Shown: positions 1 to 64,000 of the stretch, piece by piece
How positions within the stretch are numbered: position 1 is the stretch's first letter
Layout: every line of letters begins with the position of its first letter
From: Pseudaquabacterium terrae
GTDB taxonomy: Bacteria; Pseudomonadota; Gammaproteobacteria; Burkholderiales; Burkholderiaceae_C
Direction of reading: 5' to 3'
Assembly: GCF_013266755.1 (NCBI RefSeq)
Contig: NZ_JABRWJ010000006.1
Span: forward strand, 62,001-126,000
DNA: 64,000 bases
Translations under genes and position numbers: made by a program
The notes under the pieces: generated by a model
The model's input: the letters and a program-made list of their open reading frames with translations, nothing else
What the model was told of the DNA's origin: nothing
Databases searched by the model: none

Positions 1-18
1 GGAGCGGGCGATGCGATG

Positions 19-44
19 AAGGCCGGCTAGCAGCCGGCCTTTTT
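19..44 (+). terminator. Rho-independent terminator of the gene upstream of the window
   Basis: A perfect 10-bp stem (19-28 with 32-41, loop AGC) runs into a short T tract on the plus strand. It presumably ends a plus-strand gene whose body lies before the window. Two tails are possible: a frame ending in TGA at 17-19, just before the hairpin, or one ending in TAG at 28-30 inside the stem. I cannot tell which is real. The opposing minus-strand gene ends at 44, so the hairpin separates convergent genes. Confidence 0.8.
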
Positions 45-925
45 CATGGCAGCGCGGCGAGCGTCTGCGCGCACCAGGCGCGCATCTGCGGGTCCGCAAT
101 CTCGTCGAGCAAGGCCTGCATGCGCGTGCGCTGCGCGGCGACTGCGGGTTGATCGCCGGCCGCGCGCGCGGCATGCGCGCAGGCCTCGTGCGCAAAGAAG
201 CGCTCGGCCGCATCGGCGCCTTCGGCTTCGCAAGCCGCGAGGCACGCGCGTGCATGGTCGAGCGCGAGGGCGCCGTGGCCGAGCGCCGCATGGCACAGCG
301 CGAGCTGGTAGTCGGCGCGTTCGACGTGTTGCCAGGTGCCCGCACGCTGCCAGGCGCGGCGCGCGATGGTGGCGGCTTCGATCATCAAGACTTCGCGATC
401 GGCGTCGCCGCGCGGGCCGTCGCGCAGGTGCTGCGCGACGTTGTTGGCGCAGGCCGCGTAGGCCTGGCGCGCGGTGTTGTCGGCATGGGCGGCCGCCGCC
501 GGCTCGGCATCACGCAGCGCTTGCGCCGCCGCCGGCACGTGGCCTGACGCGACCCTCGCGAGCACCACGTTCTGCAGCGCGCGCCAGCGCAGGGCGTCGG
601 CAAGCATGATCGCGCCGCGCTCGCCGCCCGCTGCCTCTAGCTGTGCCAGCGCCCATGAGACGCGGCCGACGGCCTCGGCGCAGGCGCCCTCGCGTGCACC
701 GCGCAGCGCCTGGGGCAGGGCCTGCACGAAGCGCCGCAGGCCGCTCGGATCGGCCAGGTGGCCGAGCATCACGTGCTCGGCCAGGCGCACGGCCTCGGCG
801 CCTTCGTCGTCGCATGGCAGTGCCGCGGCGCGCGCGGCGAGGCCATCGGCGACCGCCTGCGGCGTCGTCGCGTGGCGGTCGTGAGCCTGATCGAGAAAGG
901 CGCGCAGCGGGATCGCGACGCTCAT
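44..925 (-). CDS. Alpha-helical, TPR-like hypothetical protein
   Basis: This 293-residue protein is rich in Ala, Arg and Leu and reads as a series of amphipathic helices. Helix pairs such as ALCHAALGHGALALDHARAC look TPR-like, but no family is certain. It has no signal peptide, membrane segment or catalytic motif, so it is probably cytoplasmic. The start at 925 is chosen because its ATG overlaps the stop of the upstream SRPBCC-DinB gene by 4 bases (ATGA), which implies coupled translation. It is the last gene of a four-gene operon with two DinB-type proteins and an ArsR regulator, so a role in the same response is inferred. A scaffold or partner protein is the best guess. Confidence 0.7.
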   Translation of the reverse strand: MSVAIPLRAFLDQAHDRHATTPQAVADGLAARAAALPCDDEGAEAVRLAEHVMLGHLADPSGLRRFVQALPQALRGAREGACAEAVGRVSWALAQLEAAGGERGAIMLADALRWRALQNVVLARVASGHVPAAAQALRDAEPAAAAHADNTARQAYAACANNVAQHLRDGPRGDADREVLMIEAATIARRAWQRAGTWQHVERADYQLALCHAALGHGALALDHARACLAACEAEGADAAERFFAHEACAHAARAAGDQPAVAAQRTRMQALLDEIADPQMRAWCAQTLAALP

Positions 926-1812
926 CGTGTTGCCCTCGACGTCCACAGCAGCGCCATCTCGACGCGGTGCTCCTGGTCGTGCGCCAGCATCGCGGCCAGC
1001 AGCGCGCCGGCGTCGGTCGCTTGCCCGCCGAAGTGCAGCGGCCGCGCCAGCGTGGTGGCATCGCAGCGTGCCAGCGCGCTGAGCGTGCGCCGCCGCTGCG
1101 CGATGAAGCGCCGCGCCGCCGCGCGCCACGGCCGCTGCTGGTAGCGCCGCTCGATCGCCAGCCGGTCGCCGTCGACGCCCGCCAGCGTCGGCTCGGTTTC
1201 GGCGAGCACGCGCGGCCAGCGCTGCGCCCAGCCGAGCGCTTCGACATCGGCCAGGTGCCACAGGTGCTCGACCAGCGAGAAGCGATCGGGCGCGGGCTTC
1301 TCATAACCTTCGTGCGGCGGCATCGCCGCGAGCAGCTGCCGCACCGCTTCGGCACTGCCCGCGAGGTAGGCGCGCGCCGCCTGCAGTGCCGCGGCATCCG
1401 CGATGCGCGCGCCCGGCAGCAGGCCGAGCGGCGCCGCAGCGAGCGCCGAAGCGAGCGGATCGAGGGTCGGCTTCGACACGGCCTCGACCGGGCGCTCGTG
1501 CACCACCGTCAGGCGGCTGCCACCCGCGCAGGCGGCGATCGACCAGCGCAGCGACTGCACGCCGTCGGCCGCTTGCAGCTGCAGGCTCAGGCACGACGGC
1601 GGCAGCGCTTCGAGCACCGTCAATGTCAGCGCACGGCCCTGTGCATCGTGGCCGTGCAGCGCGCAGCCGGCTTCGAGCGCCATCGGCGGCAGCGCGGCAC
1701 CGAGGTAGTCGGCGACGAAGGCGCTGTCGCAGATGCGCGGCCACACCACGCTCGGCGGCGCCGGCAGGCGCGACGAGCGCACGGCATGCGGCGCGGCCAG
1801 GCGCGTGATCAT
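922..1812 (-). CDS. SRPBCC (START-like) domain fused to a DinB-like domain
   Basis: The protein has 296 residues. The N-terminal half (about 10-140) has the pattern of an SRPBCC or AHSA1-type ligand-binding fold: an opening VVWPRICDSAFVADYLG, then alternating strands ending in VVHERPVEA. The C-terminal half (about 165-290) is a DinB/YfiT-like four-helix bundle, with the metal-ligand histidines plausibly in LVEHLWHLADVEALGWAQR and MLAHDQEHRVEMALL. DinB-like proteins are metal-dependent and often thiol-related transferases. SRPBCC proteins next to ArsR genes are common, but fusion to DinB is less so. The start overlaps the arsR stop by 4 bases (ATGA). The substrate is unknown. Confidence 0.8.
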   Translation of the reverse strand: MITRLAAPHAVRSSRLPAPPSVVWPRICDSAFVADYLGAALPPMALEAGCALHGHDAQGRALTLTVLEALPPSCLSLQLQAADGVQSLRWSIAACAGGSRLTVVHERPVEAVSKPTLDPLASALAAAPLGLLPGARIADAAALQAARAYLAGSAEAVRQLLAAMPPHEGYEKPAPDRFSLVEHLWHLADVEALGWAQRWPRVLAETEPTLAGVDGDRLAIERRYQQRPWRAAARRFIAQRRRTLSALARCDATTLARPLHFGGQATDAGALLAAMLAHDQEHRVEMALLWTSRATR

Positions 1813-2135
1813 GGGGTGCCCTCCAAGGCCTTCTGCAAGGCGGCCAGCGCCGCGCTGTGCTCGCGCGCGGTCGTCGTGACCCAGCGCGCCGGCAGCGCCT
1901 GCAGTGGCACCGGATTCAGGTAGTGCAGCTTCTCGCGCCCGCGCCAGACCGCAACCACCAGGTCGACCGCCTCCAGCGCCGCAAGGTGCTTCGACAGCGC
2001 CTGGCGCGACTGCGCGAAGCCCTCCGCCAGCTCGGTCTGCGTCAGGCCGGGTTGGTCGCGCAGGCGGTCGAGCAGGCGGCGCCGCGTCGCGTCGGACAGC
2101 GCGCGCAGCAGCTGATCGATGTCGTCGTCGTTCAT
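1809..2135 (-). CDS. ArsR-family winged-helix transcriptional regulator
   Basis: This 108-residue protein is a compact ArsR-type winged helix. It opens LLRALSDATRRRLLDRLRDQ, and the recognition helix is in ELAEGFAQSRQALSKHLAALE (about 37-57), followed by the wing VVAVWRGREKLHYLNP. It lacks the CxC metal motif of true ArsR/SmtB sensors. It belongs to the subgroup that accompanies SRPBCC proteins, where the regulator usually represses its own operon. Its ATG shares one base with the stop of the upstream DinB gene (TGATG), and its stop overlaps the next gene. The perfect inverted repeat at 2705-2736 is a candidate operator. Confidence 0.9.
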   Translation of the reverse strand: MNDDDIDQLLRALSDATRRRLLDRLRDQPGLTQTELAEGFAQSRQALSKHLAALEAVDLVVAVWRGREKLHYLNPVPLQALPARWVTTTAREHSAALAALQKALEGTP

Positions 2136-2644
2136 CAGACCGCGGCGCGCCGCTCCGGCTCGCTGGCATGCAGGAAGCCGGTAAAGAGGTCGCGCGGCGG
2201 CGCAATACCCAGCTGCTGCAGGATGCGGCCGATCGCACCGCGGTGATAGGTGCCGTGCGCGATCACGTGCATCAACATTTCGGCACGCGACATGCAGCCG
2301 GCCTCGCCGTCGGTGAAGACGAAGTGCAGGCGCTCGGCCAGTGCCTGCGGCGGCTGGTCCTCGACGAAGCGCAGGTACCAGGCATCGGTCGTGCGCACCG
2401 CGTCGTGCAGCGCATCGAGCGTCGGCGTGTCGGGCGTGTTGGTGGCGGCGAAGGGCAACGGCAGCCGCTGCAGCTGCGCCTCGAACAGCCGGTCGACGAT
2501 GTGGATGTGGTTCGCGATGCGCATCGCCGTGTGTCGCTCGGCGGCATGCACTTGCGCATCGATGCGCGCGAGGCAGGCCAGCAGCGCATCGCCGGCCCAG
2601 GCCTTGTAGCGGAACAGGGAGGGCAGCAGCAGATCGGTGCTCAT
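2135..2644 (-). CDS. DinB-family putative metal-dependent protein
   Basis: This 169-residue protein is a stand-alone DinB/DUF664-type four-helix bundle. It opens LFRYKAWAGDALLACLARID. Histidines at the expected metal positions lie in MRIANHIHIVDRLFEAQL (about residue 45) and in LMHVIAHGTYHRGAIGRIL (about 125-140). The HGTYHRGAIG motif is typical of the family. It is the first gene of the operon, so the promoter should lie at about 2645-2740. An SRPBCC-DinB fusion sits two genes downstream, so the operon encodes two DinB domains. The reaction is unknown; damage-induced or thiol-transferase roles are only family-level suggestions. Confidence 0.88.
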   Translation of the reverse strand: MSTDLLLPSLFRYKAWAGDALLACLARIDAQVHAAERHTAMRIANHIHIVDRLFEAQLQRLPLPFAATNTPDTPTLDALHDAVRTTDAWYLRFVEDQPPQALAERLHFVFTDGEAGCMSRAEMLMHVIAHGTYHRGAIGRILQQLGIAPPRDLFTGFLHASEPERRAAV

Positions 2645-2704
2645 GACGGGGTGTCGGGGCCGGCCCGACAGGCAACTCGATGGTTGCATGTTGCCAGCAG
2701 CGCC

Positions 2705-2736
2705 GTCGATACGCAACCCTTCGATTGCGTATCGAC
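2705..2736. promoter_or_regulatory. Perfect 12-bp inverted repeat upstream of the DinB-ArsR operon
   Basis: Half-site GTCGATACGCAA at 2705-2716 is repeated exactly in inverse at 2725-2736, with an 8-base spacer. It lies about 60 bases upstream of the first DinB gene and just after the stop of the amidohydrolase gene at 2744. No T tract follows on either strand, which favours an operator, perhaps for the operon's ArsR protein, over a terminator. A Rho-dependent or attenuating hairpin remains possible. Confidence 0.5.
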
Positions 2737-2743
2737 ACCTCGC

Positions 2744-3643
2744 TCAGTCCGGGTCCGGCAGCCCGAAGAGCCGCGCGCCGTTGCCCCAGCCGATGCGCCG
2801 CGCTGTCGCCGGCGGCAGGTCACCGAGCCAGCGCCGCGCCTCGGCCATCAGCGTCTCGTAGCCGCTCCAGCGGCCGTTGATCCAGGTGTCGGAGCCGACC
2901 ACGAAACGCTCGGGAAACTCGTTCAGCAGCGCCTGCCACTCGGCGCTCAGGCCACCGCCGCCGGCGGTCAGTCCGGGCCGGTACGACAGCTCGCCGATCA
3001 GCAGCGGATAACGCTGCAGCAATCCGCGCACGCGCTCGACCGGCACGCCGCCGATGCCGGTGTGGGCCCAGATCACGCGCGCCTGCGGCGCATGCGCCAT
3101 CAGCTTGTCGATCGCCACGTCGTCGACATGCGCCAGCACTGCCAGGCCGCGCGCCTGCGCGAGCCGCACCAGCTTCGCCGCCACCGGGCCATCGGCGTTC
3201 GCGCTGTCGTAGAGGTGGAATTCGCCGAGGCCGCGGTACGGGCCAGCGGCGGTGCCGGCGGCGAGCTCCTGCTGCACCATCGTGTGGATGGTCTCGTCGG
3301 CGAACCAGCCTGAGTAGTCGGCGCGGTTGCGGTACAGACGCACGAAGGGCACGACGGTGACGCCGGCGCGGCGCGTCTCGTCGCGCGCGGCGGCGAGCGA
3401 CTTGGTGCCGTCGTTGGGCCGGCTGTTGGCGATGATCGCGCGCACGCCGGAGCGCTGCATCATCGCCAGCACCTCGCTGATCGGGTACGGGCAGGCACCG
3501 GGGAAGGCGCACGCCTCGTCGTTGTAGTGCAGATGGGCGTCGAACAGCGGGCCGCGGTAGGGCGTCTGCGCCGATGCGGACAGCGGCGACAACAGCGCCA
3601 TCGCGAGCACGGCGGCCTGCGCGAATTCGACGATGGGACGCAT
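2744..3643 (-). CDS. Exported amidohydrolase-2 family metal-dependent hydrolase
   Basis: This 299-residue protein starts with a Sec signal peptide (about 1-25, ending SPLSASAQ). The mature protein opens [16 protein letters not shown], carrying the HxH metal ligands of the amidohydrolase TIM barrel. Later landmarks are LAHVDD (about residue 172), [10 protein letters not shown] (about 190) and VVGSDTW (about 250), matching the His and Asp ligands of the amidohydrolase-2 (ACMSD-like) group. A periplasmic location is inferred from the signal peptide. The substrate is unknown; related proteins hydrolyse or decarboxylate small organic acids and lactones. The DinB operon downstream on the same strand is separated by the inverted repeat. 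Confidence 0.85.
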
Positions 3644-3688
3644 GCAAGGCCTCCGGTGCGGGATGCCCGCCAGTCTAGGCCCGGCGAC

Positions 3689-5014
3689 TCACGCAGTCAC
3701 CGCCGCCCGGATGATCTCGAGCGCCCGCGCCAGCGCCTCCGGTGCGACCGAGCCCAGGGCCACGCGCACGGCCTGCGGCACATGCGTCGTCGCAGCGAAG
3801 GGCTCGGCGGTGGTGAGCAGCACGCCGTCGGCCTCCAGCGCGGCGGCGATGCGGTCGGCGCGTTGCCCACCGGACAGCGGCAGCCACAGGTAGTAGGACA
3901 TGGGATGCGCCACCACCGTGCAACCGCGCAACGCCCGGCGTGCCAGCGCCTGGCGGCGCCGCGCGTCGGCGCGCTTGGCGTCTTCCAGCGCATCGACCTG
4001 GCCCGATTCGATCCACACGCAGGCCAGCGCCGTCGTCACCGACGCGGTCTGCGATGTCGAGATGCGGATGGCCCGCTCGAGCGCGGGCATCAGCGCGAGC
4101 GGCGCGGCGACGTACCCCACGCGCAGCCCGGCGGCCACGCTCTTCGACAGTCCGGACACGTAGACCGTGCGCTGCGGCGCGAGGGTGATCACCGGCGCCG
4201 GCGCGGGCTCGCCGAGGAAGGCGTAGGTGCCGTCCTCGATGATCATCAGTTCGTGCTGCTCGGCCAGCCGCGCGAGCCGGATGCGGTCGTCGGCCGGCAT
4301 CACCGAGCCGAGCGGGTTGTGCAGCGTCGGCATCGTGTAGATCGCGCGCACCGGGCGGCGCTTGCACAGCCGCGCCAGCGCATCGAGGTCGGTCTGCCCG
4401 CCCGCCTGCGGCAGGGCCAGGATGTCCAGCCGCTGCGCGCGCGCCAGCGCCAGCAGGCCGGGGTAGCTGAGCGCATCGACGGCCAGCACGTCGCCCGGCT
4501 TCAACAGCGCCATCAGCGTCACCGCCAGCCCGTGCTGCGCGCCGGCGACGATCAGCACCTGCTCGGGCGGCAGGCGGATGCCGCGGTTGCGCAGGTGCCG
4601 GGCCATCGTCTGCCGCTCGTGCGGCCGGCCGCCCTGCGGCGCCGAATGCAGCAGGGCATCGAGGTCGCCGGACGCGGCGATGCCACGCAGGCCCTCGCGC
4701 AGCATCTGATCCTGGCCCGGCAGCGTCGGGTAGCTCAGGCTCAGGTCGATGGCGCCGAAACCGGCCGGATGGTGCTCGAGCCCCGAGCCGCGCGGCAGCG
4801 AGGCATCGCGCACGAAGGTGCCACGCCCGGTTTCGCCGACGACCAGGCCCGCCGCGGCGAGCTCGCCCATCGCGCGTGAAGCGGTCGCCAGCGCCACGCC
4901 GTGCGACTGCATCAGCGCGCGGATCGTCGGCAGGCGGTCGCCGGGGCGCAGTTCGCCGCTGTGGATGCGGGCCGCGAGCTCGTCGACGATGGCGTGGTAA
5001 CGGGCCGGGCGCAT
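3689..5014 (-). CDS. MocR/PdxR-type regulator (GntR HTH fused to class-I aminotransferase)
   Basis: The protein has 441 residues. Residues 1-70 are a GntR winged helix (HSGELRPGDRLPTIRALMQS, then ATASRAMGELAAAGLV). Residues about 90-440 form a fold-type-I aminotransferase domain with TMPTLHNPLGSVM, the aspartate region IIEDGTYAFLGEP and the PLP-lysine motif YVSGLSKSVAAGLRVGYV. MocR proteins use PLP, or a PLP-amine adduct, as effector and usually control a divergent neighbour. Here that is the DJ-1/PfpI gene, with only 58 bases between the two start codons. The target pathway cannot be read from the sequence. Confidence 0.92.
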   Translation of the reverse strand: MRPARYHAIVDELAARIHSGELRPGDRLPTIRALMQSHGVALATASRAMGELAAAGLVVGETGRGTFVRDASLPRGSGLEHHPAGFGAIDLSLSYPTLPGQDQMLREGLRGIAASGDLDALLHSAPQGGRPHERQTMARHLRNRGIRLPPEQVLIVAGAQHGLAVTLMALLKPGDVLAVDALSYPGLLALARAQRLDILALPQAGGQTDLDALARLCKRRPVRAIYTMPTLHNPLGSVMPADDRIRLARLAEQHELMIIEDGTYAFLGEPAPAPVITLAPQRTVYVSGLSKSVAAGLRVGYVAAPLALMPALERAIRISTSQTASVTTALACVWIESGQVDALEDAKRADARRRQALARRALRGCTVVAHPMSYYLWLPLSGGQRADRIAAALEADGVLLTTAEPFAATTHVPQAVRVALGSVAPEALARALEIIRAAVTA

Positions 5015-5017
5015 GGC

Positions 5018-5032
5018 TTGTATCTAGAACAA
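5018..5032. promoter_or_regulatory. Candidate MocR operator between mocR and the DJ-1/PfpI gene
   Basis: TTGTATCTAGAACAA is a near-perfect palindrome centred on TCTAGA in the divergent intergenic stretch 5015-5072, one of the few AT-rich spots in the region. It sits 3 bases upstream of the mocR start. A repeated GATCGTACTGGATC-like sequence follows at about 5038-5053. MocR proteins often bind spaced repeats in such divergent promoters, so auto-repression with control of the PfpI gene is inferred. Confidence 0.4.
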
Positions 5033-5072
5033 TCGTTTGATCGTACTGGATCGACGGCGTACGCTGCCGGCC

Positions 5073-5698
5073 ATGCACATCGCCATCCTGACCTTCGACG
5101 GCTTCAACGAGCTGGATTCGTTGATTGCCTACGGCATGCTCAGCCGCATTCGCTTGCGCGGCGACGCGGACTGGCGCGTCAGCATCGCCAGCCCGACCGC
5201 ACGCGTGACCTCGATGAACGGCCTCACGCTCGATGCGCACGTCGACCTGGCGGCCGCCAATGCGGCCGATGCGGTGCTGATCGGCAGCGGCATGAAGACG
5301 CGCGAGGTGGCCGCCGATGCATCGATCATGGGCCAGCTGCAATTGGACCCGGCTCGGCAATTGATCGCGGCGCAGTGCTCGGGCACCTTCCTGATGGCGA
5401 AGCTGGGGCTGCTCGGCCCGCTGCCGGCGTGCACCGATTCGACCAGCAAGCCGTGGGTGCAGGCGGCCGGCGTCCAGATCCTGAACCAGCCCTTCGTCGC
5501 GCAGGGCAACGTCGCGACGGCGGGCGGCTGCCTGTCGGCCCAGTACATCGCGGCCTGGTTGATCAACCGGCTGAAAGGACTGGACGAGGCGCGCGAGGTG
5601 CTGCACTACTTCGCACCGGTGGGAGAGAAGGACGCCTATGTCGAGCGCGCCCTCGCGCACGTGGCGCCGCAGCGCGAGCTCGCCGGCGGCATCGAGCG

Positions 5699-5702
<4 letters not shown>
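5073..5702 (+). CDS. DJ-1/PfpI family protein
   Basis: This 209-residue protein opens [21 protein letters not shown], the usual DJ-1/PfpI beginning with an acidic residue after the first strand. The nucleophile elbow is [17 protein letters not shown] (Cys about residue 107), followed by [11 protein letters not shown]. The ATG at 5073 is chosen because an upstream in-frame start would add 12 residues not typical of the family. Members include glyoxalases, amidases, isonitrile hydratase-like enzymes and regulators. This one has no AraC domain and is probably a cytoplasmic enzyme. It is divergent from mocR and its end overlaps the convergent uvrA end by 4 bases. Confidence 0.85.
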
Positions 5703-8602
<2,900 letters not shown>

Positions 8603-8632
8603 TCACTGCAGGCGGGGCGAAGGCAACCGGGC

Positions 8633-8638
8633 ATGATA
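8633..8638 (-). promoter_or_regulatory. Candidate -10 box of uvrA
   Basis: On the minus strand the sequence GGCTATCATG contains TATCAT about 31 bases before the uvrA ATG. The same GGCTATCATG string lies upstream of ssb at 17320-17329. I could not identify a convincing -35 box or LexA site, so only the -10 call is offered. Confidence 0.4.
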
Positions 8639-8681
8639 GCCGCGCGGCGCTTTCAGGGCAGCCGCGGCGGTTGCGGCGACC

Positions 8682-9935
8682 TTAACGCGTCGCGTCGCGC
8701 AGCGACTGCACCGCCGCCGCGTCGAGCGGCGCGAACCAGGCGCTGCCGTCGGGCTCGGCCCAGCGCACGCCGTCGGCATCGATGCGCAGCATCGCGGGCG
8801 GCACATTGGCGGCGCGGCCGAGCACGATCGTGCCGCCGGACGAAGCGAAGTTCGATGCCGCTGGCGTCGACAGCCGCTGCCAGCGGCCGCGCGTCAGCTG
8901 GTCGAGCAGCGGAAGCCAGCGTTGCTGCGCGTGATCGCCGGGCAGCGCCAGCAGCGCGGCGAGCTGCGGCGGCATCATCGTCGCGGCGGCCAGCTGCGGC
9001 GGCGTGGCCTTGCGCGCCGTGTTGGGCTGTGGCACTGCCGCGCCGGTGGCCGGCGCCTGCGCGAGCGCGCCTTGCGACAGGCCGCGCTCGGCGCGCACGG
9101 CATCGCGTGCGCCCGGTGCGGCGGCGGCGCGCGCGCGCGATTCGACCGCCACGTCGGCCGACGAAGGCGATTCGGGGAAGGCGCGCGGTGGCGCGGTGGC
9201 GGTGGCCGGGGCCGGCGGCGCGGCGGGCGCAGGGGGTGCAGCGAGTGGTGCCGGCGGTGGCGTCGGCGCGGCGGCGGGGGGTGGTGGCGTAGCGGCAGCG
9301 ACCTCGGCGTTCTTCGCCTCCTGCGTTGGCCCGGCCGCGCGTTCGGCTGCGGCAGCCCGCGCTTCGCGCGATTTCGCCAGCGCGGGTTCGGCGGGGGCGG
9401 GGGCGGGGGCGGGGGCGGGGGCGGGTGGCGCGGCGGGCGCGGCATCGCGGCGCTGCGGCGGCTGCGGCGCGGCTGCACGCGCCGGTGCCTTGTCGGCCGG
9501 CATGCGCGGCGCGGCGGCGGCTTCCTCGCGCACCGCCGGCGCCGGCGCCGGATCGGGCACCACCGACGGCGCCTGGGCGATCGTCGGCGCAGCGGGCCTG
9601 GGCGCGGGCGCTCGACTTGGTACCAGCGGCGGCGCGTCATCGCTCATCGGCGGCACGGGTTCGTTGAACCACAGCGTCATCGTCAGGCTTGCGACCACCA
9701 GCGCCGCGAGCCCGCCGGCCCACACCGGCCGCGGCGCGAGCAAGGCCTGCCAGCCCTGCTGCAGCGCGGTGAGCGCACGCGCCGGCAGGCTCGGCCGCGG
9801 TGGCGCCACGGCCGCGCGCGCAGCCGCTGCGATCGCCGCGGCGATCGCCGGCGGTGGTGCGGCATCGTGGTCCGGCGCGTGGCGCAACGCCGCCTTCAAG
9901 CGCGGATCGGGGCGGAAGTCGTCGCGCTCGCTCAT
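8682..9935 (-). CDS. Pro/Ala-rich single-pass membrane protein, putative anti-sigma factor
   Basis: This 417-residue protein directly follows an ECF sigma gene with a 7-base gap. An N-terminal cytoplasmic segment (1-70) is followed by one membrane helix (about 71-90, VWAGGLAALVVASLTMTLWF). A long low-complexity Pro/Ala segment follows (about 95-310), including a (Pro-Ala) run encoded by a hexanucleotide repeat. The C-terminal block (about 320-417) looks folded: LALPGDHAQQRWLPLLDQL, then GGTIVLGRAANVPPAMLRID. Position and topology fit an anti-sigma factor that holds the sigma factor at the membrane, with the Pro/Ala region spanning the periplasm. No known anti-sigma zinc motif (HxxxCxxC) is visible, so the function rests on context. 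Confidence 0.7.
   Translation of the reverse strand: MSERDDFRPDPRLKAALRHAPDHDAAPPPAIAAAIAAAARAAVAPPRPSLPARALTALQQGWQALLAPRPVWAGGLAALVVASLTMTLWFNEPVPPMSDDAPPLVPSRAPAPRPAAPTIAQAPSVVPDPAPAPAVREEAAAAPRMPADKAPARAAAPQPPQRRDAAPAAPPAPAPAPAPAPAEPALAKSREARAAAAERAAGPTQEAKNAEVAAATPPPPAAAPTPPPAPLAAPPAPAAPPAPATATAPPRAFPESPSSADVAVESRARAAAAPGARDAVRAERGLSQGALAQAPATGAAVPQPNTARKATPPQLAAATMMPPQLAALLALPGDHAQQRWLPLLDQLTRGRWQRLSTPAASNFASSGGTIVLGRAANVPPAMLRIDADGVRWAEPDGSAWFAPLDAAAVQSLRDATR
9393..9422. repeat. Hexanucleotide tandem repeat (GGGGGC)x5
   Basis: Five exact GGGGGC units run in tandem on the plus strand inside the anti-sigma gene. On the coding strand they read as alternating Pro and Ala codons (about residues 171-181). 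A change in copy number would lengthen or shorten the Pro-Ala stalk without shifting the frame. The plus strand has five runs of five G separated by single C, so it could also form a G-quadruplex. Confidence 0.9.
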
Positions 9936-9942
9936 GTCCGCC

Positions 9943-10629
9943 TCATCGCGCGCCGCGCAGGTTGTCGGGCGCCAGGTAGGCCCCCATGCACGTCCGCAGC
10001 TTGCTCATCGCATAACGCAGCCGGCTCTTCGCGGTCTCGAAACCCAGCTCCAGCGCGCGGGCGATGTCGTCGAGCGTGCAGTCCTCGTCGTGGTGCATCA
10101 GGAAGACGACGCGCTGCGGCGGCGGCAACTGATCCAGGCAGCCGAGCAGCCGTTCGCCGGCGCGGCGCCAGAACAGCTGGTCCTCGGCCGGCGCGGCGCC
10201 CGGCGCGGGCCAGTCGAGCCAGGGTTCGCCTTCGGGCACGAAGCTCGCGTCGCCATCGTCGCTCTCGAACGCGGTGTTCGAGACCTCGCGGCCGCTGCGC
10301 CGCAGCTGGTCGATCGCCCGGTTCTGCGCCAGCGTGAAGAGCCAGGTGCGAAAGCTCGCCGCGCGCGCGCCGTCGGCGTCCTGCGGCCGGGCGACGAAAC
10401 GGTCGCGCGCCTGCACCACGCGCAGCCAGGTGTCCTGGAACACCTCGTCGGCCTGCGCCGCCAATGCGCGGCCGAGCAGGCGCCGCACGAAGCGGTACAG
10501 CGCCGCCTGGTGGCGCTCGTAGAGCCGGTCGAAGGCGCGCGCATCGCCGCGCGCGAAGGCCGCCATCAGGCGGGCGTCTTCGTCGGCGTCGGTGCGCTGC
10601 GGCTCGATCATCGGCGGGCAGTCTGCCAT
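9943..10629 (-). CDS. ECF-type RNA polymerase sigma factor
   Basis: The product has 228 residues from the ATG at 10629; an ATG at 10611 would give 222. Region 2 is MAAFARGDARAFDRLYERHQ through DEVFQDTWLRVV and FRTWLFTLAQNRAIDQLRR. Region 4 is LDQLPPPQRVVFLMHHDEDC, then LDDIARALELGFETAKSRLRY, the DNA-binding helix-turn-helix. An acidic linker of about 60 residues (SDDGDASFVPEGEPWLDWPA) joins the two. It should direct transcription of its own operon with the Pro/Ala membrane protein that follows. The stimulus is unknown. The lipoprotein gene divergent from it is a possible regulon member. Confidence 0.93.
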   Translation of the reverse strand: MADCPPMIEPQRTDADEDARLMAAFARGDARAFDRLYERHQAALYRFVRRLLGRALAAQADEVFQDTWLRVVQARDRFVARPQDADGARAASFRTWLFTLAQNRAIDQLRRSGREVSNTAFESDDGDASFVPEGEPWLDWPAPGAAPAEDQLFWRRAGERLLGCLDQLPPPQRVVFLMHHDEDCTLDDIARALELGFETAKSRLRYAMSKLRTCMGAYLAPDNLRGAR

Positions 10630-10730
10630 GCGCAGCAGCGCATGCGGCACGGGGAATGGGAAACGCAGCTCCATACGAAGGCTTGCACGGCCGACACATC
10701 GCAACGGGGTTGCGCGAGTAGCATCAGAAC

Positions 10731-11132
10731 GTGGCCAGGTCCTCGTTCACCTCCCGGCCCGCCAGCGCCGTGGCGGCCGCTGTCATCGCCCTCGCCGGCT
10801 GCGGCGGCGGGATCTACATCGGCTGGGGCGGCGACGACGACCGCCCGCCGATCGTCGGCCTGGCCAGCAGCCTGAATGCCGCCGCACCCGGCCAGACGGT
10901 GACGCTGATGGCCGCAGCGAGCGACGACTTCGGCGTCGACCGCGTGCAGTTCTTCCGCATCGAGTCCGACGGCAACGCCGTCTCGCTGGGCAGCGACAGC
11001 AGCGCGCCGTACCAGCAGCAGACTGCCATGCCGAACACCAGCGCGAACACGGTGCGCTACTTCGCCCGCGCCTTCGACGAGGGCGACCAGTTCAACGACA
11101 GCGACCAGGTCACGGTGACGGTGCTGCGCTGA
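10731..11132 (+). CDS. Small Ig-like domain lipoprotein
   Basis: This 133-residue protein has a signal peptide ending in a lipobox (AVIALAGC, Cys about residue 24), so it should be lipid-anchored. The mature part opens GGGIYIGWGGDDDRPPIV. It then reads as one bacterial Ig-like beta-sandwich (LNAAAPGQTVTLMAAASDD, then VRYFARAFDEGDQFNDSDQV). The start is a GTG at 10731 without a clear ribosome binding site. The gene is divergent from the ECF sigma gene, and its last 23 bases overlap the end of the convergent GST gene. Its function is unknown; adhesion or envelope structure is possible. Confidence 0.75.
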   Translation: MARSSFTSRPASAVAAAVIALAGCGGGIYIGWGGDDDRPPIVGLASSLNAAAPGQTVTLMAAASDDFGVDRVQFFRIESDGNAVSLGSDSSAPYQQQTAMPNTSANTVRYFARAFDEGDQFNDSDQVTVTVLR

Positions 11133-11853
11133 GCGTGGTCTCCACCAGCCGCCGGCCGAGCCAGCTGTCGCGCTGGACGATGAACTCGCGCAGCCGCTCG
11201 GCGTAGTCCGGCGCCACCGCCGCGCGTACCGAGGCGCGTGCCGCGAGCGCCGCACGCCACGCCGCCAGCCTCGGCAGACCGTCGAAGATGCCGGTGGCTG
11301 CCGCCGGCTCGATCACCTCGAAATAGCGCCAGGCCGGCGCGAACGCCGCATCGACGATCGAGAACGCCGCGCCACCGAACCACGGCGCGCTGCCGCCATG
11401 CGCCGCGAGCTCGCGTTCCAGCGTCTCGCAGCGCTGGCGCAGGCCTTGGCAGGCCGCATCGAACCCGGCCCGGTCGCGCGCCCCGTAGAGCTGGCCGATC
11501 TGCTGCAGCACGGCCGATCCGAACTCGACCCAGGCGCGATGCCGTGCGCGCGCCAGCGGCGCCGCCGGATGCAGCGCCGGCGCGTGCGTCTCGTCGAGGT
11601 AGTCGCAGATCACCGCCGACTCGAACAGCGGCACGATGGCCGCACCGTCGCGCTGCAGCAGCATCGGCGTCTTGCCCAGCGGCGACAGCGCGCTGAACCA
11701 GGTCGGCTTGTCGGCGAGATCGACGTCGATGCGGCGATGCGCGACGCCCTTCTCGGCCAGCACGATCAGCGCGCGCTGCACGTACGGGCACAAGACATGG
11801 CTGACGAGCACCGGCTCGTCGCCGACGGCGAATGGCAGGATGGTGCGACTCAT
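11110..11853 (-). CDS. Glutathione S-transferase family protein
   Basis: The protein has 247 residues. The thioredoxin-like domain (about 1-85) contains LVSHVLCPYVQRALIVLAEKG, where CPYVQR is the CPYC-like active-site position of omega- or stringent-starvation-type GSTs. It continues NPLGKTP-like SPLGKTPMLLQRDG and the glutathione-binding LFESAVICDYLDE. The all-alpha domain (about 95-235) follows. It probably conjugates or reduces electrophiles with glutathione in the cytoplasm. Its ATG overlaps the doxX stop by 4 bases, so the two form an operon facing away from a LysR gene. Confidence 0.88.
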   Translation of the reverse strand: MSRTILPFAVGDEPVLVSHVLCPYVQRALIVLAEKGVAHRRIDVDLADKPTWFSALSPLGKTPMLLQRDGAAIVPLFESAVICDYLDETHAPALHPAAPLARARHRAWVEFGSAVLQQIGQLYGARDRAGFDAACQGLRQRCETLERELAAHGGSAPWFGGAAFSIVDAAFAPAWRYFEVIEPAAATGIFDGLPRLAAWRAALAARASVRAAVAPDYAERLREFIVQRDSWLGRRLVETTLSAAPSP

Positions 11854-12284
11854 GCGCGCGCTCCGGCCAGCCGCGGCGACGGCGTCGACGCCGCCCGCCC
11901 ACGGAGCGCCCATGCACCGTCGCCGAACAGCACATGCACCAGCGACATCGCGGCCAGGAACACCGGGTACTCCCAGCCGCCGTTCGGCGCGCTGAAGACC
12001 CAGCCGTTCGCGGCGTGCACGAGCGTCGCGCCGGCCAGCACCGGCAGCAAGGCCAGCGAGACCCAGCGGCCGTTCCAGCCGAGCAGGATCAGAACACCGC
12101 CGCTCACTTCGGCGGCTACGACCGGCCAGGCGAGCAGCGTCGGCAGGCCTTGCTGGGCCAGGAAGCCGCTGAAGCCGGCCATCGTGAAGACAGACAGCTT
12201 GAGCCAGGCATGGGCCAGCCACATCGTGCCCAGCGACAGCCGCAGCAGCGCCGCCGCGGCATCGGGCTTGGAGGTGAAGAACAT
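11850..12284 (-). CDS. DoxX-family membrane protein
   Basis: This 144-residue protein has four predicted membrane helices (about 11-30, 48-70, 75-93 and 105-122). The DoxX-type start is LLRLSLGTMWLAHAWLKLSVF, followed by GLPTLLAWPVVAAEVSGGVLILLG. DoxX proteins are inner-membrane proteins linked to quinone, thiosulfate or redox-stress functions. Here it is first in an operon with a GST and divergent from a LysR regulator, a layout common for reactive quinone or electrophile responses. The C-terminus is cytoplasmic and Pro/Ala-rich. Confidence 0.88.
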   Translation of the reverse strand: MFFTSKPDAAAALLRLSLGTMWLAHAWLKLSVFTMAGFSGFLAQQGLPTLLAWPVVAAEVSGGVLILLGWNGRWVSLALLPVLAGATLVHAANGWVFSAPNGGWEYPVFLAAMSLVHVLFGDGAWALRGRAASTPSPRLAGARA

Positions 12285-12323
12285 CGGGGGACTCCTCGAA
12301 AGGTCATGGACAGGGCGCGATCG

Positions 12324-12345
12324 TCATCGGCGCGGCCGCCGATGA
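12324..12345. promoter_or_regulatory. Candidate LysR operator between doxX and lysR
   Basis: Half-site TCATCGGCG at 12324-12332 is repeated exactly in inverse at 12337-12345 with a 4-base spacer, in the 73-base gap between the divergent starts. It contains an AT...AT pair compatible with a LysR T-N11-A core and lies 12 bases before the lysR ATG. Auto-repression plus activation of doxX-gst is the usual model for such pairs. Confidence 0.55.
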
Positions 12346-12357
12346 AAATAGGCGCCC

Positions 12358-13260
12358 ATGAACCTTTCGATTGCAGCAACGCCCAGCCCGCGCCTCGACG
12401 CCCGCGACCTGGAACTCGTGCTCGCGCTGGTGCGCGGCGGCACGCTGGCCGAGGGCGGGCGGCTGCTCGGCCAGGATCTGTCGACGGTGTTCCGCGCGCT
12501 GAAGCGGCTGGAGCAGCGCCTGGGCCTGACCCTGTTCGAACGCGGCCGCAGCGGCCTGGTGCCCGGCGAGCTGGCGCTCGCGCTGGCGAAGAGCGCGGAG
12601 GCCGTCGAAGACGAGCTCGACCGCGCCGATGCCCTGCTGCGCCCCGGCGAGCGGCGCCTGGCCGGCACGCTGCGCGTGACGACGACCGACACGATGCTGA
12701 TCGGCCTGCTGCTGCCGCTGGTGGCCGAGTTCCGCGCCTTGTTCCCGCTGCTGACGCTCGACTTCATCGCCGACAACCAGCTCGCCAGCCTGAGCCGGCG
12801 TGAAGCCGACGTCGCGATACGCGCGACGACGAAGCCGCCCGAGCACCTGGTCGGCGCGCGGCTGGGGCCCATCCGCTCGGCGCTGTGGGCGCATCGCTCG
12901 CTGCTGCCGGCGCCGCCGGCAGTGCCGGATCCGTCGACGCTGGCCTGGGTGTCGCCGGATGCCGACGAATCGCTCGCCGACCACTTGTCGGTGCGCTGGC
13001 GCCGCCGGGTCTATCCGCAGGTGCAGCCTGCCCTGCGCTGCAACAGCATCCTCGCGGTCGCGCAGGCGGTGCGCTGCGGCGCGGGCGTCGGCGTCGCGCC
13101 GCGCTTCCTGCTGCAGGATCAGCCGGGCCTGGTGGCGCTGACCGGCGACGAGCCGGCGCTCGACACCGAGCTGTGGCTGCTGACGCACCCGGACGTGCGC
13201 CACCTGCGGCGCATCAAGGTGTTCTTCGACTTCGTGCGCGAGCGGCTGGTCTTGCCCTGA
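12358..13260 (+). CDS. LysR-family transcriptional regulator
   Basis: The protein has 300 residues. The N-terminal winged helix-turn-helix (about 16-75) contains LVLALVRGGTLAEGGRLLGQ, DLSTVFRALKRLEQRLGLTL and FERGRSGLVPGELAL. The effector domain (about 100-295) has the periplasmic-binding-like pattern, with READVAIRATTKPPEHLVGARLG and the late motif HLRRIKVFFDFVRERLVL. It is divergent from doxX-gst and probably regulates them in response to a small molecule. The effector cannot be inferred. Confidence 0.93.
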   Translation: MNLSIAATPSPRLDARDLELVLALVRGGTLAEGGRLLGQDLSTVFRALKRLEQRLGLTLFERGRSGLVPGELALALAKSAEAVEDELDRADALLRPGERRLAGTLRVTTTDTMLIGLLLPLVAEFRALFPLLTLDFIADNQLASLSRREADVAIRATTKPPEHLVGARLGPIRSALWAHRSLLPAPPAVPDPSTLAWVSPDADESLADHLSVRWRRRVYPQVQPALRCNSILAVAQAVRCGAGVGVAPRFLLQDQPGLVALTGDEPALDTELWLLTHPDVRHLRRIKVFFDFVRERLVLP

Positions 13261-13267
13261 ACCGAAT

Positions 13268-15148
<1,881 letters not shown>

Positions 15149-15268
15149 GGGTGTGAAGGTTCGGACGAGTCGGCGATTGTCGCCGGCCGCCATCTTCGGC
15201 TTCGGCGCGACCCCGGGCCATCCCCCTGAAGAGTGCATCAGGTGAGCGAATAGACTGCCAGTCACTTC

Positions 15269-17251
15269 ATGACGAGAAATCCCGAGGCCATCGTGGCGTT
15301 GACCCCGCCCAACGTGGACCCCGCGTCGCTGGACGCGGTGCTCGCCGGCGTGCTGCGCGGGTCGTGGCTCGGCGTCGTGCTGCTGGCGCCCGATGGGCGG
15401 CTGCGCTGGGCGAACCTGGCGGCCGCCGCGCTGCTCGGCGGCCAGCCGGAGACCTTGCAGGGCCGCGGCCTGCGCAGTTTCTTCACCGAGGACGAAGCGC
15501 AGCAGCCGGCGCTGGAGCGCCTGGAGGCCTGCCTGGCCAGCGGCGAGGCGCTGCACCCCGGCTTCGAGCTGCAACTGCGCGGCGCACCGCGCTGGCTGCG
15601 GCTGGAGCTGCAGCGGCTGCCGCCGGAGCAACGTGCGGCGCAGCAGCTCGGCGGTGCGCTGGCGCTGATCGACGTCACCGAGCAGCGCCGGCTGCGCGAG
15701 GAAGCCGGCCGCGAAGGCCAGCTGCTGCGCGAGGCGGCGCGGCTCGGCCACATCGGCGCCTGGGACTTCGACTACCTCGCCTACCGGCTGCGCTGGAGCG
15801 AAGAGACCTTCGCGATCCACGACTTGCCGCCCGGCGCCGAACCCGATCCCGAGGCGGCGCTCGCCTTCTACGACGACAGTTCGCAGCGCCGCGTGCGCGC
15901 CGCGATGCGCGAGGCGCTGATTCACGGCACGCCGTTCGACTTGCCGCTCAGCCTGGTCAGCGCAACGGGACAGGCCAAGCGCGTGCGGCTGATCGGGAGT
16001 GCGCAGTGCGACCAGGGCCGCGTGGTGCGCGTCGCGGGCCTGTTCCACGACATCACCGAGCGCGAGCAGCACGCGCAGGCGCTGCTCGACAAGGCGGCTG
16101 CCGAAAGCGCCAGCCGCGCGAAGAGCGAGTTCCTGTCGCGCGTCAGCCACGAGCTGCGCACGCCGCTGAACGGCGTGCTCGGTTTCGCGCAGCTGCTGCA
16201 GCACCGCGCCGGCGAGCTACCCGGCTGGACGGCCGAGCCGCTGCGGCTGATCCGCCAGGCCGGCGACCACCTGCTGACGCTGATCGACGACATGCTCGAC
16301 CTGGGCTCGATCGAGTCCGGCGCGCCACGGCTGACCCTGCGGGCGGTGGCGCTGGACGCGGTGGTCGGCGAGGCGCTGCGACTGGTCGCCCCGCAGGCGC
16401 TGGCCGCGGGCGTCGTGCTGCGGCCGTGGACGCTCAACGGCGCCTGGGTCGAGGCTGATCCGACGCGGCTGCGGCAGGTGCTGCTGAACCTGTTGTCGAA
16501 CGCGATCAAGTACAACCGTCCCGGCGGCGACGTGCGCCTGCTGCAGCACGAGGGTCCGGAAGGGCTGACGCTGCGCATCATCGACAGCGGCACCGGCATC
16601 AGCGCCGAACGCCGGCGCGAGCTGTTCCAGCCCTTCAACCGGCTCGGCGCCGAGGGCGGCGCGGTGCCCGGCAGCGGCCTCGGCCTGACGATCGCCCGCC
16701 ACCTGGCCGAGGCGATGGGCGGGCGCCTGGAGCTGGCCCCGGCGCCGCCCGCGGGGGCCCCCGCCGGCACCGAGATGCGGGTGGTGCTGCGCCGTGCCGA
16801 CCCGGCGCCGGCCGCGGCCGCGCCGCCTGCCGTCGATGCCGCGGCCGACGGCGCCGGCACCTGCCACGTGCTGTACGTCGAGGACCATCCGGTCAACGCG
16901 ATGCTGGTGCGCGAGGCGCTGGCGGTGCAGCAGCCGCGGCACCGGCTGCGCATCGCCGAGACCGGCGAGGAAGGGCTGGCGATGGTCGCCGAGGAGCGGC
17001 CCGACGTCGTGCTGCTCGACCTGAACCTGCCCGGCGCCGACGGCTACGCGGTGCTGGCGCAGCTGCGCGCCGATGCCGCGACCGCCGGGCTGCCCTGCGT
17101 CGCGGTGTCGGCCGACGCGATGCCCGAAGAGGTCGCGCGCGCCCGCGCGGCCGGCTTCGATGACTACTGGACCAAGCCGCTGGCGATGATCGGCCTGGCC
17201 GAGCGCATCGCGGCGATTGCCGCCTCCGGCAGCGCGCGCGCGCCCGGTTGA
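15269..17251 (+). CDS. Hybrid PAS-domain histidine kinase with C-terminal receiver
   Basis: The protein has 660 residues. Two PAS-like sensor domains lie at about 18-130 ([20 protein letters not shown]) and 150-265 ([20 protein letters not shown], then a PAC-like [14 protein letters not shown]). HisKA follows with [20 protein letters not shown], phospho-acceptor His294. The HATPase domain has [23 protein letters not shown] and [18 protein letters not shown]. After a Pro/Ala linker comes a receiver domain (about 535-650) with phospho-acceptor Asp584 in [12 protein letters not shown]. No membrane helix is seen, so it is a soluble sensor kinase. No partner regulator is adjacent, so the output is unknown. 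Confidence 0.93.
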
Positions 17252-17258
17252 CTGCAGC

Positions 17259-17309
17259 GGCACCCCCGAACGGGTGCCCCGGCTTCCCCCTTCCGGGTCC
17301 TGGAAGGGG
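17259..17309 (+). terminator. Two GC-rich hairpins after the histidine kinase gene
   Basis: Hairpin 1 pairs 17259-17265 (GGCACCC) with 17272-17278. Hairpin 2 pairs 17287-17294 (CCCCTTCC) with 17302-17309. Neither is followed by a real T tract, so this may be a weak or Rho-assisted terminator, or structure ahead of the ssb promoter. The rest of 17252-17404 holds only a candidate -10 box. Confidence 0.4.
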
Positions 17310-17322
17310 TCCGGCGGCTGGC

Positions 17323-17328
17323 TATCAT
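17323..17328 (+). promoter_or_regulatory. Candidate -10 box of ssb
   Basis: TATCAT lies within GGCTATCATG, the same string found before uvrA. It sits 77 bases upstream of the ssb ATG, which would give a leader of about 65-70 bases. No clear -35 element was identified. Confidence 0.35.
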
Positions 17329-17404
17329 GGCCGCCTGGGATCCATGCCGGCCGCCGGCCGCGCCACGAAGGATCCCGCGGCAGGCAATACACGGAGTGCG
17401 CGCC

Positions 17405-17917
17405 ATGGCATCAGTCAACAAGGTCATCATCGTCGGCAACCTCGGGCGCGACCCCGAGGTCCGCTACACGCCCAACGGCAGCGCGGTCTGCAACCTGGGC
17501 GTCGCCACCACGCGCAACTGGAAGAACAAGGAGTCCGGCGAGCGCCAGGAAGAGACCGAGTGGCACCGCGTCGTGCTGTTCGACCGCCTGGCCGAGATCG
17601 CCGGCGAATACCTCAAGAAGGGCCGCTCGGTCTACATCGAAGGGCGCCTGCGCACCCGCAAGTGGACCGACAAGGACGGCGTCGAGAAGTACACCACCGA
17701 GATCTACGGCGAGCAGATGCAATTGCTCGGCGGCCGCGAAGGCATGGGCGGCGGCGCCTCGGGCGGTGCCGATGACGGCGGCTACGAAGGTGGTGGTGGG
17801 GGTGGCGACGCCCCGCCGCGGCGCAGCGCACCGCCGCGGGCACCGGCGGCCTCGCAGAAGCCGGCCCAGAAGTCGAGCGGCGGCTTCGAGGACATGGACG
17901 ACGACATTCCGTTCTGA
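17405..17917 (+). CDS. ssb: Single-stranded DNA-binding protein
   Basis: This 170-residue SSB protects and organises single-stranded DNA in replication and repair. The OB fold (about 1-112) opens [20 protein letters not shown] and includes [20 protein letters not shown] and [18 protein letters not shown] Gly-rich flexible linker (about 115-160) leads to the acidic tip MDDDIPF, the docking motif for RecQ, polymerase and other partners. The ATG at 17405 is chosen over one 78 bases upstream because the SSB fold begins there and GGAG precedes it. In many Betaproteobacteria ssb lies close to uvrA; here about 9 kb separates them. Confidence 0.98.
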
Positions 17918-17927
17918 GCTAACCAAC

Positions 17928-17954
17928 GAAAAACGCGGGCCCGAGGGCCCGCGT
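17928..17954 (-). terminator. Rho-independent terminator of the outer-membrane receptor gene
   Basis: A perfect 10-bp stem (ACGCGGGCCC at 17933-17942 with 17945-17954, 2-base loop) is followed on the minus strand by five T residues (17932-17928). It therefore ends minus-strand transcription from the gene stopping at 18011, more than 50 bases beyond that stop and right next to the ssb stop. Confidence 0.75.
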
Positions 17955-17975
17955 CTGAAACGCTTGACAGCGAAG

Positions 17976-18006
17976 CGGGCCGCCTTGTGGGTGGCCCGTT
18001 CTTTTT
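17976..18006 (+). terminator. Rho-independent terminator of ssb
   Basis: CGGGCC at 17976-17981 pairs with GGCCCG at 17993-17998; the inner GCC/GGT pairs extend the stem, and TTCTTTTT follows on the plus strand. It lies about 60 bases after the ssb stop and abuts the end of the convergent receptor gene. Confidence 0.8.
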
Positions 18007-18010
18007 GTTG

Positions 18011-21000
18011 TTAGAACTCGTACTTCAGGGTGATCTGCACGGCCCACTGCGACTCGCCCTTGGCTTGGCGGGTCTCGTAGTCTTCCAGCGCAACGGTGTT
18101 GTAGATGTACTTCCCGTTGCTGATGCCCGCGTAGTTGACGAAGCTGCGGGCGTTGGCGCCGTTGTTCTGAACCCCGCCGACCGTGCCGGCATTGAAGCCG
18201 ACCTCGTCGATGCGGCCCCAGCGCTTGTTCAGCAGGTTGCCGAAGTTGAGGATGTCGATCGTGAAGACGCCCTTGTGCTTGGCCATGAAGCCGGGCACTT
18301 CCTGGCTGAAGCGCAGGTCGAAGTTGTTGACCCACGGGCTGGTGCCGCTGTTGCGGCTGGCGACCGTGCCGCGCGCACCGGACAACGCCGAGTCGGCGTT
18401 CACGATGTCCCAGAAGCGCTTCTCGTTGGCGGCCCGATCGGCCTCGGTCGCGCCGTAGAACAGCACTTCACCGGAGCCGGGAGCCGTCGGGACGTACATC
18501 AGGTCGTTGCCCGCGACGCCGTCACCGTTCATGTCGTTGCGGAAGGTCCAGCTGTACGGCTTGCCGCGCCGGCCCTCGTAGAACACGCCGAGGTTGGTGC
18601 GGTAGGTCGAGATGAAGGCCTTGGACCAGCTCATCGTCCCGCTGACGCGATCGCGAACCACGTAGGACGAGCGGCCGGCGATGTCCTCGTTGGGATCGAA
18701 GACCGAGCGGTTCGCCCAGTTGGAGATCGCGCGCGACGAGGTGAGCGGATTGACCTCGGTCAATGCGGTCTTCGTGTAGGCGACGCCCCAGTTCATCGAG
18801 CGCGAGAACGCGGCGCCGGCCAGCGACAGCGTCAGCGCGTCGCCGCGGCCCTGCTCCGAAGTCTCTGCCAGCACCACGTCGAGGAAGTTGCGGTTGCGTA
18901 GGAAGCGGCTCTGCCCGCCGCAGCCGGTCACCAGACCGTCGCTGCCGTTCCAGCAGGCCGTGGAGCGGCCCTGCGCGTTGTAGTACAGCGGACGGCCATC
19001 CGGACCGGTCGTCGTCGGCGCGCCGAGGTTCAGGTGGCGGTAGTGCAGGCCATGCTTGGTGCGGGTGTGCACCCACTCGGCGCCGGCCACCAGGCCGGCC
19101 CACGGCAACTCGGCGTCGAATGCGAGATTGGCCTTCCACACCGATGGCTGCTGCATGTTCGGCGCGATCACGTCGACGGCCGCCGCCGGCGGCACACCAG
19201 TGATCGTCGGCTGGTTGTCGCCGTCGGCCGAGAAGCGCAGGTCGGCCGGGCACGGCGCCGCACCGGCGCCGCAGCGGAAGCTGGCGTTGACAACGCCGGT
19301 GTTCTGGTACGGGTTCGTCAACCAGACGTTCATTGCCGCACCCTGGAACAGGCCGAGGCCACCGCGCATCTGCATGCGCCGCTCCTTGGCGCCGGGCGTC
19401 AGGTCGAAGTTGAAGCCCAGGCGGGGCTGCACCAGGTTCTTGCCGTCCATCGAGACGGTGTTGTCCATGCCGAAGCCGCCGGTCTGCGCGGCGCCGGTGG
19501 CCGGGTTGCCGGCCGCCAGCGGCTGCATGAACGCGGTGTTGGCGATCGGCCGGTCGTCGGTGCTGACGCGGTCGGCGCGCAGGCCGCCGGTCAGCGACAG
19601 CTGCCGGTTGACCTTCCAGGTGTCCTGCAGGAACACGCCCAGGTTGTCGAGCGTCCAGTTCGCCGCGCTGTCCTGCAGCGTGCGGCCGGCCAGCGGCAGG
19701 CGCACGGTGTAGGTCGTCGGCCGGCCGCTCGCGAACAGCGCGACCGGATCGGAGCCGGAGAACTCGTAGACGCCCTTGCTGCTGTCGACGAAGGCATTGA
19801 ATATGTCGATGCTCTGGTAGTCGGCACCGAACTTGATCTCGTGGTCCTGAATGTTCCAGGTGCCGGCAGCGTAGAGGTCCTCGCTCTTCGTGCTCAGCCG
19901 GTTGAAGTGGCGCGAGAACTCGGTGCCGAACAGCAGCCGGCGCGGGCCGGTGGCGGTGCCGGCGGGTGCGGGATCGGTGAAGGTCAGCTGGATCGACGGC
20001 AGGTTCGCGACCGTGTTGTGGACCTGCGCCATCTCGGTCTTCGAGACCTTCAGCTCGGTCGACAGCTGGTCGGTCCAGTCGGCGAACCATTGGCCGACGA
20101 GGGACTCGTTCGTCTTCTGCGTGGTCCACCAGTACGAGCTCAACGACAGGCCGGTGGCGTTGAAGCCGCTGAAGATCGGCTCGGCCTGGTCGGTCTTGGT
20201 GTAGCGCAGGTTGGCGCGATGGTTGTCGTTGACGTTCCAGTCGAGCTTCAGCAGCGTGTCCTTGACCGTCAGCTCGACGCCGGACGGCACGTCGGAGCCC
20301 CCGGCTTCGATGCCGTACACGGTGCGCGCGATGTTCTGCGCCGCGGCCACCTGCGTCGGCGTGATGCCGACGTTGGTCAGGCTGCTGCCGACCGGACCGA
20401 AGGTCGGGCTCGAGCGCGAGCTGGCGAGCTCCTCGTAGCTGGCGAAGAAGAACAGCTTGTCCTTGATGATCGGACCGCCGAGCGTGAAGCCCTTCAGATC
20501 CTCCTTGAAGGCCGGCGGTGCAGAGTAGGTGCCGGTGGTGCGGTTGTAGCGGTCGCCGGCGAGGTCATCGTCGCGGTAGACGTAGTACACGCTGCCGTGG
20601 AACTCGTTGGTGCCGCTCTTCGTCACCGCATTGATGTTGGCGCCGGTGTAGCCCTTCTGCGTGACGTCGTAGTTCGAGATGTTGACCTGAACCGACTGAA
20701 TCGCGTCGATCGAGATCGGCTGCTTCAGCGTCGGCAGGTTGTTCGCCTCGAGGCCGAACGTGTCGGTGATCGACACGCCGTCGACGGTGACGCGATTGAA
20801 GCGGCTGTTCATGCCGAGCGCGGAGATCTCGCCACGATCCTTGTCGGTCTGCGCCAAGCGCGGATCGGTGCGCGCGTAGTCCTGCAGGTTGCGGCCGATC
20901 GATGCCAGCGAATTCAGCTCACGGCTGCCGATGTTGGTGCCGGCACCCATGCTCGAGGTGCTGAAGCGCGCGGCAGCCGTCGATGCACCCGTCACGACCA

Positions 21001-21358
21001 CCGTCGCGGTGCCGATGCCGATCGCGCCATCGAGCGTGGTCGTCTCGGCCAGCGTGAGGAAGACGTCGTTGCGTGTATCCGTCTGCCCGTCTTTCGTGAA
21101 CGTCACGGTGTAGGGTCCGCCGACGCGCAGGCCGCGCACCGAATAACGGCCTTCGGCATCGGAGACGACGTTGGCGACCGAGCCCGACTCGACGTGCCGG
21201 ATCGACACCGCCGCGCCCGCCACCGGCTTGCCCGCTGCATCGGCCACCCGCCCGCCGATGGCAGCCGTCGTGTTCTGGGCCAGCACCGGCGCCGCCGCCA
21301 TCGCGACGGCAATGCTGATCACCGTGCGCGGAAAACCGAACCAGTGCTTGTCGTTCAT
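18011..21358 (-). CDS. TonB-dependent-receptor-like outer membrane protein (Oar-like)
   Basis: This 1115-residue protein has a Sec signal peptide (1-29, ending APVLAQ). A carboxypeptidase-regulatory-like Ig domain follows (about 32-112: GGRVADAAGKPVAGAAVSIR to GPYTVTFTKDG). A plug domain (about 115-235) contains NRVTVDGVSITDTFG and YDVTQKGYTGANINAVTKSG. The rest is a long beta barrel ending in ITLKYEF, with the terminal Phe needed for outer-membrane insertion. The layout matches Oar-type receptors for bulky substrates. The start at 21358 is preceded by GAGGAGTGAG. Upstream on the same strand are an exported 5'-nucleotidase and adenosine deaminase, so uptake of nucleotides or DNA breakdown products is a reasonable but unproven guess. 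Confidence 0.9.
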   Translation of the reverse strand: MNDKHWFGFPRTVISIAVAMAAAPVLAQNTTAAIGGRVADAAGKPVAGAAVSIRHVESGSVANVVSDAEGRYSVRGLRVGGPYTVTFTKDGQTDTRNDVFLTLAETTTLDGAIGIGTATVVVTGASTAAARFSTSSMGAGTNIGSRELNSLASIGRNLQDYARTDPRLAQTDKDRGEISALGMNSRFNRVTVDGVSITDTFGLEANNLPTLKQPISIDAIQSVQVNISNYDVTQKGYTGANINAVTKSGTNEFHGSVYYVYRDDDLAGDRYNRTTGTYSAPPAFKEDLKGFTLGGPIIKDKLFFFASYEELASSRSSPTFGPVGSSLTNVGITPTQVAAAQNIARTVYGIEAGGSDVPSGVELTVKDTLLKLDWNVNDNHRANLRYTKTDQAEPIFSGFNATGLSLSSYWWTTQKTNESLVGQWFADWTDQLSTELKVSKTEMAQVHNTVANLPSIQLTFTDPAPAGTATGPRRLLFGTEFSRHFNRLSTKSEDLYAAGTWNIQDHEIKFGADYQSIDIFNAFVDSSKGVYEFSGSDPVALFASGRPTTYTVRLPLAGRTLQDSAANWTLDNLGVFLQDTWKVNRQLSLTGGLRADRVSTDDRPIANTAFMQPLAAGNPATGAAQTGGFGMDNTVSMDGKNLVQPRLGFNFDLTPGAKERRMQMRGGLGLFQGAAMNVWLTNPYQNTGVVNASFRCGAGAAPCPADLRFSADGDNQPTITGVPPAAAVDVIAPNMQQPSVWKANLAFDAELPWAGLVAGAEWVHTRTKHGLHYRHLNLGAPTTTGPDGRPLYYNAQGRSTACWNGSDGLVTGCGGQSRFLRNRNFLDVVLAETSEQGRGDALTLSLAGAAFSRSMNWGVAYTKTALTEVNPLTSSRAISNWANRSVFDPNEDIAGRSSYVVRDRVSGTMSWSKAFISTYRTNLGVFYEGRRGKPYSWTFRNDMNGDGVAGNDLMYVPTAPGSGEVLFYGATEADRAANEKRFWDIVNADSALSGARGTVASRNSGTSPWVNNFDLRFSQEVPGFMAKHKGVFTIDILNFGNLLNKRWGRIDEVGFNAGTVGGVQNNGANARSFVNYAGISNGKYIYNTVALEDYETRQAKGESQWAVQITLKYEF

Positions 21359-21684
21359 CGTGCTCACTCCTCGAGAGTCAAAAAAGATTCGGCCGCCGCC
21401 CTCAGCGCCGGCCGAAGCCATGGGTGCCGAGGCGTCGCCACTGCAAGTGGCTTGCCAGCGCCCGCGCACCAGAATCTGACCAAAGGGTCAATTTCACGCA
21501 AAGGCGAGGCGCGTCCGACCGCGGGTTTGCCCGCGATTCGGCATTTCGCCAACACTTCGCTGGTGCACATCGGCGCCGACCTGGTGCAGTGGTCGCCGGC
21601 TGCACGGACTGTGCAGCCGGTCAATGCAAGCCCGATGACGGCAGCGCCCGCTGATGCGCGGGCGCAACGCGGGAGCCTGCAGCC
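21359..21684. promoter_or_regulatory. Intergenic region with palindromes upstream of the receptor gene
   Basis: No gene is seen in these 326 bases. On the minus strand a TTGACC element (21491-21486) overlaps a TGACC-N4-GGTCA palindrome (21477-21490) about 120 bases before the receptor start; it may be a -35 box and operator, although no good -10 follows. Two perfect hairpins lie closer to the 5'-nucleotidase end: a 10-bp stem pairing 21596-21605 with 21611-21620, and an 8-bp stem pairing 21644-21651 with 21658-21665. Neither has a T tract. Confidence 0.35.
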
Positions 21685-23499
21685 TCAGTCGACCCAGGTG
21701 ATGCGTGGCGCGGCGACCGGTGCCAGGGTGGTGGTGCGCAGGTACTCGAGCAGTGCGTCGAGGTCGACCGCGCCGCCGAGGCGGTCGCGGCCGGTCTTCA
21801 GCAGCGTGAAGCCGTCGCCGCCTTCGGCGAGGTAGCTGTTGACGGTGACCCGGTAGGTCGCCTCGGGCCGCAGCGGCGTGCCGTCGATGCTCAGGTCCTG
21901 CACCCGCTGGCCGTGCGGCGCCGAGGCGACCCAGCGGTAGCGCAGGCTGGCCGACGGATGCAAAAGGTGCGCCCCCGCGCGGCCCGGCGGCTGCTGCGAT
22001 TCGAGCAGGGCCTTCAGCTCGGCGCCGCTGAAACTCATCACCACCAGGCTGTTGCCGAAGGGCTGCATCGTGAAGACGTCGCCGAAGGTGACGGCGCATG
22101 GCGGCGTGCCGCGGCAGTGCAAATCGCTGCGGATGCCGCCAGGATTCATCAGTGCCAACTGTGCGCCGCCTTGCGCCGGCGCGCGCGTGGCCGCCCACTG
22201 TGCATCGGCGATCAGCCGACCGGCGGCGCTGTCGCCCTTGCCCCGCTCGCCGCGTTCGAAGCTGCCGGCAATGCGGCCGACCACGCGCAGAGTGCGCGGC
22301 GCGGCCGCGGCGCTGAAGACCGCCACCTGCTGCGCCACCGCGGCGTCGGGCGTGGCATCGCGCAGCACCGCATCCCACGGCGCCGGCTGCGCGGCGGCGA
22401 TTGCCGTGCGTTGCGCGGCTTCGGTGTGCTCGTTGAACACCGGCAGGTTGCGACTGCGTGTCGCCGCGCGATCGACGCGGCCGGTCTTCGGATCGATGAA
22501 CAGATCGGTCGCCGACAGAGCGCGGCTGTACGAGAACGACTGGATGATCGGCCGGCCGTCGACGACGCAGCGGTAACCCTGGTGGCTGTGGCCGGTGAGG
22601 ATCAGGTCGACGTCCGGCGTGATGCGCTTCGCGAGATCGACGATCGGGCCGCGCAGGCCCGGGCAGCGTTCGTCGTTCCAGTCGCCCGCCTGCTGCGGGC
22701 CGCCGATTTCACCGCCTTCATGCATCGTGACGACCAGCGTGTGCACACCTTGCGCCTTCAGCGCCGCGGCGGCGCGATTGATGGCCTCGGCTTCGTCGAC
22801 GAAGCGCAGCCCGGCGACGCCCGAGGGGACGACGATGCCCGGCGTCCAGCGTGTCACCGCACCGATGAAGCCGACCTTCACCGGCCCGACCTGCTTGACC
22901 CAACTCGGCGCAAGCAGGTGCGCACCGTCGGCACGCTCGACGTTGGCGGCGACCAGTTGGAAACGCGCGCCGGCATACGGCTGCAGTGCGCAGGAGTTCG
23001 TCATCGCACCGGGCGGATTGGGCCCGCAGCCGCCGGCCAGCACCCGCTGCAATTCGACGCTACCGGCGTCGAACTCATGGTTGCCCGGCGCGCCGACCTC
23101 GACGCCCATGCGGTTCATCACCTCGATCGTCGACTCGTGGCGGAACAGCGTCGAGACCAGCGGGGCGCCGCCGATCATGTCGCCCGACGAGACGACGACG
23201 CTGTGCGGCGAGCCCGCGCGCAGGCGGTTGACCAGCCCGGCGAAAGCCGCCGCGCCGCCCACCGTCACGCGCTGCGTGGCGCCCGGCTTGGCGGGGTCGG
23301 GCAGGCTCAGCGTCATGCCGCTGGGCTCGAGATGGCCGTGGAAGTCGTTGAAGCCGATCACGCGCAACTGCACCGGTTGCACCGGTTGCACCGGCTGCGG
23401 CGGCGCGATCGGGGCGGTCGAGCAGCCGGCGAGTACGGCTGCGAGGGAGGCCGTGAACGCGCCCGTGGCGAGTCGAAAACGGCGGCGGGCAAACCTCAT
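21685..23499 (-). CDS. Exported 5'-nucleotidase / metallophosphatase lipoprotein (UshA-like)
   Basis: This 604-residue protein has a signal peptide ending in a lipobox (AAVLAGC, Cys about residue 25). The calcineurin-like domain (about 40-330) shows metal ligands in GFNDFHGHLEP, SSGDMIGGAP, GAPGNHEFD and LTGHSHQGY. The C-terminal nucleotide-binding domain (about 370-600) has LMNPGGIRSDL, FTMQPFGNSLVV and YLAEGGDGFTLLK. Such enzymes release nucleosides from nucleotides outside the cytoplasm. Its ATG overlaps the adenosine deaminase stop by 4 bases. A second, shorter enzyme of this type is encoded at 35050-36669. Confidence 0.93.
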   Translation of the reverse strand: MRFARRRFRLATGAFTASLAAVLAGCSTAPIAPPQPVQPVQPVQLRVIGFNDFHGHLEPSGMTLSLPDPAKPGATQRVTVGGAAAFAGLVNRLRAGSPHSVVVSSGDMIGGAPLVSTLFRHESTIEVMNRMGVEVGAPGNHEFDAGSVELQRVLAGGCGPNPPGAMTNSCALQPYAGARFQLVAANVERADGAHLLAPSWVKQVGPVKVGFIGAVTRWTPGIVVPSGVAGLRFVDEAEAINRAAAALKAQGVHTLVVTMHEGGEIGGPQQAGDWNDERCPGLRGPIVDLAKRITPDVDLILTGHSHQGYRCVVDGRPIIQSFSYSRALSATDLFIDPKTGRVDRAATRSRNLPVFNEHTEAAQRTAIAAAQPAPWDAVLRDATPDAAVAQQVAVFSAAAAPRTLRVVGRIAGSFERGERGKGDSAAGRLIADAQWAATRAPAQGGAQLALMNPGGIRSDLHCRGTPPCAVTFGDVFTMQPFGNSLVVMSFSGAELKALLESQQPPGRAGAHLLHPSASLRYRWVASAPHGQRVQDLSIDGTPLRPEATYRVTVNSYLAEGGDGFTLLKTGRDRLGGAVDLDALLEYLRTTTLAPVAAPRITWVD

Positions 23500-24542
23500 G
23501 CGGGACTGCTCCAGGCTTCGATCGCCGCACGCGCCGTGGCCCGTTCGGCCGCCGGCAGGAAGGAGGCGTCGGCGGCCGCCAGGCCCATGCGCTTCAAATC
23601 GTCCCAGCTGAAGGCCGCTTCGCGCACCAGCGCCGCAGCCTCGCTGGAGTGGTGGATGCACGAGATCAACCGGTTGTCGGTGTGAAAGGACAGCGAGACG
23701 CCGGCGTCCCACAACGCACGGATCGGGTGCGTGGCGACCGACATCGCGGCACCGGTGTGCACGTTGCTGGTCGGACAGACCTCCAGGTGCAGGCCGAGCG
23801 CGTGCACCTCGGCGAGCATCGCATCGCCCATCGGCGTGCCGATCACCTCGGCCAGCCGTACGCCATGGCCGATGCGTCGCGCCCCGAGCCGGCCGGCTTC
23901 GATCACGCGCTCGGCGCTGTCGGCTTCGCCGGCATGCAAAGTCAGCGGCAGTCCCTGGTCGGTCAGCTGGGCCAGCAGGGCCGCGTGCGGTGTCGCCGGG
24001 AAGCCGTACTCGGGGCCCGCCAGGTCGAAGCCGACGACACCCTGGCCGTGGTAGCGCAGCGCGAGCTCGGCGCTGCGCCGGATCTCCGCGGCATCGTGCT
24101 GGCGCATGCCGCAGATGATCAGGCCGGAGGGCAAGGGCGAACGCAGCAGGCCCGCGAGCATCGCCTCGATCGCCACTTCGCCGCTGACGCCATGCGGCTC
24201 GAACAGCAGCGGCGCGATGCGGAACTCGGCCAGCACGCAGCCATCGAGCCGCGCGTCTTCCGCGGCTTCGAAGGCGACGCGCTGCAGTGCGGCGGGCGTG
24301 GCCATCGCGGCAATCGTCAATGCGAAGCCGCGCAGGTATTCGACCAGCGAGCCGGCATGCGCGCGCGCATCGAACCAGGCGGCCAGCGAGTCCTCGTCGG
24401 CGGCGGGTGCCTGCAGCCCGCGCTGCTGCAGCAGTTGGAGCAAGGTGGCGACGCGCAGGCCACCATCGAGGTGCTCGTGCAAGAGGACTTTCGGCAGTCG
24501 CCGCGCCGTGGTCTCGAGCGTTTCAGATGCGGGGTCTTTCAT
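23496..24542 (-). CDS. add: Adenosine deaminase
   Basis: This 348-residue cytoplasmic enzyme converts adenosine or deoxyadenosine to the inosine form. Zinc ligands and catalytic motifs visible are LPKVLLHEHLDGGLR (HxH, about residue 22), FDLAGPEYGF, LTLHAGEADSAERV (about 200), RIGHGVRL, EVCPTSNVHTGA and SFHTDNRLIS (the DD motif reads TDN). It is the first gene of the minus-strand add - 5'-nucleotidase unit. It is divergent from the nucleoside importer operon, with 90 bases in between. Confidence 0.93.
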   Translation of the reverse strand: MKDPASETLETTARRLPKVLLHEHLDGGLRVATLLQLLQQRGLQAPAADEDSLAAWFDARAHAGSLVEYLRGFALTIAAMATPAALQRVAFEAAEDARLDGCVLAEFRIAPLLFEPHGVSGEVAIEAMLAGLLRSPLPSGLIICGMRQHDAAEIRRSAELALRYHGQGVVGFDLAGPEYGFPATPHAALLAQLTDQGLPLTLHAGEADSAERVIEAGRLGARRIGHGVRLAEVIGTPMGDAMLAEVHALGLHLEVCPTSNVHTGAAMSVATHPIRALWDAGVSLSFHTDNRLISCIHHSSEAAALVREAAFSWDDLKRMGLAAADASFLPAAERATARAAIEAWSSPA

Positions 24543-24632
24543 CGCCTCATGCTAGCAACTACCGGGGAGATAGCGGTCCGAGTCTTGCTATCCTGCCCGC
24601 CACATCAACGTCTTCCAAGGGGTAACCCGCAT

Positions 24633-25601
24633 ATGAAGCACCAGCTCCTCGCCCTGGCCAGTCTGACCTTCGCCGCCGGCGCGGCGCACGCGGAGCCCGC
24701 CGTGATCTACGACATGGGCGGCAAGTTCGACAAGTCCTTCAACGAGGCCGCCTACAACGGCGCCGAGCGCTGGAAGAAGGAGAGCGGCAAGGCCTATCTC
24801 GACTTCGAGATCGCCAACGAAGCGCAGCGCGAGCAGGCGATGCGCCGCATGGCCGACAAGGGCGCGAACCCGATCATCGCGATCGGCTTCTCGCAGGGCT
24901 CGACGGTCGAGAAGGTGTCGAAGGACTATCCGAAGCTGTCGTTCGCGATCATCGATTCGGTGGTCAAGAACCCGAACGTCGAATCGATCGTCTTCAAGGA
25001 GCAGGAAGGCAGCTTCCTGGTCGGCATGATGGCCGCGCTGGCCAGCAAGAGCGGCAAGGTCGGCTTCGTCGGCGGCATGGACATTCCGCTGATCCGCCGC
25101 TTCCAGTGCGGCTACGAGCAGGGCGCGAAGTTCGCCAATCCGAAGGCCGAAGTAACGTCCAACATGACCGGCACGACGCCGGCCGCCTGGAACGACCCGA
25201 CGCGCGGCGCCGAGCTCGCGAAGGCGCAGTTCGCCAAGGGCGTCGACGTGATCTTCGCCGCCGCCGGCGGTACCGGCATCGGCGTCTACCAGGCGGCCAA
25301 GGACGGCGGCAAGCTGGCCATCGGCGTCGACAGCAACCAGAACCACCTGCAGCCCGGCACGATGCTGACCTCGATGGTCAAGCGCGTCGACGTCGCGGTC
25401 TACAGCGCGGCGAAGAAGTCGAACCCCGGCGTCAGCGTGCTCGGCCTGAAGGAAGGCGGCGTCGACTATGCGCTGGACAAGCACAACGAGAAGCTGGTCA
25501 GCGCCGACATGAAGAAGAAGGTCGATGCGGCGAAGGCCGACATCATTGCCGGCAAGATCAAGGTGGCCGACTACATGGCGGACAACGCCTGCAAGTACTG
25601 A
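24633..25601 (+). CDS. BMP/PnrA-type nucleoside-binding protein of an ABC importer
   Basis: This 322-residue periplasmic binding protein has a Sec signal peptide (1-20, ending AGAAHA). It has no lipobox Cys, so it should be soluble. The BMP-family pattern is AVIYDMGGKFDKSFNEAAYN near the N-terminus, NPIIAIGFSQGS, FKEQEGSFLVGMMAAL, VGFVGGMDIPLIRRFQCGY and the ligand-site AAAGGTGIGVYQAAKDGG. Members bind purine or pyrimidine nucleosides. The start follows AAGGGG, and a possible TATCCT -10 lies at about 24589-24594. It heads an operon with ATPase, two permeases and cytidine deaminase. Confidence 0.93.
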   Translation: MKHQLLALASLTFAAGAAHAEPAVIYDMGGKFDKSFNEAAYNGAERWKKESGKAYLDFEIANEAQREQAMRRMADKGANPIIAIGFSQGSTVEKVSKDYPKLSFAIIDSVVKNPNVESIVFKEQEGSFLVGMMAALASKSGKVGFVGGMDIPLIRRFQCGYEQGAKFANPKAEVTSNMTGTTPAAWNDPTRGAELAKAQFAKGVDVIFAAAGGTGIGVYQAAKDGGKLAIGVDSNQNHLQPGTMLTSMVKRVDVAVYSAAKKSNPGVSVLGLKEGGVDYALDKHNEKLVSADMKKKVDAAKADIIAGKIKVADYMADNACKY

Positions 25602-25603
25602 TC

Positions 25604-27151
25604 TTGTCGATTCGTGCGCCGGCCGTGCTGATGCGCGGCATCAACAAGCGCTTCGGCGCCGTTCAGGCCAACAAGGAGGTGACGCTCAGCGTGTCTTCGG
25701 GCACGGTGCACGGCATCGTCGGCGAGAACGGTGCCGGCAAGAGCACGCTGATGTCGATCCTCTACGGCTTCTACCAGGCCGATTCCGGGTCCATCGAGAT
25801 CGAGGGCCAGCCGGCGAACATCACCCGTTCGAAGGAGGCGATCGCGCTGGGCATCGGCATGGTGCACCAGCACTTCATGCTGGTCGATCCGCTGTCGGCG
25901 CTCGACAACATCATGCTCGGCGCCGAGCCCGACTGGCGGCTGCAGGCCGCGCGCGCCGAGGTGCGCGCGAAGCTCGAGACGCTGATGCACGACACCGGGC
26001 TGGTCGTGCGGCTGGACACGCCCGTCGAGGACCTGCCGGTCGGCGAGCGGCAGCGGCTGGAAATCCTGAAGGCGCTGTACCGCGGCGCGCGCATCCTGAT
26101 CCTCGACGAGCCGACCGCCGTGCTGACGCCGCAGGAGACCGATCAGCTCTTCGTCACGCTGCGCAAGCTGCGCGCCAACGGCACGACGATCCTCTTGATC
26201 ACGCACAAGCTGAAGGAGATCCTCGCGCTGTGCGACAAGGTGACGGTGATGCGCGCCGGCGCGGTGGTGCTGGATTGCCCGATCGCCGAGACCAGCCTCG
26301 ACAAGCTGGCCGAGGCGATGGTCGGTCGCCGCGTCAACCTCGGCCGCGACGGCGGCGCCGCGGCGAAGCCCGGCGCGCCCTTGCTGGAAGCGAAGCATCT
26401 GCAGTGGCACGATGCGCTCGGCGTGATCCGGCTCGCCGATGTGTCGCTCACTTTGCGTGCTGGCGAGATCGTCGGCATTGCCGGTGTGTCCGGCAACGGC
26501 CAGAGTGAGCTGCTCGAAGCGCTGTCCGGCATGTTGACGCCGCACGGCGGCGAGCTGCAGCTCGGCGCGGGCCACTTCACGCCGAAGGCCTGGCTCGACC
26601 CGGCGCGTGCGCGCGCGCTCGGCTTGGCGCACGTGCCGGAGGACCGCCATCGCGTCGGGCTGGTGCTGCCGTTCGCGGCCTGGGAGTCGGCAATCCTTGG
26701 GCACCAGAAGCTCGGGCGCTTCGCCGGCCGCTTCGGCTGGATGAAGCAGTCGGCGATGCAGGCCGACACCGTGCGCATGATGGAGTCCTACGACGTGCGG
26801 CCGCGCAACCCGCAGCTGCGGTCGTCGAAATTCTCCGGCGGCAACCAGCAGAAGCTGGTGCTGGCGCGCGAGGCGATCGTCAAGCCGAAGGTGCTGCTGG
26901 TCGGCCAGCCGACCCGCGGCGTCGACATCGGCGCGATCGAGTTCATCCACGGCCAGCTGCGCGCGATGCGTGACGCCGGCGGCGCCGTGCTGGTGGTGTC
27001 GTCCGAGCTCGACGAGATCCTCGCGCTGTCGGACCGCGTGCTGGTGATGGACCGCGGCCGCATCGCCGGCGAATTGCCGATCGACGATTGCAACGAAGCG
27101 GCGCTCGGCCGCCTGATGTGCGGCGCCAGCGCCAGCGAACAAGAACAATGA
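25604..27151 (+). CDS. Double-domain ABC ATPase of the nucleoside importer
   Basis: The protein has 515 residues with two ABC modules in tandem. Module 1 has Walker A GENGAGKST (about 40-48), a modified signature LPVGERQRLEILKAL and Walker B ILILDEPTAVLTP. Module 2 has the degenerate Walker A GVSGNGQSE, the signature FSGGNQQKLVLAREA and GQPTRGVDIGAIEF. This matches the RbsA/YufO-like group that serves BMP nucleoside importers. The call uses a TTG start 2 bases after the upstream stop; an ATG at 25631 would remove 9 residues before the first strand and is less likely. The permease start overlaps its stop (ATGA). Confidence 0.93.
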   Translation: MSIRAPAVLMRGINKRFGAVQANKEVTLSVSSGTVHGIVGENGAGKSTLMSILYGFYQADSGSIEIEGQPANITRSKEAIALGIGMVHQHFMLVDPLSALDNIMLGAEPDWRLQAARAEVRAKLETLMHDTGLVVRLDTPVEDLPVGERQRLEILKALYRGARILILDEPTAVLTPQETDQLFVTLRKLRANGTTILLITHKLKEILALCDKVTVMRAGAVVLDCPIAETSLDKLAEAMVGRRVNLGRDGGAAAKPGAPLLEAKHLQWHDALGVIRLADVSLTLRAGEIVGIAGVSGNGQSELLEALSGMLTPHGGELQLGAGHFTPKAWLDPARARALGLAHVPEDRHRVGLVLPFAAWESAILGHQKLGRFAGRFGWMKQSAMQADTVRMMESYDVRPRNPQLRSSKFSGGNQQKLVLAREAIVKPKVLLVGQPTRGVDIGAIEFIHGQLRAMRDAGGAVLVVSSELDEILALSDRVLVMDRGRIAGELPIDDCNEAALGRLMCGASASEQEQ

Positions 27152-28281
27152 GTCAACCGATCGAACTGCCGCGCTGGATCGACATCGGCGTGCTGCCGCT
27201 GGTCAACCTCGGCATGGCGCTGATCGTCGCCGGCATCGTCGTCGCCGGCATCGGCCTCGATCCGCTGCAGGTCATCACGCTGCTCGTCAAGGGGGCCTTC
27301 GGCAGCCGCGCCGGCATCGGCTATACGCTGTATTACGCGACCACTTTCATCTTCACGGGGCTCGCCGTGGCGATGGCTTTCCACGGCGGCCTGTTCAACA
27401 TCGGCGGCGAGGGCCAGGCGCTGATCGGCGGGCTCGGCGCCTCGCTCGCCGCGCTGGCCTTTGCGCAGCGGCTGCCCACGGCACTGATGCTGCCGCTGAT
27501 GGTGCTGGCCGCCGCCGCTTTCGGCGCCGCGTGGGCGGCGGTGCCGGCGGCGCTGCAGGCCTGGCGCGGCAGTCACGTCGTCATCACGACGATCATGTTC
27601 AATTTCATCGCCTCGGCGCTGCTCGGCTACCTGGTCGTCAACGTGCTGAAGGAGCCCGGCAACATGACGCCCGAGAGCCGCTCGTTCGAGCCCTCGGCGC
27701 ACATGCCCGGCATGCACGAGGCGCTCGGCTGGCTCGGGCTCGCCTGGCCGAAGACGCCGCTGAACCTGTCGCTGCTGCTGGCGCTGGCCGCGGCGGTCGG
27801 CGTTGGCCTGCTGCTGTGGAAGACGCGCGCCGGCTACGAGCTGCGCACCGTCGGCTTCTCGCCCGATGCCGCGCACTATGCCGGCGTGCGGCCGCGGCGC
27901 CAGGTCATGGTGGCGATGATGTTGTCCGGCGCGCTCGCCGGCTGCGTGGCGATCAACGAGCTCGCCGGCGTGCAGCATCGGCTGCTGATGGACTTCGTCG
28001 CCGGCGCCGGCTTCACCGGCATCGCGGTGTCGCTGATCGGCCGCAACCATCCGCTGGGCATCGTGCTCGCGTCGCTGCTGTTCGGCGCGCTGTACCAGGG
28101 CGGCGCCGAGCTGGCCTTCGAGATCCCGGGCTTCAGCCGCGAGATGGTGGCAACCTTGCAGGGCCTGATCGTGCTGTTCTCAGGCGCGATGGCCACCGTC
28201 GCAGCGCCGACCTTGGCAAGGCTGTACGCGCGCGCGCGTCGACCCGTCGCGCCCAAGCCGGCCGGAGTGGCCCATGGATGA
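27148..28281 (+). CDS. Nucleoside ABC importer permease (subunit 1)
   Basis: This 377-residue inner-membrane protein of the BPD_transp_2 type has about nine hydrophobic helices. Characteristic stretches are TLYYATTFIFTGLAVAMAFH with GGLFNIGGEGQALIGG, VITTIMFNFIASALLGYLV and INELAGVQHRLLMDFVAG. Its closest functional relatives by pattern are the YufP/NupB-type permeases. The start is coupled to the ATPase stop by ATGA. It should pair with the next gene product to form the transmembrane channel. Confidence 0.93.
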   Translation: MSQPIELPRWIDIGVLPLVNLGMALIVAGIVVAGIGLDPLQVITLLVKGAFGSRAGIGYTLYYATTFIFTGLAVAMAFHGGLFNIGGEGQALIGGLGASLAALAFAQRLPTALMLPLMVLAAAAFGAAWAAVPAALQAWRGSHVVITTIMFNFIASALLGYLVVNVLKEPGNMTPESRSFEPSAHMPGMHEALGWLGLAWPKTPLNLSLLLALAAAVGVGLLLWKTRAGYELRTVGFSPDAAHYAGVRPRRQVMVAMMLSGALAGCVAINELAGVQHRLLMDFVAGAGFTGIAVSLIGRNHPLGIVLASLLFGALYQGGAELAFEIPGFSREMVATLQGLIVLFSGAMATVAAPTLARLYARARRPVAPKPAGVAHG

Positions 28282-29242
28282 GGTGCTGATCGGCACGCTG
28301 CTGGCATCGACGCTGCGCGTCTCGGTGCCGCTGATCCTGTGCGCGCTGGCCGCGACGCTGAGTGAACGCGCCGGCGTCATCGACCTCGGCCTCGAAGGCA
28401 AGATGCTGATGGCGGCCTTCGCCGCCGGTGCTGCGGGTGCCACCAGCGGGTCGCTGATGCTGGCGCTGCTGGCGGCGCTGGCGGTGGGCATCGCACTGTC
28501 GATGCTGCATGCCTATGCCTGCGTCAGCCACACCGGCGACCAGGTCGTGGCCGGCATGGCGATCACGATGACCGCGGCCGGCCTGACCGTCGTGCTCGGC
28601 ATCGCGTGGTTCAAGCAGGGCGGACAGACGCCGCCGCTGGCGGACACGGTGCGCCTGGCGGCGTGGTTCACGGGCGCCGGCGACGCGTTGCAGGCCGTGC
28701 CGCTGCTCGGTCCCGCGCTCGCGCTGGCCTTCTTCGGCCACAACGTGATGGTCTACCTGGCGCTGCTGGCAGTGCCCGGAGTCTGGTGGCTGCTGTACCG
28801 CACGCGGCTGGGCCTGCGGCTGCGCGCGACCGGCGAGAACCCGGCGATGGTCGACGCCGCCGGGCTGTCGGTGAAGGGGCTGCGCTACCTCGCGCTGGCC
28901 TTCAACGGCACGCTGTGCTCGCTGGCCGGCGCCTACCTGGTACTGGCGCAGAACCCGTCCTTCGTGCCGAACATGACCGCCGGCCGCGGCTACATGGCGC
29001 TGGCGGCGATGATCTTCGGCAAGTGGCATCCGGTCGGCGCGCTGTGGGCCTGCCTGCTGTTCGGCTTCCTCGATGCGGTGGCGATCCGACTGCAGGGGGT
29101 GACCTTGCCGGGCGTCGGCACCGTGCCGGTGCAGGCGATCCAGGCGCTGCCCTACGTGCTGACCGTGGTGCTGCTGGCCGGCTTCATCGGCCGGGCTCGC
29201 GCGCCGGCGGCGCTGGGCGTACCCTACGTCAAGGAGCGCTGA
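28274..29242 (+). CDS. Nucleoside ABC importer permease (subunit 2)
   Basis: This 322-residue protein is the second BPD_transp_2 permease, of YufQ/NupC type. It opens with helices around VPLILCALAATLSERAGVID and LGLEGKMLMAAFAAGAAGA. SHTGDQVVAGMAITMTAAGL, GLRLRATGENPAMVDAAG and AAMIFGKWHPVGALWACLLF are typical of the family. It overlaps the first permease gene by 8 bases. Its stop lies 2 bases before the cdd start, making a tight operon. Confidence 0.93.
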   Translation: MDEVLIGTLLASTLRVSVPLILCALAATLSERAGVIDLGLEGKMLMAAFAAGAAGATSGSLMLALLAALAVGIALSMLHAYACVSHTGDQVVAGMAITMTAAGLTVVLGIAWFKQGGQTPPLADTVRLAAWFTGAGDALQAVPLLGPALALAFFGHNVMVYLALLAVPGVWWLLYRTRLGLRLRATGENPAMVDAAGLSVKGLRYLALAFNGTLCSLAGAYLVLAQNPSFVPNMTAGRGYMALAAMIFGKWHPVGALWACLLFGFLDAVAIRLQGVTLPGVGTVPVQAIQALPYVLTVVLLAGFIGRARAPAALGVPYVKER

Positions 29243-29244
29243 GC

Positions 29245-29664
29245 ATGAACCCCACCCTCGTCGACGAGAACGTGATGAACGCGCTGGTGCAGGCCGCACG
29301 CGCCGCGCGTGAGCGCGCCTATGCGCCGTACTCGAAGTTCCAGGTCGGCGCGGCGCTGCTCGACGACCACGGCCGGCTGCACGCCGGCTGCAACATCGAG
29401 AACGCCGCCTATCCGCAAAGCCAGTGCGCCGAGGCCTCGGCGATCGCCCACCTGGTGCTGACGGGCGGGCGCCGCATCCTGGCGGTCGCCGTCGTCGGCG
29501 TCGCCGCCGAGCCGGTCACGCCCTGCGGCGGCTGCCGCCAGCGGCTGCGTGAATTCGCGTCCGACGACGTGCCGATCTGGATGGCCGACCAGCAGATCGT
29601 GCGCGCGAAGTACACGCTGGGGCAGCTGCTGCCGGCGAGCTTCGGGCCCGAGCATCTGACTTAG
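29245..29664 (+). CDS. cdd: Cytidine deaminase
   Basis: This 139-residue short (tetrameric-type) enzyme deaminates cytidine and deoxycytidine. The N-terminus YAPYSKFQVGAALL and GCNIENAAYP form the substrate pocket. The zinc site is QCAEASAIAH (Cys and catalytic Glu) and PCGGCRQRL. AAGGAG lies 8-13 bases before the ATG. It ends the nucleoside import operon, so imported cytidine would be converted at once. Its TAG stop lies inside the terminator stem that follows. Confidence 0.96.
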   Translation: MNPTLVDENVMNALVQAARAARERAYAPYSKFQVGAALLDDHGRLHAGCNIENAAYPQSQCAEASAIAHLVLTGGRRILAVAVVGVAAEPVTPCGGCRQRLREFASDDVPIWMADQQIVRAKYTLGQLLPASFGPEHLT

Positions 29665-29693
29665 GAGCCGGGGCTCCTAAGTCAGGTGCTTTT
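29656..29693 (+). terminator. Rho-independent terminator of the nucleoside import operon
   Basis: A 14-bp perfect stem pairs 29656-29669 (CTGACTTAGGAGCC) with 29672-29685, followed by GTGC and TTTT. The stem begins inside the last cdd codons and contains the TAG stop, so ribosomes finishing cdd would sit on the hairpin. Confidence 0.85.
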
Positions 29694-29707
29694 CGTTCCG
29701 CTCCCCC

Positions 29708-29773
29708 GAGCCCCCTCCGCGAGGGGGCTCCAGCTTGTTCGACGGCTCCCTCCAGCCTCCCTCCGTGAGGGAG
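29708..29773. repeat. Pair of GC-rich palindromes between cdd and the aldehyde dehydrogenase gene
   Basis: GAGCCCCCTC (29708-29717) pairs with 29721-29730, and CTCCCTC (29757-29763) pairs with 29767-29773, each with a 3-base loop. They resemble dispersed intergenic palindromes of Burkholderiales. They may also serve as terminators for the minus-strand aldehyde dehydrogenase gene that stops at 29823. The rest of 29694-29822 holds nothing else recognisable. Confidence 0.55.
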
Positions 29774-29822
29774 ACTCCAGTCAGCTTGACGAAGGATGCG
29801 CCGCGGGTGGAGCCGTTGGAGC

Positions 29823-32225
29823 TCACTCCCCGTAGGGGATCCAGACGTTCTTCACCTGCACCGCGTGGCGCAGCAGCAGCGGGCCCGCGGCGGCGCGGTC
29901 GTCGAACCAATCGATCGCGCGGCCGTGGTCGACCAGCGTGCGCTTCAGGTTGCCCACCGAGAGCTTTTCGGCCAAGGTGCTGAGCTCGGCCGAGCCGAAG
30001 GCCCACAGGCCGTCGACGTCGTCGTGCTCGGCCAGCGTGCGCGCCAGCGTCAGGGCGTCGCCGGTGACGATGTTGACCACGCCGGCCGGCACGTCGGAGG
30101 TCTCCAGCACCTGGTAGAGGTCGGTGGCCACCAGCGCGGCCGGGCCGCTGGGCACCACGACCACGCGGTTGCCCAGCGCGATCAGCGGCGCAACCAGACT
30201 GACGAAGGCCAGCAGCGGCGCCTCGGGCGGGCAGACCACGCCGACGACGCCGAGCGCCTCGGGCAGCGCCAGCGCGACGCCGCGCAACGGCGGCTGGTGC
30301 ACGCGGCCTTCGTACTTGTCGGCCCAGGCGGCGGCGGTGAACAAGCGCGCGATCGACGCGTCCACTTCGGCACGCGCCTGCTCGGGCGTCGCCCCGGTCA
30401 GCGTGCCGATGCGGCGCGCGAACTCGTCGGCGCGCGCCGACAGGTTCTCGCCCAGGTAGTACAGCACCTGCGCGCGGTTGTGCGACGTCGCCTTGGTCCA
30501 GCCCTCGGCGCCGCGCGCCGCGGCCACCGCATTGCGGATGTCCTTGCGGTTGCCGGCACCGACTTCGCCGGCCGGGTGACCATCGGCCGCGAACTGCGGC
30601 AGCGCGTGGTTGCCGTCGGGCCGCGCCTGCTTGCCGCCGATGAAGAGCTTGGCGGTGCGGTCGATCGGCGGCATCGCGAAAACGTTCGCCGCCGGCGCTG
30701 CCGGGGCCGCCGGAGTCGCGACCGGCGCGCTGCGCAGCGGCCGCTCATCCCAGGCGATAGGCTTCAGGTATTCGTAGCAGCCTTCACGCCCACCCTCGCG
30801 GCCGAAGCCCGACTCGCGCGTGCCGCCGAAGCCCACCGCGGCATCGAACAGGTTCGTGGCATTGACCCACACGACGCCGGCGACCAGCTTGGGCGCGATG
30901 TCCAGCGCCAGGCCGATGTTCTCGCTCCACACGCTGGCCGACAGGCCGTAGCGGCTGTTGTTGGCCAGCATCACCGCCTCGTCGGGCGTGCGGAAGCTGC
31001 CGGTCACCAGCACCGGGCCGAAGATCTCCTCGCGCACCACGGTGGCGCCGGGCTGCACGCCGGTGATCAGGGTCGGCGGGTAGAAGCAGCCCTCGCCCGG
31101 ACAGGCGGCCTCGGCGCCGGGTGCCTGGTAGACCGTGCCGCCCTCGGCCGCCGCGGTGGCGACCAGCGCGCGGATGCGCGCCAGCTGCTCCGGCGCGACG
31201 ATGGCGCCCATGTCGATGGCCTTGTCCAGCGGCGCGCCGACGCGCAGCGCCGCCATGCGGCGCTTGAGCTTGCCGATGAAGCGCTCGGCCACGCCTTCCT
31301 GCACCAGCAGGCGCGAGCCGGCGCAGCAGACCTGGCCCTGGTTGAACCAGATCGCGTCGACGACGCCTTCGACCGCGGCATCGAGGTCGGCATCGTCGAA
31401 GACGATGAACGGCGACTTGCCGCCCAGCTCGAGCGTCAGCGCCTTGCCCGAGCCGGCCGTGCGCTCGCGGATCAGGCGGCCGACCTCGGTGGAGCCGGTG
31501 AAGGCCAGCTTGTCGACACCGGGATGATCGACCAGCAGCGCGCCGGTGGTGCCATCGCCGGTGACGATGTTCAGCACGCCCGCCGGCAGCCCGGCCGCGG
31601 CCGCCAGCTCGGCGAACAGCAGTGCGCTGAGCGGCGTGTACTCGGCCGGCTTGAGCACCACCGTGTTGCCCAGCGCCAGCGCCGGCGCGATCTTCCACGC
31701 CAGCATCAGCAGCGGGAAGTTCCACGGAATGATCTGGCCGACGACGCCGACCGGCCGCTGGTCGGCGAACTCTGTCGCCTGCACCTGGGCCCAGCCGGCG
31801 TGGTGGTAGAAGTGGCGCGCGACCAGCGGCACGTCGATGTCGCGCGTCTCGCGGATCGGCTTGCCGTTGTCCATGCTCTCGACCACCGCCAGCAGCCGCG
31901 CATGGCGCTGCACCATCCGCGCCAGCGCATAGAGATGGCGCGCACGCACCGCGCCGCCCGCGGCAGCCCAAGGCCCCTGCGCCGCGCGTGCCGCGGCCAC
32001 CGCGGCATCGACGTCTGCCTGCGAGCCCTGCGCGATGCGCGCCAGCCGCTTTCCGGTCGACGGGTCGTTGCTGCTGAAGCTTTCGGCGCGGCCGGCGCCG
32101 ACCCAGGCGCCGTTGATGAAGTGGCCGAAGCCCGCGGCATGCGTTGCCAGCCAGGCCTTGGCCTCGCCGCTGCCTTCGGGCGCCGGCGCGTAGTCCATCG
32201 TGTCCATGTAGTGGGCGACGCTCAT
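29823..32225 (-). CDS. Double-domain aldehyde dehydrogenase
   Basis: The protein has 800 residues. The first domain (about 30-490) is a complete NAD(P)-dependent aldehyde dehydrogenase: IIPWNFPLLMLAWKIAPALA, TGSTEVGRLI, the general-base LELGGKSPFIVF and the nucleophile Cys300 in NQGQVCCAGSR. The second domain (about 515-800) repeats the N-terminal, coenzyme-binding half (KLFIGGKQARPDG, VVCPPEAPLLAFVSLVAP) but ends before any catalytic cysteine. It is therefore probably structural or regulatory. Lying one base after deoC, it most likely oxidises the acetaldehyde released by the aldolase. Single-domain relatives have about 480-500 residues. Confidence 0.92.
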   Translation of the reverse strand: MSVAHYMDTMDYAPAPEGSGEAKAWLATHAAGFGHFINGAWVGAGRAESFSSNDPSTGKRLARIAQGSQADVDAAVAAARAAQGPWAAAGGAVRARHLYALARMVQRHARLLAVVESMDNGKPIRETRDIDVPLVARHFYHHAGWAQVQATEFADQRPVGVVGQIIPWNFPLLMLAWKIAPALALGNTVVLKPAEYTPLSALLFAELAAAAGLPAGVLNIVTGDGTTGALLVDHPGVDKLAFTGSTEVGRLIRERTAGSGKALTLELGGKSPFIVFDDADLDAAVEGVVDAIWFNQGQVCCAGSRLLVQEGVAERFIGKLKRRMAALRVGAPLDKAIDMGAIVAPEQLARIRALVATAAAEGGTVYQAPGAEAACPGEGCFYPPTLITGVQPGATVVREEIFGPVLVTGSFRTPDEAVMLANNSRYGLSASVWSENIGLALDIAPKLVAGVVWVNATNLFDAAVGFGGTRESGFGREGGREGCYEYLKPIAWDERPLRSAPVATPAAPAAPAANVFAMPPIDRTAKLFIGGKQARPDGNHALPQFAADGHPAGEVGAGNRKDIRNAVAAARGAEGWTKATSHNRAQVLYYLGENLSARADEFARRIGTLTGATPEQARAEVDASIARLFTAAAWADKYEGRVHQPPLRGVALALPEALGVVGVVCPPEAPLLAFVSLVAPLIALGNRVVVVPSGPAALVATDLYQVLETSDVPAGVVNIVTGDALTLARTLAEHDDVDGLWAFGSAELSTLAEKLSVGNLKRTLVDHGRAIDWFDDRAAAGPLLLRHAVQVKNVWIPYGE

Positions 32226-32226
32226 G

Positions 32227-33270
32227 TCAGGCGACTCCGTGGCGGTTGAAGGCGGAATAACGCCCGGTGACGTGGTGTTCGAGCTGGCGTTCGATGTCGG
32301 CCAGCAGGCTCGACGCGCCGATGCGGAACAGCTCCGGTTCGAGCCAGGGCCGGCCCAGCTCCTCCTTCATCAGCACCTGGTACTCGAGCACGTTCTTCGC
32401 GGTGGCAACGCCGCCGGCCGGCTTGTAGCCGATGCGCACGCCGGTGCGCTCCTCGTAGTCGCGGATCATGCGCAGCATCACCAGCGACACCGGCAGCGTG
32501 GCATTCACCGGCTCCTTGCCGGTGGAGGTCTTGATGAAGTCGGCGCCGGCCATCATGCAGACCATCGAGGCCTTGGCGACGTTGCGTAGCGTCTTCAGCT
32601 CGCCGGTGGCCAGGATGGCCTTGACGTGCGCCTCGCCGCAGGCGGCGCGAAAGTCGCGCATCTCGTCGTACAGCGCGCGCCACTGGCCGGCGAGCACATG
32701 CTCGCGGGTGATGACGATGTCGATCTCCTGCGCGCCGTCGCGCACCGAGGCCTCGATCTCCTTCAACTTCAGCTCGTGCGGAATCAGCCCGGCCGGAAAG
32801 CCGGTCGACACCGCCGCCACCGGAATGCCCGAGCCCTCGAGCGCGGCCACCGCAGTGGCGACGAAGCGGTGGTAGACGCACACCGCGCCGGTGGTGATGC
32901 GCCGGTCGGCCACGCCGAGCGCCGCCTGCAGGTCGGGCCGCAGCGGCTGGCGCGCCTTCGCGCACAGGCGCTTGACGCGCTCTGCCGTGTCGTCGCCGGA
33001 CAGCGTCGTCAGGTCGATGCAGGTGATGGCCTTCAGCAGCCAGGCCGCCTGCGCGTCCTTCTTCACCGAGCGGCGGCCGGCCAGGCCGGCGATGCGGCGT
33101 TCGACCGCCGACAGGTTCACGCGCAGGTCGGTGAACCAGTCGGGATCGAAGGGCTGGCCCGGATTGCGCGCCGGCGCCGGTTCGGCTGCCGTGTCGGCCG
33201 CCGTTTCGGTAGACGCAGCAGGCGGCACGGCGGCATCGCGCAGCAGGGGGGTGGCGGAAGCGGCGTTCAT
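32227..33270 (-). CDS. deoC: Deoxyribose-phosphate aldolase
   Basis: This 347-residue class-I aldolase splits 2-deoxyribose 5-phosphate into glyceraldehyde 3-phosphate and acetaldehyde. The Schiff-base lysine is in ADFIKTSTGKEP, and the second active-site lysine in IGYKPAGGVATAKN. The N-terminal extension and the stretch LLKAITCIDLTTLSGDDTAE resemble the longer DERA group that includes the animal enzyme, rather than the short E. coli type of about 250-260 residues. The ATG at 33270 is chosen over an upstream in-frame start that would run into the deoR operator. It is divergent from deoR and precedes the aldehyde dehydrogenase gene. Confidence 0.95.
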   Translation of the reverse strand: MNAASATPLLRDAAVPPAASTETAADTAAEPAPARNPGQPFDPDWFTDLRVNLSAVERRIAGLAGRRSVKKDAQAAWLLKAITCIDLTTLSGDDTAERVKRLCAKARQPLRPDLQAALGVADRRITTGAVCVYHRFVATAVAALEGSGIPVAAVSTGFPAGLIPHELKLKEIEASVRDGAQEIDIVITREHVLAGQWRALYDEMRDFRAACGEAHVKAILATGELKTLRNVAKASMVCMMAGADFIKTSTGKEPVNATLPVSLVMLRMIRDYEERTGVRIGYKPAGGVATAKNVLEYQVLMKEELGRPWLEPELFRIGASSLLADIERQLEHHVTGRYSAFNRHGVA

Positions 33271-33326
33271 GGCGGGCCTCGACAGCAAACAAACGGCCGG
33301 CGGGGGTTCCGGCCGGGCGAGGTTAG

Positions 33327-33344
33327 ATGTTATTCTAGAAACAT
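33327..33344. promoter_or_regulatory. DeoR-type operator and promoter region between deoC and deoR
   Basis: An imperfect palindrome is centred on TTCTAGAA (33333-33340); the core TGTTATTCTAGAAACA resembles the TGTTA...TAACA type of 16-bp palindrome I recall for E. coli DeoR. On the minus strand TTGTGG (33356-33351) and TAACAT (33332-33327) are 18 bases apart and could be the deoC promoter, placing the palindrome over its -10. It is markedly AT-rich for this window. Confidence 0.6.
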
Positions 33345-33397
33345 TACCGACCACAATCTGTTTTCCGCGTCACAAACCGCGGATTGCGCCCCGCCCG

Positions 33398-34222
33398 ATG
33401 CCCAAGCCTTCCGGCACTGCCGCCCGCGCCGCCCGCTGGGCTCGGCTGCAGCAGCTCCACGCCCGCCACGGCGCGCTGCCGCTGGCCGAGGCCGCCGCGG
33501 CGCTGCAGGTGTCGGCGATGACGATACGGCGTGACCTGGCGGTGGCCGATGCCCCGCTGGCCTGCCTGGGCGGCTACGTCGTCGCGCCGCTGGCCGCACC
33601 GCCACGAACGCCGCACTACACGCTGGAGGCCGAGCGCGACCAGCATGCCGAGACCAAGCGCCTGGCCTGCCGGCGCGCCGCGCAGCTGGTGCAGGCAGGA
33701 GACAGCCTCTTCATCGACTGCGGCACGACGATGGTGCACCTGGCCGAAGCCTTGCCGCCGGACATCCCGCTCAACGTCGTTTGTTACTCTCTGAACATTG
33801 CGAGCGTGCTCAGCCGCCGTCCGCACACCCAGCTGATGCTGCTCGGTGGGTTGTACCACCCGTCGGCCGCCACCTTCACGTCCGACGAGGGGCTCACCTA
33901 CCTGCAGCGCCTGGGCGTCAACAAGGCCTTCATCTCGGCCGCCGGCGTGCATGCCGCCCGCGGCGCGAGCTGCGCCAACTTCCACGAGGTGCCGATCAAG
34001 CGCGCGGCGATCGACAGCGCGGCCGAGACCATCCTGGTGGTCGATGACAGCAAGCTCGGCCAGCTGCGGCCCGCCTTCATCGCGCCGCTGCAGCGTTTCT
34101 CGCGCATCATCGTCGGCGGCGCGCCGACGGCCGCCGCGCGTGCCGCATTTAAGGGCATCGCGCTCGACGTCGCCGGCGCCCGATCGTCCTCCGCTCCCCT
34201 CCGCAGGAAAGCCACCGCATGA
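33398..34222 (+). CDS. deoR: DeoR-family transcriptional repressor
   Basis: The protein has 274 residues. A DeoR-type helix-turn-helix lies at about 10-65 (LQQLHARHGALPLAEAAAAL, QVSAMTIRRDLAVADA). A sugar-phosphate isomerase-like effector domain follows (about 85-250) with DSLFIDCGTTMVHLAEALP, LNVVCYSLNIASVL, the family motif FISAAGVHAARGASCANFHE and LVVDDSKLGQLRP. It should sense deoxyribose 5-phosphate or a related sugar phosphate and repress the deo genes. Its stop overlaps the purine nucleoside phosphorylase start by 4 bases, so regulator and enzymes share a transcript. Confidence 0.9.
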   Translation: MPKPSGTAARAARWARLQQLHARHGALPLAEAAAALQVSAMTIRRDLAVADAPLACLGGYVVAPLAAPPRTPHYTLEAERDQHAETKRLACRRAAQLVQAGDSLFIDCGTTMVHLAEALPPDIPLNVVCYSLNIASVLSRRPHTQLMLLGGLYHPSAATFTSDEGLTYLQRLGVNKAFISAAGVHAARGASCANFHEVPIKRAAIDSAAETILVVDDSKLGQLRPAFIAPLQRFSRIIVGGAPTAAARAAFKGIALDVAGARSSSAPLRRKATA

Positions 34223-35031
34223 GCCTTCAGCCCGCCATTTCCGACAGCGCCGCGCGCATCCGCGCGACCGGCCGCGCACCGCAACTCGCGATCGTGCTCG
34301 GCTCCGGCTGGGACGGCATCTCGTCGGCGGTCGACGACCCGCTCGACATCCCGTACGGCGAGCTGCCGGCGTTTCCCAAGCTGGCGATCGCCGGCCATGC
34401 GGGCGTGCTGCGGCTGGGCCGCATCGGCGGCCGTGAGGTGGCTCTGCTGCGCGGCCGCAAGCACACCTACGAAAGCGGTGACGCCGCGGCGATGAAGGGC
34501 GCGCTGCGCACGCTGGCGGCGATCGGCTGCGGCACCGTGCTGCTGACCAACGCCGCCGGCAGCCTCGACCCCGCGATGCGCCCCGGCTCGCTGATGCTGA
34601 TCGAGGACCACCTGAACATCGTGCAGCGCACGCCGCTGCACGACGAGCCGGGCAACGAGCGTTTCGTCAACATGGCCGATGCCTACGACCCGGCGCTGCG
34701 CCGGCAGGCGAAAGACGCGGCCGCGGCCGCCGGCATCACGCTGCACCAGGGCGTCTATGCCTGGGTGCTGGGTCCTCAGTTCGAGACGCCGGCGGAGATC
34801 CGCATGCTGCAGCGCCTGGGTGCGCAGGCGGTCGGCATGAGCACCGTGGCCGAGACCATCCTGTGCCGCCACGCCGGGCTGAAGGTGCTGGGGATCTCGA
34901 TGCTCACCAACATGGGCTGCGGCATGGAGGCCGAGGTGCTCTCCCACGCCCACACGCTGAACACCGCTGACGCCACGCGTGACACCGCGGCGAAGGCGTT
35001 GCAGGCGATCATCCCGGCGCTGTCGATCTGA
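34219..35031 (+). CDS. Purine nucleoside phosphorylase (trimeric PNP family)
   Basis: This 270-residue enzyme cleaves purine (deoxy)nucleosides with phosphate to base and (deoxy)ribose 1-phosphate. Motifs are the phosphate-binding LAIVLGSGWDG near the N-terminus, LLRGRKHTYESGD, LTNAAGSLDPAMRPG, the substrate loop YAWVLGPQFETPAEIRML with GAQAVGMSTVAETI, and LTNMGCGM. It belongs to the PunA/XapA (class 2, trimeric) family rather than hexameric E. coli DeoD. Inosine or guanosine preference is expected for this family, and adenosine deaminase upstream would supply inosine. Confidence 0.94.
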   Translation: MSLQPAISDSAARIRATGRAPQLAIVLGSGWDGISSAVDDPLDIPYGELPAFPKLAIAGHAGVLRLGRIGGREVALLRGRKHTYESGDAAAMKGALRTLAAIGCGTVLLTNAAGSLDPAMRPGSLMLIEDHLNIVQRTPLHDEPGNERFVNMADAYDPALRRQAKDAAAAAGITLHQGVYAWVLGPQFETPAEIRMLQRLGAQAVGMSTVAETILCRHAGLKVLGISMLTNMGCGMEAEVLSHAHTLNTADATRDTAAKALQAIIPALSI

Positions 35032-35049
35032 ACGCAGAGGAGCTCGAAG

Positions 35050-36669
35050 ATGCACAACACCCCCCTGATCCGCCTGAGCGCCTGCGCGCTCGCCGCGCTG
35101 CTCACCGGCTGCGCGACAACCCCCACCCCGCGCCCCCCGCTGAAACTCACCGTCCTCCACACCAACGACCACCACGGCCGCTTCTGGCCGAATGCCGACG
35201 GCGAGTACGGCATGGCCGCGCGCAAGACGCTGATCGACCGGCTGCGCGCCGAGGTCAAGGCCTCAGGCGGCGAAGTGCTGCTGCTCGACGGCGGCGACGT
35301 CAACACCGGCGTGCCGGAATCCGACCTGCAGGATGCCGAGCCCGACCTCCAGGCCATGAACCGCATCGGCTACGACGCAATGGCGGTCGGCAACCACGAG
35401 TTCGACAAGTCGCCGGCGGTGCTGGCCAAGCAGCGCTCGTGGCTGAAGTTCCCGATGCTGTCGGCCAACATCTACAAGGACGGCCAGCGCCTCTTCGAGC
35501 CCTACCGCATCTTCGAGCGCGCCGGCTACAAGATCGCGGTGATGGGCCTGACCACCGACGACACGCAGAAGATGGTGCTGCCGGACAACATCCGCGGCAT
35601 CACGTTCACCAAGCCGGCCGCCGAAGCGGCGAAGCTGGTGCCCGAGCTGCGCGCCAAGGCCGTCATGGTGATCGCCACGACGCACATGGGCCACTACACC
35701 GATGGCCAGGCCGGCGTCAACGCGGCGGGCGACGTCGAGATGGCGCGTGCCGTCAAGGGCCTGGACCTGGTCGTCGGCGGCCACAGCCAGAACCCCGTGT
35801 GCATGCTGGGCGAGAACAAGCGCAACGATGCCTACGTGCCCGGCTCGCCGTGCGCGCCCGATCGCCAGAACGGCGCCTGGATCGTGCAGGCGCACGAGTG
35901 GGGCAAGTACGTTGGCCGCGCCGATTTCGTGATAGACGGTCCGAAGATCGAGCTCGTCAGGTACGAGCTGCTGCCGGTCAACATGAAGAAGCGCGCGCCC
36001 GACGGCAAGAAGGTGCCGGCCGGCGAGACCATCGCCGAGGACGCCGAGATGAAGGCCTACCTGCAGCCCTTCCAGGCCAACGGCCAGGCGCGGCTGGCGG
36101 TGCCGGTCGGCGCCACCGACGGCGTGCTCGACGGCGACCGCGAACGCGTGCGCAAGCAGCCGACGACGCTGGGTACGCTGATCGCGCGCGCGATGATGGA
36201 CAAGACCGGCGCCGACCTGGCGCTGATCAATTCCGGCGGCGTGCGCGATTCGCTGCCCGCCGGCCAGATCAGCTACCGCGACGTGCTGAAGGTGCAGCCC
36301 TTCGGCAACACCGTCGCCATCGTGCAGATGAAGGGCGCCGAGCTGCTGACCTACCTGAAGGCCGCGGCAAAGATGACGCCCGGCTCCGGCGCGTTCCCGC
36401 AGACCGCGGGCGTGCGTCTGGTGATCGAGGCCGGCGAGTTGAAGGACGCGCGCATCGGCAATCAGGCGATCGATCCGCTGCGCGACTACCGCCTCGCGCT
36501 GACCAACTTCACCGCCACCGGCGGCGACGGTTATCCGAAGCTCAACACGCACCCCGGCTACGTCGACTCCGGCTTCAACGACGCCGACGTGCTGCGCGCG
36601 TACATCGCCAAGCGCAGCCCGCTGAAGGTGGCCGACTACGAACCCGGCGATGCCGTGACGAGGCGCTGA
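35050..36669 (+). CDS. Second exported 5'-nucleotidase / metallophosphatase lipoprotein
   Basis: The protein has 539 residues, with a lipobox LAALLTGC (Cys about residue 21). The metallophosphatase domain shows LHTNDHHGRFW, LLDGGDVNTG, AVGNHEFD, TTHMGH and VVGGHSQNP. The C-terminal domain has LINSGGVRDSL, VLKVQPFGNTVA and ATGGDGYPKL. It belongs to the same family as the 604-residue protein at 21685-23499, but the two are clearly diverged, notably in the first metal motif (NDHHG against NDFHG). It lies 18 bases after the PNP gene in the deo transcript and would supply nucleosides from extracytoplasmic nucleotides. Confidence 0.93.
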   Translation: MHNTPLIRLSACALAALLTGCATTPTPRPPLKLTVLHTNDHHGRFWPNADGEYGMAARKTLIDRLRAEVKASGGEVLLLDGGDVNTGVPESDLQDAEPDLQAMNRIGYDAMAVGNHEFDKSPAVLAKQRSWLKFPMLSANIYKDGQRLFEPYRIFERAGYKIAVMGLTTDDTQKMVLPDNIRGITFTKPAAEAAKLVPELRAKAVMVIATTHMGHYTDGQAGVNAAGDVEMARAVKGLDLVVGGHSQNPVCMLGENKRNDAYVPGSPCAPDRQNGAWIVQAHEWGKYVGRADFVIDGPKIELVRYELLPVNMKKRAPDGKKVPAGETIAEDAEMKAYLQPFQANGQARLAVPVGATDGVLDGDRERVRKQPTTLGTLIARAMMDKTGADLALINSGGVRDSLPAGQISYRDVLKVQPFGNTVAIVQMKGAELLTYLKAAAKMTPGSGAFPQTAGVRLVIEAGELKDARIGNQAIDPLRDYRLALTNFTATGGDGYPKLNTHPGYVDSGFNDADVLRAYIAKRSPLKVADYEPGDAVTRR

Positions 36670-36670
36670 C

Positions 36671-37993
36671 GTGCTTCTCCCCGTTCAAGTCATCCAGACC
36701 AAACGCGACGGCGGCCAGCTGTCGCCCGAGGAGATCCAGGCCTTCGTCGACGGCGTCGCGAAGGACACCTGGAGCGAAGGCCAGGTCGCCGCGATGGCGA
36801 TGGCGATCTTTCTGCGCGGCATGCAGCGCGACGAGATCGTCACGCTGACGCGCGCGATGCTGCATTCGGGCGACGTGATGCGCTGGCAAGGCGCGAGCGC
36901 GCTGCCCGGCCCGGTGCTGGACAAGCATTCGACCGGCGGTGTCGGCGACAAGGTCAGCCTGATGCTGGCGCCGATCATCGCGGTCTGCGGCGGCGTGGTG
37001 CCGATGGTCTCGGGCCGCGGCCTGGGCCACACCGGCGGCACGCTCGACAAGCTCGAAGCCATTCCCGGCTACCGCATCGATCCGCCGCCCGAGCAGCTGC
37101 TGCGCGTGCTGCGCGAGGTCGGCTGTGCGATCGTCGGCGCGTCGGCGCGCATCGCGCCGGCCGATCGGCGGCTGTACGCGACGCGCGACGTCACCGGCAC
37201 CGTCGAATCGATCCCGCTGATCACCGCCAGCATCCTGAGCAAGAAGCTGTCGGCGGGGCTGCAGTCGCTGGTGATCGACGTCAAGGTCGGCAACGGCGCG
37301 TTCGCGGCGTCGCTGGAGATGGCGCGCGCGCTGGCGACCAGCCTGGTGCAGGTGGCGCAGGCGGCCGGGCTGCCGACCGAGGCGCTGCTGACCGACATGA
37401 ACCAGACGCTGGGCTGGACCGCCGGCAATGCGCTGGAGCTGCAGGAGACGCTGGACTTCCTCGACGGCACCGCGCGTGAGCCGCGGCTGCTCGAGGTGAC
37501 GCTGCAGCTCGCGGCACGCATGCTGCGGCTGGCGGGGTTGGCCGTGGACGACCGGGCGGCGTACGCGGCGGCGCAGGCGGCGCTGGACAGCGGCCGCGCC
37601 GCCGAGCGTTTCGCGCGCATGGTCGCCGCGCTCGACGGCCCGGCCGACGTCTTCGCAGCCGGCCGCGCCTTGCCGGCCGCGCCGGTGCAGCGTGACTTCG
37701 CCGCACCGCGCTCCGGCGTGCTGGCGGCGATGAACACGCGCGCGATCGGCCACGCGGTGGTCGCGCTCGGCGGCGGGCGCCGCCGCGCCGGCGACGTGCT
37801 CGATGCGCGCGTCGGTTTCAGTCACTGCCGGCCGCTCGGCACGGTGGTGCAGGCGGGCGATGCGCTGCTGCGCATCCACGCCGCGAGCGATGCCGATGCG
37901 GACGAAGTCGCGGCGACCTTGCTGCGCAGCATCACCATCGCCGATGCGGCGCCGGCCGAGCAGCCGGTGATCGTCGAAGCCATCACCGGCTGA
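36671..37993 (+). CDS. deoA: Thymidine phosphorylase
   Basis: This 440-residue enzyme cleaves thymidine or deoxyuridine to base and deoxyribose 1-phosphate. The N-terminus LPVQVIQTKRDGGQLSPEEI, the phosphate motif DKHSTGGVGDKVSL and the family signature SGRGLGHTGGTLDKLEAIPG are all present. The C-terminal PYNP domain contains GRRRAGDVLDARVGF. It uses a GTG start one base after the 5'-nucleotidase stop, giving the same N-terminal length as E. coli DeoA (440 residues). It is the last recognisable gene of the deo operon; deoB is absent. Confidence 0.97.
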   Translation: MLLPVQVIQTKRDGGQLSPEEIQAFVDGVAKDTWSEGQVAAMAMAIFLRGMQRDEIVTLTRAMLHSGDVMRWQGASALPGPVLDKHSTGGVGDKVSLMLAPIIAVCGGVVPMVSGRGLGHTGGTLDKLEAIPGYRIDPPPEQLLRVLREVGCAIVGASARIAPADRRLYATRDVTGTVESIPLITASILSKKLSAGLQSLVIDVKVGNGAFAASLEMARALATSLVQVAQAAGLPTEALLTDMNQTLGWTAGNALELQETLDFLDGTAREPRLLEVTLQLAARMLRLAGLAVDDRAAYAAAQAALDSGRAAERFARMVAALDGPADVFAAGRALPAAPVQRDFAAPRSGVLAAMNTRAIGHAVVALGGGRRRAGDVLDARVGFSHCRPLGTVVQAGDALLRIHAASDADADEVAATLLRSITIADAAPAEQPVIVEAITG

Positions 37994-38046
37994 GATCGGG
38001 TTCCCGGGCGGCACCGCCGCTCGGCCCCCGTTTCCCGTGCCTCGTC

Positions 38047-38065
38047 GCAGCGCGCTTCGCGCTGC
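38047..38065 (+). terminator. Hairpin after deoA
   Basis: GCAGCGCG (38047-38054) pairs with 38058-38065 around a CTT loop, with no T tract. It may end the deo transcript weakly or form part of the leader of the next gene. Nothing else is seen in 37994-38116 apart from a possible TATCGT -10 at about 38079-38084. Confidence 0.35.
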
Positions 38066-38116
38066 GGCGGGGGTTGCCTATCGTGCGCGGCTTCGACCAG
38101 CGCTTCTTCCCACACA

Positions 38117-38635
38117 ATGCAGCCCCTCGCCCTTCTTCACCGCGGCACGCTGTGCTGCGGCCTCGCCGCGCTCGGCCTCGCGGTCGCCAGCGCCTTCGCG
38201 CAACCCGCGGCCGGCACGGCGCAGCCCATAGGCATCACGCAGGCCGGCGGTCCGGCGCAGGCTTCGGCGCAACCCGAGGCCGAGATCCAGGCGCTGCTGC
38301 AGCGCCACGCGCGCGCCTGGTACGAGGGCAACAGCGCGCTGATGGCCGCGACGATCCATCCGCACTACCAGCGCCAGCTGCTGCGCCACACGGCGAACCA
38401 GCCGGACGCGATGGAGATGAGCCCGGGCCTCGCGCTGCTCGACCAGACCGACCGCGGCCACGGCCGCAACACCGAGCCCGGCCAGCGCCGCGCCGAAGTC
38501 AGCGCACTGCAGGTGCAGGGCGGCCTGGCCAGCGCCGTGCTGCAGTTCGCCGACCGCAGCGAGCGGCTGCAGCTGGTGCGTTGGAACAACCAGTGGCGCG
38601 TGCTGCATGCGGTGGCCGAGGCGGGGGCTCGCTGA
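38117..38635 (+). CDS. Small exported protein with an NTF2/SnoaL-like domain
   Basis: This 172-residue protein has a Sec signal peptide (about 1-29, ending VASAFAQ). The mature part (about 52-165) opens EIQALLQRHARAWYEGNSALMAATIHPHYQRQ, the usual first helices of DUF4440/SnoaL (NTF2-like) cones. It ends SERLQLVRWNNQWRVLHAVAE, the typical final strand pair with Trp. Such domains are ligand-binding or enzyme scaffolds. No catalytic residues can be assigned, and no functional link to the flanking genes is evident. Confidence 0.75.
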   Translation: MQPLALLHRGTLCCGLAALGLAVASAFAQPAAGTAQPIGITQAGGPAQASAQPEAEIQALLQRHARAWYEGNSALMAATIHPHYQRQLLRHTANQPDAMEMSPGLALLDQTDRGHGRNTEPGQRRAEVSALQVQGGLASAVLQFADRSERLQLVRWNNQWRVLHAVAEAGAR

Positions 38636-38641
38636 CATGAT

Positions 38642-38716
38642 GCCCCCACGCTCACTTCGTTCGCTGCCCCCCGAGGGGGCGCGTCAGTCCCTTGGGAACG
38701 GCCCGGCGGGACTGAC
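38642..38716. repeat. Burkholderiales-type intergenic palindrome cluster abutting the next start codon
   Basis: GCCCCC (38666-38671) pairs with 38675-38680. A 9-bp perfect inverted repeat, GTCAGTCCC (38683-38691), pairs with GGGACTGAC (38708-38716), whose last base directly precedes the ATG at 38717. The CCCCCACGCTCACTTCGTTCG stretch looks like a dispersed element seen in Rubrivivax-like genomes. The repeat leaves no room for a normal ribosome binding site. Confidence 0.6.
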
Positions 38717-39208
38717 ATGAAGTTCACGCTGCAGATCAACCAGCGCCCGCACACCGTCGATGCCGATCCGCAGATGCCGCTGCTGTGGGCGCTGCGCGAC
38801 CACCTCGGCCTGACCGGCACCAAGTACGGCTGCGGCCAGGGCCTGTGCGGCGCCTGCACCGTGCACCTCGATGGCCAGCCGGCGCGCGCCTGCCAGACGC
38901 CGCTGTCGTCGGTCGGCCAACGCCGCATCACGACGATCGAAGGCCTGTCGCGCGACGGCGAGCATCCGGTGCAGCAGGCCTGGCGCGCGCTGCGGGTGCC
39001 GCAGTGCGGCTATTGCCAGGGCGGCCAGATGATGGCCTGTGCCGCGCTGCTGCAAAGCCAGCCCAAGCCGAGCGCCGAGCAGGTGCACGAGGCGCTGGCC
39101 GGCCACATCTGCCGCTGCGGCACCTACGGCCGCATCGAGCAGGCGGTGCAGCTCGCCGCGAGCCTGCAGGCGAAGCTGCATGCCAACGCCGGAAAGGCGC
39201 GGCCATGA
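38717..39208 (+). CDS. 2Fe-2S subunit of an IorA-like molybdenum hydroxylase
   Basis: The protein has 163 residues. A plant-type ferredoxin domain carries CGQGLCGACTVHLDG plus Cys in ARACQTP. A helical domain with the second cluster follows, in PQCGYCQGGQMM and HICRCGTYGRIEQAV. It transfers electrons from the molybdopterin subunit encoded next. No signal peptide is present; it would be co-exported with the Tat-signalled large subunit. The start abuts a palindrome and shows no Shine-Dalgarno sequence. The large-subunit start overlaps its stop by 4 bases. Confidence 0.92.
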   Translation: MKFTLQINQRPHTVDADPQMPLLWALRDHLGLTGTKYGCGQGLCGACTVHLDGQPARACQTPLSSVGQRRITTIEGLSRDGEHPVQQAWRALRVPQCGYCQGGQMMACAALLQSQPKPSAEQVHEALAGHICRCGTYGRIEQAVQLAASLQAKLHANAGKARP

Positions 39209-41433
39209 GCGGCAGCATGCGACCCACCGGGCCCTCGCTGCGCCGCCGCAGCCTGCTCGTCGCCGGCGCCGGTGCGGCCGGCGCACTGGTGCTGCCGCTG
39301 CGCCTCGGCGCCCAGCCGGCGGCGTCCGCCGGCGAGCGCTTCGAGCCCAACGCCTTCATCCGCATCACGCCCGACGACCGTGTGCTGCTGACCAGCCACC
39401 GCGCCGAGATGGGCCAGGGCACGCGCACCGCGCTGGCGATGATCCTCTGCGACGAGCTCGACGCCGACTGGTCGCGCGTGCAGGTGCAGCGTGCCGACGG
39501 CGATGCGCGCTATGGCGACCAGAACACCGTCGGCGACGCGACGCTGATCCTGACCTGGGAGCCGCTGCGCCAGGCCGCGGCCGCCGCGCGCACGATGCTC
39601 GTGCAGGCCGCGGCCGAGCAGCTGAAGCTGCCGGTCGACGCGCTGCGCACGGAGGCCGGCCGCGTGCTGGCCAAGGACGGCTCGAAGAGCCTGCGCTACG
39701 GCGCGCTGGTGCGCCGCGCCGCCAAGCTGCCGGTGCCGGCGGCGCCGATGCTGAAATCGCCCGCCGACTACACGCTGATCGGCAAGCCCACGCCTGGCGT
39801 CGACCTGCGCGCGCAGACCACCGGCACGATGGTCTACGGCCTCGACGTGCAGCGCCCGGGCATGCGCTACGCGGTGATCGCACGCGCACCGCTGCCCGAC
39901 GTCAAGCTCAAGCGCTTCGACGACCGCGCCGCGCGTGCGGTCACCGGCGTCGAGCAGGTCTTCGCGCTCGACGGCGTGTTCCGCCCCGAGGGCACGACCG
40001 ATGCCGGCGTGGTGGTCGTCGCGCGCGACAGCTGGGCCTGCCTGCAGGCGCGAAAGCAGCTGCAGATCGAATGGGACGCGCCGCCCAGCCCCGACAGCGC
40101 GCAGATCCGCCAACGCCTGGAAGACGCGGCCACGCAGGCCGGCACCGTCTACCGCAGCAATGGCGACTTCGACGCCGCGCGCCGTGAAGGCGGCGGCACG
40201 GTGACCGTCTCGCGCCGCTACTACACGCCGCTGCTGATCCACGCGCCGCTCGAGCCGCCGAACTGCACCGCCGACGTGCGCGCCGATCGCTGCGAAATCT
40301 GGGCGCCGACGCAGAACCCGGGCGAAGCGCGTGAACGCATCGCCGAGGAGCTGAAGTGCCCGATCGAGCAGGTGACGGTTCACGTCACCGACATCGGCGG
40401 CGGCTTCGGCCGCAAGGCGATGCATGACTTCGTGCTCGAAGCGGTGCGCATCGGCCGCCGCATCGGCCAGCCGGTGAAACTGTTCTGGAGCCGCGAGGAC
40501 GACCTGCGCCACGGCTTCTACCGCAGCCCCTGCGTGCAGGCGATCGAGGCCGGCGCCGAGCCCCAAGGCCGGCCGCTCTACTGGCGCCATCACACGGCGC
40601 ATGGCTCGCAGCAACCGACCTCGGAAGCGGTGTCGCCGCGCGAGCTGCAGATGGGCGAGGTGCTGAGCGGCGCGACGCGGCTGCCGTACCCCTTCCCGCA
40701 CCTGCGCATCGAGGGCACGCACGTCGACATGCCGTTGCGCCGCGCCTGGATGCGCGGCGTGCAGCATGCGTTCCACGGCTTCGCGGTCGAGTCGGCGCTC
40801 GACGAGCTGGCGGTCAAGCTCGGCCGCGATCCGCTGGCCTGGCGGCTCGAGCAGCTCGAGCCGGCGCGGCGCACGCAGTTCATCCGCAGCCGCGCTTCGA
40901 CCGAGTTCTGGTTCGATTCGGGCCGGCTGGCCGGCGTGATCCGTCGCGTCGCCGAACTGTCGAACTGGTCGGCGCCGCTGCCGGCCGGTGGCGCCGCGCG
41001 GGGCCGCGGCTTCGCGGCGCACGTGCAGAGTGCCACCTACGTCGCGCTGGTCGCCGAGGTCTCGCGCCGGGGCCCGGCGCTGCGTGTCGAGCGTGTCTGC
41101 TGCGTCGTCGATTGCGGCCGCGTGATCAATCCGGACAGCGCCCGCGCGCAGGTCGAAGGGGCGATCGTCTACGGGCTGTCGTCGTGCCTGTTCGGCGAGA
41201 TCACGCTCGGCGGCGGCGCGGTGCAGCAGAGCAACTTCCACGACTATCCGGTGGCGCGCATCGGCGACATGCCACGCATCGACGTGGCCTTCATTCACAG
41301 CGGCGTCGCGCCGACGGGCCTGGGCGAGCCCTGCGTGCCGATGGTCGCGCCGGCGATCGCCAATGCGGTGGCCAACGCCGGCTGGGGGCGGCTGACCGAG
41401 TGGCCGTTGAAGCTGCCCGCCGCGGCCGCCTGA
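39205..41433 (+). CDS. Molybdopterin-binding large subunit, IorB-like aldehyde/heterocycle hydroxylase
   Basis: This 742-residue protein has a Tat signal (LRRRSLLVAGAGAAGALVLP, about residues 12-32), so it is probably periplasmic. The Moco-binding features are HRAEMGQGTRTALAMILCDE, TQNPGEARERIAEEL, DIGGGFGRKAMHD, the repeat RAWMRGVQHAFHGFAVESAL and the late active-site loop TGLGEPCVPMVAPAI with the catalytic Glu. The family includes isoquinoline 1-oxidoreductase and membrane-linked aldehyde oxidases. No cytochrome c subunit and no XdhC-like chaperone lie nearby, so the electron acceptor is unknown. Position after the deo operon suggests, but does not show, purine-base or aldehyde oxidation. 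Confidence 0.9.
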   Translation: MSGSMRPTGPSLRRRSLLVAGAGAAGALVLPLRLGAQPAASAGERFEPNAFIRITPDDRVLLTSHRAEMGQGTRTALAMILCDELDADWSRVQVQRADGDARYGDQNTVGDATLILTWEPLRQAAAAARTMLVQAAAEQLKLPVDALRTEAGRVLAKDGSKSLRYGALVRRAAKLPVPAAPMLKSPADYTLIGKPTPGVDLRAQTTGTMVYGLDVQRPGMRYAVIARAPLPDVKLKRFDDRAARAVTGVEQVFALDGVFRPEGTTDAGVVVVARDSWACLQARKQLQIEWDAPPSPDSAQIRQRLEDAATQAGTVYRSNGDFDAARREGGGTVTVSRRYYTPLLIHAPLEPPNCTADVRADRCEIWAPTQNPGEARERIAEELKCPIEQVTVHVTDIGGGFGRKAMHDFVLEAVRIGRRIGQPVKLFWSREDDLRHGFYRSPCVQAIEAGAEPQGRPLYWRHHTAHGSQQPTSEAVSPRELQMGEVLSGATRLPYPFPHLRIEGTHVDMPLRRAWMRGVQHAFHGFAVESALDELAVKLGRDPLAWRLEQLEPARRTQFIRSRASTEFWFDSGRLAGVIRRVAELSNWSAPLPAGGAARGRGFAAHVQSATYVALVAEVSRRGPALRVERVCCVVDCGRVINPDSARAQVEGAIVYGLSSCLFGEITLGGGAVQQSNFHDYPVARIGDMPRIDVAFIHSGVAPTGLGEPCVPMVAPAIANAVANAGWGRLTEWPLKLPAAAA

Positions 41434-41440
41434 GCGGCCG

Positions 41441-41464
41441 GGGGGGCGGCAAGGTCCGCCCCCC
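41441..41464 (+). terminator. GC hairpin after the molybdenum hydroxylase operon
   Basis: GGGGGGCGG (41441-41449) pairs perfectly with 41456-41464 across a 6-base loop. There is no T tract, so termination would need Rho or be partial. A possible AATAAT -10 for the following peptidase gene lies at 41498-41503. Confidence 0.5.
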
Positions 41465-41549
41465 ATCGGTGTGATGCCGGCACGCCGCGCGGGCCGCAAT
41501 AATCGATCGACACACGCGACAGCCCGGACGCACGGGCAGGGAGGACGCC

Positions 41550-43466
41550 GTGGAGATCGAGCGCTTCAAGCGCATGGTGGCCCATCTGGAGGCCGAGAGT
41601 GCCGCGGCGCCCGCGCGTTACCAGGCCAAGGTGGCGTTGCTGGCACTGCTGGGCTTCGGCATCCTGGCGCTGGTGCTCGGCATCGCCGGCTTCGGGCTGC
41701 TGCTGCTGGCCGGGCTGGCGATCGGAATGCTGTTCAACGGCACGGCGCTGATCCTGCTGCTGCTCAAGCTCGGCAAGCTGCTGCTGGTGCTGGCGATTCC
41801 GCTGTGGTTCCTGGTGCGCTCGGCGCTGAAGGCGCTGTTCGTGCGGCTGCCGGCGCCGCAGGGGCTGCCGGTCACGCGCACCGACGCGCCGGCGTTGTTC
41901 GAGGCCCTCGACGGCATGCGCCGGCGCCTGCGCGGGCCGCGCGTGCACCAGGTGCTGCTGGTCGACGAGGTCAATGCGGCGATCGTGCAGCGGCCGCTGT
42001 TCGGGCTCATCGGCTGGCCGCGCAACCACCTGCTGCTCGGGCTGCCGCTGCTCGACAGCCTGGCGCCCGACGAGGCGCTGGCCGTCGTCGCGCACGAATA
42101 CGGGCACCTGGCCGGCTCGCACGGACGCTTCGCCGCCTTCATCTACCGGCTGCGGCTGACCTGGGCGACGATCGACGCACTGGCATCGCAATGGCAGGGC
42201 TTCGCCGGCCGCGCGCTGCGGCGGCTGGTCGGCTGGTATGCGCCGTACTTCAATGCCTACACCCACGTGCTGGCGCGGGCCAACGAATACCAGGCCGACC
42301 GCGCCTCGGTCGACCTGGTCGGCGCCGCGGCGGCCGCGGCGGCGCTGAAGCGCGTGAACCTCGCCGGCGCGCACCACGAAGCGTTCTACGGCCAGGTCTT
42401 CGAGCGGGTGATCCACGACGCGCGCCCGCCGGCCGATCTGCAGCAGCGCTGGGCCGAGGTCTCGGCCCAGGCCGCGACGCAACCGAATGCGCAGCGCTGG
42501 CTCGGCGATGCGCTGGACCGCGAGGGCGGCGTGCTCGACACCCACCCTCCCTTGCGGGCCCGCCTCGCCGCGCTGCCCGGCGCCGCCGCGGCGCTGCAGG
42601 AGATGCCGCCGCCGCACACCGGCCCGTCGGCTGCCGAGGCCTGGCTCGGCGCGCTGCTGCCGGCGCTGCGCCAGCAGCTGCAGCAGGCCTGGACCGAGCG
42701 GATCGCCGAGCCGTGGGCCGAGCGCCACCAGCAGGCGCAGCAGCAGCGCAACCGCCTGGCCGCGCTGCGTGCGCAGGCAGCGCTGAACGACGACGAAGCC
42801 TTCGAGTGCCTGCGCCTGCGCGCGCAGCTCGAACCGGCGCCCGAGCTGGCCACCGCGGTCGCCGATTTCAACGCCGGCCATGTCGACCACGCGCCGGCGC
42901 TGTACCTCGAGGGCACGCTGCGCCTGGACGCCGGCGACGCCGCCGGCCTCACGCTGATCGAACGCGCGATGGCGCTGGACGCCGATGCGATCAAGCCGGG
43001 CTGCGAGCGCTGCCATGCCTTCTTCGCCGAGCGCCGGGACAGCGCGCAGGCCGAGGTCTATGCCGAACGCTGGCGCCGGCGCGACACGCTGGAGCGCGAG
43101 CGCGCCGAGCAGCTCGGCCGCCTCGACCATGGCCACGCGCTGGCGCCGGCCGAGCTCGATGCCGCCACGCGGCTGCGCGTCGACGAGCTGCTGGCCGCGC
43201 TGGGCAGCTTCAAGCCCGCGGCGGTCTACCTGGTCCGGCGCACGCTGCCGGCCGACCCGTCGTTCCCGGCGTACGTGCTGGCGCTGGAATTCGGCTGGTG
43301 GGCGCGCCGCGGCCGGCGGCCGCAGCAGGCGCTGGATCGGGCGGCCGCATACGAGTGGCCGCTGCCGCTGATGATCTGCCTGCTCGACCGCCAGCCCGCC
43401 GCCTGGCAGCGGCGTCTGCGCGCCGTGCGTGGCGCGCGCCGGCGCTGCGCGTCGCTGGCGAGGTGA
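41550..43466 (+). CDS. M48-family membrane metallopeptidase with C-terminal helical repeats
   Basis: The protein has 638 residues. Two or three hydrophobic helices lie at about 28-100 (ALLALLGFGILALVLGIAGF, then LLLLKLGKLLLVLAIPLWFL). The peptidase domain has the zinc motif HEYGH at 182-186 and a downstream acidic ligand region in ANEYQADRASVDLVG. The C-terminal half (about 370-630) is a series of helices with TPR-like character. The GTG start is supported by AGGGAGG six bases upstream. M48 enzymes of this layout act in membrane protein quality control; the substrate is unknown. Confidence 0.88.
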   Translation: MEIERFKRMVAHLEAESAAAPARYQAKVALLALLGFGILALVLGIAGFGLLLLAGLAIGMLFNGTALILLLLKLGKLLLVLAIPLWFLVRSALKALFVRLPAPQGLPVTRTDAPALFEALDGMRRRLRGPRVHQVLLVDEVNAAIVQRPLFGLIGWPRNHLLLGLPLLDSLAPDEALAVVAHEYGHLAGSHGRFAAFIYRLRLTWATIDALASQWQGFAGRALRRLVGWYAPYFNAYTHVLARANEYQADRASVDLVGAAAAAAALKRVNLAGAHHEAFYGQVFERVIHDARPPADLQQRWAEVSAQAATQPNAQRWLGDALDREGGVLDTHPPLRARLAALPGAAAALQEMPPPHTGPSAAEAWLGALLPALRQQLQQAWTERIAEPWAERHQQAQQQRNRLAALRAQAALNDDEAFECLRLRAQLEPAPELATAVADFNAGHVDHAPALYLEGTLRLDAGDAAGLTLIERAMALDADAIKPGCERCHAFFAERRDSAQAEVYAERWRRRDTLERERAEQLGRLDHGHALAPAELDAATRLRVDELLAALGSFKPAAVYLVRRTLPADPSFPAYVLALEFGWWARRGRRPQQALDRAAAYEWPLPLMICLLDRQPAAWQRRLRAVRGARRRCASLAR

Positions 43467-43468
43467 AT

Positions 43469-43487
43469 TTGTCACGACCCGTGACAA
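43469..43487. promoter_or_regulatory. Perfect inverted repeat upstream of the PAS-LuxR gene
   Basis: TTGTCACGACCCGTGACAA is a perfect 8-bp inverted repeat with a 3-base spacer, 2 bases after the peptidase stop and 85 bases before the LuxR-type start. A CCTAGGCT segment at about 43497-43504 could carry a -10. The spacing of the half-sites suits a dimeric regulator, possibly the PAS-LuxR protein or the nearby Crp/Fnr-type protein. Confidence 0.6.
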
Positions 43488-43571
43488 GCGCACCTGCCTA
43501 GGCTTCCGCCCACGCTCGCACCGGTCCGCCCGCATGGCACGGCCGGCAAGCGAGGCGCCCAGGAGGATCCC

Positions 43572-44312
43572 ATGCTCGACGCGTTCGACCTGCCCAACCT
43601 GACCAGCCTGCCGCGCAGCAGCGCGCTGGCCTTCGATCAAGCCACGCCGCCGGCTCGGCGCCTGCTGCAGATGGTCGACGAACTCGACTACGGGATCGTG
43701 CTGCTCAACGACGAAGGCCTGGTGTGCCAGGCCAACCGCGCGGCGCGCCGCGAGCTCGATGCCCAGCATCCGCTGCTGCTGATCGGCAACGAGCTGCGCG
43801 CCCGCCATCCGCACGACCTGCTGTCCCTGCGCGACGCGCTCACCGGCGCCGCGCAGCGCGGGCTGCGCCGGCTGCTGTGCCTGGGCAGCGACGAACTGCG
43901 CGTGACGCTGGCCGTCGTGCCGCTGGCCGCGCTGCCGGGCGAAGCGGGGCGCTGCGTGATGCTGGTGCTCGGCAAGCGCCAGGTCTGCGAGGAGCTGACG
44001 GTGGAATGGTTCGCCCGCGCGCATGGCCTGACGCTGGCCGAAACCGCCGTCGTCAAGGGCTTGTGCGCCGACCTGACGCCGCACGAGATCGCGCTGCGGC
44101 AGGGCGTCGGCCTGGCGACGATCCGCACGCAGATCGGCAGCGTGCGCGCGAAGACGCGCTCGCCCAGCATCCGCGCGCTGGTGCGCCAGGTGGCGATGCT
44201 GCCGCCGCTGGTCAGTGCGCTGCAGGGCCTGGCGCCCTTGCCGGCACCGCGGCCGCTGCGGCCGGCATTGGATCGGCCACAGCGCGAGCAGCGCACGGCG
44301 CTGGCCGCCTGA
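43572..44312 (+). CDS. PAS-like LuxR-type transcriptional regulator
   Basis: The protein has 246 residues. A PAS-like sensor region (about 28-145) contains MVDELDYGIVLLNDEGLVCQ and ANRAARRELDAQHPLLLIGN. The C-terminal LuxR helix-turn-helix (about 150-215) reads FARAHGLTLAETAVVKGLCADL, with TPHEIALRQGVGLATIRTQI and GSVRAKTRSPSIRALVR. A tail of about 30 Pro/Arg-rich residues follows. AGGAGG lies 6-11 bases before the ATG. It probably responds to an intracellular signal. Its targets are unknown, though autoregulation through the upstream palindrome is plausible. Confidence 0.88.
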   Translation: MLDAFDLPNLTSLPRSSALAFDQATPPARRLLQMVDELDYGIVLLNDEGLVCQANRAARRELDAQHPLLLIGNELRARHPHDLLSLRDALTGAAQRGLRRLLCLGSDELRVTLAVVPLAALPGEAGRCVMLVLGKRQVCEELTVEWFARAHGLTLAETAVVKGLCADLTPHEIALRQGVGLATIRTQIGSVRAKTRSPSIRALVRQVAMLPPLVSALQGLAPLPAPRPLRPALDRPQREQRTALAA

Positions 44313-44330
44313 CCGGCGTGGCGCCCCGGG

Positions 44331-44349
44331 CCCGGCGCGCCGCGCCGGG
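44331..44349 (+). terminator. GC hairpin after the PAS-LuxR gene
   Basis: CCCGGCGCG (44331-44339) and CGCGCCGGG (44341-44349) form a near-perfect stem with a tight loop and no T tract. It separates the LuxR-type gene from the Crp/Fnr-type gene on the same strand and may attenuate read-through. Confidence 0.4.
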
Positions 44350-44380
44350 TCCGTCACCGTGGGTGCATTAGCATCGCGCG

Positions 44381-45031
44381 GTGCCGCAGCCCCAGCCCGA
44401 CGAACTGCCCCCGATGAGCGATGCGCTGACCGCGTTGGCCAAGCGGGGCGAGCTGCGCCGTTATCGCCGCGGCACCGTGCTGATCCACGAGGGCGACATC
44501 GGCGAGACGATCTTCATCATCGTCTCCGGCCGGCTGCGCGCCTTCAGTGTCGGCGACAAGGAACGCGAGATCACCTATGGCGTCTACGGCCCCGGCGAGT
44601 ACCTGGGCGAGATGAGCCTGGACGGCGGCCGCCGCTCGGCCAGCGTGATCACGCTCGAAGCCAGCACCTGCGCGGTGGTCACGCGGCGCACGCTGGAGGC
44701 CTTCATCGCCGAACGGCCGGCGTTCGCCTTCGAGCTGCTGTCCAAGGTGATCCGGCGTGCCCGCTCGGCGACGCTGAGCGCGCGCCAGATGGCGTTGAAC
44801 GACGTCTACGGCCGCCTGAAGCAGCTGCTCGAATCGCTGGCCCCGACGGCAGGGCCGGACGGCCGCCGCGTGCTGCTGGAGCGGTTGACGCACCAGGAGA
44901 TGGCCAACCGCCTCGGCTGCTCGCGCGAGATGGTCAGCCGGCTGGTGAAGGACCTGGAGCGCGGCGGCTTCGTCGAGCCGCTCGGCGCCGGAGGCATGGC
45001 CCTCGCGCGCGCGCTGCCTGGAAAGTGGTGA
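44381..45031 (+). CDS. Crp/Fnr-family transcriptional regulator
   Basis: The product has 216 residues from the GTG at 44381; an ATG at 44414 would give 205 and is an equally good start, as neither has a clear ribosome binding site. The cyclic-nucleotide-binding fold (about 15-130) contains YRRGTVLIHEGDIGETIFII, VSGRLRAFSV and YGPGEYLGEMSLDGGRRSAS. The Crp-type winged helix (about 150-210) has LTHQEMANRLGCSREMVSRL. No Fnr-type cysteine cluster is present, so it is not an iron-sulfur oxygen sensor. The SLDGGRRSAS phosphate-binding-cassette-like stretch leaves cyclic nucleotide binding possible. Confidence 0.92.
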   Translation: MPQPQPDELPPMSDALTALAKRGELRRYRRGTVLIHEGDIGETIFIIVSGRLRAFSVGDKEREITYGVYGPGEYLGEMSLDGGRRSASVITLEASTCAVVTRRTLEAFIAERPAFAFELLSKVIRRARSATLSARQMALNDVYGRLKQLLESLAPTAGPDGRRVLLERLTHQEMANRLGCSREMVSRLVKDLERGGFVEPLGAGGMALARALPGKW

Positions 45032-45041
45032 GCCTTCAGCG

Positions 45042-45986
45042 TCACTTCTTCGGCTGAGCGCTCGCCGGCGCCGGCGGTCCGAAGCGCTCGCCCGGCTTCG
45101 CCGCCTGCCGGTACACCGGCTCGACGCGCGGCATGCGCGCCTCGATCTCCGCGATGCGCGCTTCGCCCGACGGGTGGGTCGACAGCCATTGCGGCGGCGC
45201 GCCCTTGCTCGCCGACATCATCTTCTGCCACAGCGTGACGCCGGCGCGCGGGTTGTAGCCGGCCTGCGAGGCCATCATCAGGCCCAGCGCGTCGGCTTCC
45301 GATTCGTCATCGCGCGAGAAGCGCAGCGTCAGCAACTGGCCGCCCATGTCGGCCATCATGCGGCCGGCGTTGCCGAGGCCGAACAGCGCCGCGCCGATCT
45401 CGATCGCGCCGCGCGTGGCCATCGTCTTGCCCATGCGCTCGCGGGCATGCTCGAGCAGTGCATGAGCGACCTCGTGGCCCATGATCATCGCCACCTCGTC
45501 GTCGCTCAGCTGCAGCTTGGCGAGGATGCCGTAGTAGAAGGCGATCTTGCCGCCGGGCATGCAGAAGGCGTTGAGGTCCTGCGAGCCGATCAGGTTGACC
45601 TCCCACTTCCAGTCCGCCGCGCGCGGATTGCAGGTCGTCGTGAAGGGCACGATGCGATCGGCGATGTAGCGCAGGCGGCGCACCTGCGGATGGTCCACCG
45701 GCCCCAGCGCGCGCTGGCTGCCGGCCTGGTTCAGCATGCTGCGGTACTGCTGGCCGGCCGCCTTCTCGATCTGCTCGGCCGACACCACCTTCGTGAAACC
45801 GGAGCGCTGGCACTCGGCGGACAGGTCCTGCGCCAGCACCGCCGGGGCGGCCGTCGCCAGCACACCGGCGCCGAGCAGCGCACCGCCGAGGCGGCGGCGC
45901 GCATGCAGCGTGCAGCGGCAGTCGCGGGCATGCGCCACCATCGGCGGCACGGCGATCGAAGCGTCGGCGTTGAAGAGTTCGGTCAT
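45042..45986 (-). CDS. M48-family exported metalloprotease
   Basis: The protein has 314 residues. A charged N-terminus (HARRRLGG) leads into a hydrophobic segment at about 33-52 (LGGALLGAGVLATAAPAVLAQ), a signal peptide or anchor. The zinc motif HEVAHALLEH begins at residue 171, with the third ligand in ESEADALGLMMASQAGYNP, and LSTHPSGEARIAEIEARMP is typical of periplasmic YcaL/LoiP/BepA-type enzymes. It probably degrades or checks misfolded envelope proteins. It converges with the Crp/Fnr gene, with 10 bases between. Confidence 0.9.
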   Translation of the reverse strand: MTELFNADASIAVPPMVAHARDCRCTLHARRRLGGALLGAGVLATAAPAVLAQDLSAECQRSGFTKVVSAEQIEKAAGQQYRSMLNQAGSQRALGPVDHPQVRRLRYIADRIVPFTTTCNPRAADWKWEVNLIGSQDLNAFCMPGGKIAFYYGILAKLQLSDDEVAMIMGHEVAHALLEHARERMGKTMATRGAIEIGAALFGLGNAGRMMADMGGQLLTLRFSRDDESEADALGLMMASQAGYNPRAGVTLWQKMMSASKGAPPQWLSTHPSGEARIAEIEARMPRVEPVYRQAAKPGERFGPPAPASAQPKK

Positions 45987-46023
45987 GGGCCTGCGATCCT
46001 AAGCGCTGGTGCGGGTTCCCCGT

Positions 46024-47628
46024 CTAGTCGTCGGCCGGTGCCTGGCCGGGCACCACCTCCAAGGCCCGCACCGGCAAGCGCAGGGCCCACAACATCCACA
46101 ACGCCGGCAGCGCGAGCACCGTCGAGACGATGAAGAAGCTCGGCCAGCCGATCGATTCGGCCAGCACGCCGGCCAGCGGCCCGACCCACACGCGGCCGAC
46201 CGACGCAAAGGCGCTCAGCAGCGCGAACTGCGTCGCGGTGAAGCGCTGCTGCGTCAGGCTCATCAGGAAGGCGAGGAAGGCTGCCGTGCCCATGCCACCC
46301 GACAGGTTCTCGAAGGTCACGACCATCAGCAGCGCGCCATCGACCTCGGTGGGCTGGCTGAGCGACACGATCCAGAAGTCGAAGGCCGGCATCGTCAGCG
46401 CGCCCAGGCTGCCCTTGCCCTGCGCCGCGAGCCACCAGAAACCGAGGTTGCTCGCCGCCTGCAGCACGCCGAACACCATCAGCGCGCGCCACAGCCCGAG
46501 CTTGAGCATCAGCAGCCCGCCGAGCAGCGCGCCGCCGATCGTCAGCCACAGCCCGATCACCTTGTTGACGACACCGACCTCGGCCGAGCTGAAGGCCATC
46601 GCCTTCAGCAGGAACGGCGTCATCAGTGCGCCGGCGAAGGCGTCGCCCAGCTTGTAGAGCACGATGAAGAGCAGGAAAGCCGCCGCGCCGCGCTGGGAGA
46701 AATAGCCGCGCAGGCCGCCGATCAGCGTGTCGAAGCGCGCGCGCCGCGCCGCCCAGCCGGCCAGCGGCAGCGTGAAGGCGATGCCCAGCAGCAGCGCGAG
46801 CAGGTCGACCCAGCGCGTTTTCAGCGCGGCACTCAGCGTGCTGCCCTCGAGCCACGGCGCGAGCAGCAGGCCGGCCAGCGGCGTCAGCAGGTGCAGCGTG
46901 ACGAGGTAGCCGGTCGCCGCGGCGAGCATCACCGCGACGAAGCCGATCAGGTCGTTGCGCGCGACGCTGGTCGGTGCCTCCGGCAGCGGCAGGCGCGGCA
47001 GCACCAGCGCCGAGAAGACCGCGGCGCCGACCATCAGCACGGCCATCAGCCGATACACCTCGGGCCAGGTCCAGCCGCTGCCGGTCACCGCATCGGTCCA
47101 GATCAGCGCGATGCCGCCGGACAGAATCATCGCCAGCCGGTAGCCCATCACCTTCAGCGACGAGCCCAGGCCCCGCTCGGCCGGCGGCAACAGGTCGGTC
47201 GTGAAGGCATCGATGACCACGTCCTGCGAGGCCGAGACGAAGGCGATCACCACGCCGAGCAGCGCAAAGAGCTGCAGCGCGCCCTTGGGCGGCGTCGCCG
47301 CCAGCAGCCACAGCAGCCCGGCCAGCACCAGCTGCGTCAGCACCAGCCAGCCGCGGCGCCGGCCCCAGCGCGGCCACAGCTCGAAGCGGTCCATCAGCGG
47401 CGCCCACAGGAACTTGAAGGTGTAGGGCAGGCCGACCAGGCTCAGGAAGCCGATCGTCGCGATGTCCAGCCCTTCGATCGACAGCCAGGCCTGCATCGCC
47501 TGGCCGGTCAGCGCCAGCGGCAGCCCGGAGGCGAAGCCGAGCACCGCGGTGACGAAGAGGCGATAGCTCGCGGCCAGGCGCGGATGCGGCAGGGGCCGGC
47601 GAAGGTGGGGATCGAGGGGGGTCGTCAT
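46024..47628 (-). CDS. AmpG-like MFS permease
   Basis: This 534-residue inner-membrane protein has about 12-14 hydrophobic helices. The AmpG-type features are LGFASGLPLALTGQAMQAWL, IGFLSLVGLPYTFKFLWAPL with MDR, ASQDVVIDAFTTDLLPPAER, and GLGSSLKVMGYRLAMILSGG. AmpG imports anhydro-muropeptides for cell-wall recycling; distant members carry other solutes, so the substrate is tentative. The ATG at 47628 is chosen over one 12 bases upstream that overlaps the divergent promoter. It is divergent from the GNAT gene. Confidence 0.88.
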   Translation of the reverse strand: MTTPLDPHLRRPLPHPRLAASYRLFVTAVLGFASGLPLALTGQAMQAWLSIEGLDIATIGFLSLVGLPYTFKFLWAPLMDRFELWPRWGRRRGWLVLTQLVLAGLLWLLAATPPKGALQLFALLGVVIAFVSASQDVVIDAFTTDLLPPAERGLGSSLKVMGYRLAMILSGGIALIWTDAVTGSGWTWPEVYRLMAVLMVGAAVFSALVLPRLPLPEAPTSVARNDLIGFVAVMLAAATGYLVTLHLLTPLAGLLLAPWLEGSTLSAALKTRWVDLLALLLGIAFTLPLAGWAARRARFDTLIGGLRGYFSQRGAAAFLLFIVLYKLGDAFAGALMTPFLLKAMAFSSAEVGVVNKVIGLWLTIGGALLGGLLMLKLGLWRALMVFGVLQAASNLGFWWLAAQGKGSLGALTMPAFDFWIVSLSQPTEVDGALLMVVTFENLSGGMGTAAFLAFLMSLTQQRFTATQFALLSAFASVGRVWVGPLAGVLAESIGWPSFFIVSTVLALPALWMLWALRLPVRALEVVPGQAPADD

Positions 47629-47675
47629 GCGCGGCGCCATTGTCGTGGCACCGGCCTGGGCGTCATGATGGACGC

Positions 47676-48197
47676 ATGAAGCTCATCTCCTGCACCGAAG
47701 CCGAGCACGCCGCGGCGATCCTGGCGATCTTCAACGAGGCGATCGCCAATTCGACCGCGCTGTACGACTACCGGCCGCGCGCGCCCGAGTCGATGGGGCC
47801 GTGGTTCGCGACCAAGCGGGCCAATGGCTTCCCGGTCATCGGTGCCGTGGACGACGCAGGCACGCTGCTCGGCTTCGCCAGCTACGGCACGTTCCGCGCC
47901 TGGCCGGCCTACAAGTACTCGGTCGAACACTCGATCTACATCCATGCCGATCACCGCGGCCACGGCCTCGGCCGCGTGCTGCTGCAGGCGCTGGTCGACG
48001 CCGCCGGCGAGCGCGACGTGCACGTGATGGTCGGCGGCATCGATGCGCGCAACGACGCCAGCATCGCGCTGCACGAGAAGCTGGGCTTCCAGCACGCCGG
48101 CACGATCCGCGAGGCCGGCTTCAAGTTCGGCCGCTGGCTCGACCTGGCCTTCTACCAGCGCACGCTCACGACGCCGCTGCAGCCGGTCGACGGCTGA
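47676..48197 (+). CDS. GNAT acetyltransferase of the phosphinothricin/methionine-sulfoximine type
   Basis: This 173-residue GNAT protein opens ISCTEAEHAAAILAIFNEAI and has the family mark STALYDYRPRAPESMGPWF. The acetyl-CoA motif is YIHADHRGHGLGRVLLQALV (about 90-110), followed by GGIDARNDASIALHEKLGF. It resembles YncA/Pat-type enzymes that acetylate phosphinothricin, methionine sulfone or similar amino-acid analogues. The physiological substrate is uncertain. It converges with the anti-sigma gene, with 4 bases between. Confidence 0.9.
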   Translation: MKLISCTEAEHAAAILAIFNEAIANSTALYDYRPRAPESMGPWFATKRANGFPVIGAVDDAGTLLGFASYGTFRAWPAYKYSVEHSIYIHADHRGHGLGRVLLQALVDAAGERDVHVMVGGIDARNDASIALHEKLGFQHAGTIREAGFKFGRWLDLAFYQRTLTTPLQPVDG

Positions 48198-48201
48198 AGC
48201 C

Positions 48202-49062
48202 TCACGTGCCGGGGCGCGGCCGCGGCGCCGGCAGCTCGGCCTCGATCTGCAGGTAGGCCGCCTGGCCCAGCGCCAGCAGCCGCTCGCGCGGCAGCTTGCC
48301 GACCAGCGCGCAGCCGAAACCTTCCTCGGCCCAGAAGAACATGTCGAGCTCGCCTTCGCGCTGGAAGCGGAATGCCGTGTGCGTGCCCGGCTCGGGCCGG
48401 CGCAGGTAGACGGTGACGCGCTCGCCGGCGGCGTTCTGGTACATCAGCTGCGCGCTCGGCCCCGCCACGTCGGGCAGCAGGCGGCCGCCGACGAGCTCGA
48501 AGCCCTGGGCGCGCAGGTCGAACAGCTTGACCGGCATCTGCAGACGCTTGGACAGCCAGCGCGCCAGATGCTGCTCCTGCGCACGCTGGGCCGCGGCGTC
48601 GCCCTGCGTGACGTCAACCTCGACCGGATGGCGCAGCTCGGGCGCATACACCGCGTGGGCAATGGCGGCGCGCTGCGTCCAGCTGGCCGTGGCAGGACTG
48701 GGCGCCTCGACGGCCGTCAGCGTGGTCATCGACGGTTTGAGCAGCCAAGTGGTGCCGGCGCCGAGCAGTGCGCCACCGACCAGCAGGCCGGCCACCAGTG
48801 CCGCGCGCAGCATCAGCCCACCGCGGCGCCCGGACGCCTGCACCAGGCGCTGCAAACCGGCGGGGACCGGCTCGTCGGCCAGCGGGCCGAAGCGTGCGCG
48901 CAGTGCGCTGCGGTCGGCAGCCCACAGCCGCACGCGCGCCGCGTCGTCGGGGTGCTCGTGCAGCCAGGTCTCGACGGCAGCGTGCGTCGCGGCGTCGAGC
49001 TCGCCGTCGAGCCAGGCCGACAGCTGCTCGTCGTCAGGATGAAAGGGCCGCTCGTTCGTCAT
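48202..49062 (-). CDS. Membrane anti-sigma factor of the RsiW/COG5662 type
   Basis: The protein has 286 residues. The N-terminal cytoplasmic anti-sigma domain (about 1-80) has the usual DDEQLSAWLDGELDAATHAAVE and LHEHPDDAARVRLWAADR. A membrane helix lies at about 84-105 (LRAALVAGLLVGGALLGAGT). The periplasmic part (about 110-280) contains LSKRLQMPVKLFDLRAQGFE and GGRLLPDVAGPSAQLMYQ, a pattern found in anti-sigma factors paired with small ECF sigmas. It follows the sigma gene after 4 bases and should sequester it. Confidence 0.9.
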   Translation of the reverse strand: MTNERPFHPDDEQLSAWLDGELDAATHAAVETWLHEHPDDAARVRLWAADRSALRARFGPLADEPVPAGLQRLVQASGRRGGLMLRAALVAGLLVGGALLGAGTTWLLKPSMTTLTAVEAPSPATASWTQRAAIAHAVYAPELRHPVEVDVTQGDAAAQRAQEQHLARWLSKRLQMPVKLFDLRAQGFELVGGRLLPDVAGPSAQLMYQNAAGERVTVYLRRPEPGTHTAFRFQREGELDMFFWAEEGFGCALVGKLPRERLLALGQAAYLQIEAELPAPRPRPGT

Positions 49063-49066
49063 CGCT

Positions 49067-49594
49067 TCAAACCACCCGCCGCAGCGTGCGCACCGGCTCG
49101 GCGCGCCCGTCCAGCCATTGACGCAGCACCGCGCGGCCGCGCGAGACGCGGGACATCACGGTGCCGATCGGAATGCCGAGCGCCTCGGCGCATTCGGCAT
49201 AGGTCAGCTGTTCGACGCTGACCAGCAGCAGCGGTTCGCGCTGCTCCGGCGTCAGCCGTGCCAGCGCGGCGCCCAGGTCGAGTCGCAGGCCGACGTCGAC
49301 GCCGGGATCGCTGGCCGTCAGCTCCTGCTGCGCCTGCAGGCGCGCCGGCTCCAGCACGGTGAAGCGGGCATCGCGCCGGCGGCCATCGAGAAAGGCGTTG
49401 TGGGCGATCGACAGCAGCCACAGCAGCATGTCGCGGCGCTGGTCGAACTGGTGCCAGTGGGCGAGCGCGCGCTCCAGCGTGCCCTGCACCAGGTCATCGG
49501 CGGCCGCGGCGTCGAAGACCAGCGAGCGCGCGTAACGCCGCAGCCGCGGGATCGCGGCGAGCAGTTGCTGGCGGAAGCAGTCCGGGGCGTGCAC
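49067..49594 (-). CDS. ECF-type RNA polymerase sigma factor (second)
   Basis: The protein has 175 residues. Region 2 is FRQQLLAAIPRLRRYARSLV, DDLVQGTLERALAHWHQF and MLLWLLSIAHNAFLDGRRR. Region 4 is ALARLTPEQREPLLLVSVEQ, then LTYAECAEALGIPIGTVMSR and VSRGRAVLRQWLDG. It resembles RpoE-like or PhyR-independent small ECFs paired with RsiW-type anti-sigmas. Unlike the first ECF in this window, it has almost no linker between regions. A possible 54-residue gene lies 66 bases upstream on the same strand. Confidence 0.93.
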   Translation of the reverse strand: MHAPDCFRQQLLAAIPRLRRYARSLVFDAAAADDLVQGTLERALAHWHQFDQRRDMLLWLLSIAHNAFLDGRRRDARFTVLEPARLQAQQELTASDPGVDVGLRLDLGAALARLTPEQREPLLLVSVEQLTYAECAEALGIPIGTVMSRVSRGRAVLRQWLDGRAEPVRTLRRVV

Positions 49595-49660
49595 CGAGGG
49601 GATACGGCACGGAAAGCCCCATTATTCCGGCGCCCAGTGCGCCGGGCGGCGCTGCGCGCT

Positions 49661-49825
49661 TTAGCGCGCCAGGAACAGCTGCTGCAGCGCCTGCCTGCAG
49701 GCCGCCCAGCCGTGCAGCGGGGCGGGGACCTGGGGCGGTGCCGGTGGCGTCCAGCGCTGCAGCAGCCGCAGCGGCGGCGGGGCATCGGCGGCGGCGGCGA
49801 CGCCAGCGGGCAGTCGCATGTCCAT
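49661..49825 (-). CDS. Possible 54-residue Pro-rich small protein
   Basis: An ATG at 49825 opens a short frame reading MDMRLPAGVAAAADAPPPLR, with PPAPPQVPAPLHGWAACRQA further on and the C-terminus ALQQLFLAR, stop at 49661. It has no signal peptide or known domain. It lies upstream of and on the same strand as the second ECF sigma gene, so it could be a target or co-transcribed partner. The stop lies inside a small GCGCGC-TTTA-GCGCGC hairpin (49654-49669). Its weak ribosome binding site and biased composition leave the call tentative. The rest of 49595-49954 shows only the LysR-type promoter region. Confidence 0.4.
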   Translation of the reverse strand: MDMRLPAGVAAAADAPPPLRLLQRWTPPAPPQVPAPLHGWAACRQALQQLFLAR

Positions 49826-49920
49826 CGGTTTTCTCCAACGCCCGCGGCGGGACGCCGGGCGGTCAGGCACTGTAGAACCGTCGATCCACGCACACAACGC
49901 CCGGAAGCGCACCACGACTT

Positions 49921-49932
49921 TGCAAACTTGCA
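49921..49932. promoter_or_regulatory. Candidate promoter/operator of the LysR gene
   Basis: TGCAA-AC-TTGCA forms a 5-bp inverted repeat about 22 bases before the lysR ATG, in an AT-richer stretch that also contains CTAGGATACT (49938-49947), a possible -10. The arrangement would suit LysR autoregulation. No good -35 at 17-base spacing is seen. Confidence 0.35.
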
Positions 49933-49954
49933 CTGAACTAGGATACTCGCCGGC

Positions 49955-50887
49955 ATGGATGAACTCGATTGGAGCGACCTGCGCTATGCACTGGCGGTCG
50001 GCGCGTCGGGCGGTCTGGCGGCGGCGGCGCGCCAGCTCGGGGTCAACCACACCACCGTGTTGCGCCGGCTCGATGCGTTGGAGGAGCGCCTGGGCGCACG
50101 GCTGTTCGAGCGCACGCGAAGTGGTTACCAACCCACCGAGGCCGGGGCGCTGGTCCTCGAACAGGCGCGGCGGATGGCCGATCGCGCCGAGGAGATCGAG
50201 CGCCAGGTGCTCGGCCGCGACCGCGCGCTAACCGGCCTGCTGCGCCTGACGACCGCCTTCGTCGTGATGGAGCACCTGCTGCCGCAGCCGCTGGCCGATT
50301 TCGCGCGCGCCTACCCGGGCATCGAGGTCGAGGTGGTCGAGAACGCGGTGCTGGTCGACCTGTCGCGCCGGCGCACGGCCGACGAGTCACCGGCCTGGAT
50401 GCGGCGCGAGGCGGACGTCGCGGTGCGGCTGTCGGCGCAGGTGGCCGAGCACCTGGTCGGCCGGCCGCTCGGGCTGACGCAATGCTGCGTCTACGCACGC
50501 CGCGGCGCGCCGGGGCTGCCGCAGGCGGTCGAGCCGCTGGCGGCGCTGATCCGCGACGCGCCGTGGGTGGCCTTCGAGCGCGACATGCAAAGCCGCGTCT
50601 ACGACCAGTGGATGAAGCGGCAGCTGGCGCAGGCGCGCGTGCGGCTGCGCGTCGACATCTTCAACGCCGTCGCCGCGATGCTGCACACCGGCATCGGCGT
50701 CGGGCTGCTGCCGACCTTCATGCAGGCGCGCCATCCGGAGCTGGTCGCGGTGTCGGAGCCGATCCCCGAGCTGGCGGTGCCGGTGTGGATGCTGACGCAC
50801 CCGGATCTGCGCCAGACGGCGCGTGTGCGGGCGTTCATGCAGGACGTCGGCGACGGGATTGCTGCCCGCCTCGATCCGCTGCCCTGA
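49955..50887 (+). CDS. LysR-family transcriptional regulator (second)
   Basis: The protein has 310 residues. The N-terminal helix-turn-helix (about 6-66) contains DWSDLRYALAVGASGGLAAA, ARQLGVNHTTVLRRLDALEE and FERTRSGYQPTEAGALVLEQ. The effector domain (about 92-300) includes READVAVRLSAQVAEHLVGR and MLHTGIGVGLLPTFMQARHP. The AAARQLGVNHTTVLRRLDAL pattern is typical of the subgroup with a Trp-Asp-Asp-like start that often acts on a distant or divergent target. It converges with the ghrA-like gene, 7 bases away. Confidence 0.93.
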   Translation: MDELDWSDLRYALAVGASGGLAAAARQLGVNHTTVLRRLDALEERLGARLFERTRSGYQPTEAGALVLEQARRMADRAEEIERQVLGRDRALTGLLRLTTAFVVMEHLLPQPLADFARAYPGIEVEVVENAVLVDLSRRRTADESPAWMRREADVAVRLSAQVAEHLVGRPLGLTQCCVYARRGAPGLPQAVEPLAALIRDAPWVAFERDMQSRVYDQWMKRQLAQARVRLRVDIFNAVAAMLHTGIGVGLLPTFMQARHPELVAVSEPIPELAVPVWMLTHPDLRQTARVRAFMQDVGDGIAARLDPLP

Positions 50888-50894
50888 ATCCGGA

Positions 50895-51800
50895 TCAGTA
50901 GCCGCGGCCGCGGTCGACCGCGTTCGGCAACGGCCGCCCGGCCTGCAGGCAGCGCAAGCCCGCGACGAACTGCCGCGCGACGGTCTCGTGCGACGGCTGC
51001 GCCGCGATGTGCGGGGTGATCGTGATGCCGGGCACGCCCCACAGCGGATCGTCGGCCGGCAGCGGTTCGTGCTGCTGCACGTCGAGCGCGGCGCCAGCCA
51101 GGTGGCCGGATTGCACCGCGGCGATCAGGTCGGTCTCGACGATATGGCCGCCGCGCGCGACGTTGATCAGATAGGCGCCGCGCGGCATCGCGGCGAAGGC
51201 TGCGGCATCGAGCAGGCCGCTGGTTTCGGGCGTTAGCGGCAAGGCGATCACGACGATCTGGCAGCGCCCGAGCAGCGCGTGCAGCGCGCCGCTGTCGCGG
51301 CGCCACGGCGCGACCTCGAAGCCCAGTGCCTGCAGTGGCGCGGCGGCTGCGCGGCCGACCTCGCCCCAGCCGAGCATGCCGATGCGGTGCCGCGCCGCCG
51401 GCAGCGGGTGGCGCGTCCAGCGGCGCTCCATCTGCTGCGCCTCGTACAGCGGCAGCGTGCGCGCGTGGCGCAGGCACATCAGCGCGACGTATTGCGAAAT
51501 GCCGAGCGCCTGCTCCGGATCGACGACGCGCGACATCGGCACCCCCGGCGCCAGGTCGGGCACCAGCAGCTTCTCGACGCCGGCGGCCATCGAGCAGACC
51601 CAGCGCAGCCGCGTCAGGCGCCCGGCAAGGCCCGGCGGCAGGCGCCAGCCGAGCACGACATCGATCGCGGCGAGCTGCGCGTCGTCGAGCGCGCGGTGGT
51701 CGGTCAGCAGCGTGAGCTCCGGCGCGGCGGCCTGCACCACCGCGGCCAGCGCGGCCGACTGCGCCGGATCCGGCGTCAACAGCAGCACCGTCGTGGTCAT
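50895..51800 (-). CDS. GhrA-like glyoxylate/hydroxypyruvate (2-hydroxyacid) reductase
   Basis: This 301-residue NAD(P)-dependent dehydrogenase has the Rossmann motif IGMLGWGEVGRAAAAPLQAL (about 145-165). The catalytic Arg lies in YLINVARGGHIVETDLIAAV, the Glu region in LDVQQHEPLPADDPLWGVPG, and the catalytic His in ITITPHIAAQ. The subgroup is GhrA, recognised by the short N-terminal domain with MAAGVEKLL. Its ATG overlaps the stop of the last solute-binding-protein gene by 4 bases with GAGGG upstream, so it is the sixth gene of that operon. A keto- or hydroxy-acid is therefore a possible breakdown product of the imported compound. Confidence 0.9.
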   Translation of the reverse strand: MTTTVLLLTPDPAQSAALAAVVQAAAPELTLLTDHRALDDAQLAAIDVVLGWRLPPGLAGRLTRLRWVCSMAAGVEKLLVPDLAPGVPMSRVVDPEQALGISQYVALMCLRHARTLPLYEAQQMERRWTRHPLPAARHRIGMLGWGEVGRAAAAPLQALGFEVAPWRRDSGALHALLGRCQIVVIALPLTPETSGLLDAAAFAAMPRGAYLINVARGGHIVETDLIAAVQSGHLAGAALDVQQHEPLPADDPLWGVPGITITPHIAAQPSHETVARQFVAGLRCLQAGRPLPNAVDRGRGY

Positions 51801-53587
51801 CGGCCCTCGACGTCGAGGTAGTGGTAGATGTCGCGCATGAACGGGTGGCGCCAGTAGTTGAGCAGCCACGGCTGCAGCAGATCGGCCTGCAGCCGGTGGC
51901 CGTGCACTTTATACGGCATGTAGGCGACCAGCAGATTCTTGGCCTCGTGCATCAGCGCGATCCGCTCGGGGCCGTCGGGCAGCCGGCGCTGGCGCTCGTA
52001 GAGGCGGTCGAAGGCGGGCAGCGCGAAGCGTGCGTCGTTCGATTCGTTGGCGTTCGGGCCGTACGCAATGCCGAGGAAGAAGCCGCCATCCGGCGACGCG
52101 GCGCTCCAGGCATAACCCCAGATCTGCAGGGCGCCGGCACGCGAGCGCTTGAGCATCTCGGCCCAGCCGGCGATCTCGAACTCGACGCGCACGCCGATGC
52201 GCTTGAGCGAGCGGTACCAGACCTCGTTGCCGTCGCGCGCGGCCTGGTTCTGCAGCGCCGCGATGCGCAGCGTCAGCGGCCGGCCATCGGGCAGCTCGCG
52301 CCAGCCATCGCCGTCGCGGTCGAGGTAGCCGTAGAGATCGAGCAGCGCGCGCGCCTTCGCCGGGTCGTGCTCGCTCATCTCGCTGCGGTAGGCCTCGTCG
52401 AAGCCCGAGGTGAAGGGCACGACCACCGACTGCGCGGGCACCGCCAGCCCGCCGCGCACCAGGCGGATCCACTGCGCGCCATCGTGCGCCAGCGCGATCG
52501 CGCGCCGCAGCGCCACCTTCTCGGGCGCATTGCCGCCGACGATCCGGTCGTCGCCGTTGAAGAAGCTCATGCTCATGTCCGCCGCCTGGCTCAGGTCGAG
52601 CCGGATGCCCTTCTTGCGCAGGAACGGCGCGAGCTGGCCGTTCGGCACCGCCAGCGTGCCGAAGCTGCCGGGCACCTCGATCGTGTCCAGTTGCCCGCCG
52701 AGGAAGGACAGCCACATCGGCTGCTGCTCCTCGATGATCTGGAACTCGATGCGGTCGACGCAGGGCAGGCGTCGGCCGGCGAGGCGCCGGGCGATGGCCT
52801 GCGCGAGTGGATCGTCGGCCGGCTCGCCGCTGTAGGGGTCGCCGCGGAAGCTCGGCGAACGCTCGAGCACCAGCCGCGAGCCGCGGCGCCAGGTCGTCAG
52901 CCGGAACGGGCCGGTGCCGACCGGGTGCGTGCCGATGTCGTTGCCGTAGCGCTCGACCACCTCGCGCGCGACCGCGCCGGTCAAGTACGGATGGGCCAGG
53001 TTGTAGATGAAGCGCGGCACCGGTTCGGCAAAGCGCAGCCGAAAGGTGTAGCGGTCGAGCACCTGCGCGCCTTCGACCTCGCGGTCGTAGTCGAAGGGCT
53101 TGCGCGTGGCGATCGCCGCGCGGCGCAGCTCGGACAGGCCGAGCAGCTTGGACTCCTCGAACAAATACAGGTCGCTCGAATTCCAGCGCGGGTCGTAGAA
53201 GCGCTTGATCGAATAGACGTAGTCGGCGGCGGTCAGCTCGCGCGGCTTGCCGCCGAAGGCCGGGTCGTCGGAGAACAGGATGCCGGGGCGGATGCGCAGC
53301 GTGATCTGCTTGCTGTCGGGCGTGATCTCCGGCATCGCCGCGGCGGTGGCCGGCTGCAGCCGCGGCGGCCGCGCGAGGTAGTCGAAGCGCAGCGGCGCTT
53401 CGAGGATGCAGGCCAGCAGCTGGAAGGTGTAGCGGCTGCTCTCGGTCTGCGGCGGGTCGAGCTGCGTTTCGGTGGCGGCGAGCGCCAGGTGCAAAGTCTT
53501 CGGGCCGCCTGCCGCGGACTGCGGGGCCGCAGCGCTGCCGATCGGAACCGCGGCAGCGCTGGCGATCAGGTCTCGACGGCGCAGCAT
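51797..53587 (-). CDS. Family-5 ABC solute-binding protein, paralog A (operon position 5)
   Basis: This 596-residue extracytoplasmic binding protein has a Tat-like N-terminus (LRRRDLIASAAAVP). The SBP_bac_5 pattern is LRIRPGILFSDDPAFGGKPR, VGTGPFRLTTWRRGSRLVLE and the hinge region MWLSFLGGQLDTIEVPG. A calcium-loop-like DRDGDG occurs near residue 420, and YMPYKVHGHRLQADLLQPWL near the end. It shares the segment RFYDPRWNSSDLYLFEESKL and GLSELRR with paralog E, so A and E form one subgroup. It starts 8 bases after paralog B. The ligand is unknown; oligopeptides, opines or glycosides are family-level options. Confidence 0.92.
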   Translation of the reverse strand: MLRRRDLIASAAAVPIGSAAAPQSAAGGPKTLHLALAATETQLDPPQTESSRYTFQLLACILEAPLRFDYLARPPRLQPATAAAMPEITPDSKQITLRIRPGILFSDDPAFGGKPRELTAADYVYSIKRFYDPRWNSSDLYLFEESKLLGLSELRRAAIATRKPFDYDREVEGAQVLDRYTFRLRFAEPVPRFIYNLAHPYLTGAVAREVVERYGNDIGTHPVGTGPFRLTTWRRGSRLVLERSPSFRGDPYSGEPADDPLAQAIARRLAGRRLPCVDRIEFQIIEEQQPMWLSFLGGQLDTIEVPGSFGTLAVPNGQLAPFLRKKGIRLDLSQAADMSMSFFNGDDRIVGGNAPEKVALRRAIALAHDGAQWIRLVRGGLAVPAQSVVVPFTSGFDEAYRSEMSEHDPAKARALLDLYGYLDRDGDGWRELPDGRPLTLRIAALQNQAARDGNEVWYRSLKRIGVRVEFEIAGWAEMLKRSRAGALQIWGYAWSAASPDGGFFLGIAYGPNANESNDARFALPAFDRLYERQRRLPDGPERIALMHEAKNLLVAYMPYKVHGHRLQADLLQPWLLNYWRHPFMRDIYHYLDVEGR

Positions 53588-53595
53588 CGGGCCGG

Positions 53596-55425
53596 TCAAT
53601 GCGGCTTGCGCTTGCTGTCGTCGATATCGACGAAGTGCCACCACTCGTACCAGAACAGCGGCCGGCGGAAACCGATCACCCACGGATGCCAGACATCGGC
53701 CTCGAGCCGATGCACGTGGAACTTCCACGGCATGTAGGCCACGGCAAGCCGCTTGGCCTCGAGGAACAGTGCTTCGCGCTCGGGCCCGTCAGGCAGCTGC
53801 TGCATGCGTTCGTAGAGGCGGTCGAAGGCCGGCAGCTTGAAGCGCGACATGTTCTGGCTGCCGGTCTCCGGGCCGTACAGCCGCGCCAGCGCCTGCTGGC
53901 CGTCGGGCGACGTGGCCGACGAGCCGAGCTGCCACATCATCAGCTTGCCGGCGCGCGCGGCCTTCAGGTTCTCGGGCCATTCGCCGGTGACGAAGCGAAT
54001 GCGCAAGCCGACCTTGTCCATCGCCTTCTTCCACAGCTCGTCGAAGGTGCGGTTGCGTTGCTCCGGCTGGGTGGCCATCTCCAGCTGCAATGCGCTGCCG
54101 TCGGGCAGCTCGCGCCAGCCATCGGCGTCGCGATCCAGGTAGCCGTAGAGGTCGAGCAGCGCGCGCGCCCGCGCCGGGTCGAAGTCACTCATCTCGCTCT
54201 TGAAGGCCGGGTCGTAGCCGGAGGTGTGCGGCACGACCGGCGACTGCGCCGGCACCGCGGCGCCGCGGCGGGCCAGCTGGATCTCGCGCCTGACGTCGTA
54301 GGCCAGCGAGATCGCGCGGCGCAGAGCGACCTTCTCCGGCGCGTAGCCGCCGATCAGCGGGTGCTCCATGTTGAAGAACGTCAGGCCGCTGTCGGCATTG
54401 ACGTTGAGCTTGCCGATGATGCCCTGCTTGGCGAGGTTGGGCGCCAGCTTGCCCCGGGGCATGGCGATGCCGAAGAAATCAGACGGCACCGCATTGGCCT
54501 GCGGTGCGAGCAGATCGACCTGGCCGTTCAGGAAGCTCAGCCAGCGCGGTTGGCTCTCGTTGATGATCGCAACGTGCACCTCGTCGACCAGCGGCAGGCG
54601 GCGGCCCTTGAACTGCTGGAGCAGCGCTTGGGCCTCGGCGTCGTCGGCGGCCGGCTCGCCGTCATAGAGCTCTTCGCGGAACTGCGGGTTGCGTTCGAGC
54701 ACGATCAGCGAGCTGCGCCGCCATTGCTTGAGCCGGAACGGCCCGGTGCCGACCGGGTGCGCATCGATCTCGCTCCCGTAGTGCTCGACCACCTCGCGCG
54801 CGACGGCACCGAACAGGTCGGGCGCGGCCAGCGTCTCGATCAGCCGCGGCCGCGGCGTTTCGAGCGTGAAGCGCACTGTGTAGCGGTCGAGCGCCTTCAT
54901 GCCCTCGACCTCACGGTCGTAGTCGAAGGGCTTCTTCTGCTCGATCGCATCGTCGCGCAGCGCCTTCAGGCCGACGAACCCGGTCGACAGCATGCCACCG
55001 ACCACCGGGCTCTTGACCGCCGGGTCGAAGATGCGCTTCATCGAATAGACGACATCCTGCGCCACCAGCTCGCGCGGCTGGCCCTTGAACGCCGGGTCGT
55101 CGGCGAAGCGGATGCCGCGCCGCAGCTTGACGGTCCAGACCTTGAAGTCGGGCGAAACCTCCGGCATGCCATCGGCCAAGTTCGGCTTGATCCTGTAGGG
55201 CCGCGCCAGATGGTCGTAGCGGTACGGCGCCTCGAAGATGTGGGCCGTGAGCGCGCGCGAATAGCTGTCGACGATCTTCGCCGGATCGAGGCTGGTCTCG
55301 GCGGCGGCGAAGGCGACGCGCAGGATCTTCGGGCCCGGCGCGGCAGCGGCCTCGCCCGCGTTCGCGGCCGCTGCGCCGAGCACAGCGAGCAGCGCGAGCA
55401 TCAGTCGTCGCATGGTGTCGATCAT
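53596..55425 (-). CDS. Family-5 ABC solute-binding protein, paralog B (operon position 4)
   Basis: The protein has 609 residues with a Sec signal peptide (LALLAVLGAAAANAGEA, about 8-24). SBP_bac_5 landmarks are KLRRGIRFADDPAFKGQPRE, HPVGTGPFRLKQWRRSSLIV, PRWLSFLNGQVDLLAPQANA and NMEHPLIGGYAPEKVALRRA. The DxDxDG-like loop reads DRDADGWRE, one Gly replaced by Ala. The protein ends WWHFVDIDDSKRKPH. It falls in one subgroup with C and D (shared GFVGLKALRDDA). The start at 55425 overlaps the paralog C stop by 4 bases; an in-frame ATG at 55413 is an alternative. Confidence 0.92.
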   Translation of the reverse strand: MIDTMRRLMLALLAVLGAAAANAGEAAAAPGPKILRVAFAAAETSLDPAKIVDSYSRALTAHIFEAPYRYDHLARPYRIKPNLADGMPEVSPDFKVWTVKLRRGIRFADDPAFKGQPRELVAQDVVYSMKRIFDPAVKSPVVGGMLSTGFVGLKALRDDAIEQKKPFDYDREVEGMKALDRYTVRFTLETPRPRLIETLAAPDLFGAVAREVVEHYGSEIDAHPVGTGPFRLKQWRRSSLIVLERNPQFREELYDGEPAADDAEAQALLQQFKGRRLPLVDEVHVAIINESQPRWLSFLNGQVDLLAPQANAVPSDFFGIAMPRGKLAPNLAKQGIIGKLNVNADSGLTFFNMEHPLIGGYAPEKVALRRAISLAYDVRREIQLARRGAAVPAQSPVVPHTSGYDPAFKSEMSDFDPARARALLDLYGYLDRDADGWRELPDGSALQLEMATQPEQRNRTFDELWKKAMDKVGLRIRFVTGEWPENLKAARAGKLMMWQLGSSATSPDGQQALARLYGPETGSQNMSRFKLPAFDRLYERMQQLPDGPEREALFLEAKRLAVAYMPWKFHVHRLEADVWHPWVIGFRRPLFWYEWWHFVDIDDSKRKPH

Positions 55426-57233
55426 GGCCTGCGTTTGCTCTCGTCGATGTCGACCAGGTGCCACCACTCGTTCCAGAACACCGGCCGGCGGTAGCCCAGC
55501 ACCTGCGGATGGACCAGGTCGCCTTCGAGGCGGTGCACATGGTTCTTCCACGGCATGTACGCGACGGCCAGGCGCTTGGCCTCGAGAAACAGCGCGTCGC
55601 GTTCGGGCCCGTCGGGCAGCTGCTGCATGCGCTCGTAGATGCGATCGAACGCCGGCAGATTGAAGCGCGCGAGGTTCTGGCTGCCGGCCTCGGGGCCGTA
55701 CAGCCGCGCCAGCGCGCCCTGGCCGTCGGGCTTGTCGGCCGAGGACCCGAGCTGCCACATCATCAGCTTGCCGGCGCGTGCGGCCTTCAGGTTCTCGGGC
55801 CATTGCGCGGTGACGAAGCGCATGCGCAGGCCGATGGCATCCATCGCCTTCTTCCACAGCTCGTCGTAGGCGCGGTAGATCTGGTCGGGCTGGGTCGACA
55901 TCTCCAGCAGCAGCGGGCTGCCGTCGGGCTGTTCGCGCCAGCCGTCGCCATCACGGTCGACGTAACCGTACATGTCGAGCAGGGCCTTGGCGCGCGCCGG
56001 GTCGTAGTCGCCCATCTCGCTCTTGAACGCCGGGTCGTAGCCGCTGGTGTGCGGCACCACCGGCGATTGCGCGGGCACCGCGGCGCCACGGCGCACCAGG
56101 CGGATCTCGCGCCGGACGTCGAAGCCGAGCGAGACCGCGCGCCGCAGCGCGATCCGCTCCGGCGTGTAGCCGCCGACGACCGGATGCTCCATGTTGAAGT
56201 ACGACAGGCCGGTGTCGGGATTGACGGTGAGCCCGCCGCGGATGCCGCGCCGCGCCAGGTTCGGTGCCACCTGGCCGTTGGGCAGGGCCAGGTTGATGAA
56301 GTCCGAGGGCACCGGATTGCTCAGCGTCGCCAGCGTGTCGATCTGGCCGTTGAGGAAGGCCAGCCAGCGCGGCTGGCTCTCCTGGATGATCGAGATCTGC
56401 ACCTCGTCGACCATCGGCAGGCGCTGTCCCTTGAACCGGGCGAGCAGCGCCTGGCCTTCGGCGTCGCCGGGCGCGGGCTCGCCGTCGTAGTGGACCTCGC
56501 GGTAGTCGGGGCTGCGCTCGAGCACGATCAGCGAGCTGCGCCGCCACTGCTTGAGCCGGAAGGGCCCGGTGCCGACCGGGTGGCCATCGATCTCCGTGCC
56601 GTAGAACTCGACGACCTCGCGCGCCACCGCGCCATAGAGGTCGGACTGCGCCAGCACCTCCAAAAGGCGCGGCCGCGGCGCTTCGAGCGTGAAACGCAGC
56701 GTGTGGCGGTCGAGCGCCTGCAGGCCTGCCACCGGCCGGTCGTAGTCGAACGGCTTCTTGTCGCGCAGCGCCTCGTCGCGCAGGGCCTTCAGGCCGACGA
56801 ATCCGACCGACTGCACTTCGCCGAATCCGGCCGCTTTGGTGGCGGGGTCGAAGACGCGCTTGAAGGGGTAGATGAAGTCCTCGGCAACCACCTCGCGGCG
56901 CCGGCCCTTGAAGGCCGGGTCGTCGGCGAAGTAGATGCCGCGCCGGACCTTGATGGTCCAGGTCTTGAAGTCGGCGGACACCTCGGGCATGCCCTCGGCG
57001 AGCAGCGGCTTGAGCTTCGCCGGCCGCGCCAGGTGGTCGTAGTGGTACAGCGCCTCGAAGATGTGCGGGGTGACGGTGCGCGAGTACAGGTCGCTCACCT
57101 TCACCGGATCGAAGCTCGTCTCCGAAGAGCGGAATGCCAGGCGCAGGATCTTGCGGCCGCCGTCGCCGGCCACGGCCTGGCCGGCGGGGCTGACGGCGGC
57201 CAGCGCGAGCAGCAGGCGGCGGGTGGCGTCCAA
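55422..57233 (-). CDS. Family-5 ABC solute-binding protein, paralog C (operon position 3)
   Basis: The protein has 603 residues. No ATG lies before the signal peptide. A TTG at 57233, preceded by AGGGGAAG, opens LDATRRLLLALAAVSPAGQA, a good Sec signal, so a TTG start is called. Landmarks are KVRRGIYFADDPAFKGRRRE, HPVGTGPFRLKQWRRSSLIV, FLNGQIDTLATLSNPVPSDF and the loop DRDGDGWREQPDG. The C-terminus reads WWHLVDIDESKRRP. It is close to paralogs B and D along its whole length, which indicates tandem duplication. It starts 14 bases after the paralog D stop. Confidence 0.92.
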   Translation of the reverse strand: MDATRRLLLALAAVSPAGQAVAGDGGRKILRLAFRSSETSFDPVKVSDLYSRTVTPHIFEALYHYDHLARPAKLKPLLAEGMPEVSADFKTWTIKVRRGIYFADDPAFKGRRREVVAEDFIYPFKRVFDPATKAAGFGEVQSVGFVGLKALRDEALRDKKPFDYDRPVAGLQALDRHTLRFTLEAPRPRLLEVLAQSDLYGAVAREVVEFYGTEIDGHPVGTGPFRLKQWRRSSLIVLERSPDYREVHYDGEPAPGDAEGQALLARFKGQRLPMVDEVQISIIQESQPRWLAFLNGQIDTLATLSNPVPSDFINLALPNGQVAPNLARRGIRGGLTVNPDTGLSYFNMEHPVVGGYTPERIALRRAVSLGFDVRREIRLVRRGAAVPAQSPVVPHTSGYDPAFKSEMGDYDPARAKALLDMYGYVDRDGDGWREQPDGSPLLLEMSTQPDQIYRAYDELWKKAMDAIGLRMRFVTAQWPENLKAARAGKLMMWQLGSSADKPDGQGALARLYGPEAGSQNLARFNLPAFDRIYERMQQLPDGPERDALFLEAKRLAVAYMPWKNHVHRLEGDLVHPQVLGYRRPVFWNEWWHLVDIDESKRRP

Positions 57234-57247
57234 CGGTCTTCCCCTGC

Positions 57248-59086
57248 TCAGCGCGCCGGGCGCTTGCTGTCGTCGATGTCGACCATGTGCCACCAGTCCT
57301 GCCAGAAGATGGGCTTCTTGTAGCCCACCAGCCAGGGGTGGCGCAGCTCGCATTCCATGCGGTGCACGCGGTGCTTCAGCGGCATGTACGCGGCGCCGAT
57401 GCGCTTGACCTCGTCGAACAGCGCGCGACGCTCCTGGCCGTCGGGCAGCGCCTGGAGGCGCTCGTAGATCCGGTCCATCGCCGGCAGGCGGAAGCGCGCG
57501 TAGTTCTGGCTGCCGATCTCGCTGGTGACATAGCGCGCGACGGCGGTCTCGCCGTCCGGTGCGGCGGCCGAGAGACCGAACTGCCAGACCATGTACTTGC
57601 CGTTGCGCGCGGCCTTCAGGTTCTCGGGCCACTGGCCGACGATGAACTTGATGCGCAGGCCCAACGCGTTCATCGCCTTCTGCCACAGCTCGTCGAGGAT
57701 GCGCGAGCGCTGCTCGGGCTGGGTCATCATCTCCAGCAGCAGCGGGCTGCCGTCGGGCTGCTCGCGCCAGCCGTCGCCATCGCGGTCGACGTAGCCGTAC
57801 ATGTCCAGCAGCGCCTTCGCGCGCGCCGGGTCGTAGTCGCTCGACTCGCACTTGAACGCCGCGTCGTAGCCCACGGTGTACGGCACCAGCGCGGACTGCG
57901 CCGGCACCGCCGCGCCTTTCCAGAAGGCATCGATCTCGCGCCGCACGTCGTAGCCAAGAGAGATCGCGCGCCGCAAGGCGACCTTCTCGGGCGTGTAGCC
58001 GCCGACCAGCGCGTGCTCCATGTTGAACATCGTCAGGTGCACGTCGGCATTGACGTTTTGGCGCCCGAGGATGCCGCGCTTGGCCAGGTTCGGCGCGAGC
58101 TTGCCATTGGGCATCGCGACGCCGACGAACTCCTGCGGCAGCGGGTTCGAATTCGTCGCCAGGGCATCGATGCGGCCGTTGAGGAAGGTCAGCCAGCGCG
58201 GCTGGCTCTCGAGGATGATCGAGATCTGCACCTCGTCGACCAGCGGCAGCTTGCGGCCCTTCAGCCGCGCGAGGATCGCCTGGCCCTCGGCATCGTCAGG
58301 CGCCGGTTCCGCATCCCAGCGCTCGTCGCGATAGTGCGGGTTACGCTCGAGCACGATCAGCGACGCGCGCCGCCACTGCTTCAGGCGAAAGGGCCCGGTG
58401 CCTACCGGATGCGCGTCGATCTCGTTGCCGTAGAACTCGACCACCTCGCGCGCCACCGCGCCCCACAGGTCCGGCGTGGCCAGCAACTCCAGTAGCCGCG
58501 GGCGCGGCTGCTCGGTCACGAAGCGCACGGTGTAGCGATCGAGCGCCCGCAGACCCTCGACGGGCCGGTCGTAGTCGAACGGCTTCTTGCGTTCGGTGGC
58601 GTCGTCGCGCAGCGCCTTCATGCCGACGAAGCCGTAGCCCAGCAAGGTGCCGATGGCCGGGCTCTTGTTGGCCGGGTCGTAGAAGCGCTTCATCGCGTAG
58701 ACGAAGTCCTCGGCGACCAGCTCGCGCTTCACCCCGTTGAAGACCGGATCGTCGGCGAAGAAGATGCCGCGCCGCACCTTGACCGTCCAGACGCGGAAGT
58801 CCGGCGAGACTTCGGGCATGGCCTCGGCCAGGTTGGGCTTGATCTTCACCGGCCGCGCGAGGTGGTCGTACTTGTACAGTGCCTCGAAGATGTGCGGCGT
58901 CACCGTGCGCGAATACAGGTCGACCACCTTGGCCGGGTCGAGCCCACTCTCCGACGAGCTGAACGCCAGGTGCAGCACCTTCCTGCCGGCATCGGCCGGC
59001 ACGGGCTGCGGGGCCGGACCGGCAAAGGCAGCGGCCACCGGCGCGCTGCCGATGCCGGTCATCAGCAGTCGACGCAGCGGGTTCAC
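57248..59086 (-). CDS. Family-5 ABC solute-binding protein, paralog D (operon position 2)
   Basis: The protein has 612 residues. A GTG at 59086 overlaps the TGA of paralog E (GTGA) and opens VNPLRRLLMTGIGSAPVAAA, a Sec- or weakly Tat-like signal. An ATG 24 bases later would cut the charged region. Landmarks are KVRRGIFFADDPVFNGVKRE, HPVGTGPFRLKQWRRASLIV, WLTFLNGRIDALATNSNPLP, the loop DRDGDGWREQPDG and the C-terminal WWHMVDIDDSKRPAR. It groups with paralogs B and C. Differences cluster in loops that face the ligand in this fold, so a different specificity is possible. Confidence 0.92.
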   Translation of the reverse strand: MNPLRRLLMTGIGSAPVAAAFAGPAPQPVPADAGRKVLHLAFSSSESGLDPAKVVDLYSRTVTPHIFEALYKYDHLARPVKIKPNLAEAMPEVSPDFRVWTVKVRRGIFFADDPVFNGVKRELVAEDFVYAMKRFYDPANKSPAIGTLLGYGFVGMKALRDDATERKKPFDYDRPVEGLRALDRYTVRFVTEQPRPRLLELLATPDLWGAVAREVVEFYGNEIDAHPVGTGPFRLKQWRRASLIVLERNPHYRDERWDAEPAPDDAEGQAILARLKGRKLPLVDEVQISIILESQPRWLTFLNGRIDALATNSNPLPQEFVGVAMPNGKLAPNLAKRGILGRQNVNADVHLTMFNMEHALVGGYTPEKVALRRAISLGYDVRREIDAFWKGAAVPAQSALVPYTVGYDAAFKCESSDYDPARAKALLDMYGYVDRDGDGWREQPDGSPLLLEMMTQPEQRSRILDELWQKAMNALGLRIKFIVGQWPENLKAARNGKYMVWQFGLSAAAPDGETAVARYVTSEIGSQNYARFRLPAMDRIYERLQALPDGQERRALFDEVKRIGAAYMPLKHRVHRMECELRHPWLVGYKKPIFWQDWWHMVDIDDSKRPAR

Positions 59087-60918
59087 TTGGCAGTCCGCTT
59101 CTTCATCTCGTCCATGTCGACATCGACGTACTTCCAGAAGTCGCGCACGAAGATGTTGCGGTGGTAGCCCTTGACCCACGGATGCGTCATGTCGGTGAAG
59201 ATGCGGTGCACGTGGACCTTGTACGGCATGTAGGCGACCATCAGCTTCTTCTGTTCGTCGATCAGCGCGCGGCGTTCGTCGCCATCGGGCAGCACGCGCT
59301 GCTGCTGATGCAGGCGGTTGTAGTCGGGCAGGTCGAAGCGCGCGTGATTGGCCTGGCCCTTGTTCGGCCCGTAGCCGAGCTCGAGAAAGGCATCGGCGTC
59401 AGGCACCGTCGCGCTCCAGCCGACGCCCCACATCATCAGCTTGCCGGCGCGCGAGGCCTTCAGCTGCTCCGGCCACTTGGCCAGCTTGAACTCGATGCGG
59501 ATGCCGATTGCATCCATGTTCTTCTTCCACTGCTCGTTGAGCTGGCGGTTCTGCTGGTCCGGCTGCGAGGCGTATTCGAGCAGCAGCGGCGTGCCGTCGG
59601 GCAGGTCGCGCCAGCCGTCGCCGTCGCGGTCGATGTAGCCGTGCATGTCGAGCAGCGCGCGGGCGCGGGCGCGGCTGAATTCGCCCATCTCCGACTTGAA
59701 GGCGGCGTCGTAGCCCCAGGTGTTCGGGCCGACGTGCGATTGCGCGGGCACCGCCTGGCCGCGCCGCACCAATTGGATCTCGCGCTCGACATCCACCGCC
59801 AGCGCAATGGCGCGGCGCAGCGCGACCTTGTCCGGCGTGTAGCCGCCGACCACCGGATGCTCCATGCCGAAGTACGACACCGACACGTCGGCGCGCGGAT
59901 AGCGTTCCATGTGGATGCCGTGCTTGGCGAGGTTCGGCGCCAGCTTGTTGTTCGGAATCGCGATCGTCGCGAACTCCGGCGGCAGCTCGTCGAGCATGTC
60001 GTGCCCGCCGTTCAGGAACGACAGCCAGCGCGGCTGGTTCTCCTCGATGATCGAGACCTCGATGCGATCGACCATCGGCAGCCGGCGGCCCTTGAAGGCC
60101 TTCGCCGCCGCCTGCAGGTCGGGCCGCTCGGCCGGCGGCTGCTCGTCGTAGTAGACCTCGCGGTAGCCGGGGTTGCGCTCCAGCACCATCTTCGACGAAC
60201 GCACCCACTGCGTCAGCTTGAACGGCCCGGTGCCGACCGGATGCGCGCCGATCTTGTCGTCGTAGAGCTCGACCACCTCGCGCGCCATCGCACCGGTGAA
60301 CGATCCGTCGGCCAGCAGGTACAGGAAGCGCGGCTGCGGCTCGCCGAAGCGGAACTGCAGCGTGTAGCGGTCCAGCGCGCGCAAGCCCTCGACCTCGCGG
60401 TCGTAGTCGAACGGCTTCTTCGCTGCCATCAGCTCCTTGCGCAGCTCGCTCAATCCCAGGATCTTGGCGTTCTCCAGCAGGTAGAGGTTGCCGCTCTTCC
60501 AGCGCGGGTCGTAATGGCGCTTGATCGCGTAGACGTAGTCCGCGGCGGTCAGCTCGCGCCGCTGGCCCTTGAAGGCCGGGTCGTCGGCGAAGTAGATGCC
60601 GGGCTGGATGCGGATGGTGATCGTCTTGAAATCGGCCGACACCTCGGGCATCGCCGCCGCCGTGGCCGGGCGCAGCTTGACCGGCCGCGCCATCCACGCG
60701 AACGCCAGCGGCGCCTCGAAGATGTTGGCCGACACGGTGCGCGAATACAGGTCGGTGATCTGCGCCGGATCGAACGCGGTCTCGGCGACGCGGAAGGCAT
60801 AACGCAGTGTTTTCGGGGCCGCGGCCGGCGCCGGCGCATCGGCGGCCACGGCGGGCATGGCAGCGGACAAAAGCAGCATCAGACTCGTGGTCAGTGCCAG
60901 GAGCGAGGGGTGGCTCAT
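59083..60918 (-). CDS. Family-5 ABC solute-binding protein, paralog E (first gene of the operon)
   Basis: The protein has 611 residues with a Sec signal peptide (LALTTSLMLLLSAAMPAVAA, about 6-25). Landmarks are RIQPGIYFADDPAFKGQRRE, RHYDPRWKSGNLYLLENAKI with GLSELRK (shared with paralog A), HPVGTGPFKLTQWVRSSKMV, FLNGGHDMLDELPPEFATIA and the loop DRDGDGWRDLPDG. As the first gene after the divergent promoter region, it is probably the best expressed of the five. The start at 60918 is chosen because a signal peptide follows directly; an upstream in-frame ATG would add 31 unlikely residues. Confidence 0.92.
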   Translation of the reverse strand: MSHPSLLALTTSLMLLLSAAMPAVAADAPAPAAAPKTLRYAFRVAETAFDPAQITDLYSRTVSANIFEAPLAFAWMARPVKLRPATAAAMPEVSADFKTITIRIQPGIYFADDPAFKGQRRELTAADYVYAIKRHYDPRWKSGNLYLLENAKILGLSELRKELMAAKKPFDYDREVEGLRALDRYTLQFRFGEPQPRFLYLLADGSFTGAMAREVVELYDDKIGAHPVGTGPFKLTQWVRSSKMVLERNPGYREVYYDEQPPAERPDLQAAAKAFKGRRLPMVDRIEVSIIEENQPRWLSFLNGGHDMLDELPPEFATIAIPNNKLAPNLAKHGIHMERYPRADVSVSYFGMEHPVVGGYTPDKVALRRAIALAVDVEREIQLVRRGQAVPAQSHVGPNTWGYDAAFKSEMGEFSRARARALLDMHGYIDRDGDGWRDLPDGTPLLLEYASQPDQQNRQLNEQWKKNMDAIGIRIEFKLAKWPEQLKASRAGKLMMWGVGWSATVPDADAFLELGYGPNKGQANHARFDLPDYNRLHQQQRVLPDGDERRALIDEQKKLMVAYMPYKVHVHRIFTDMTHPWVKGYHRNIFVRDFWKYVDVDMDEMKKRTAK

Positions 60919-61186
60919 CTCGGCGGGGGCACGCAAGCCCAGGGTACGGGCGGCGCGCGGACAGCGGGTGAAGATGGCGCCGAGTCTAAGGCGCCGGTCC
61001 GAGCGCCGCATCCCGATTAGCCCGGCCGTACGACTAGAGCCACCCGCCTAGACAAGTGCCCCGGCACGGGGTTTGCGATAGGGCGGTCGGGTATCCGCGC
61101 CCCCCTAAACTCCCGCATCCTGAAATTGGGGGAGAGCCGGGCACGAGCCGGTGCGACCCCCAACCCCGTGTCTGGAGCTGAGTGTC
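60919..61186. promoter_or_regulatory. Divergent promoter region of the binding-protein operon and the ABC transporter operon
   Basis: These 268 bases contain no gene. They must hold the promoters of both divergent operons. I see a short CCCCG-GCA-CGGGG hairpin followed by TTT at about 61058-61073 and CTAG-containing spots at about 61033 and 61050, but no convincing -35/-10 pair or long palindrome. GGAG precedes the first permease start by about 9 bases. Confidence 0.4.
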
Positions 61187-62125
61187 ATGCTGGCCTACCT
61201 GATACGACGCCTGTGGCAAATGATTCCGACCTTGATCGGCGTCGTGCTGCTGGTGTTCGTGCTGTTTCATTTCTTCGGCGGCGATCCCGCTGAAATCCTC
61301 GGCGGTTTGAATGCCACCGCCGAGCAGATCGCGGCGATCCGCCAGCAGCTGAAGCTCGACGAGCCGTGGTACGTGCAGCTGTGGATCTTCATCAAGCAGA
61401 TCGCCACCTTCGACTGGGGCCGCAGCTGGGCCACCAACGAGGCGGTCAGCAACCTGTTCGCGACACGGCTGCCGGCGACGCTGACGGTGATGATCCCGAT
61501 CCTGCTGCTCGACACGATGCTGGCGATCCCGATCGCGCTGGGCGTGGCCTACGTGCGCGGCTCGCTGACCGACCGGTCGCTGATGGTCGTGACGACCGTC
61601 GCGCTGTCGATCAGCTTCCTGGTCTACATCATCGTCGGCCAGTACCTGTTCGGTTTCCAGTTCGGCTGGTTCCCGGTGCAGGGCTGGAGCGATTCGACGT
61701 GGACCAACCTGACGACCTACGTGCCGCTGCCGGTGATGCTGGCGGTGCTGGTCGGCGTGTCGCCGCAGACGCGGCTGTACCGCAGCTTCTTCCTCGACGA
61801 GCTCGGCCATGACTACGTGCGCACCGCGCGCGCCAAGGGCCTGACCGAACGCACCGTGCTGTTCAAGCACGTGCTGCGCAACGCGATGATCCCGATCCTG
61901 ACCAACGTCGGCCTGGCGCTGCCGTCGATCTTCGTCGGCTCGTTCCTGATCGAGGTCTTCTTCTCGATTCCCGGCCTCGGCCGCGAAGTGCTGCTGGCAG
62001 TCAACCGCAGCGACTATCCGGTGATCCAGGCGACCACCGTCTACCTGGCGGTGCTGACGATGTTCATCAACCTCGCCACCGACATCCTCTACAAAGTGGT
62101 CGATCCGCGGGTGGTCCTCAAATGA
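61187..62125 (+). CDS. Oligopeptide-type ABC transporter permease (DppB/OppB family)
   Basis: This 312-residue inner-membrane protein has six predicted helices. The N-terminus MLAYLIRRLWQMIPTLIGVV is typical of DppB/OppB. The cytoplasmic EAA loop is DYVRTARAKGLTERTVLFKH followed by VLRNAMIPILTNVGLALPSI. SIPGLGREVLLAVNRSDYPVI closes the domain. It starts 268 bases from the divergent cluster of five binding proteins, its likely receptors. Its stop overlaps the second permease start by 4 bases. Confidence 0.95.
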   Translation: MLAYLIRRLWQMIPTLIGVVLLVFVLFHFFGGDPAEILGGLNATAEQIAAIRQQLKLDEPWYVQLWIFIKQIATFDWGRSWATNEAVSNLFATRLPATLTVMIPILLLDTMLAIPIALGVAYVRGSLTDRSLMVVTTVALSISFLVYIIVGQYLFGFQFGWFPVQGWSDSTWTNLTTYVPLPVMLAVLVGVSPQTRLYRSFFLDELGHDYVRTARAKGLTERTVLFKHVLRNAMIPILTNVGLALPSIFVGSFLIEVFFSIPGLGREVLLAVNRSDYPVIQATTVYLAVLTMFINLATDILYKVVDPRVVLK

Positions 62126-63201
62126 GTGCAGTCCTCCCCACTTCGGTGACCCCACCGGTCGCCACCGCCCCGAAATCCGAAGGCGTCTGGCATGCCGCCT
62201 GGCGGCGCTTTCGCGGCGACCGCGTCGGCCTCACGTCGCTGCTGATCGTCGCCGGCTTCCTGCTGATGATCCTGCTGGCCGGCATCGGCCTGGTGGCCCA
62301 GGACTGGCAGCGCGAGGTGGGCGTTGCCAACGCGCCGCCGCACTTCGTCGGCCCGAAGCCGGCCGAAGCCACCGGCGCGATCGCCGCGCCGAAGGGGCCG
62401 AACGTCGACCTGTCGGCGATCGATCCGCTGGCGCCGCGCTACAAGGAATGGGAAGAGCGCGCCGCCAAGTTGAAGAGCAGCGACACGGTCAAGGCCGAGA
62501 CGCTGCCCTTCGGCGGCGACCGCCTCGGCCGCGACGTGCTCGACAAGGCGATCAAGGGCACGCAGGTGTCGGTGGCCGTCGGCGTGCTGGCGGCCGTGAT
62601 GGCCACCGTGCTCGGCACGCTGCTGGGCGCGCTGTCGGGCTTCTTCGGCGGCAAGATCGGCGACTTCCTCGAGTGGCTCTACACCGTCTTCACGTCGATC
62701 CCCAGCATCCTCTTGATCTTCACGCTGGCCGCGGTGCTGAACCGCGCCGACGCGATCATTCCGCGCGGCATCTGGACCATCGTGATCATCCTCGGCCTGG
62801 TCGGCTGGACCGACTTGTACAGACAAGTGCGGGCCGAGTTCATCAAGCACTCGACGCGCGAGTACGTGCGCGCGGCCGAGGCGATCGGCGCCTCGACCAC
62901 CGCGCGCATGTTCCGCCATATCCTGCCCAACGTCAGCCACGTGGTGCTGGTGCGCATGTCGCTGCTGGTGGTCGGCTTCATCAAGAGCGAGGTGATCCTG
63001 TCGTACCTGGGCCTGGGCGTGCCGATCGACCAGGTCAGCTGGGGCACGATGCTCGCCGAATCGCAGGCCGAGCTGATCCTCGGCCATTGGTGGCAGCTGG
63101 CCGCCGCCACCCTCTTCATGGCGGTCTTCGTCACCGCGTTCTCGCTGATGGCCGATGCCTGGCGTGACGCGCTCGATCCGAAACTCCGCGGCGCCGAATG
63201 A
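62122..63201 (+). CDS. Oligopeptide-type ABC transporter permease (DppC/OppC family)
   Basis: This 359-residue protein has the family N-terminus HAAWRRFRGDRVGLTSLLIV. A first helix is followed by an unusually long extracytoplasmic stretch (about 60-135, including YKEWEERAAKLKSSDTVKAE) before FGGDRLGRDVLDKAIKGTQV. The EAA loop is EYVRAAEAIGASTTARMFRH followed by ILPNVSHVVLVRMSLLV. YLGLGVPIDQVSWGTMLAES is typical. Ordinary DppC/OppC proteins have about 300 residues, so the extra segment accounts for the length and might contact the binding proteins. Confidence 0.95.
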   Translation: MSAVLPTSVTPPVATAPKSEGVWHAAWRRFRGDRVGLTSLLIVAGFLLMILLAGIGLVAQDWQREVGVANAPPHFVGPKPAEATGAIAAPKGPNVDLSAIDPLAPRYKEWEERAAKLKSSDTVKAETLPFGGDRLGRDVLDKAIKGTQVSVAVGVLAAVMATVLGTLLGALSGFFGGKIGDFLEWLYTVFTSIPSILLIFTLAAVLNRADAIIPRGIWTIVIILGLVGWTDLYRQVRAEFIKHSTREYVRAAEAIGASTTARMFRHILPNVSHVVLVRMSLLVVGFIKSEVILSYLGLGVPIDQVSWGTMLAESQAELILGHWWQLAAATLFMAVFVTAFSLMADAWRDALDPKLRGAE

Positions 63202-63208
63202 GAACCCC

Positions 63209-64000
63209 ATGCTTCTGAGCATCCAAGACCTGAAGGTCGCGTTCCGCATGGGCGAGCGCGGCAGCAAGACGCTGGCGCAAGCCGTCCGGGGCGTCAGCTT
63301 CGACATCCCCGAGAATTCCACCGTCGCGCTGGTCGGCGAATCGGGCTCCGGCAAGAGCGTCACCGCGATGAGCGTGCTGAACCTGCTGCCCGACAACGCG
63401 CGGCGCGAGGGCCGCATCCTGTACCAGGGCCGCGACCTGCTGCAGGCCACGCTGCCCGAGCTGCAAGCGCTGCGCGGGCGCGAGATCGCCTGCGTGTTCC
63501 AGGACCCGATGAGCTCGCTGAACCCGGTGTTCACCGTCGGCCAGCAACTGGCCGAGCCGCTGATCAAGCACCTCGGCATGGGCGGCCGACAAGCGATCGA
63601 ACGTGCCGAGGCGCTGCTCAACGAGGTCGGCATCCCGGAGCCGAAGCGGCGCCTGAAGTCCTATCCGCACGAGATGTCCGGCGGCCAGCAGCAGCGCGTG
63701 ATGATCGCGATGGCGCTGTCGTGCGAGCCCAAGCTGCTGATCGCCGACGAGCCGACCACCGCGCTCGACGTGACGATCCAGCGCCAGATCCTCGAGCTGC
63801 TGGCGAAGCTGAAGGAGCGGCACCGCATGAGCGTGCTGTTCATCAGCCACGACCTCGGTGTCGTCGGCGAGATCTCGGACCACGTCGTCGTGATGCGCCA
63901 TGGCATCGTGCGCGAGCAGGCCGCGGTCGCGCGCATCTTCTCGGCCCCTGAGGACGCCTACACCCGCGCACTGCTGGCCTGCCGGCCGAGCCTCACCGAC
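63209..64000 (+). CDS. Oligopeptide-type ABC transporter ATPase (DppD/OppD family), cut by the window end
   Basis: 264 codons are visible from the ATG 7 bases after the permease stop, and the frame is still open at the window end. Walker A is GESGSGKSV (about 43-51), the Q-loop region is VFQDPMSSLNPVFTVGQQL, the signature MSGGQQQRVMIAMAL, Walker B LLIADEPTTALDVTIQRQIL and the H-loop SHDLGVV. The end shows FSAPEDAYTRALLACRPSL, the start of the oligopeptide C-terminal domain. A DppF-type second ATPase would be expected just beyond the window. Confidence 0.95.
   Translation, partial: MLLSIQDLKVAFRMGERGSKTLAQAVRGVSFDIPENSTVALVGESGSGKSVTAMSVLNLLPDNARREGRILYQGRDLLQATLPELQALRGREIACVFQDPMSSLNPVFTVGQQLAEPLIKHLGMGGRQAIERAEALLNEVGIPEPKRRLKSYPHEMSGGQQQRVMIAMALSCEPKLLIADEPTTALDVTIQRQILELLAKLKERHRMSVLFISHDLGVVGEISDHVVVMRHGIVREQAAVARIFSAPEDAYTRALLACRPSLTD

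Follow-up and report, generated by a model that had tools for sequence, protein, structure and literature searches.

We found that the window, a 64,000-nucleotide stretch of the Pseudaquabacterium terrae genome, carries five consecutive family-5 solute-binding protein genes facing the genes of a single Opp/Dpp-type importer, and that ordered receptor arrays of this kind, variable in length, span a group of beta-proteobacteria. A single importer core supplied by diversified receptors is the best reading and a probable one, judging from co-location, co-inheritance, and a genome in which no other permease of the subfamily was found. We also lean toward ligands that are not ordinary di- or tripeptides with free charged ends, or that are held differently.

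Five receptor genes and one importer core

The five receptors (Table 1) scored 197–219 bits against the Pfam model SBP_bac_5 (cut-off: 32.4), and the predicted structure of SBP3, the one receptor modeled, had a pLDDT of 94.0 and matched DppA, OppA, and MppA; thus, they belong to the family-5 (cluster C) solute-binding proteins by domain and, for the SBP3 model, by fold. They lie consecutively on the minus strand from 60918 to 51797 and are translationally linked, with an 8-base gap between SBP4 and SBP5, although the start of SBP1 is uncertain (ATG 61011 is a possible alternative). The Pfam scores and all four junctions confirm the first-pass annotation of five coupled family-5 binding proteins. 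Neither receptors nor permeases reached the cut-off of any NCBIfam model, and the receptors scored 58–88 bits against the DppA equivalog (cut-off: 1005). All five reading frames are intact, and dN/dS was 0.27–0.36 for the four receptors with orthologs in Aquabacterium humicola, which appear to be under purifying selection; the suspicion that several receptors are pseudogenes is thus unsupported. The array of A. humicola (L022), the nearest named relative, lacks an SBP3 ortholog.

Table 1. Features of the receptor array and its surroundings (coordinates are those of the window).
Feature	Coordinates	Strand	Evidence
AmpG-family muropeptide permease, neighbor	46024..47640	-	TIGR00901, 436.6 bits (cut-off: 350)
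LysR-type regulator	49955..50887	+	PF03466, PF00126; convergent with receptor operon
D-2-hydroxyacid dehydrogenase, GhrA-like	50895..51800	-	PF02826, 1e-43
SBP5, array-distal class 5 receptor	51797..53587	-	PF00496, 201 bits; class 5 clade support 99
SBP4, middle class receptor	53596..55425	-	PF00496, 203 bits; ATGA overlap with SBP3
SBP3, middle class receptor, TTG start	55422..57233	-	PF00496, 197 bits; 14-base gap after SBP2
SBP2, middle class receptor, GTG start	57248..59086	-	PF00496, 199 bits; GTGA overlap with SBP1
SBP1, class 1 receptor, closest to permease	59083..60918	-	PF00496, 219 bits; class 1 clade
Intergenic region between divergent receptor and permease operons	60919..61186	.	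Sequence
OppB-type permease	61187..62125	+	PF00528, PF19300; alignment to 8z1v_A; L41/N42
OppC-type permease	62122..63201	+	PF00528, PF12911; ATGA overlap with OppB
Fused double ATPase, first part	63209..64000	+	PF00005, two stretches in L021:1156-2910

The genes for OppB, OppC, and the ATPase diverge from the receptor genes. A single 584-aa protein carrying two ABC domains, the ATPase extends past the window to L021:2910; its likely start, ATG 63209, is our choice. With B- and C-type BPD_transp permeases, two ABC domains, and an adjoining family-5 receptor, the system is an Opp/Dpp-type ABC importer, and several receptor genes beside one core make it a multi-receptor importer by gene content. 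The NCBIfam cut-offs of YejABEF, the microcin C/muropeptide importer, were missed (YejB, 134 vs 445 bits; YejF, 561 vs 834 bits). The ATPase exceeded several nickel, staphylopine, and dipeptide ATPase cut-offs (NikD, NikE, CntD, CntF, and PRK11308), including 445.8 against 318.7 for TIGR02770, but each over two stretches, so that the domain scores add up, and its first 281 aa alone reached none of those cut-offs shown.

A genome search turned up no further permease set belonging to the subfamily: ten other OppB-like permeases (E ≤ 1e-15) were 26–40% identical, and the best receptor elsewhere in the genome scored 143.5 bits against 1073–1184 for SBP1–SBP5. This agrees with the single permease/ATPase set seen in the first-pass annotation, and distant permeases belonging to individual receptors were not found. 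We propose that OppB, OppC, and the fused ATPase would form a single importer that five periplasmic receptors, their genes apparently in one operon, supply with cargo. All five would dock on the one core and may differ in ligand; the middle class would grow and shrink with the gain and loss of specificities.

A scan of 50800–61400 for sigma-70-type promoters gave no site, the divergent intergenic region included, and its eight terminator-like matches (4.7 expected) all lay within receptor genes. As first annotated, the GhrA-like dehydrogenase follows the receptors; additionally, an ATGA overlap at its start (51800) couples it to SBP5. It scored 138 bits against the GhrA model, below the cut-off of 403, and adjoins the array in few relatives (L022, L034, and L093, 3 of 80 loci, plus L105). 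The LysR-type protein is a possible regulator of the array, and the AmpG gene is counted as a neighbor, not as an established member of the system. Gene clustering alone is no proof that a core is shared.

Inference of the substrate from neighboring genes was rejected, as no family occurred in more than three members on either side. The 26 left proteins (the dehydrogenase of the window and 25 from 52 candidates) included 2-hydroxyacid dehydrogenase (3/26, window included) and AMP-binding and ACAS_N (3/26), and the 22 right proteins (from 52 candidates) included TctC, GGDEF, and TPR_12 (each 3/22). This survey covered same-strand candidates within about 300 bases, except four near ones on the left (L049, L055, L072, and L075), and followed a longest-ORF rule, by which some chosen frames may not be genes.

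Receptor lineages, order, and distribution

Three receptor lineages occur in a largely fixed order with a variable middle. In the midpoint-rooted FastTree tree that supplied the class labels, SBP2, SBP3, and SBP4 formed a subgroup (local support: 99), and classes 1 and 5 shared a node of 84 tips (support: 97). Identity was 67.6–72.8% among SBP2, SBP3, and SBP4 and 46.6–55.7% for every other pair, with SBP1 equally near SBP5 (55.7%), SBP3 (55.6%), and SBP4 (55.7%). Of the two subgroups first proposed, SBP2–SBP4 is therefore well supported, whereas the pairing of SBP1 with SBP5 is recovered as a tree node but does not follow from raw identity. The middle class is paraphyletic: ten sequences fall near classes 1 and 5, six of them proximal, where class 1 would be. 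The order is 1-(middle)n-5, with class 1 proximal to the permease in 59 of the 74 arrays (another receptor in 15) and class 5 closing the array in 17 of 17. The order type of the window, 13335, recurs in L048, L049, L050, and L091.

When the best four receptors per genome were scored, array receptors were found in 107 of the 299 genomes of the family and 48 of its 126 genera. Full scoring of 30 of the 107 genomes gave 4–7 receptors per genome, with arrays of seven in G105, G198, G269, and G304, and array length across the family ranged from one to seven. Among the best 80 named loci of 519, 75 carry at least one receptor upstream of OppB on the opposite strand, five of them with 1.1–6.3 kb between receptor and OppB (L054, L056, L061, L075, and L085). 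In L038, L047, L076, L078, and L083, the locus begins too near OppB for a whole receptor, and two of these show a receptor fragment.

Dipeptide-end charges and candidate ligands

In Escherichia coli, R383 and D436 of DppA hold the carboxyl and amino ends of the dipeptide, and E41/R42 of the DppB scoop pair with R383/D436 (excerpts of PMC12136057). Among 208 array receptors, none had a basic residue in the R383 column and 15 had Asp in the D436 column; none had both, so that no DppA-type dipeptide receptor was found by residues. The corresponding residues of SBP1–SBP5, as listed, are S/T, T/A, T/D, T/T, and A/A, Asp being present in SBP3 only. In the permeases, position 41 is L in 70 of 81 and position 42 is N in 77 of 81. 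Asp loss alone is not special, because the other family-5 receptors of the genome mostly lack it too (retained in 2 of the 14 alignable, L001 and L020; the profile missed L013, and no locus was available for another two matches). Other contacts can hold peptides. Since the dipeptide-end anchors are mostly absent and no NCBIfam cut-off was reached, "oligopeptide" is only a family label, and the function implied by the earlier term "oligopeptide-type" does not follow.

Several alternatives bear on this reading. Redundant duplication, with copies that serve dosage or do not work jointly and the array mostly a product of neutral copy-number turnover, fits the spread from one to seven copies inside one family and the missing SBP3 ortholog in L022, but we consider it improbable, as the lineages stay in order across genera, the receptors appear to be under purifying selection, and the copies are only 46.6–72.8% identical. 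An ordinary di- or oligopeptide importer, its range widened as in Pseudomonas aeruginosa Dpp and the peptide ends held by other residues, would be compatible with a shared core and is possible, though unlikely. The closest solved folds of SBP3 include DppA, OppA, MppA, GbpA, and a Mesorhizobium peptide-binding protein, the solved relatives of OppB are DppB and OppB proteins and one putative peptide permease, and SBP3 retains Asp; however, both anchor columns are lost in nearly all receptors, the scoop charges are lost too, and the same fold also serves family-5 receptors for a nickel complex, for agropinic acid, for sialic acid, or for glutathione (structure entry titles).

Cell-wall fragments (anhydro-muropeptides or their peptides), with different fragments for different receptors, are another ligand class compatible with a shared core; their import would overlap in part with that by AmpG and could take its place. 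This role is a weak lead confounded by clade, and we rate it as rather improbable. The N-terminus of muropeptides is blocked, which fits the lost Asp at the D436 column. The AmpG-family gene lies on the same strand as the receptors, 3.3 kb past the dehydrogenase, and AmpG (at least 69% identity) occurs within the flank at 11 of the best 80 loci, two being short pieces at the locus end. Among 24 genomes with an ortholog, AmpG is at most 13 kb from the array in nine and, in three more, about 4 kb or less from an orphan receptor; in 12, it lies on a different contig or at a distance above 25 kb. AmpG-less genomes were more frequent among array-bearing (24/106) than array-lacking (1/134) genomes tested (Fisher, 9e-9); however, most array-lacking genomes have a higher-scoring AmpG type, and against those with the AmpG type of the window, controls picked by us from AmpG scores and frame lengths rather than a genome tree, the difference was not significant (strict, 0/6 or 0/7, p = 0.34; by score alone, 0/12, p = 0.12). 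Moreover, most of the 106 array genomes retain AmpG (66 over the cut-off and 16 divergent). All 18 of the AmpG-less array genomes tested retain AnmK, but this is weak evidence, as AnmK is present in 64 of 66 genomes overall. A rival ABC system of the same genome (L102) adjoins an LdcA-like gene, retains Asp, and is present in 14 of those 18 genomes; it was likewise not found in the other four (G070, G134, G210, and G221). Given the clade confound and this LdcA-linked system, the array as unique muropeptide importer was rejected. There is precedent in Agrobacterium, where YejBEF-YepA substitutes for AmpG (excerpts of PMC9790009). The most specific version, in which an ordered array of one to seven members on a charge-less peptide-type core imports N-blocked cell-wall fragments and allowed repeated AmpG loss in the clade, is very unlikely.

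Comparison with known multi-receptor importers

The proposal of a receptor array feeding one channel thus stands as our best reading, but its unpublished form does not, as five receptors each are described, in the excerpted sources, for P. aeruginosa (DppA1-A5/DppBCDF; PMC4206461, PMC12728205) and Borrelia burgdorferi (OppA1-A5; PMC5736914). According to the former excerpts, the paralogous P. aeruginosa receptors serve one DppBCDF set with distinct substrate profiles, four receptor genes lying near the operon, dppA5 elsewhere, and dppA4 apparently co-transcribed with a porin gene, whereas those of the window form one coupled divergent series; DppD and DppF are separate, unlike the fused ATPase here, and the ligands are di- and tripeptides, whereas the window receptors mostly lack dipeptide anchors. 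The excerpt on B. burgdorferi describes three tandem receptors and two more with one ATPase pair in common, and, as in the array, copy number differs between species and gene duplications are inferred; it differs as a spirochaete with two plasmid-borne receptors and two permease pairs, and solved OppA4 (4gl8) is merely a distant match to the array receptors. In Agrobacterium tumefaciens, a host without AmpG, one YejBEF core uses YejA and the muropeptide-specific YepA, encoded apart (Atu0187, Atu1774; excerpts of PMC9790009), and the array permease and ATPase score well below the YejB and YejF cut-offs. E. coli DppABCDF has a homologous permease and receptor, DppA matching the SBP3 fold, but one receptor, with the anchors and scoop charges present (excerpts of PMC12136057). 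Searches of the openly licensed literature, mostly all-terms-required queries, returned nothing on this array or its receptor family, which argues weakly for an undescribed system. Several receptors per pump are already known; new here are the family-wide occurrence, the range of one to seven receptors, the ordered architecture, and the dipeptide-charge loss.

Across many genera of one family, the number of receptors per importer core thus varies naturally from one to seven, their order largely kept, which makes receptor competition for one core and the evolution of specificity by duplication testable. In addition, that receptors and permease alike have lost the dipeptide-end charges points to ligands of a class still to be assigned.

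Gene anatomy and integrity of the receptor array

We examined the array within its 8.04-Mb genome, which is assembled in 56 contigs, the window being positions 62001-126000 of contig C53. Both the coordinates and the junctions that the first-pass annotation had given for five consecutive, linked receptors were correct when checked on SBP_bac_5 matches and gene ends (see the feature table). The fused ATPase exceeded several model cut-offs, the scores of its two ABC domains adding up. The window OppB shares 97% identity with that of Aquabacterium humicola (locus L022).

Features of the window and of two further stretches of the genome
Feature	Coordinates	Remarks
SBP1-SBP5, five SBP_bac_5 genes	60918 down to 51797	minus strand; neighboring genes overlap or lie no more than 14 bases apart
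2-hydroxyacid dehydrogenase		coupled to the last receptor of the array (SBP5)
OppB and OppC		divergent from the first receptor, about 270 bases between
ATPase	end beyond window	584 aa, two ABC domains
AmpG-family muropeptide permease	46024-47640	
AmpG-family gene, then M48 metalloprotease	45042-47640	both near the array in 6 of the 80 named loci (best 80 of 519)
Two genes resembling an ECF sigma and anti-sigma pair	48202-49594	by eye; homologs near the array in several relatives
Open frame of 800 aa	29823-32225	two aldehyde dehydrogenase stretches
Outer-membrane beta-barrel protein	18011-21469	1152 aa, carboxypeptidase-regulatory-like domain
Fic-domain protein and PAS hybrid histidine kinase	L021 (past window end):3704-8019	past the ATPase, opposite strand
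ABC importer	L102 (elsewhere in the genome):1088-7076	748-aa receptor with C-terminal hydrophobic stretch (by eye), OppB-like permease and second permease-like frame; adjoins LdcA-like muramoyltetrapeptide carboxypeptidase

SBP1-SBP5 do not appear to be pseudogenes or to be served by permeases elsewhere in the genome. Against A. humicola, dN/dS, taken as the quotient of the computed dN and dS values, was 0.36, 0.34, 0.32, and 0.27 for the four pairs SBP1, SBP2, SBP4, and SBP5, respectively; the objection that the array might consist of pseudogenes is not supported. The other objection, that the receptors have distant permeases of their own, was pursued without finding any: the ten further OppB-like permeases of the genome were only 26-40% identical to the window OppB. 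Among 22 SBP_bac_5 matches in the genome, the best receptor outside the array scored 143.5 bits (vs 1073-1184 for SBP1-SBP5), and an OppB-like permease adjoins it.

Distribution and order of the receptors

An OppB scan turned up 519 relatives, of which we analyzed the best 80 named loci. At least one receptor lay upstream of OppB on the opposite strand in 75 of these 80, with a spacing of 1.1-6.3 kb in five, and the remaining five loci begin too near OppB to contain a whole receptor. One to five receptors per locus fell inside the 10-kb flank; all nine five-receptor loci touch the left end of their stretch, so that five is a lower bound there and these arrays may run on. In the wider family, array-type receptors (E <= 1e-120) were present in 107 of 299 genomes, including that of the window, and receptor numbers in this survey are lower bounds, as four candidates were scored per genome. 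Thirty genomes picked for showing four receptors were then scored fully and had four to seven each, a selection from which typical array size cannot be inferred; seven-receptor arrays occurred in G105, G198, G269, and G304.

Of 213 receptors, a length cut left 208 full-length ones, including the five of the window. Their FastTree tree separated a permease-proximal class 1 (65 tips, support 86) and a distal class 5 (17 tips, support 99) from the rest. Of 74 arrays, 59 had a class 1 receptor nearest the permease, and wherever class 5 occurred it was the most distal receptor (17 of 17). The other 15 arrays include six that start with one of ten sequences grouping near classes 1 and 5. The window order, 1-3-3-3-5, was identical in L048, L049, L050, and L091. 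The best receptor matches in L105, and in L103 and L104 with their seven receptors each, agree with this arrangement of the classes. SBP2, SBP3, and SBP4, already proposed as a subgroup in the first-pass annotation, formed a recent group that also holds two receptors of A. humicola (support 99); therefore, this group has grown among close relatives of the window.

AmpG and possible muropeptide import

AmpG orthologs of at least 69% identity occurred in the flank of 11 of the best 80 of 519 loci, two being short pieces at the locus end and many flanks being too short to reveal one; L051 additionally had a match at 31%. At 1e-60, an ortholog was found in 24 of 40 array genomes: nine had it no more than 13 kb from the array, four at a distance of 26-48 kb, and eight farther away or on another contig; in the other three, it lay about 4 kb or less from an orphan receptor.

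The array might import muropeptides, standing in where AmpG is absent, and we assign this reading a low probability. By TIGR00901, the 106 array-bearing genomes (own excluded) comprised 66 over the cut-off, 16 with divergent proteins (242-265 bits), and 24 with remote matches only (<=195.5 bits), whereas the array-lacking genomes (134 tested of 192) comprised 127 over the cut-off, three divergent, three partial, and one with none. The AmpG-less share thus contrasts strongly between the two sets (Fisher 9e-9), but this contrast is confounded by clade, because AmpG falls into three score classes in the family, at about 488-535, 390-465, and 242-265 bits; most array-lacking genomes carry the first, whereas the window's type is about 390-465. 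Restricting the array-lacking set to the window's type gave 24/106 vs 0/6 or 0/7 when score and frame length defined that type (p = 0.34), and 24/106 vs 0/12 when score alone did (p = 0.12). All 18 AmpG-less array genomes that were tested retained AnmK, as did 64 of 66 genomes overall. A better muropeptide candidate is the second ABC system of the genome (L102), a candidate murein-peptide importer judging from its genes; the adjoining LdcA-like gene scored 308.6 bits, below its cut-off of 378. The LdcA-linked system was present in 14/18 AmpG-less array genomes, 12/18 other array genomes, and 3/20 genomes without the array, and for the four of those 18 AmpG-less genomes in which no such system was found, the array is still a candidate.

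Binding-site residues and known multi-receptor systems

R383 of Escherichia coli DppA binds the carboxyl end and D436 the amino end of the dipeptide, the two pair with the scoop-loop residues E41 and R42 of DppB, and dipeptide binding is lost in the charge-reversal double mutant (PMC12136057). We placed these columns by profile alignment to chain 8z1y_F, counting residue numbers from the printed coordinates. The R383 column was basic in 0 of 208 array receptors, a column that is less certain since an earlier five-sequence profile put the Yersinia DppA residue in an insertion; the D436 column held Asp in 15 of 208. In the window, the R383/D436 pairs were S/T, T/A, T/D, T/T, and A/A from SBP1 to SBP5. 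At the permease positions aligned to E41 and R42, Leu (70/81) and Asn (77/81), respectively, prevailed; thus, receptors and permease mostly lack those charges. Absence of the Asp is common in this genome, as only two of the 14 other alignable family-5 receptors keep it. The SBP3 model (pLDDT 94) matched the folds of DppA, OppA, MppA, and GbpA, the ten best at 20-23% identity, and these predicted-fold matches name no ligand.

The first-pass annotation named no published system of exactly this form. Our searches of openly licensed literature found no paper on this array itself, but five-receptor systems are published. Pseudomonas aeruginosa has five receptors for one peptide-type system (PMC4206461), with distinct substrate profiles (PMC12728205), and Borrelia burgdorferi has five with one such system, three in tandem and two on plasmids (PMC5736914). 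Agrobacterium YejBEF has two, one for muropeptides (PMC9790009). The array of the window is like the P. aeruginosa and B. burgdorferi systems in having five receptors per peptide-type importer.
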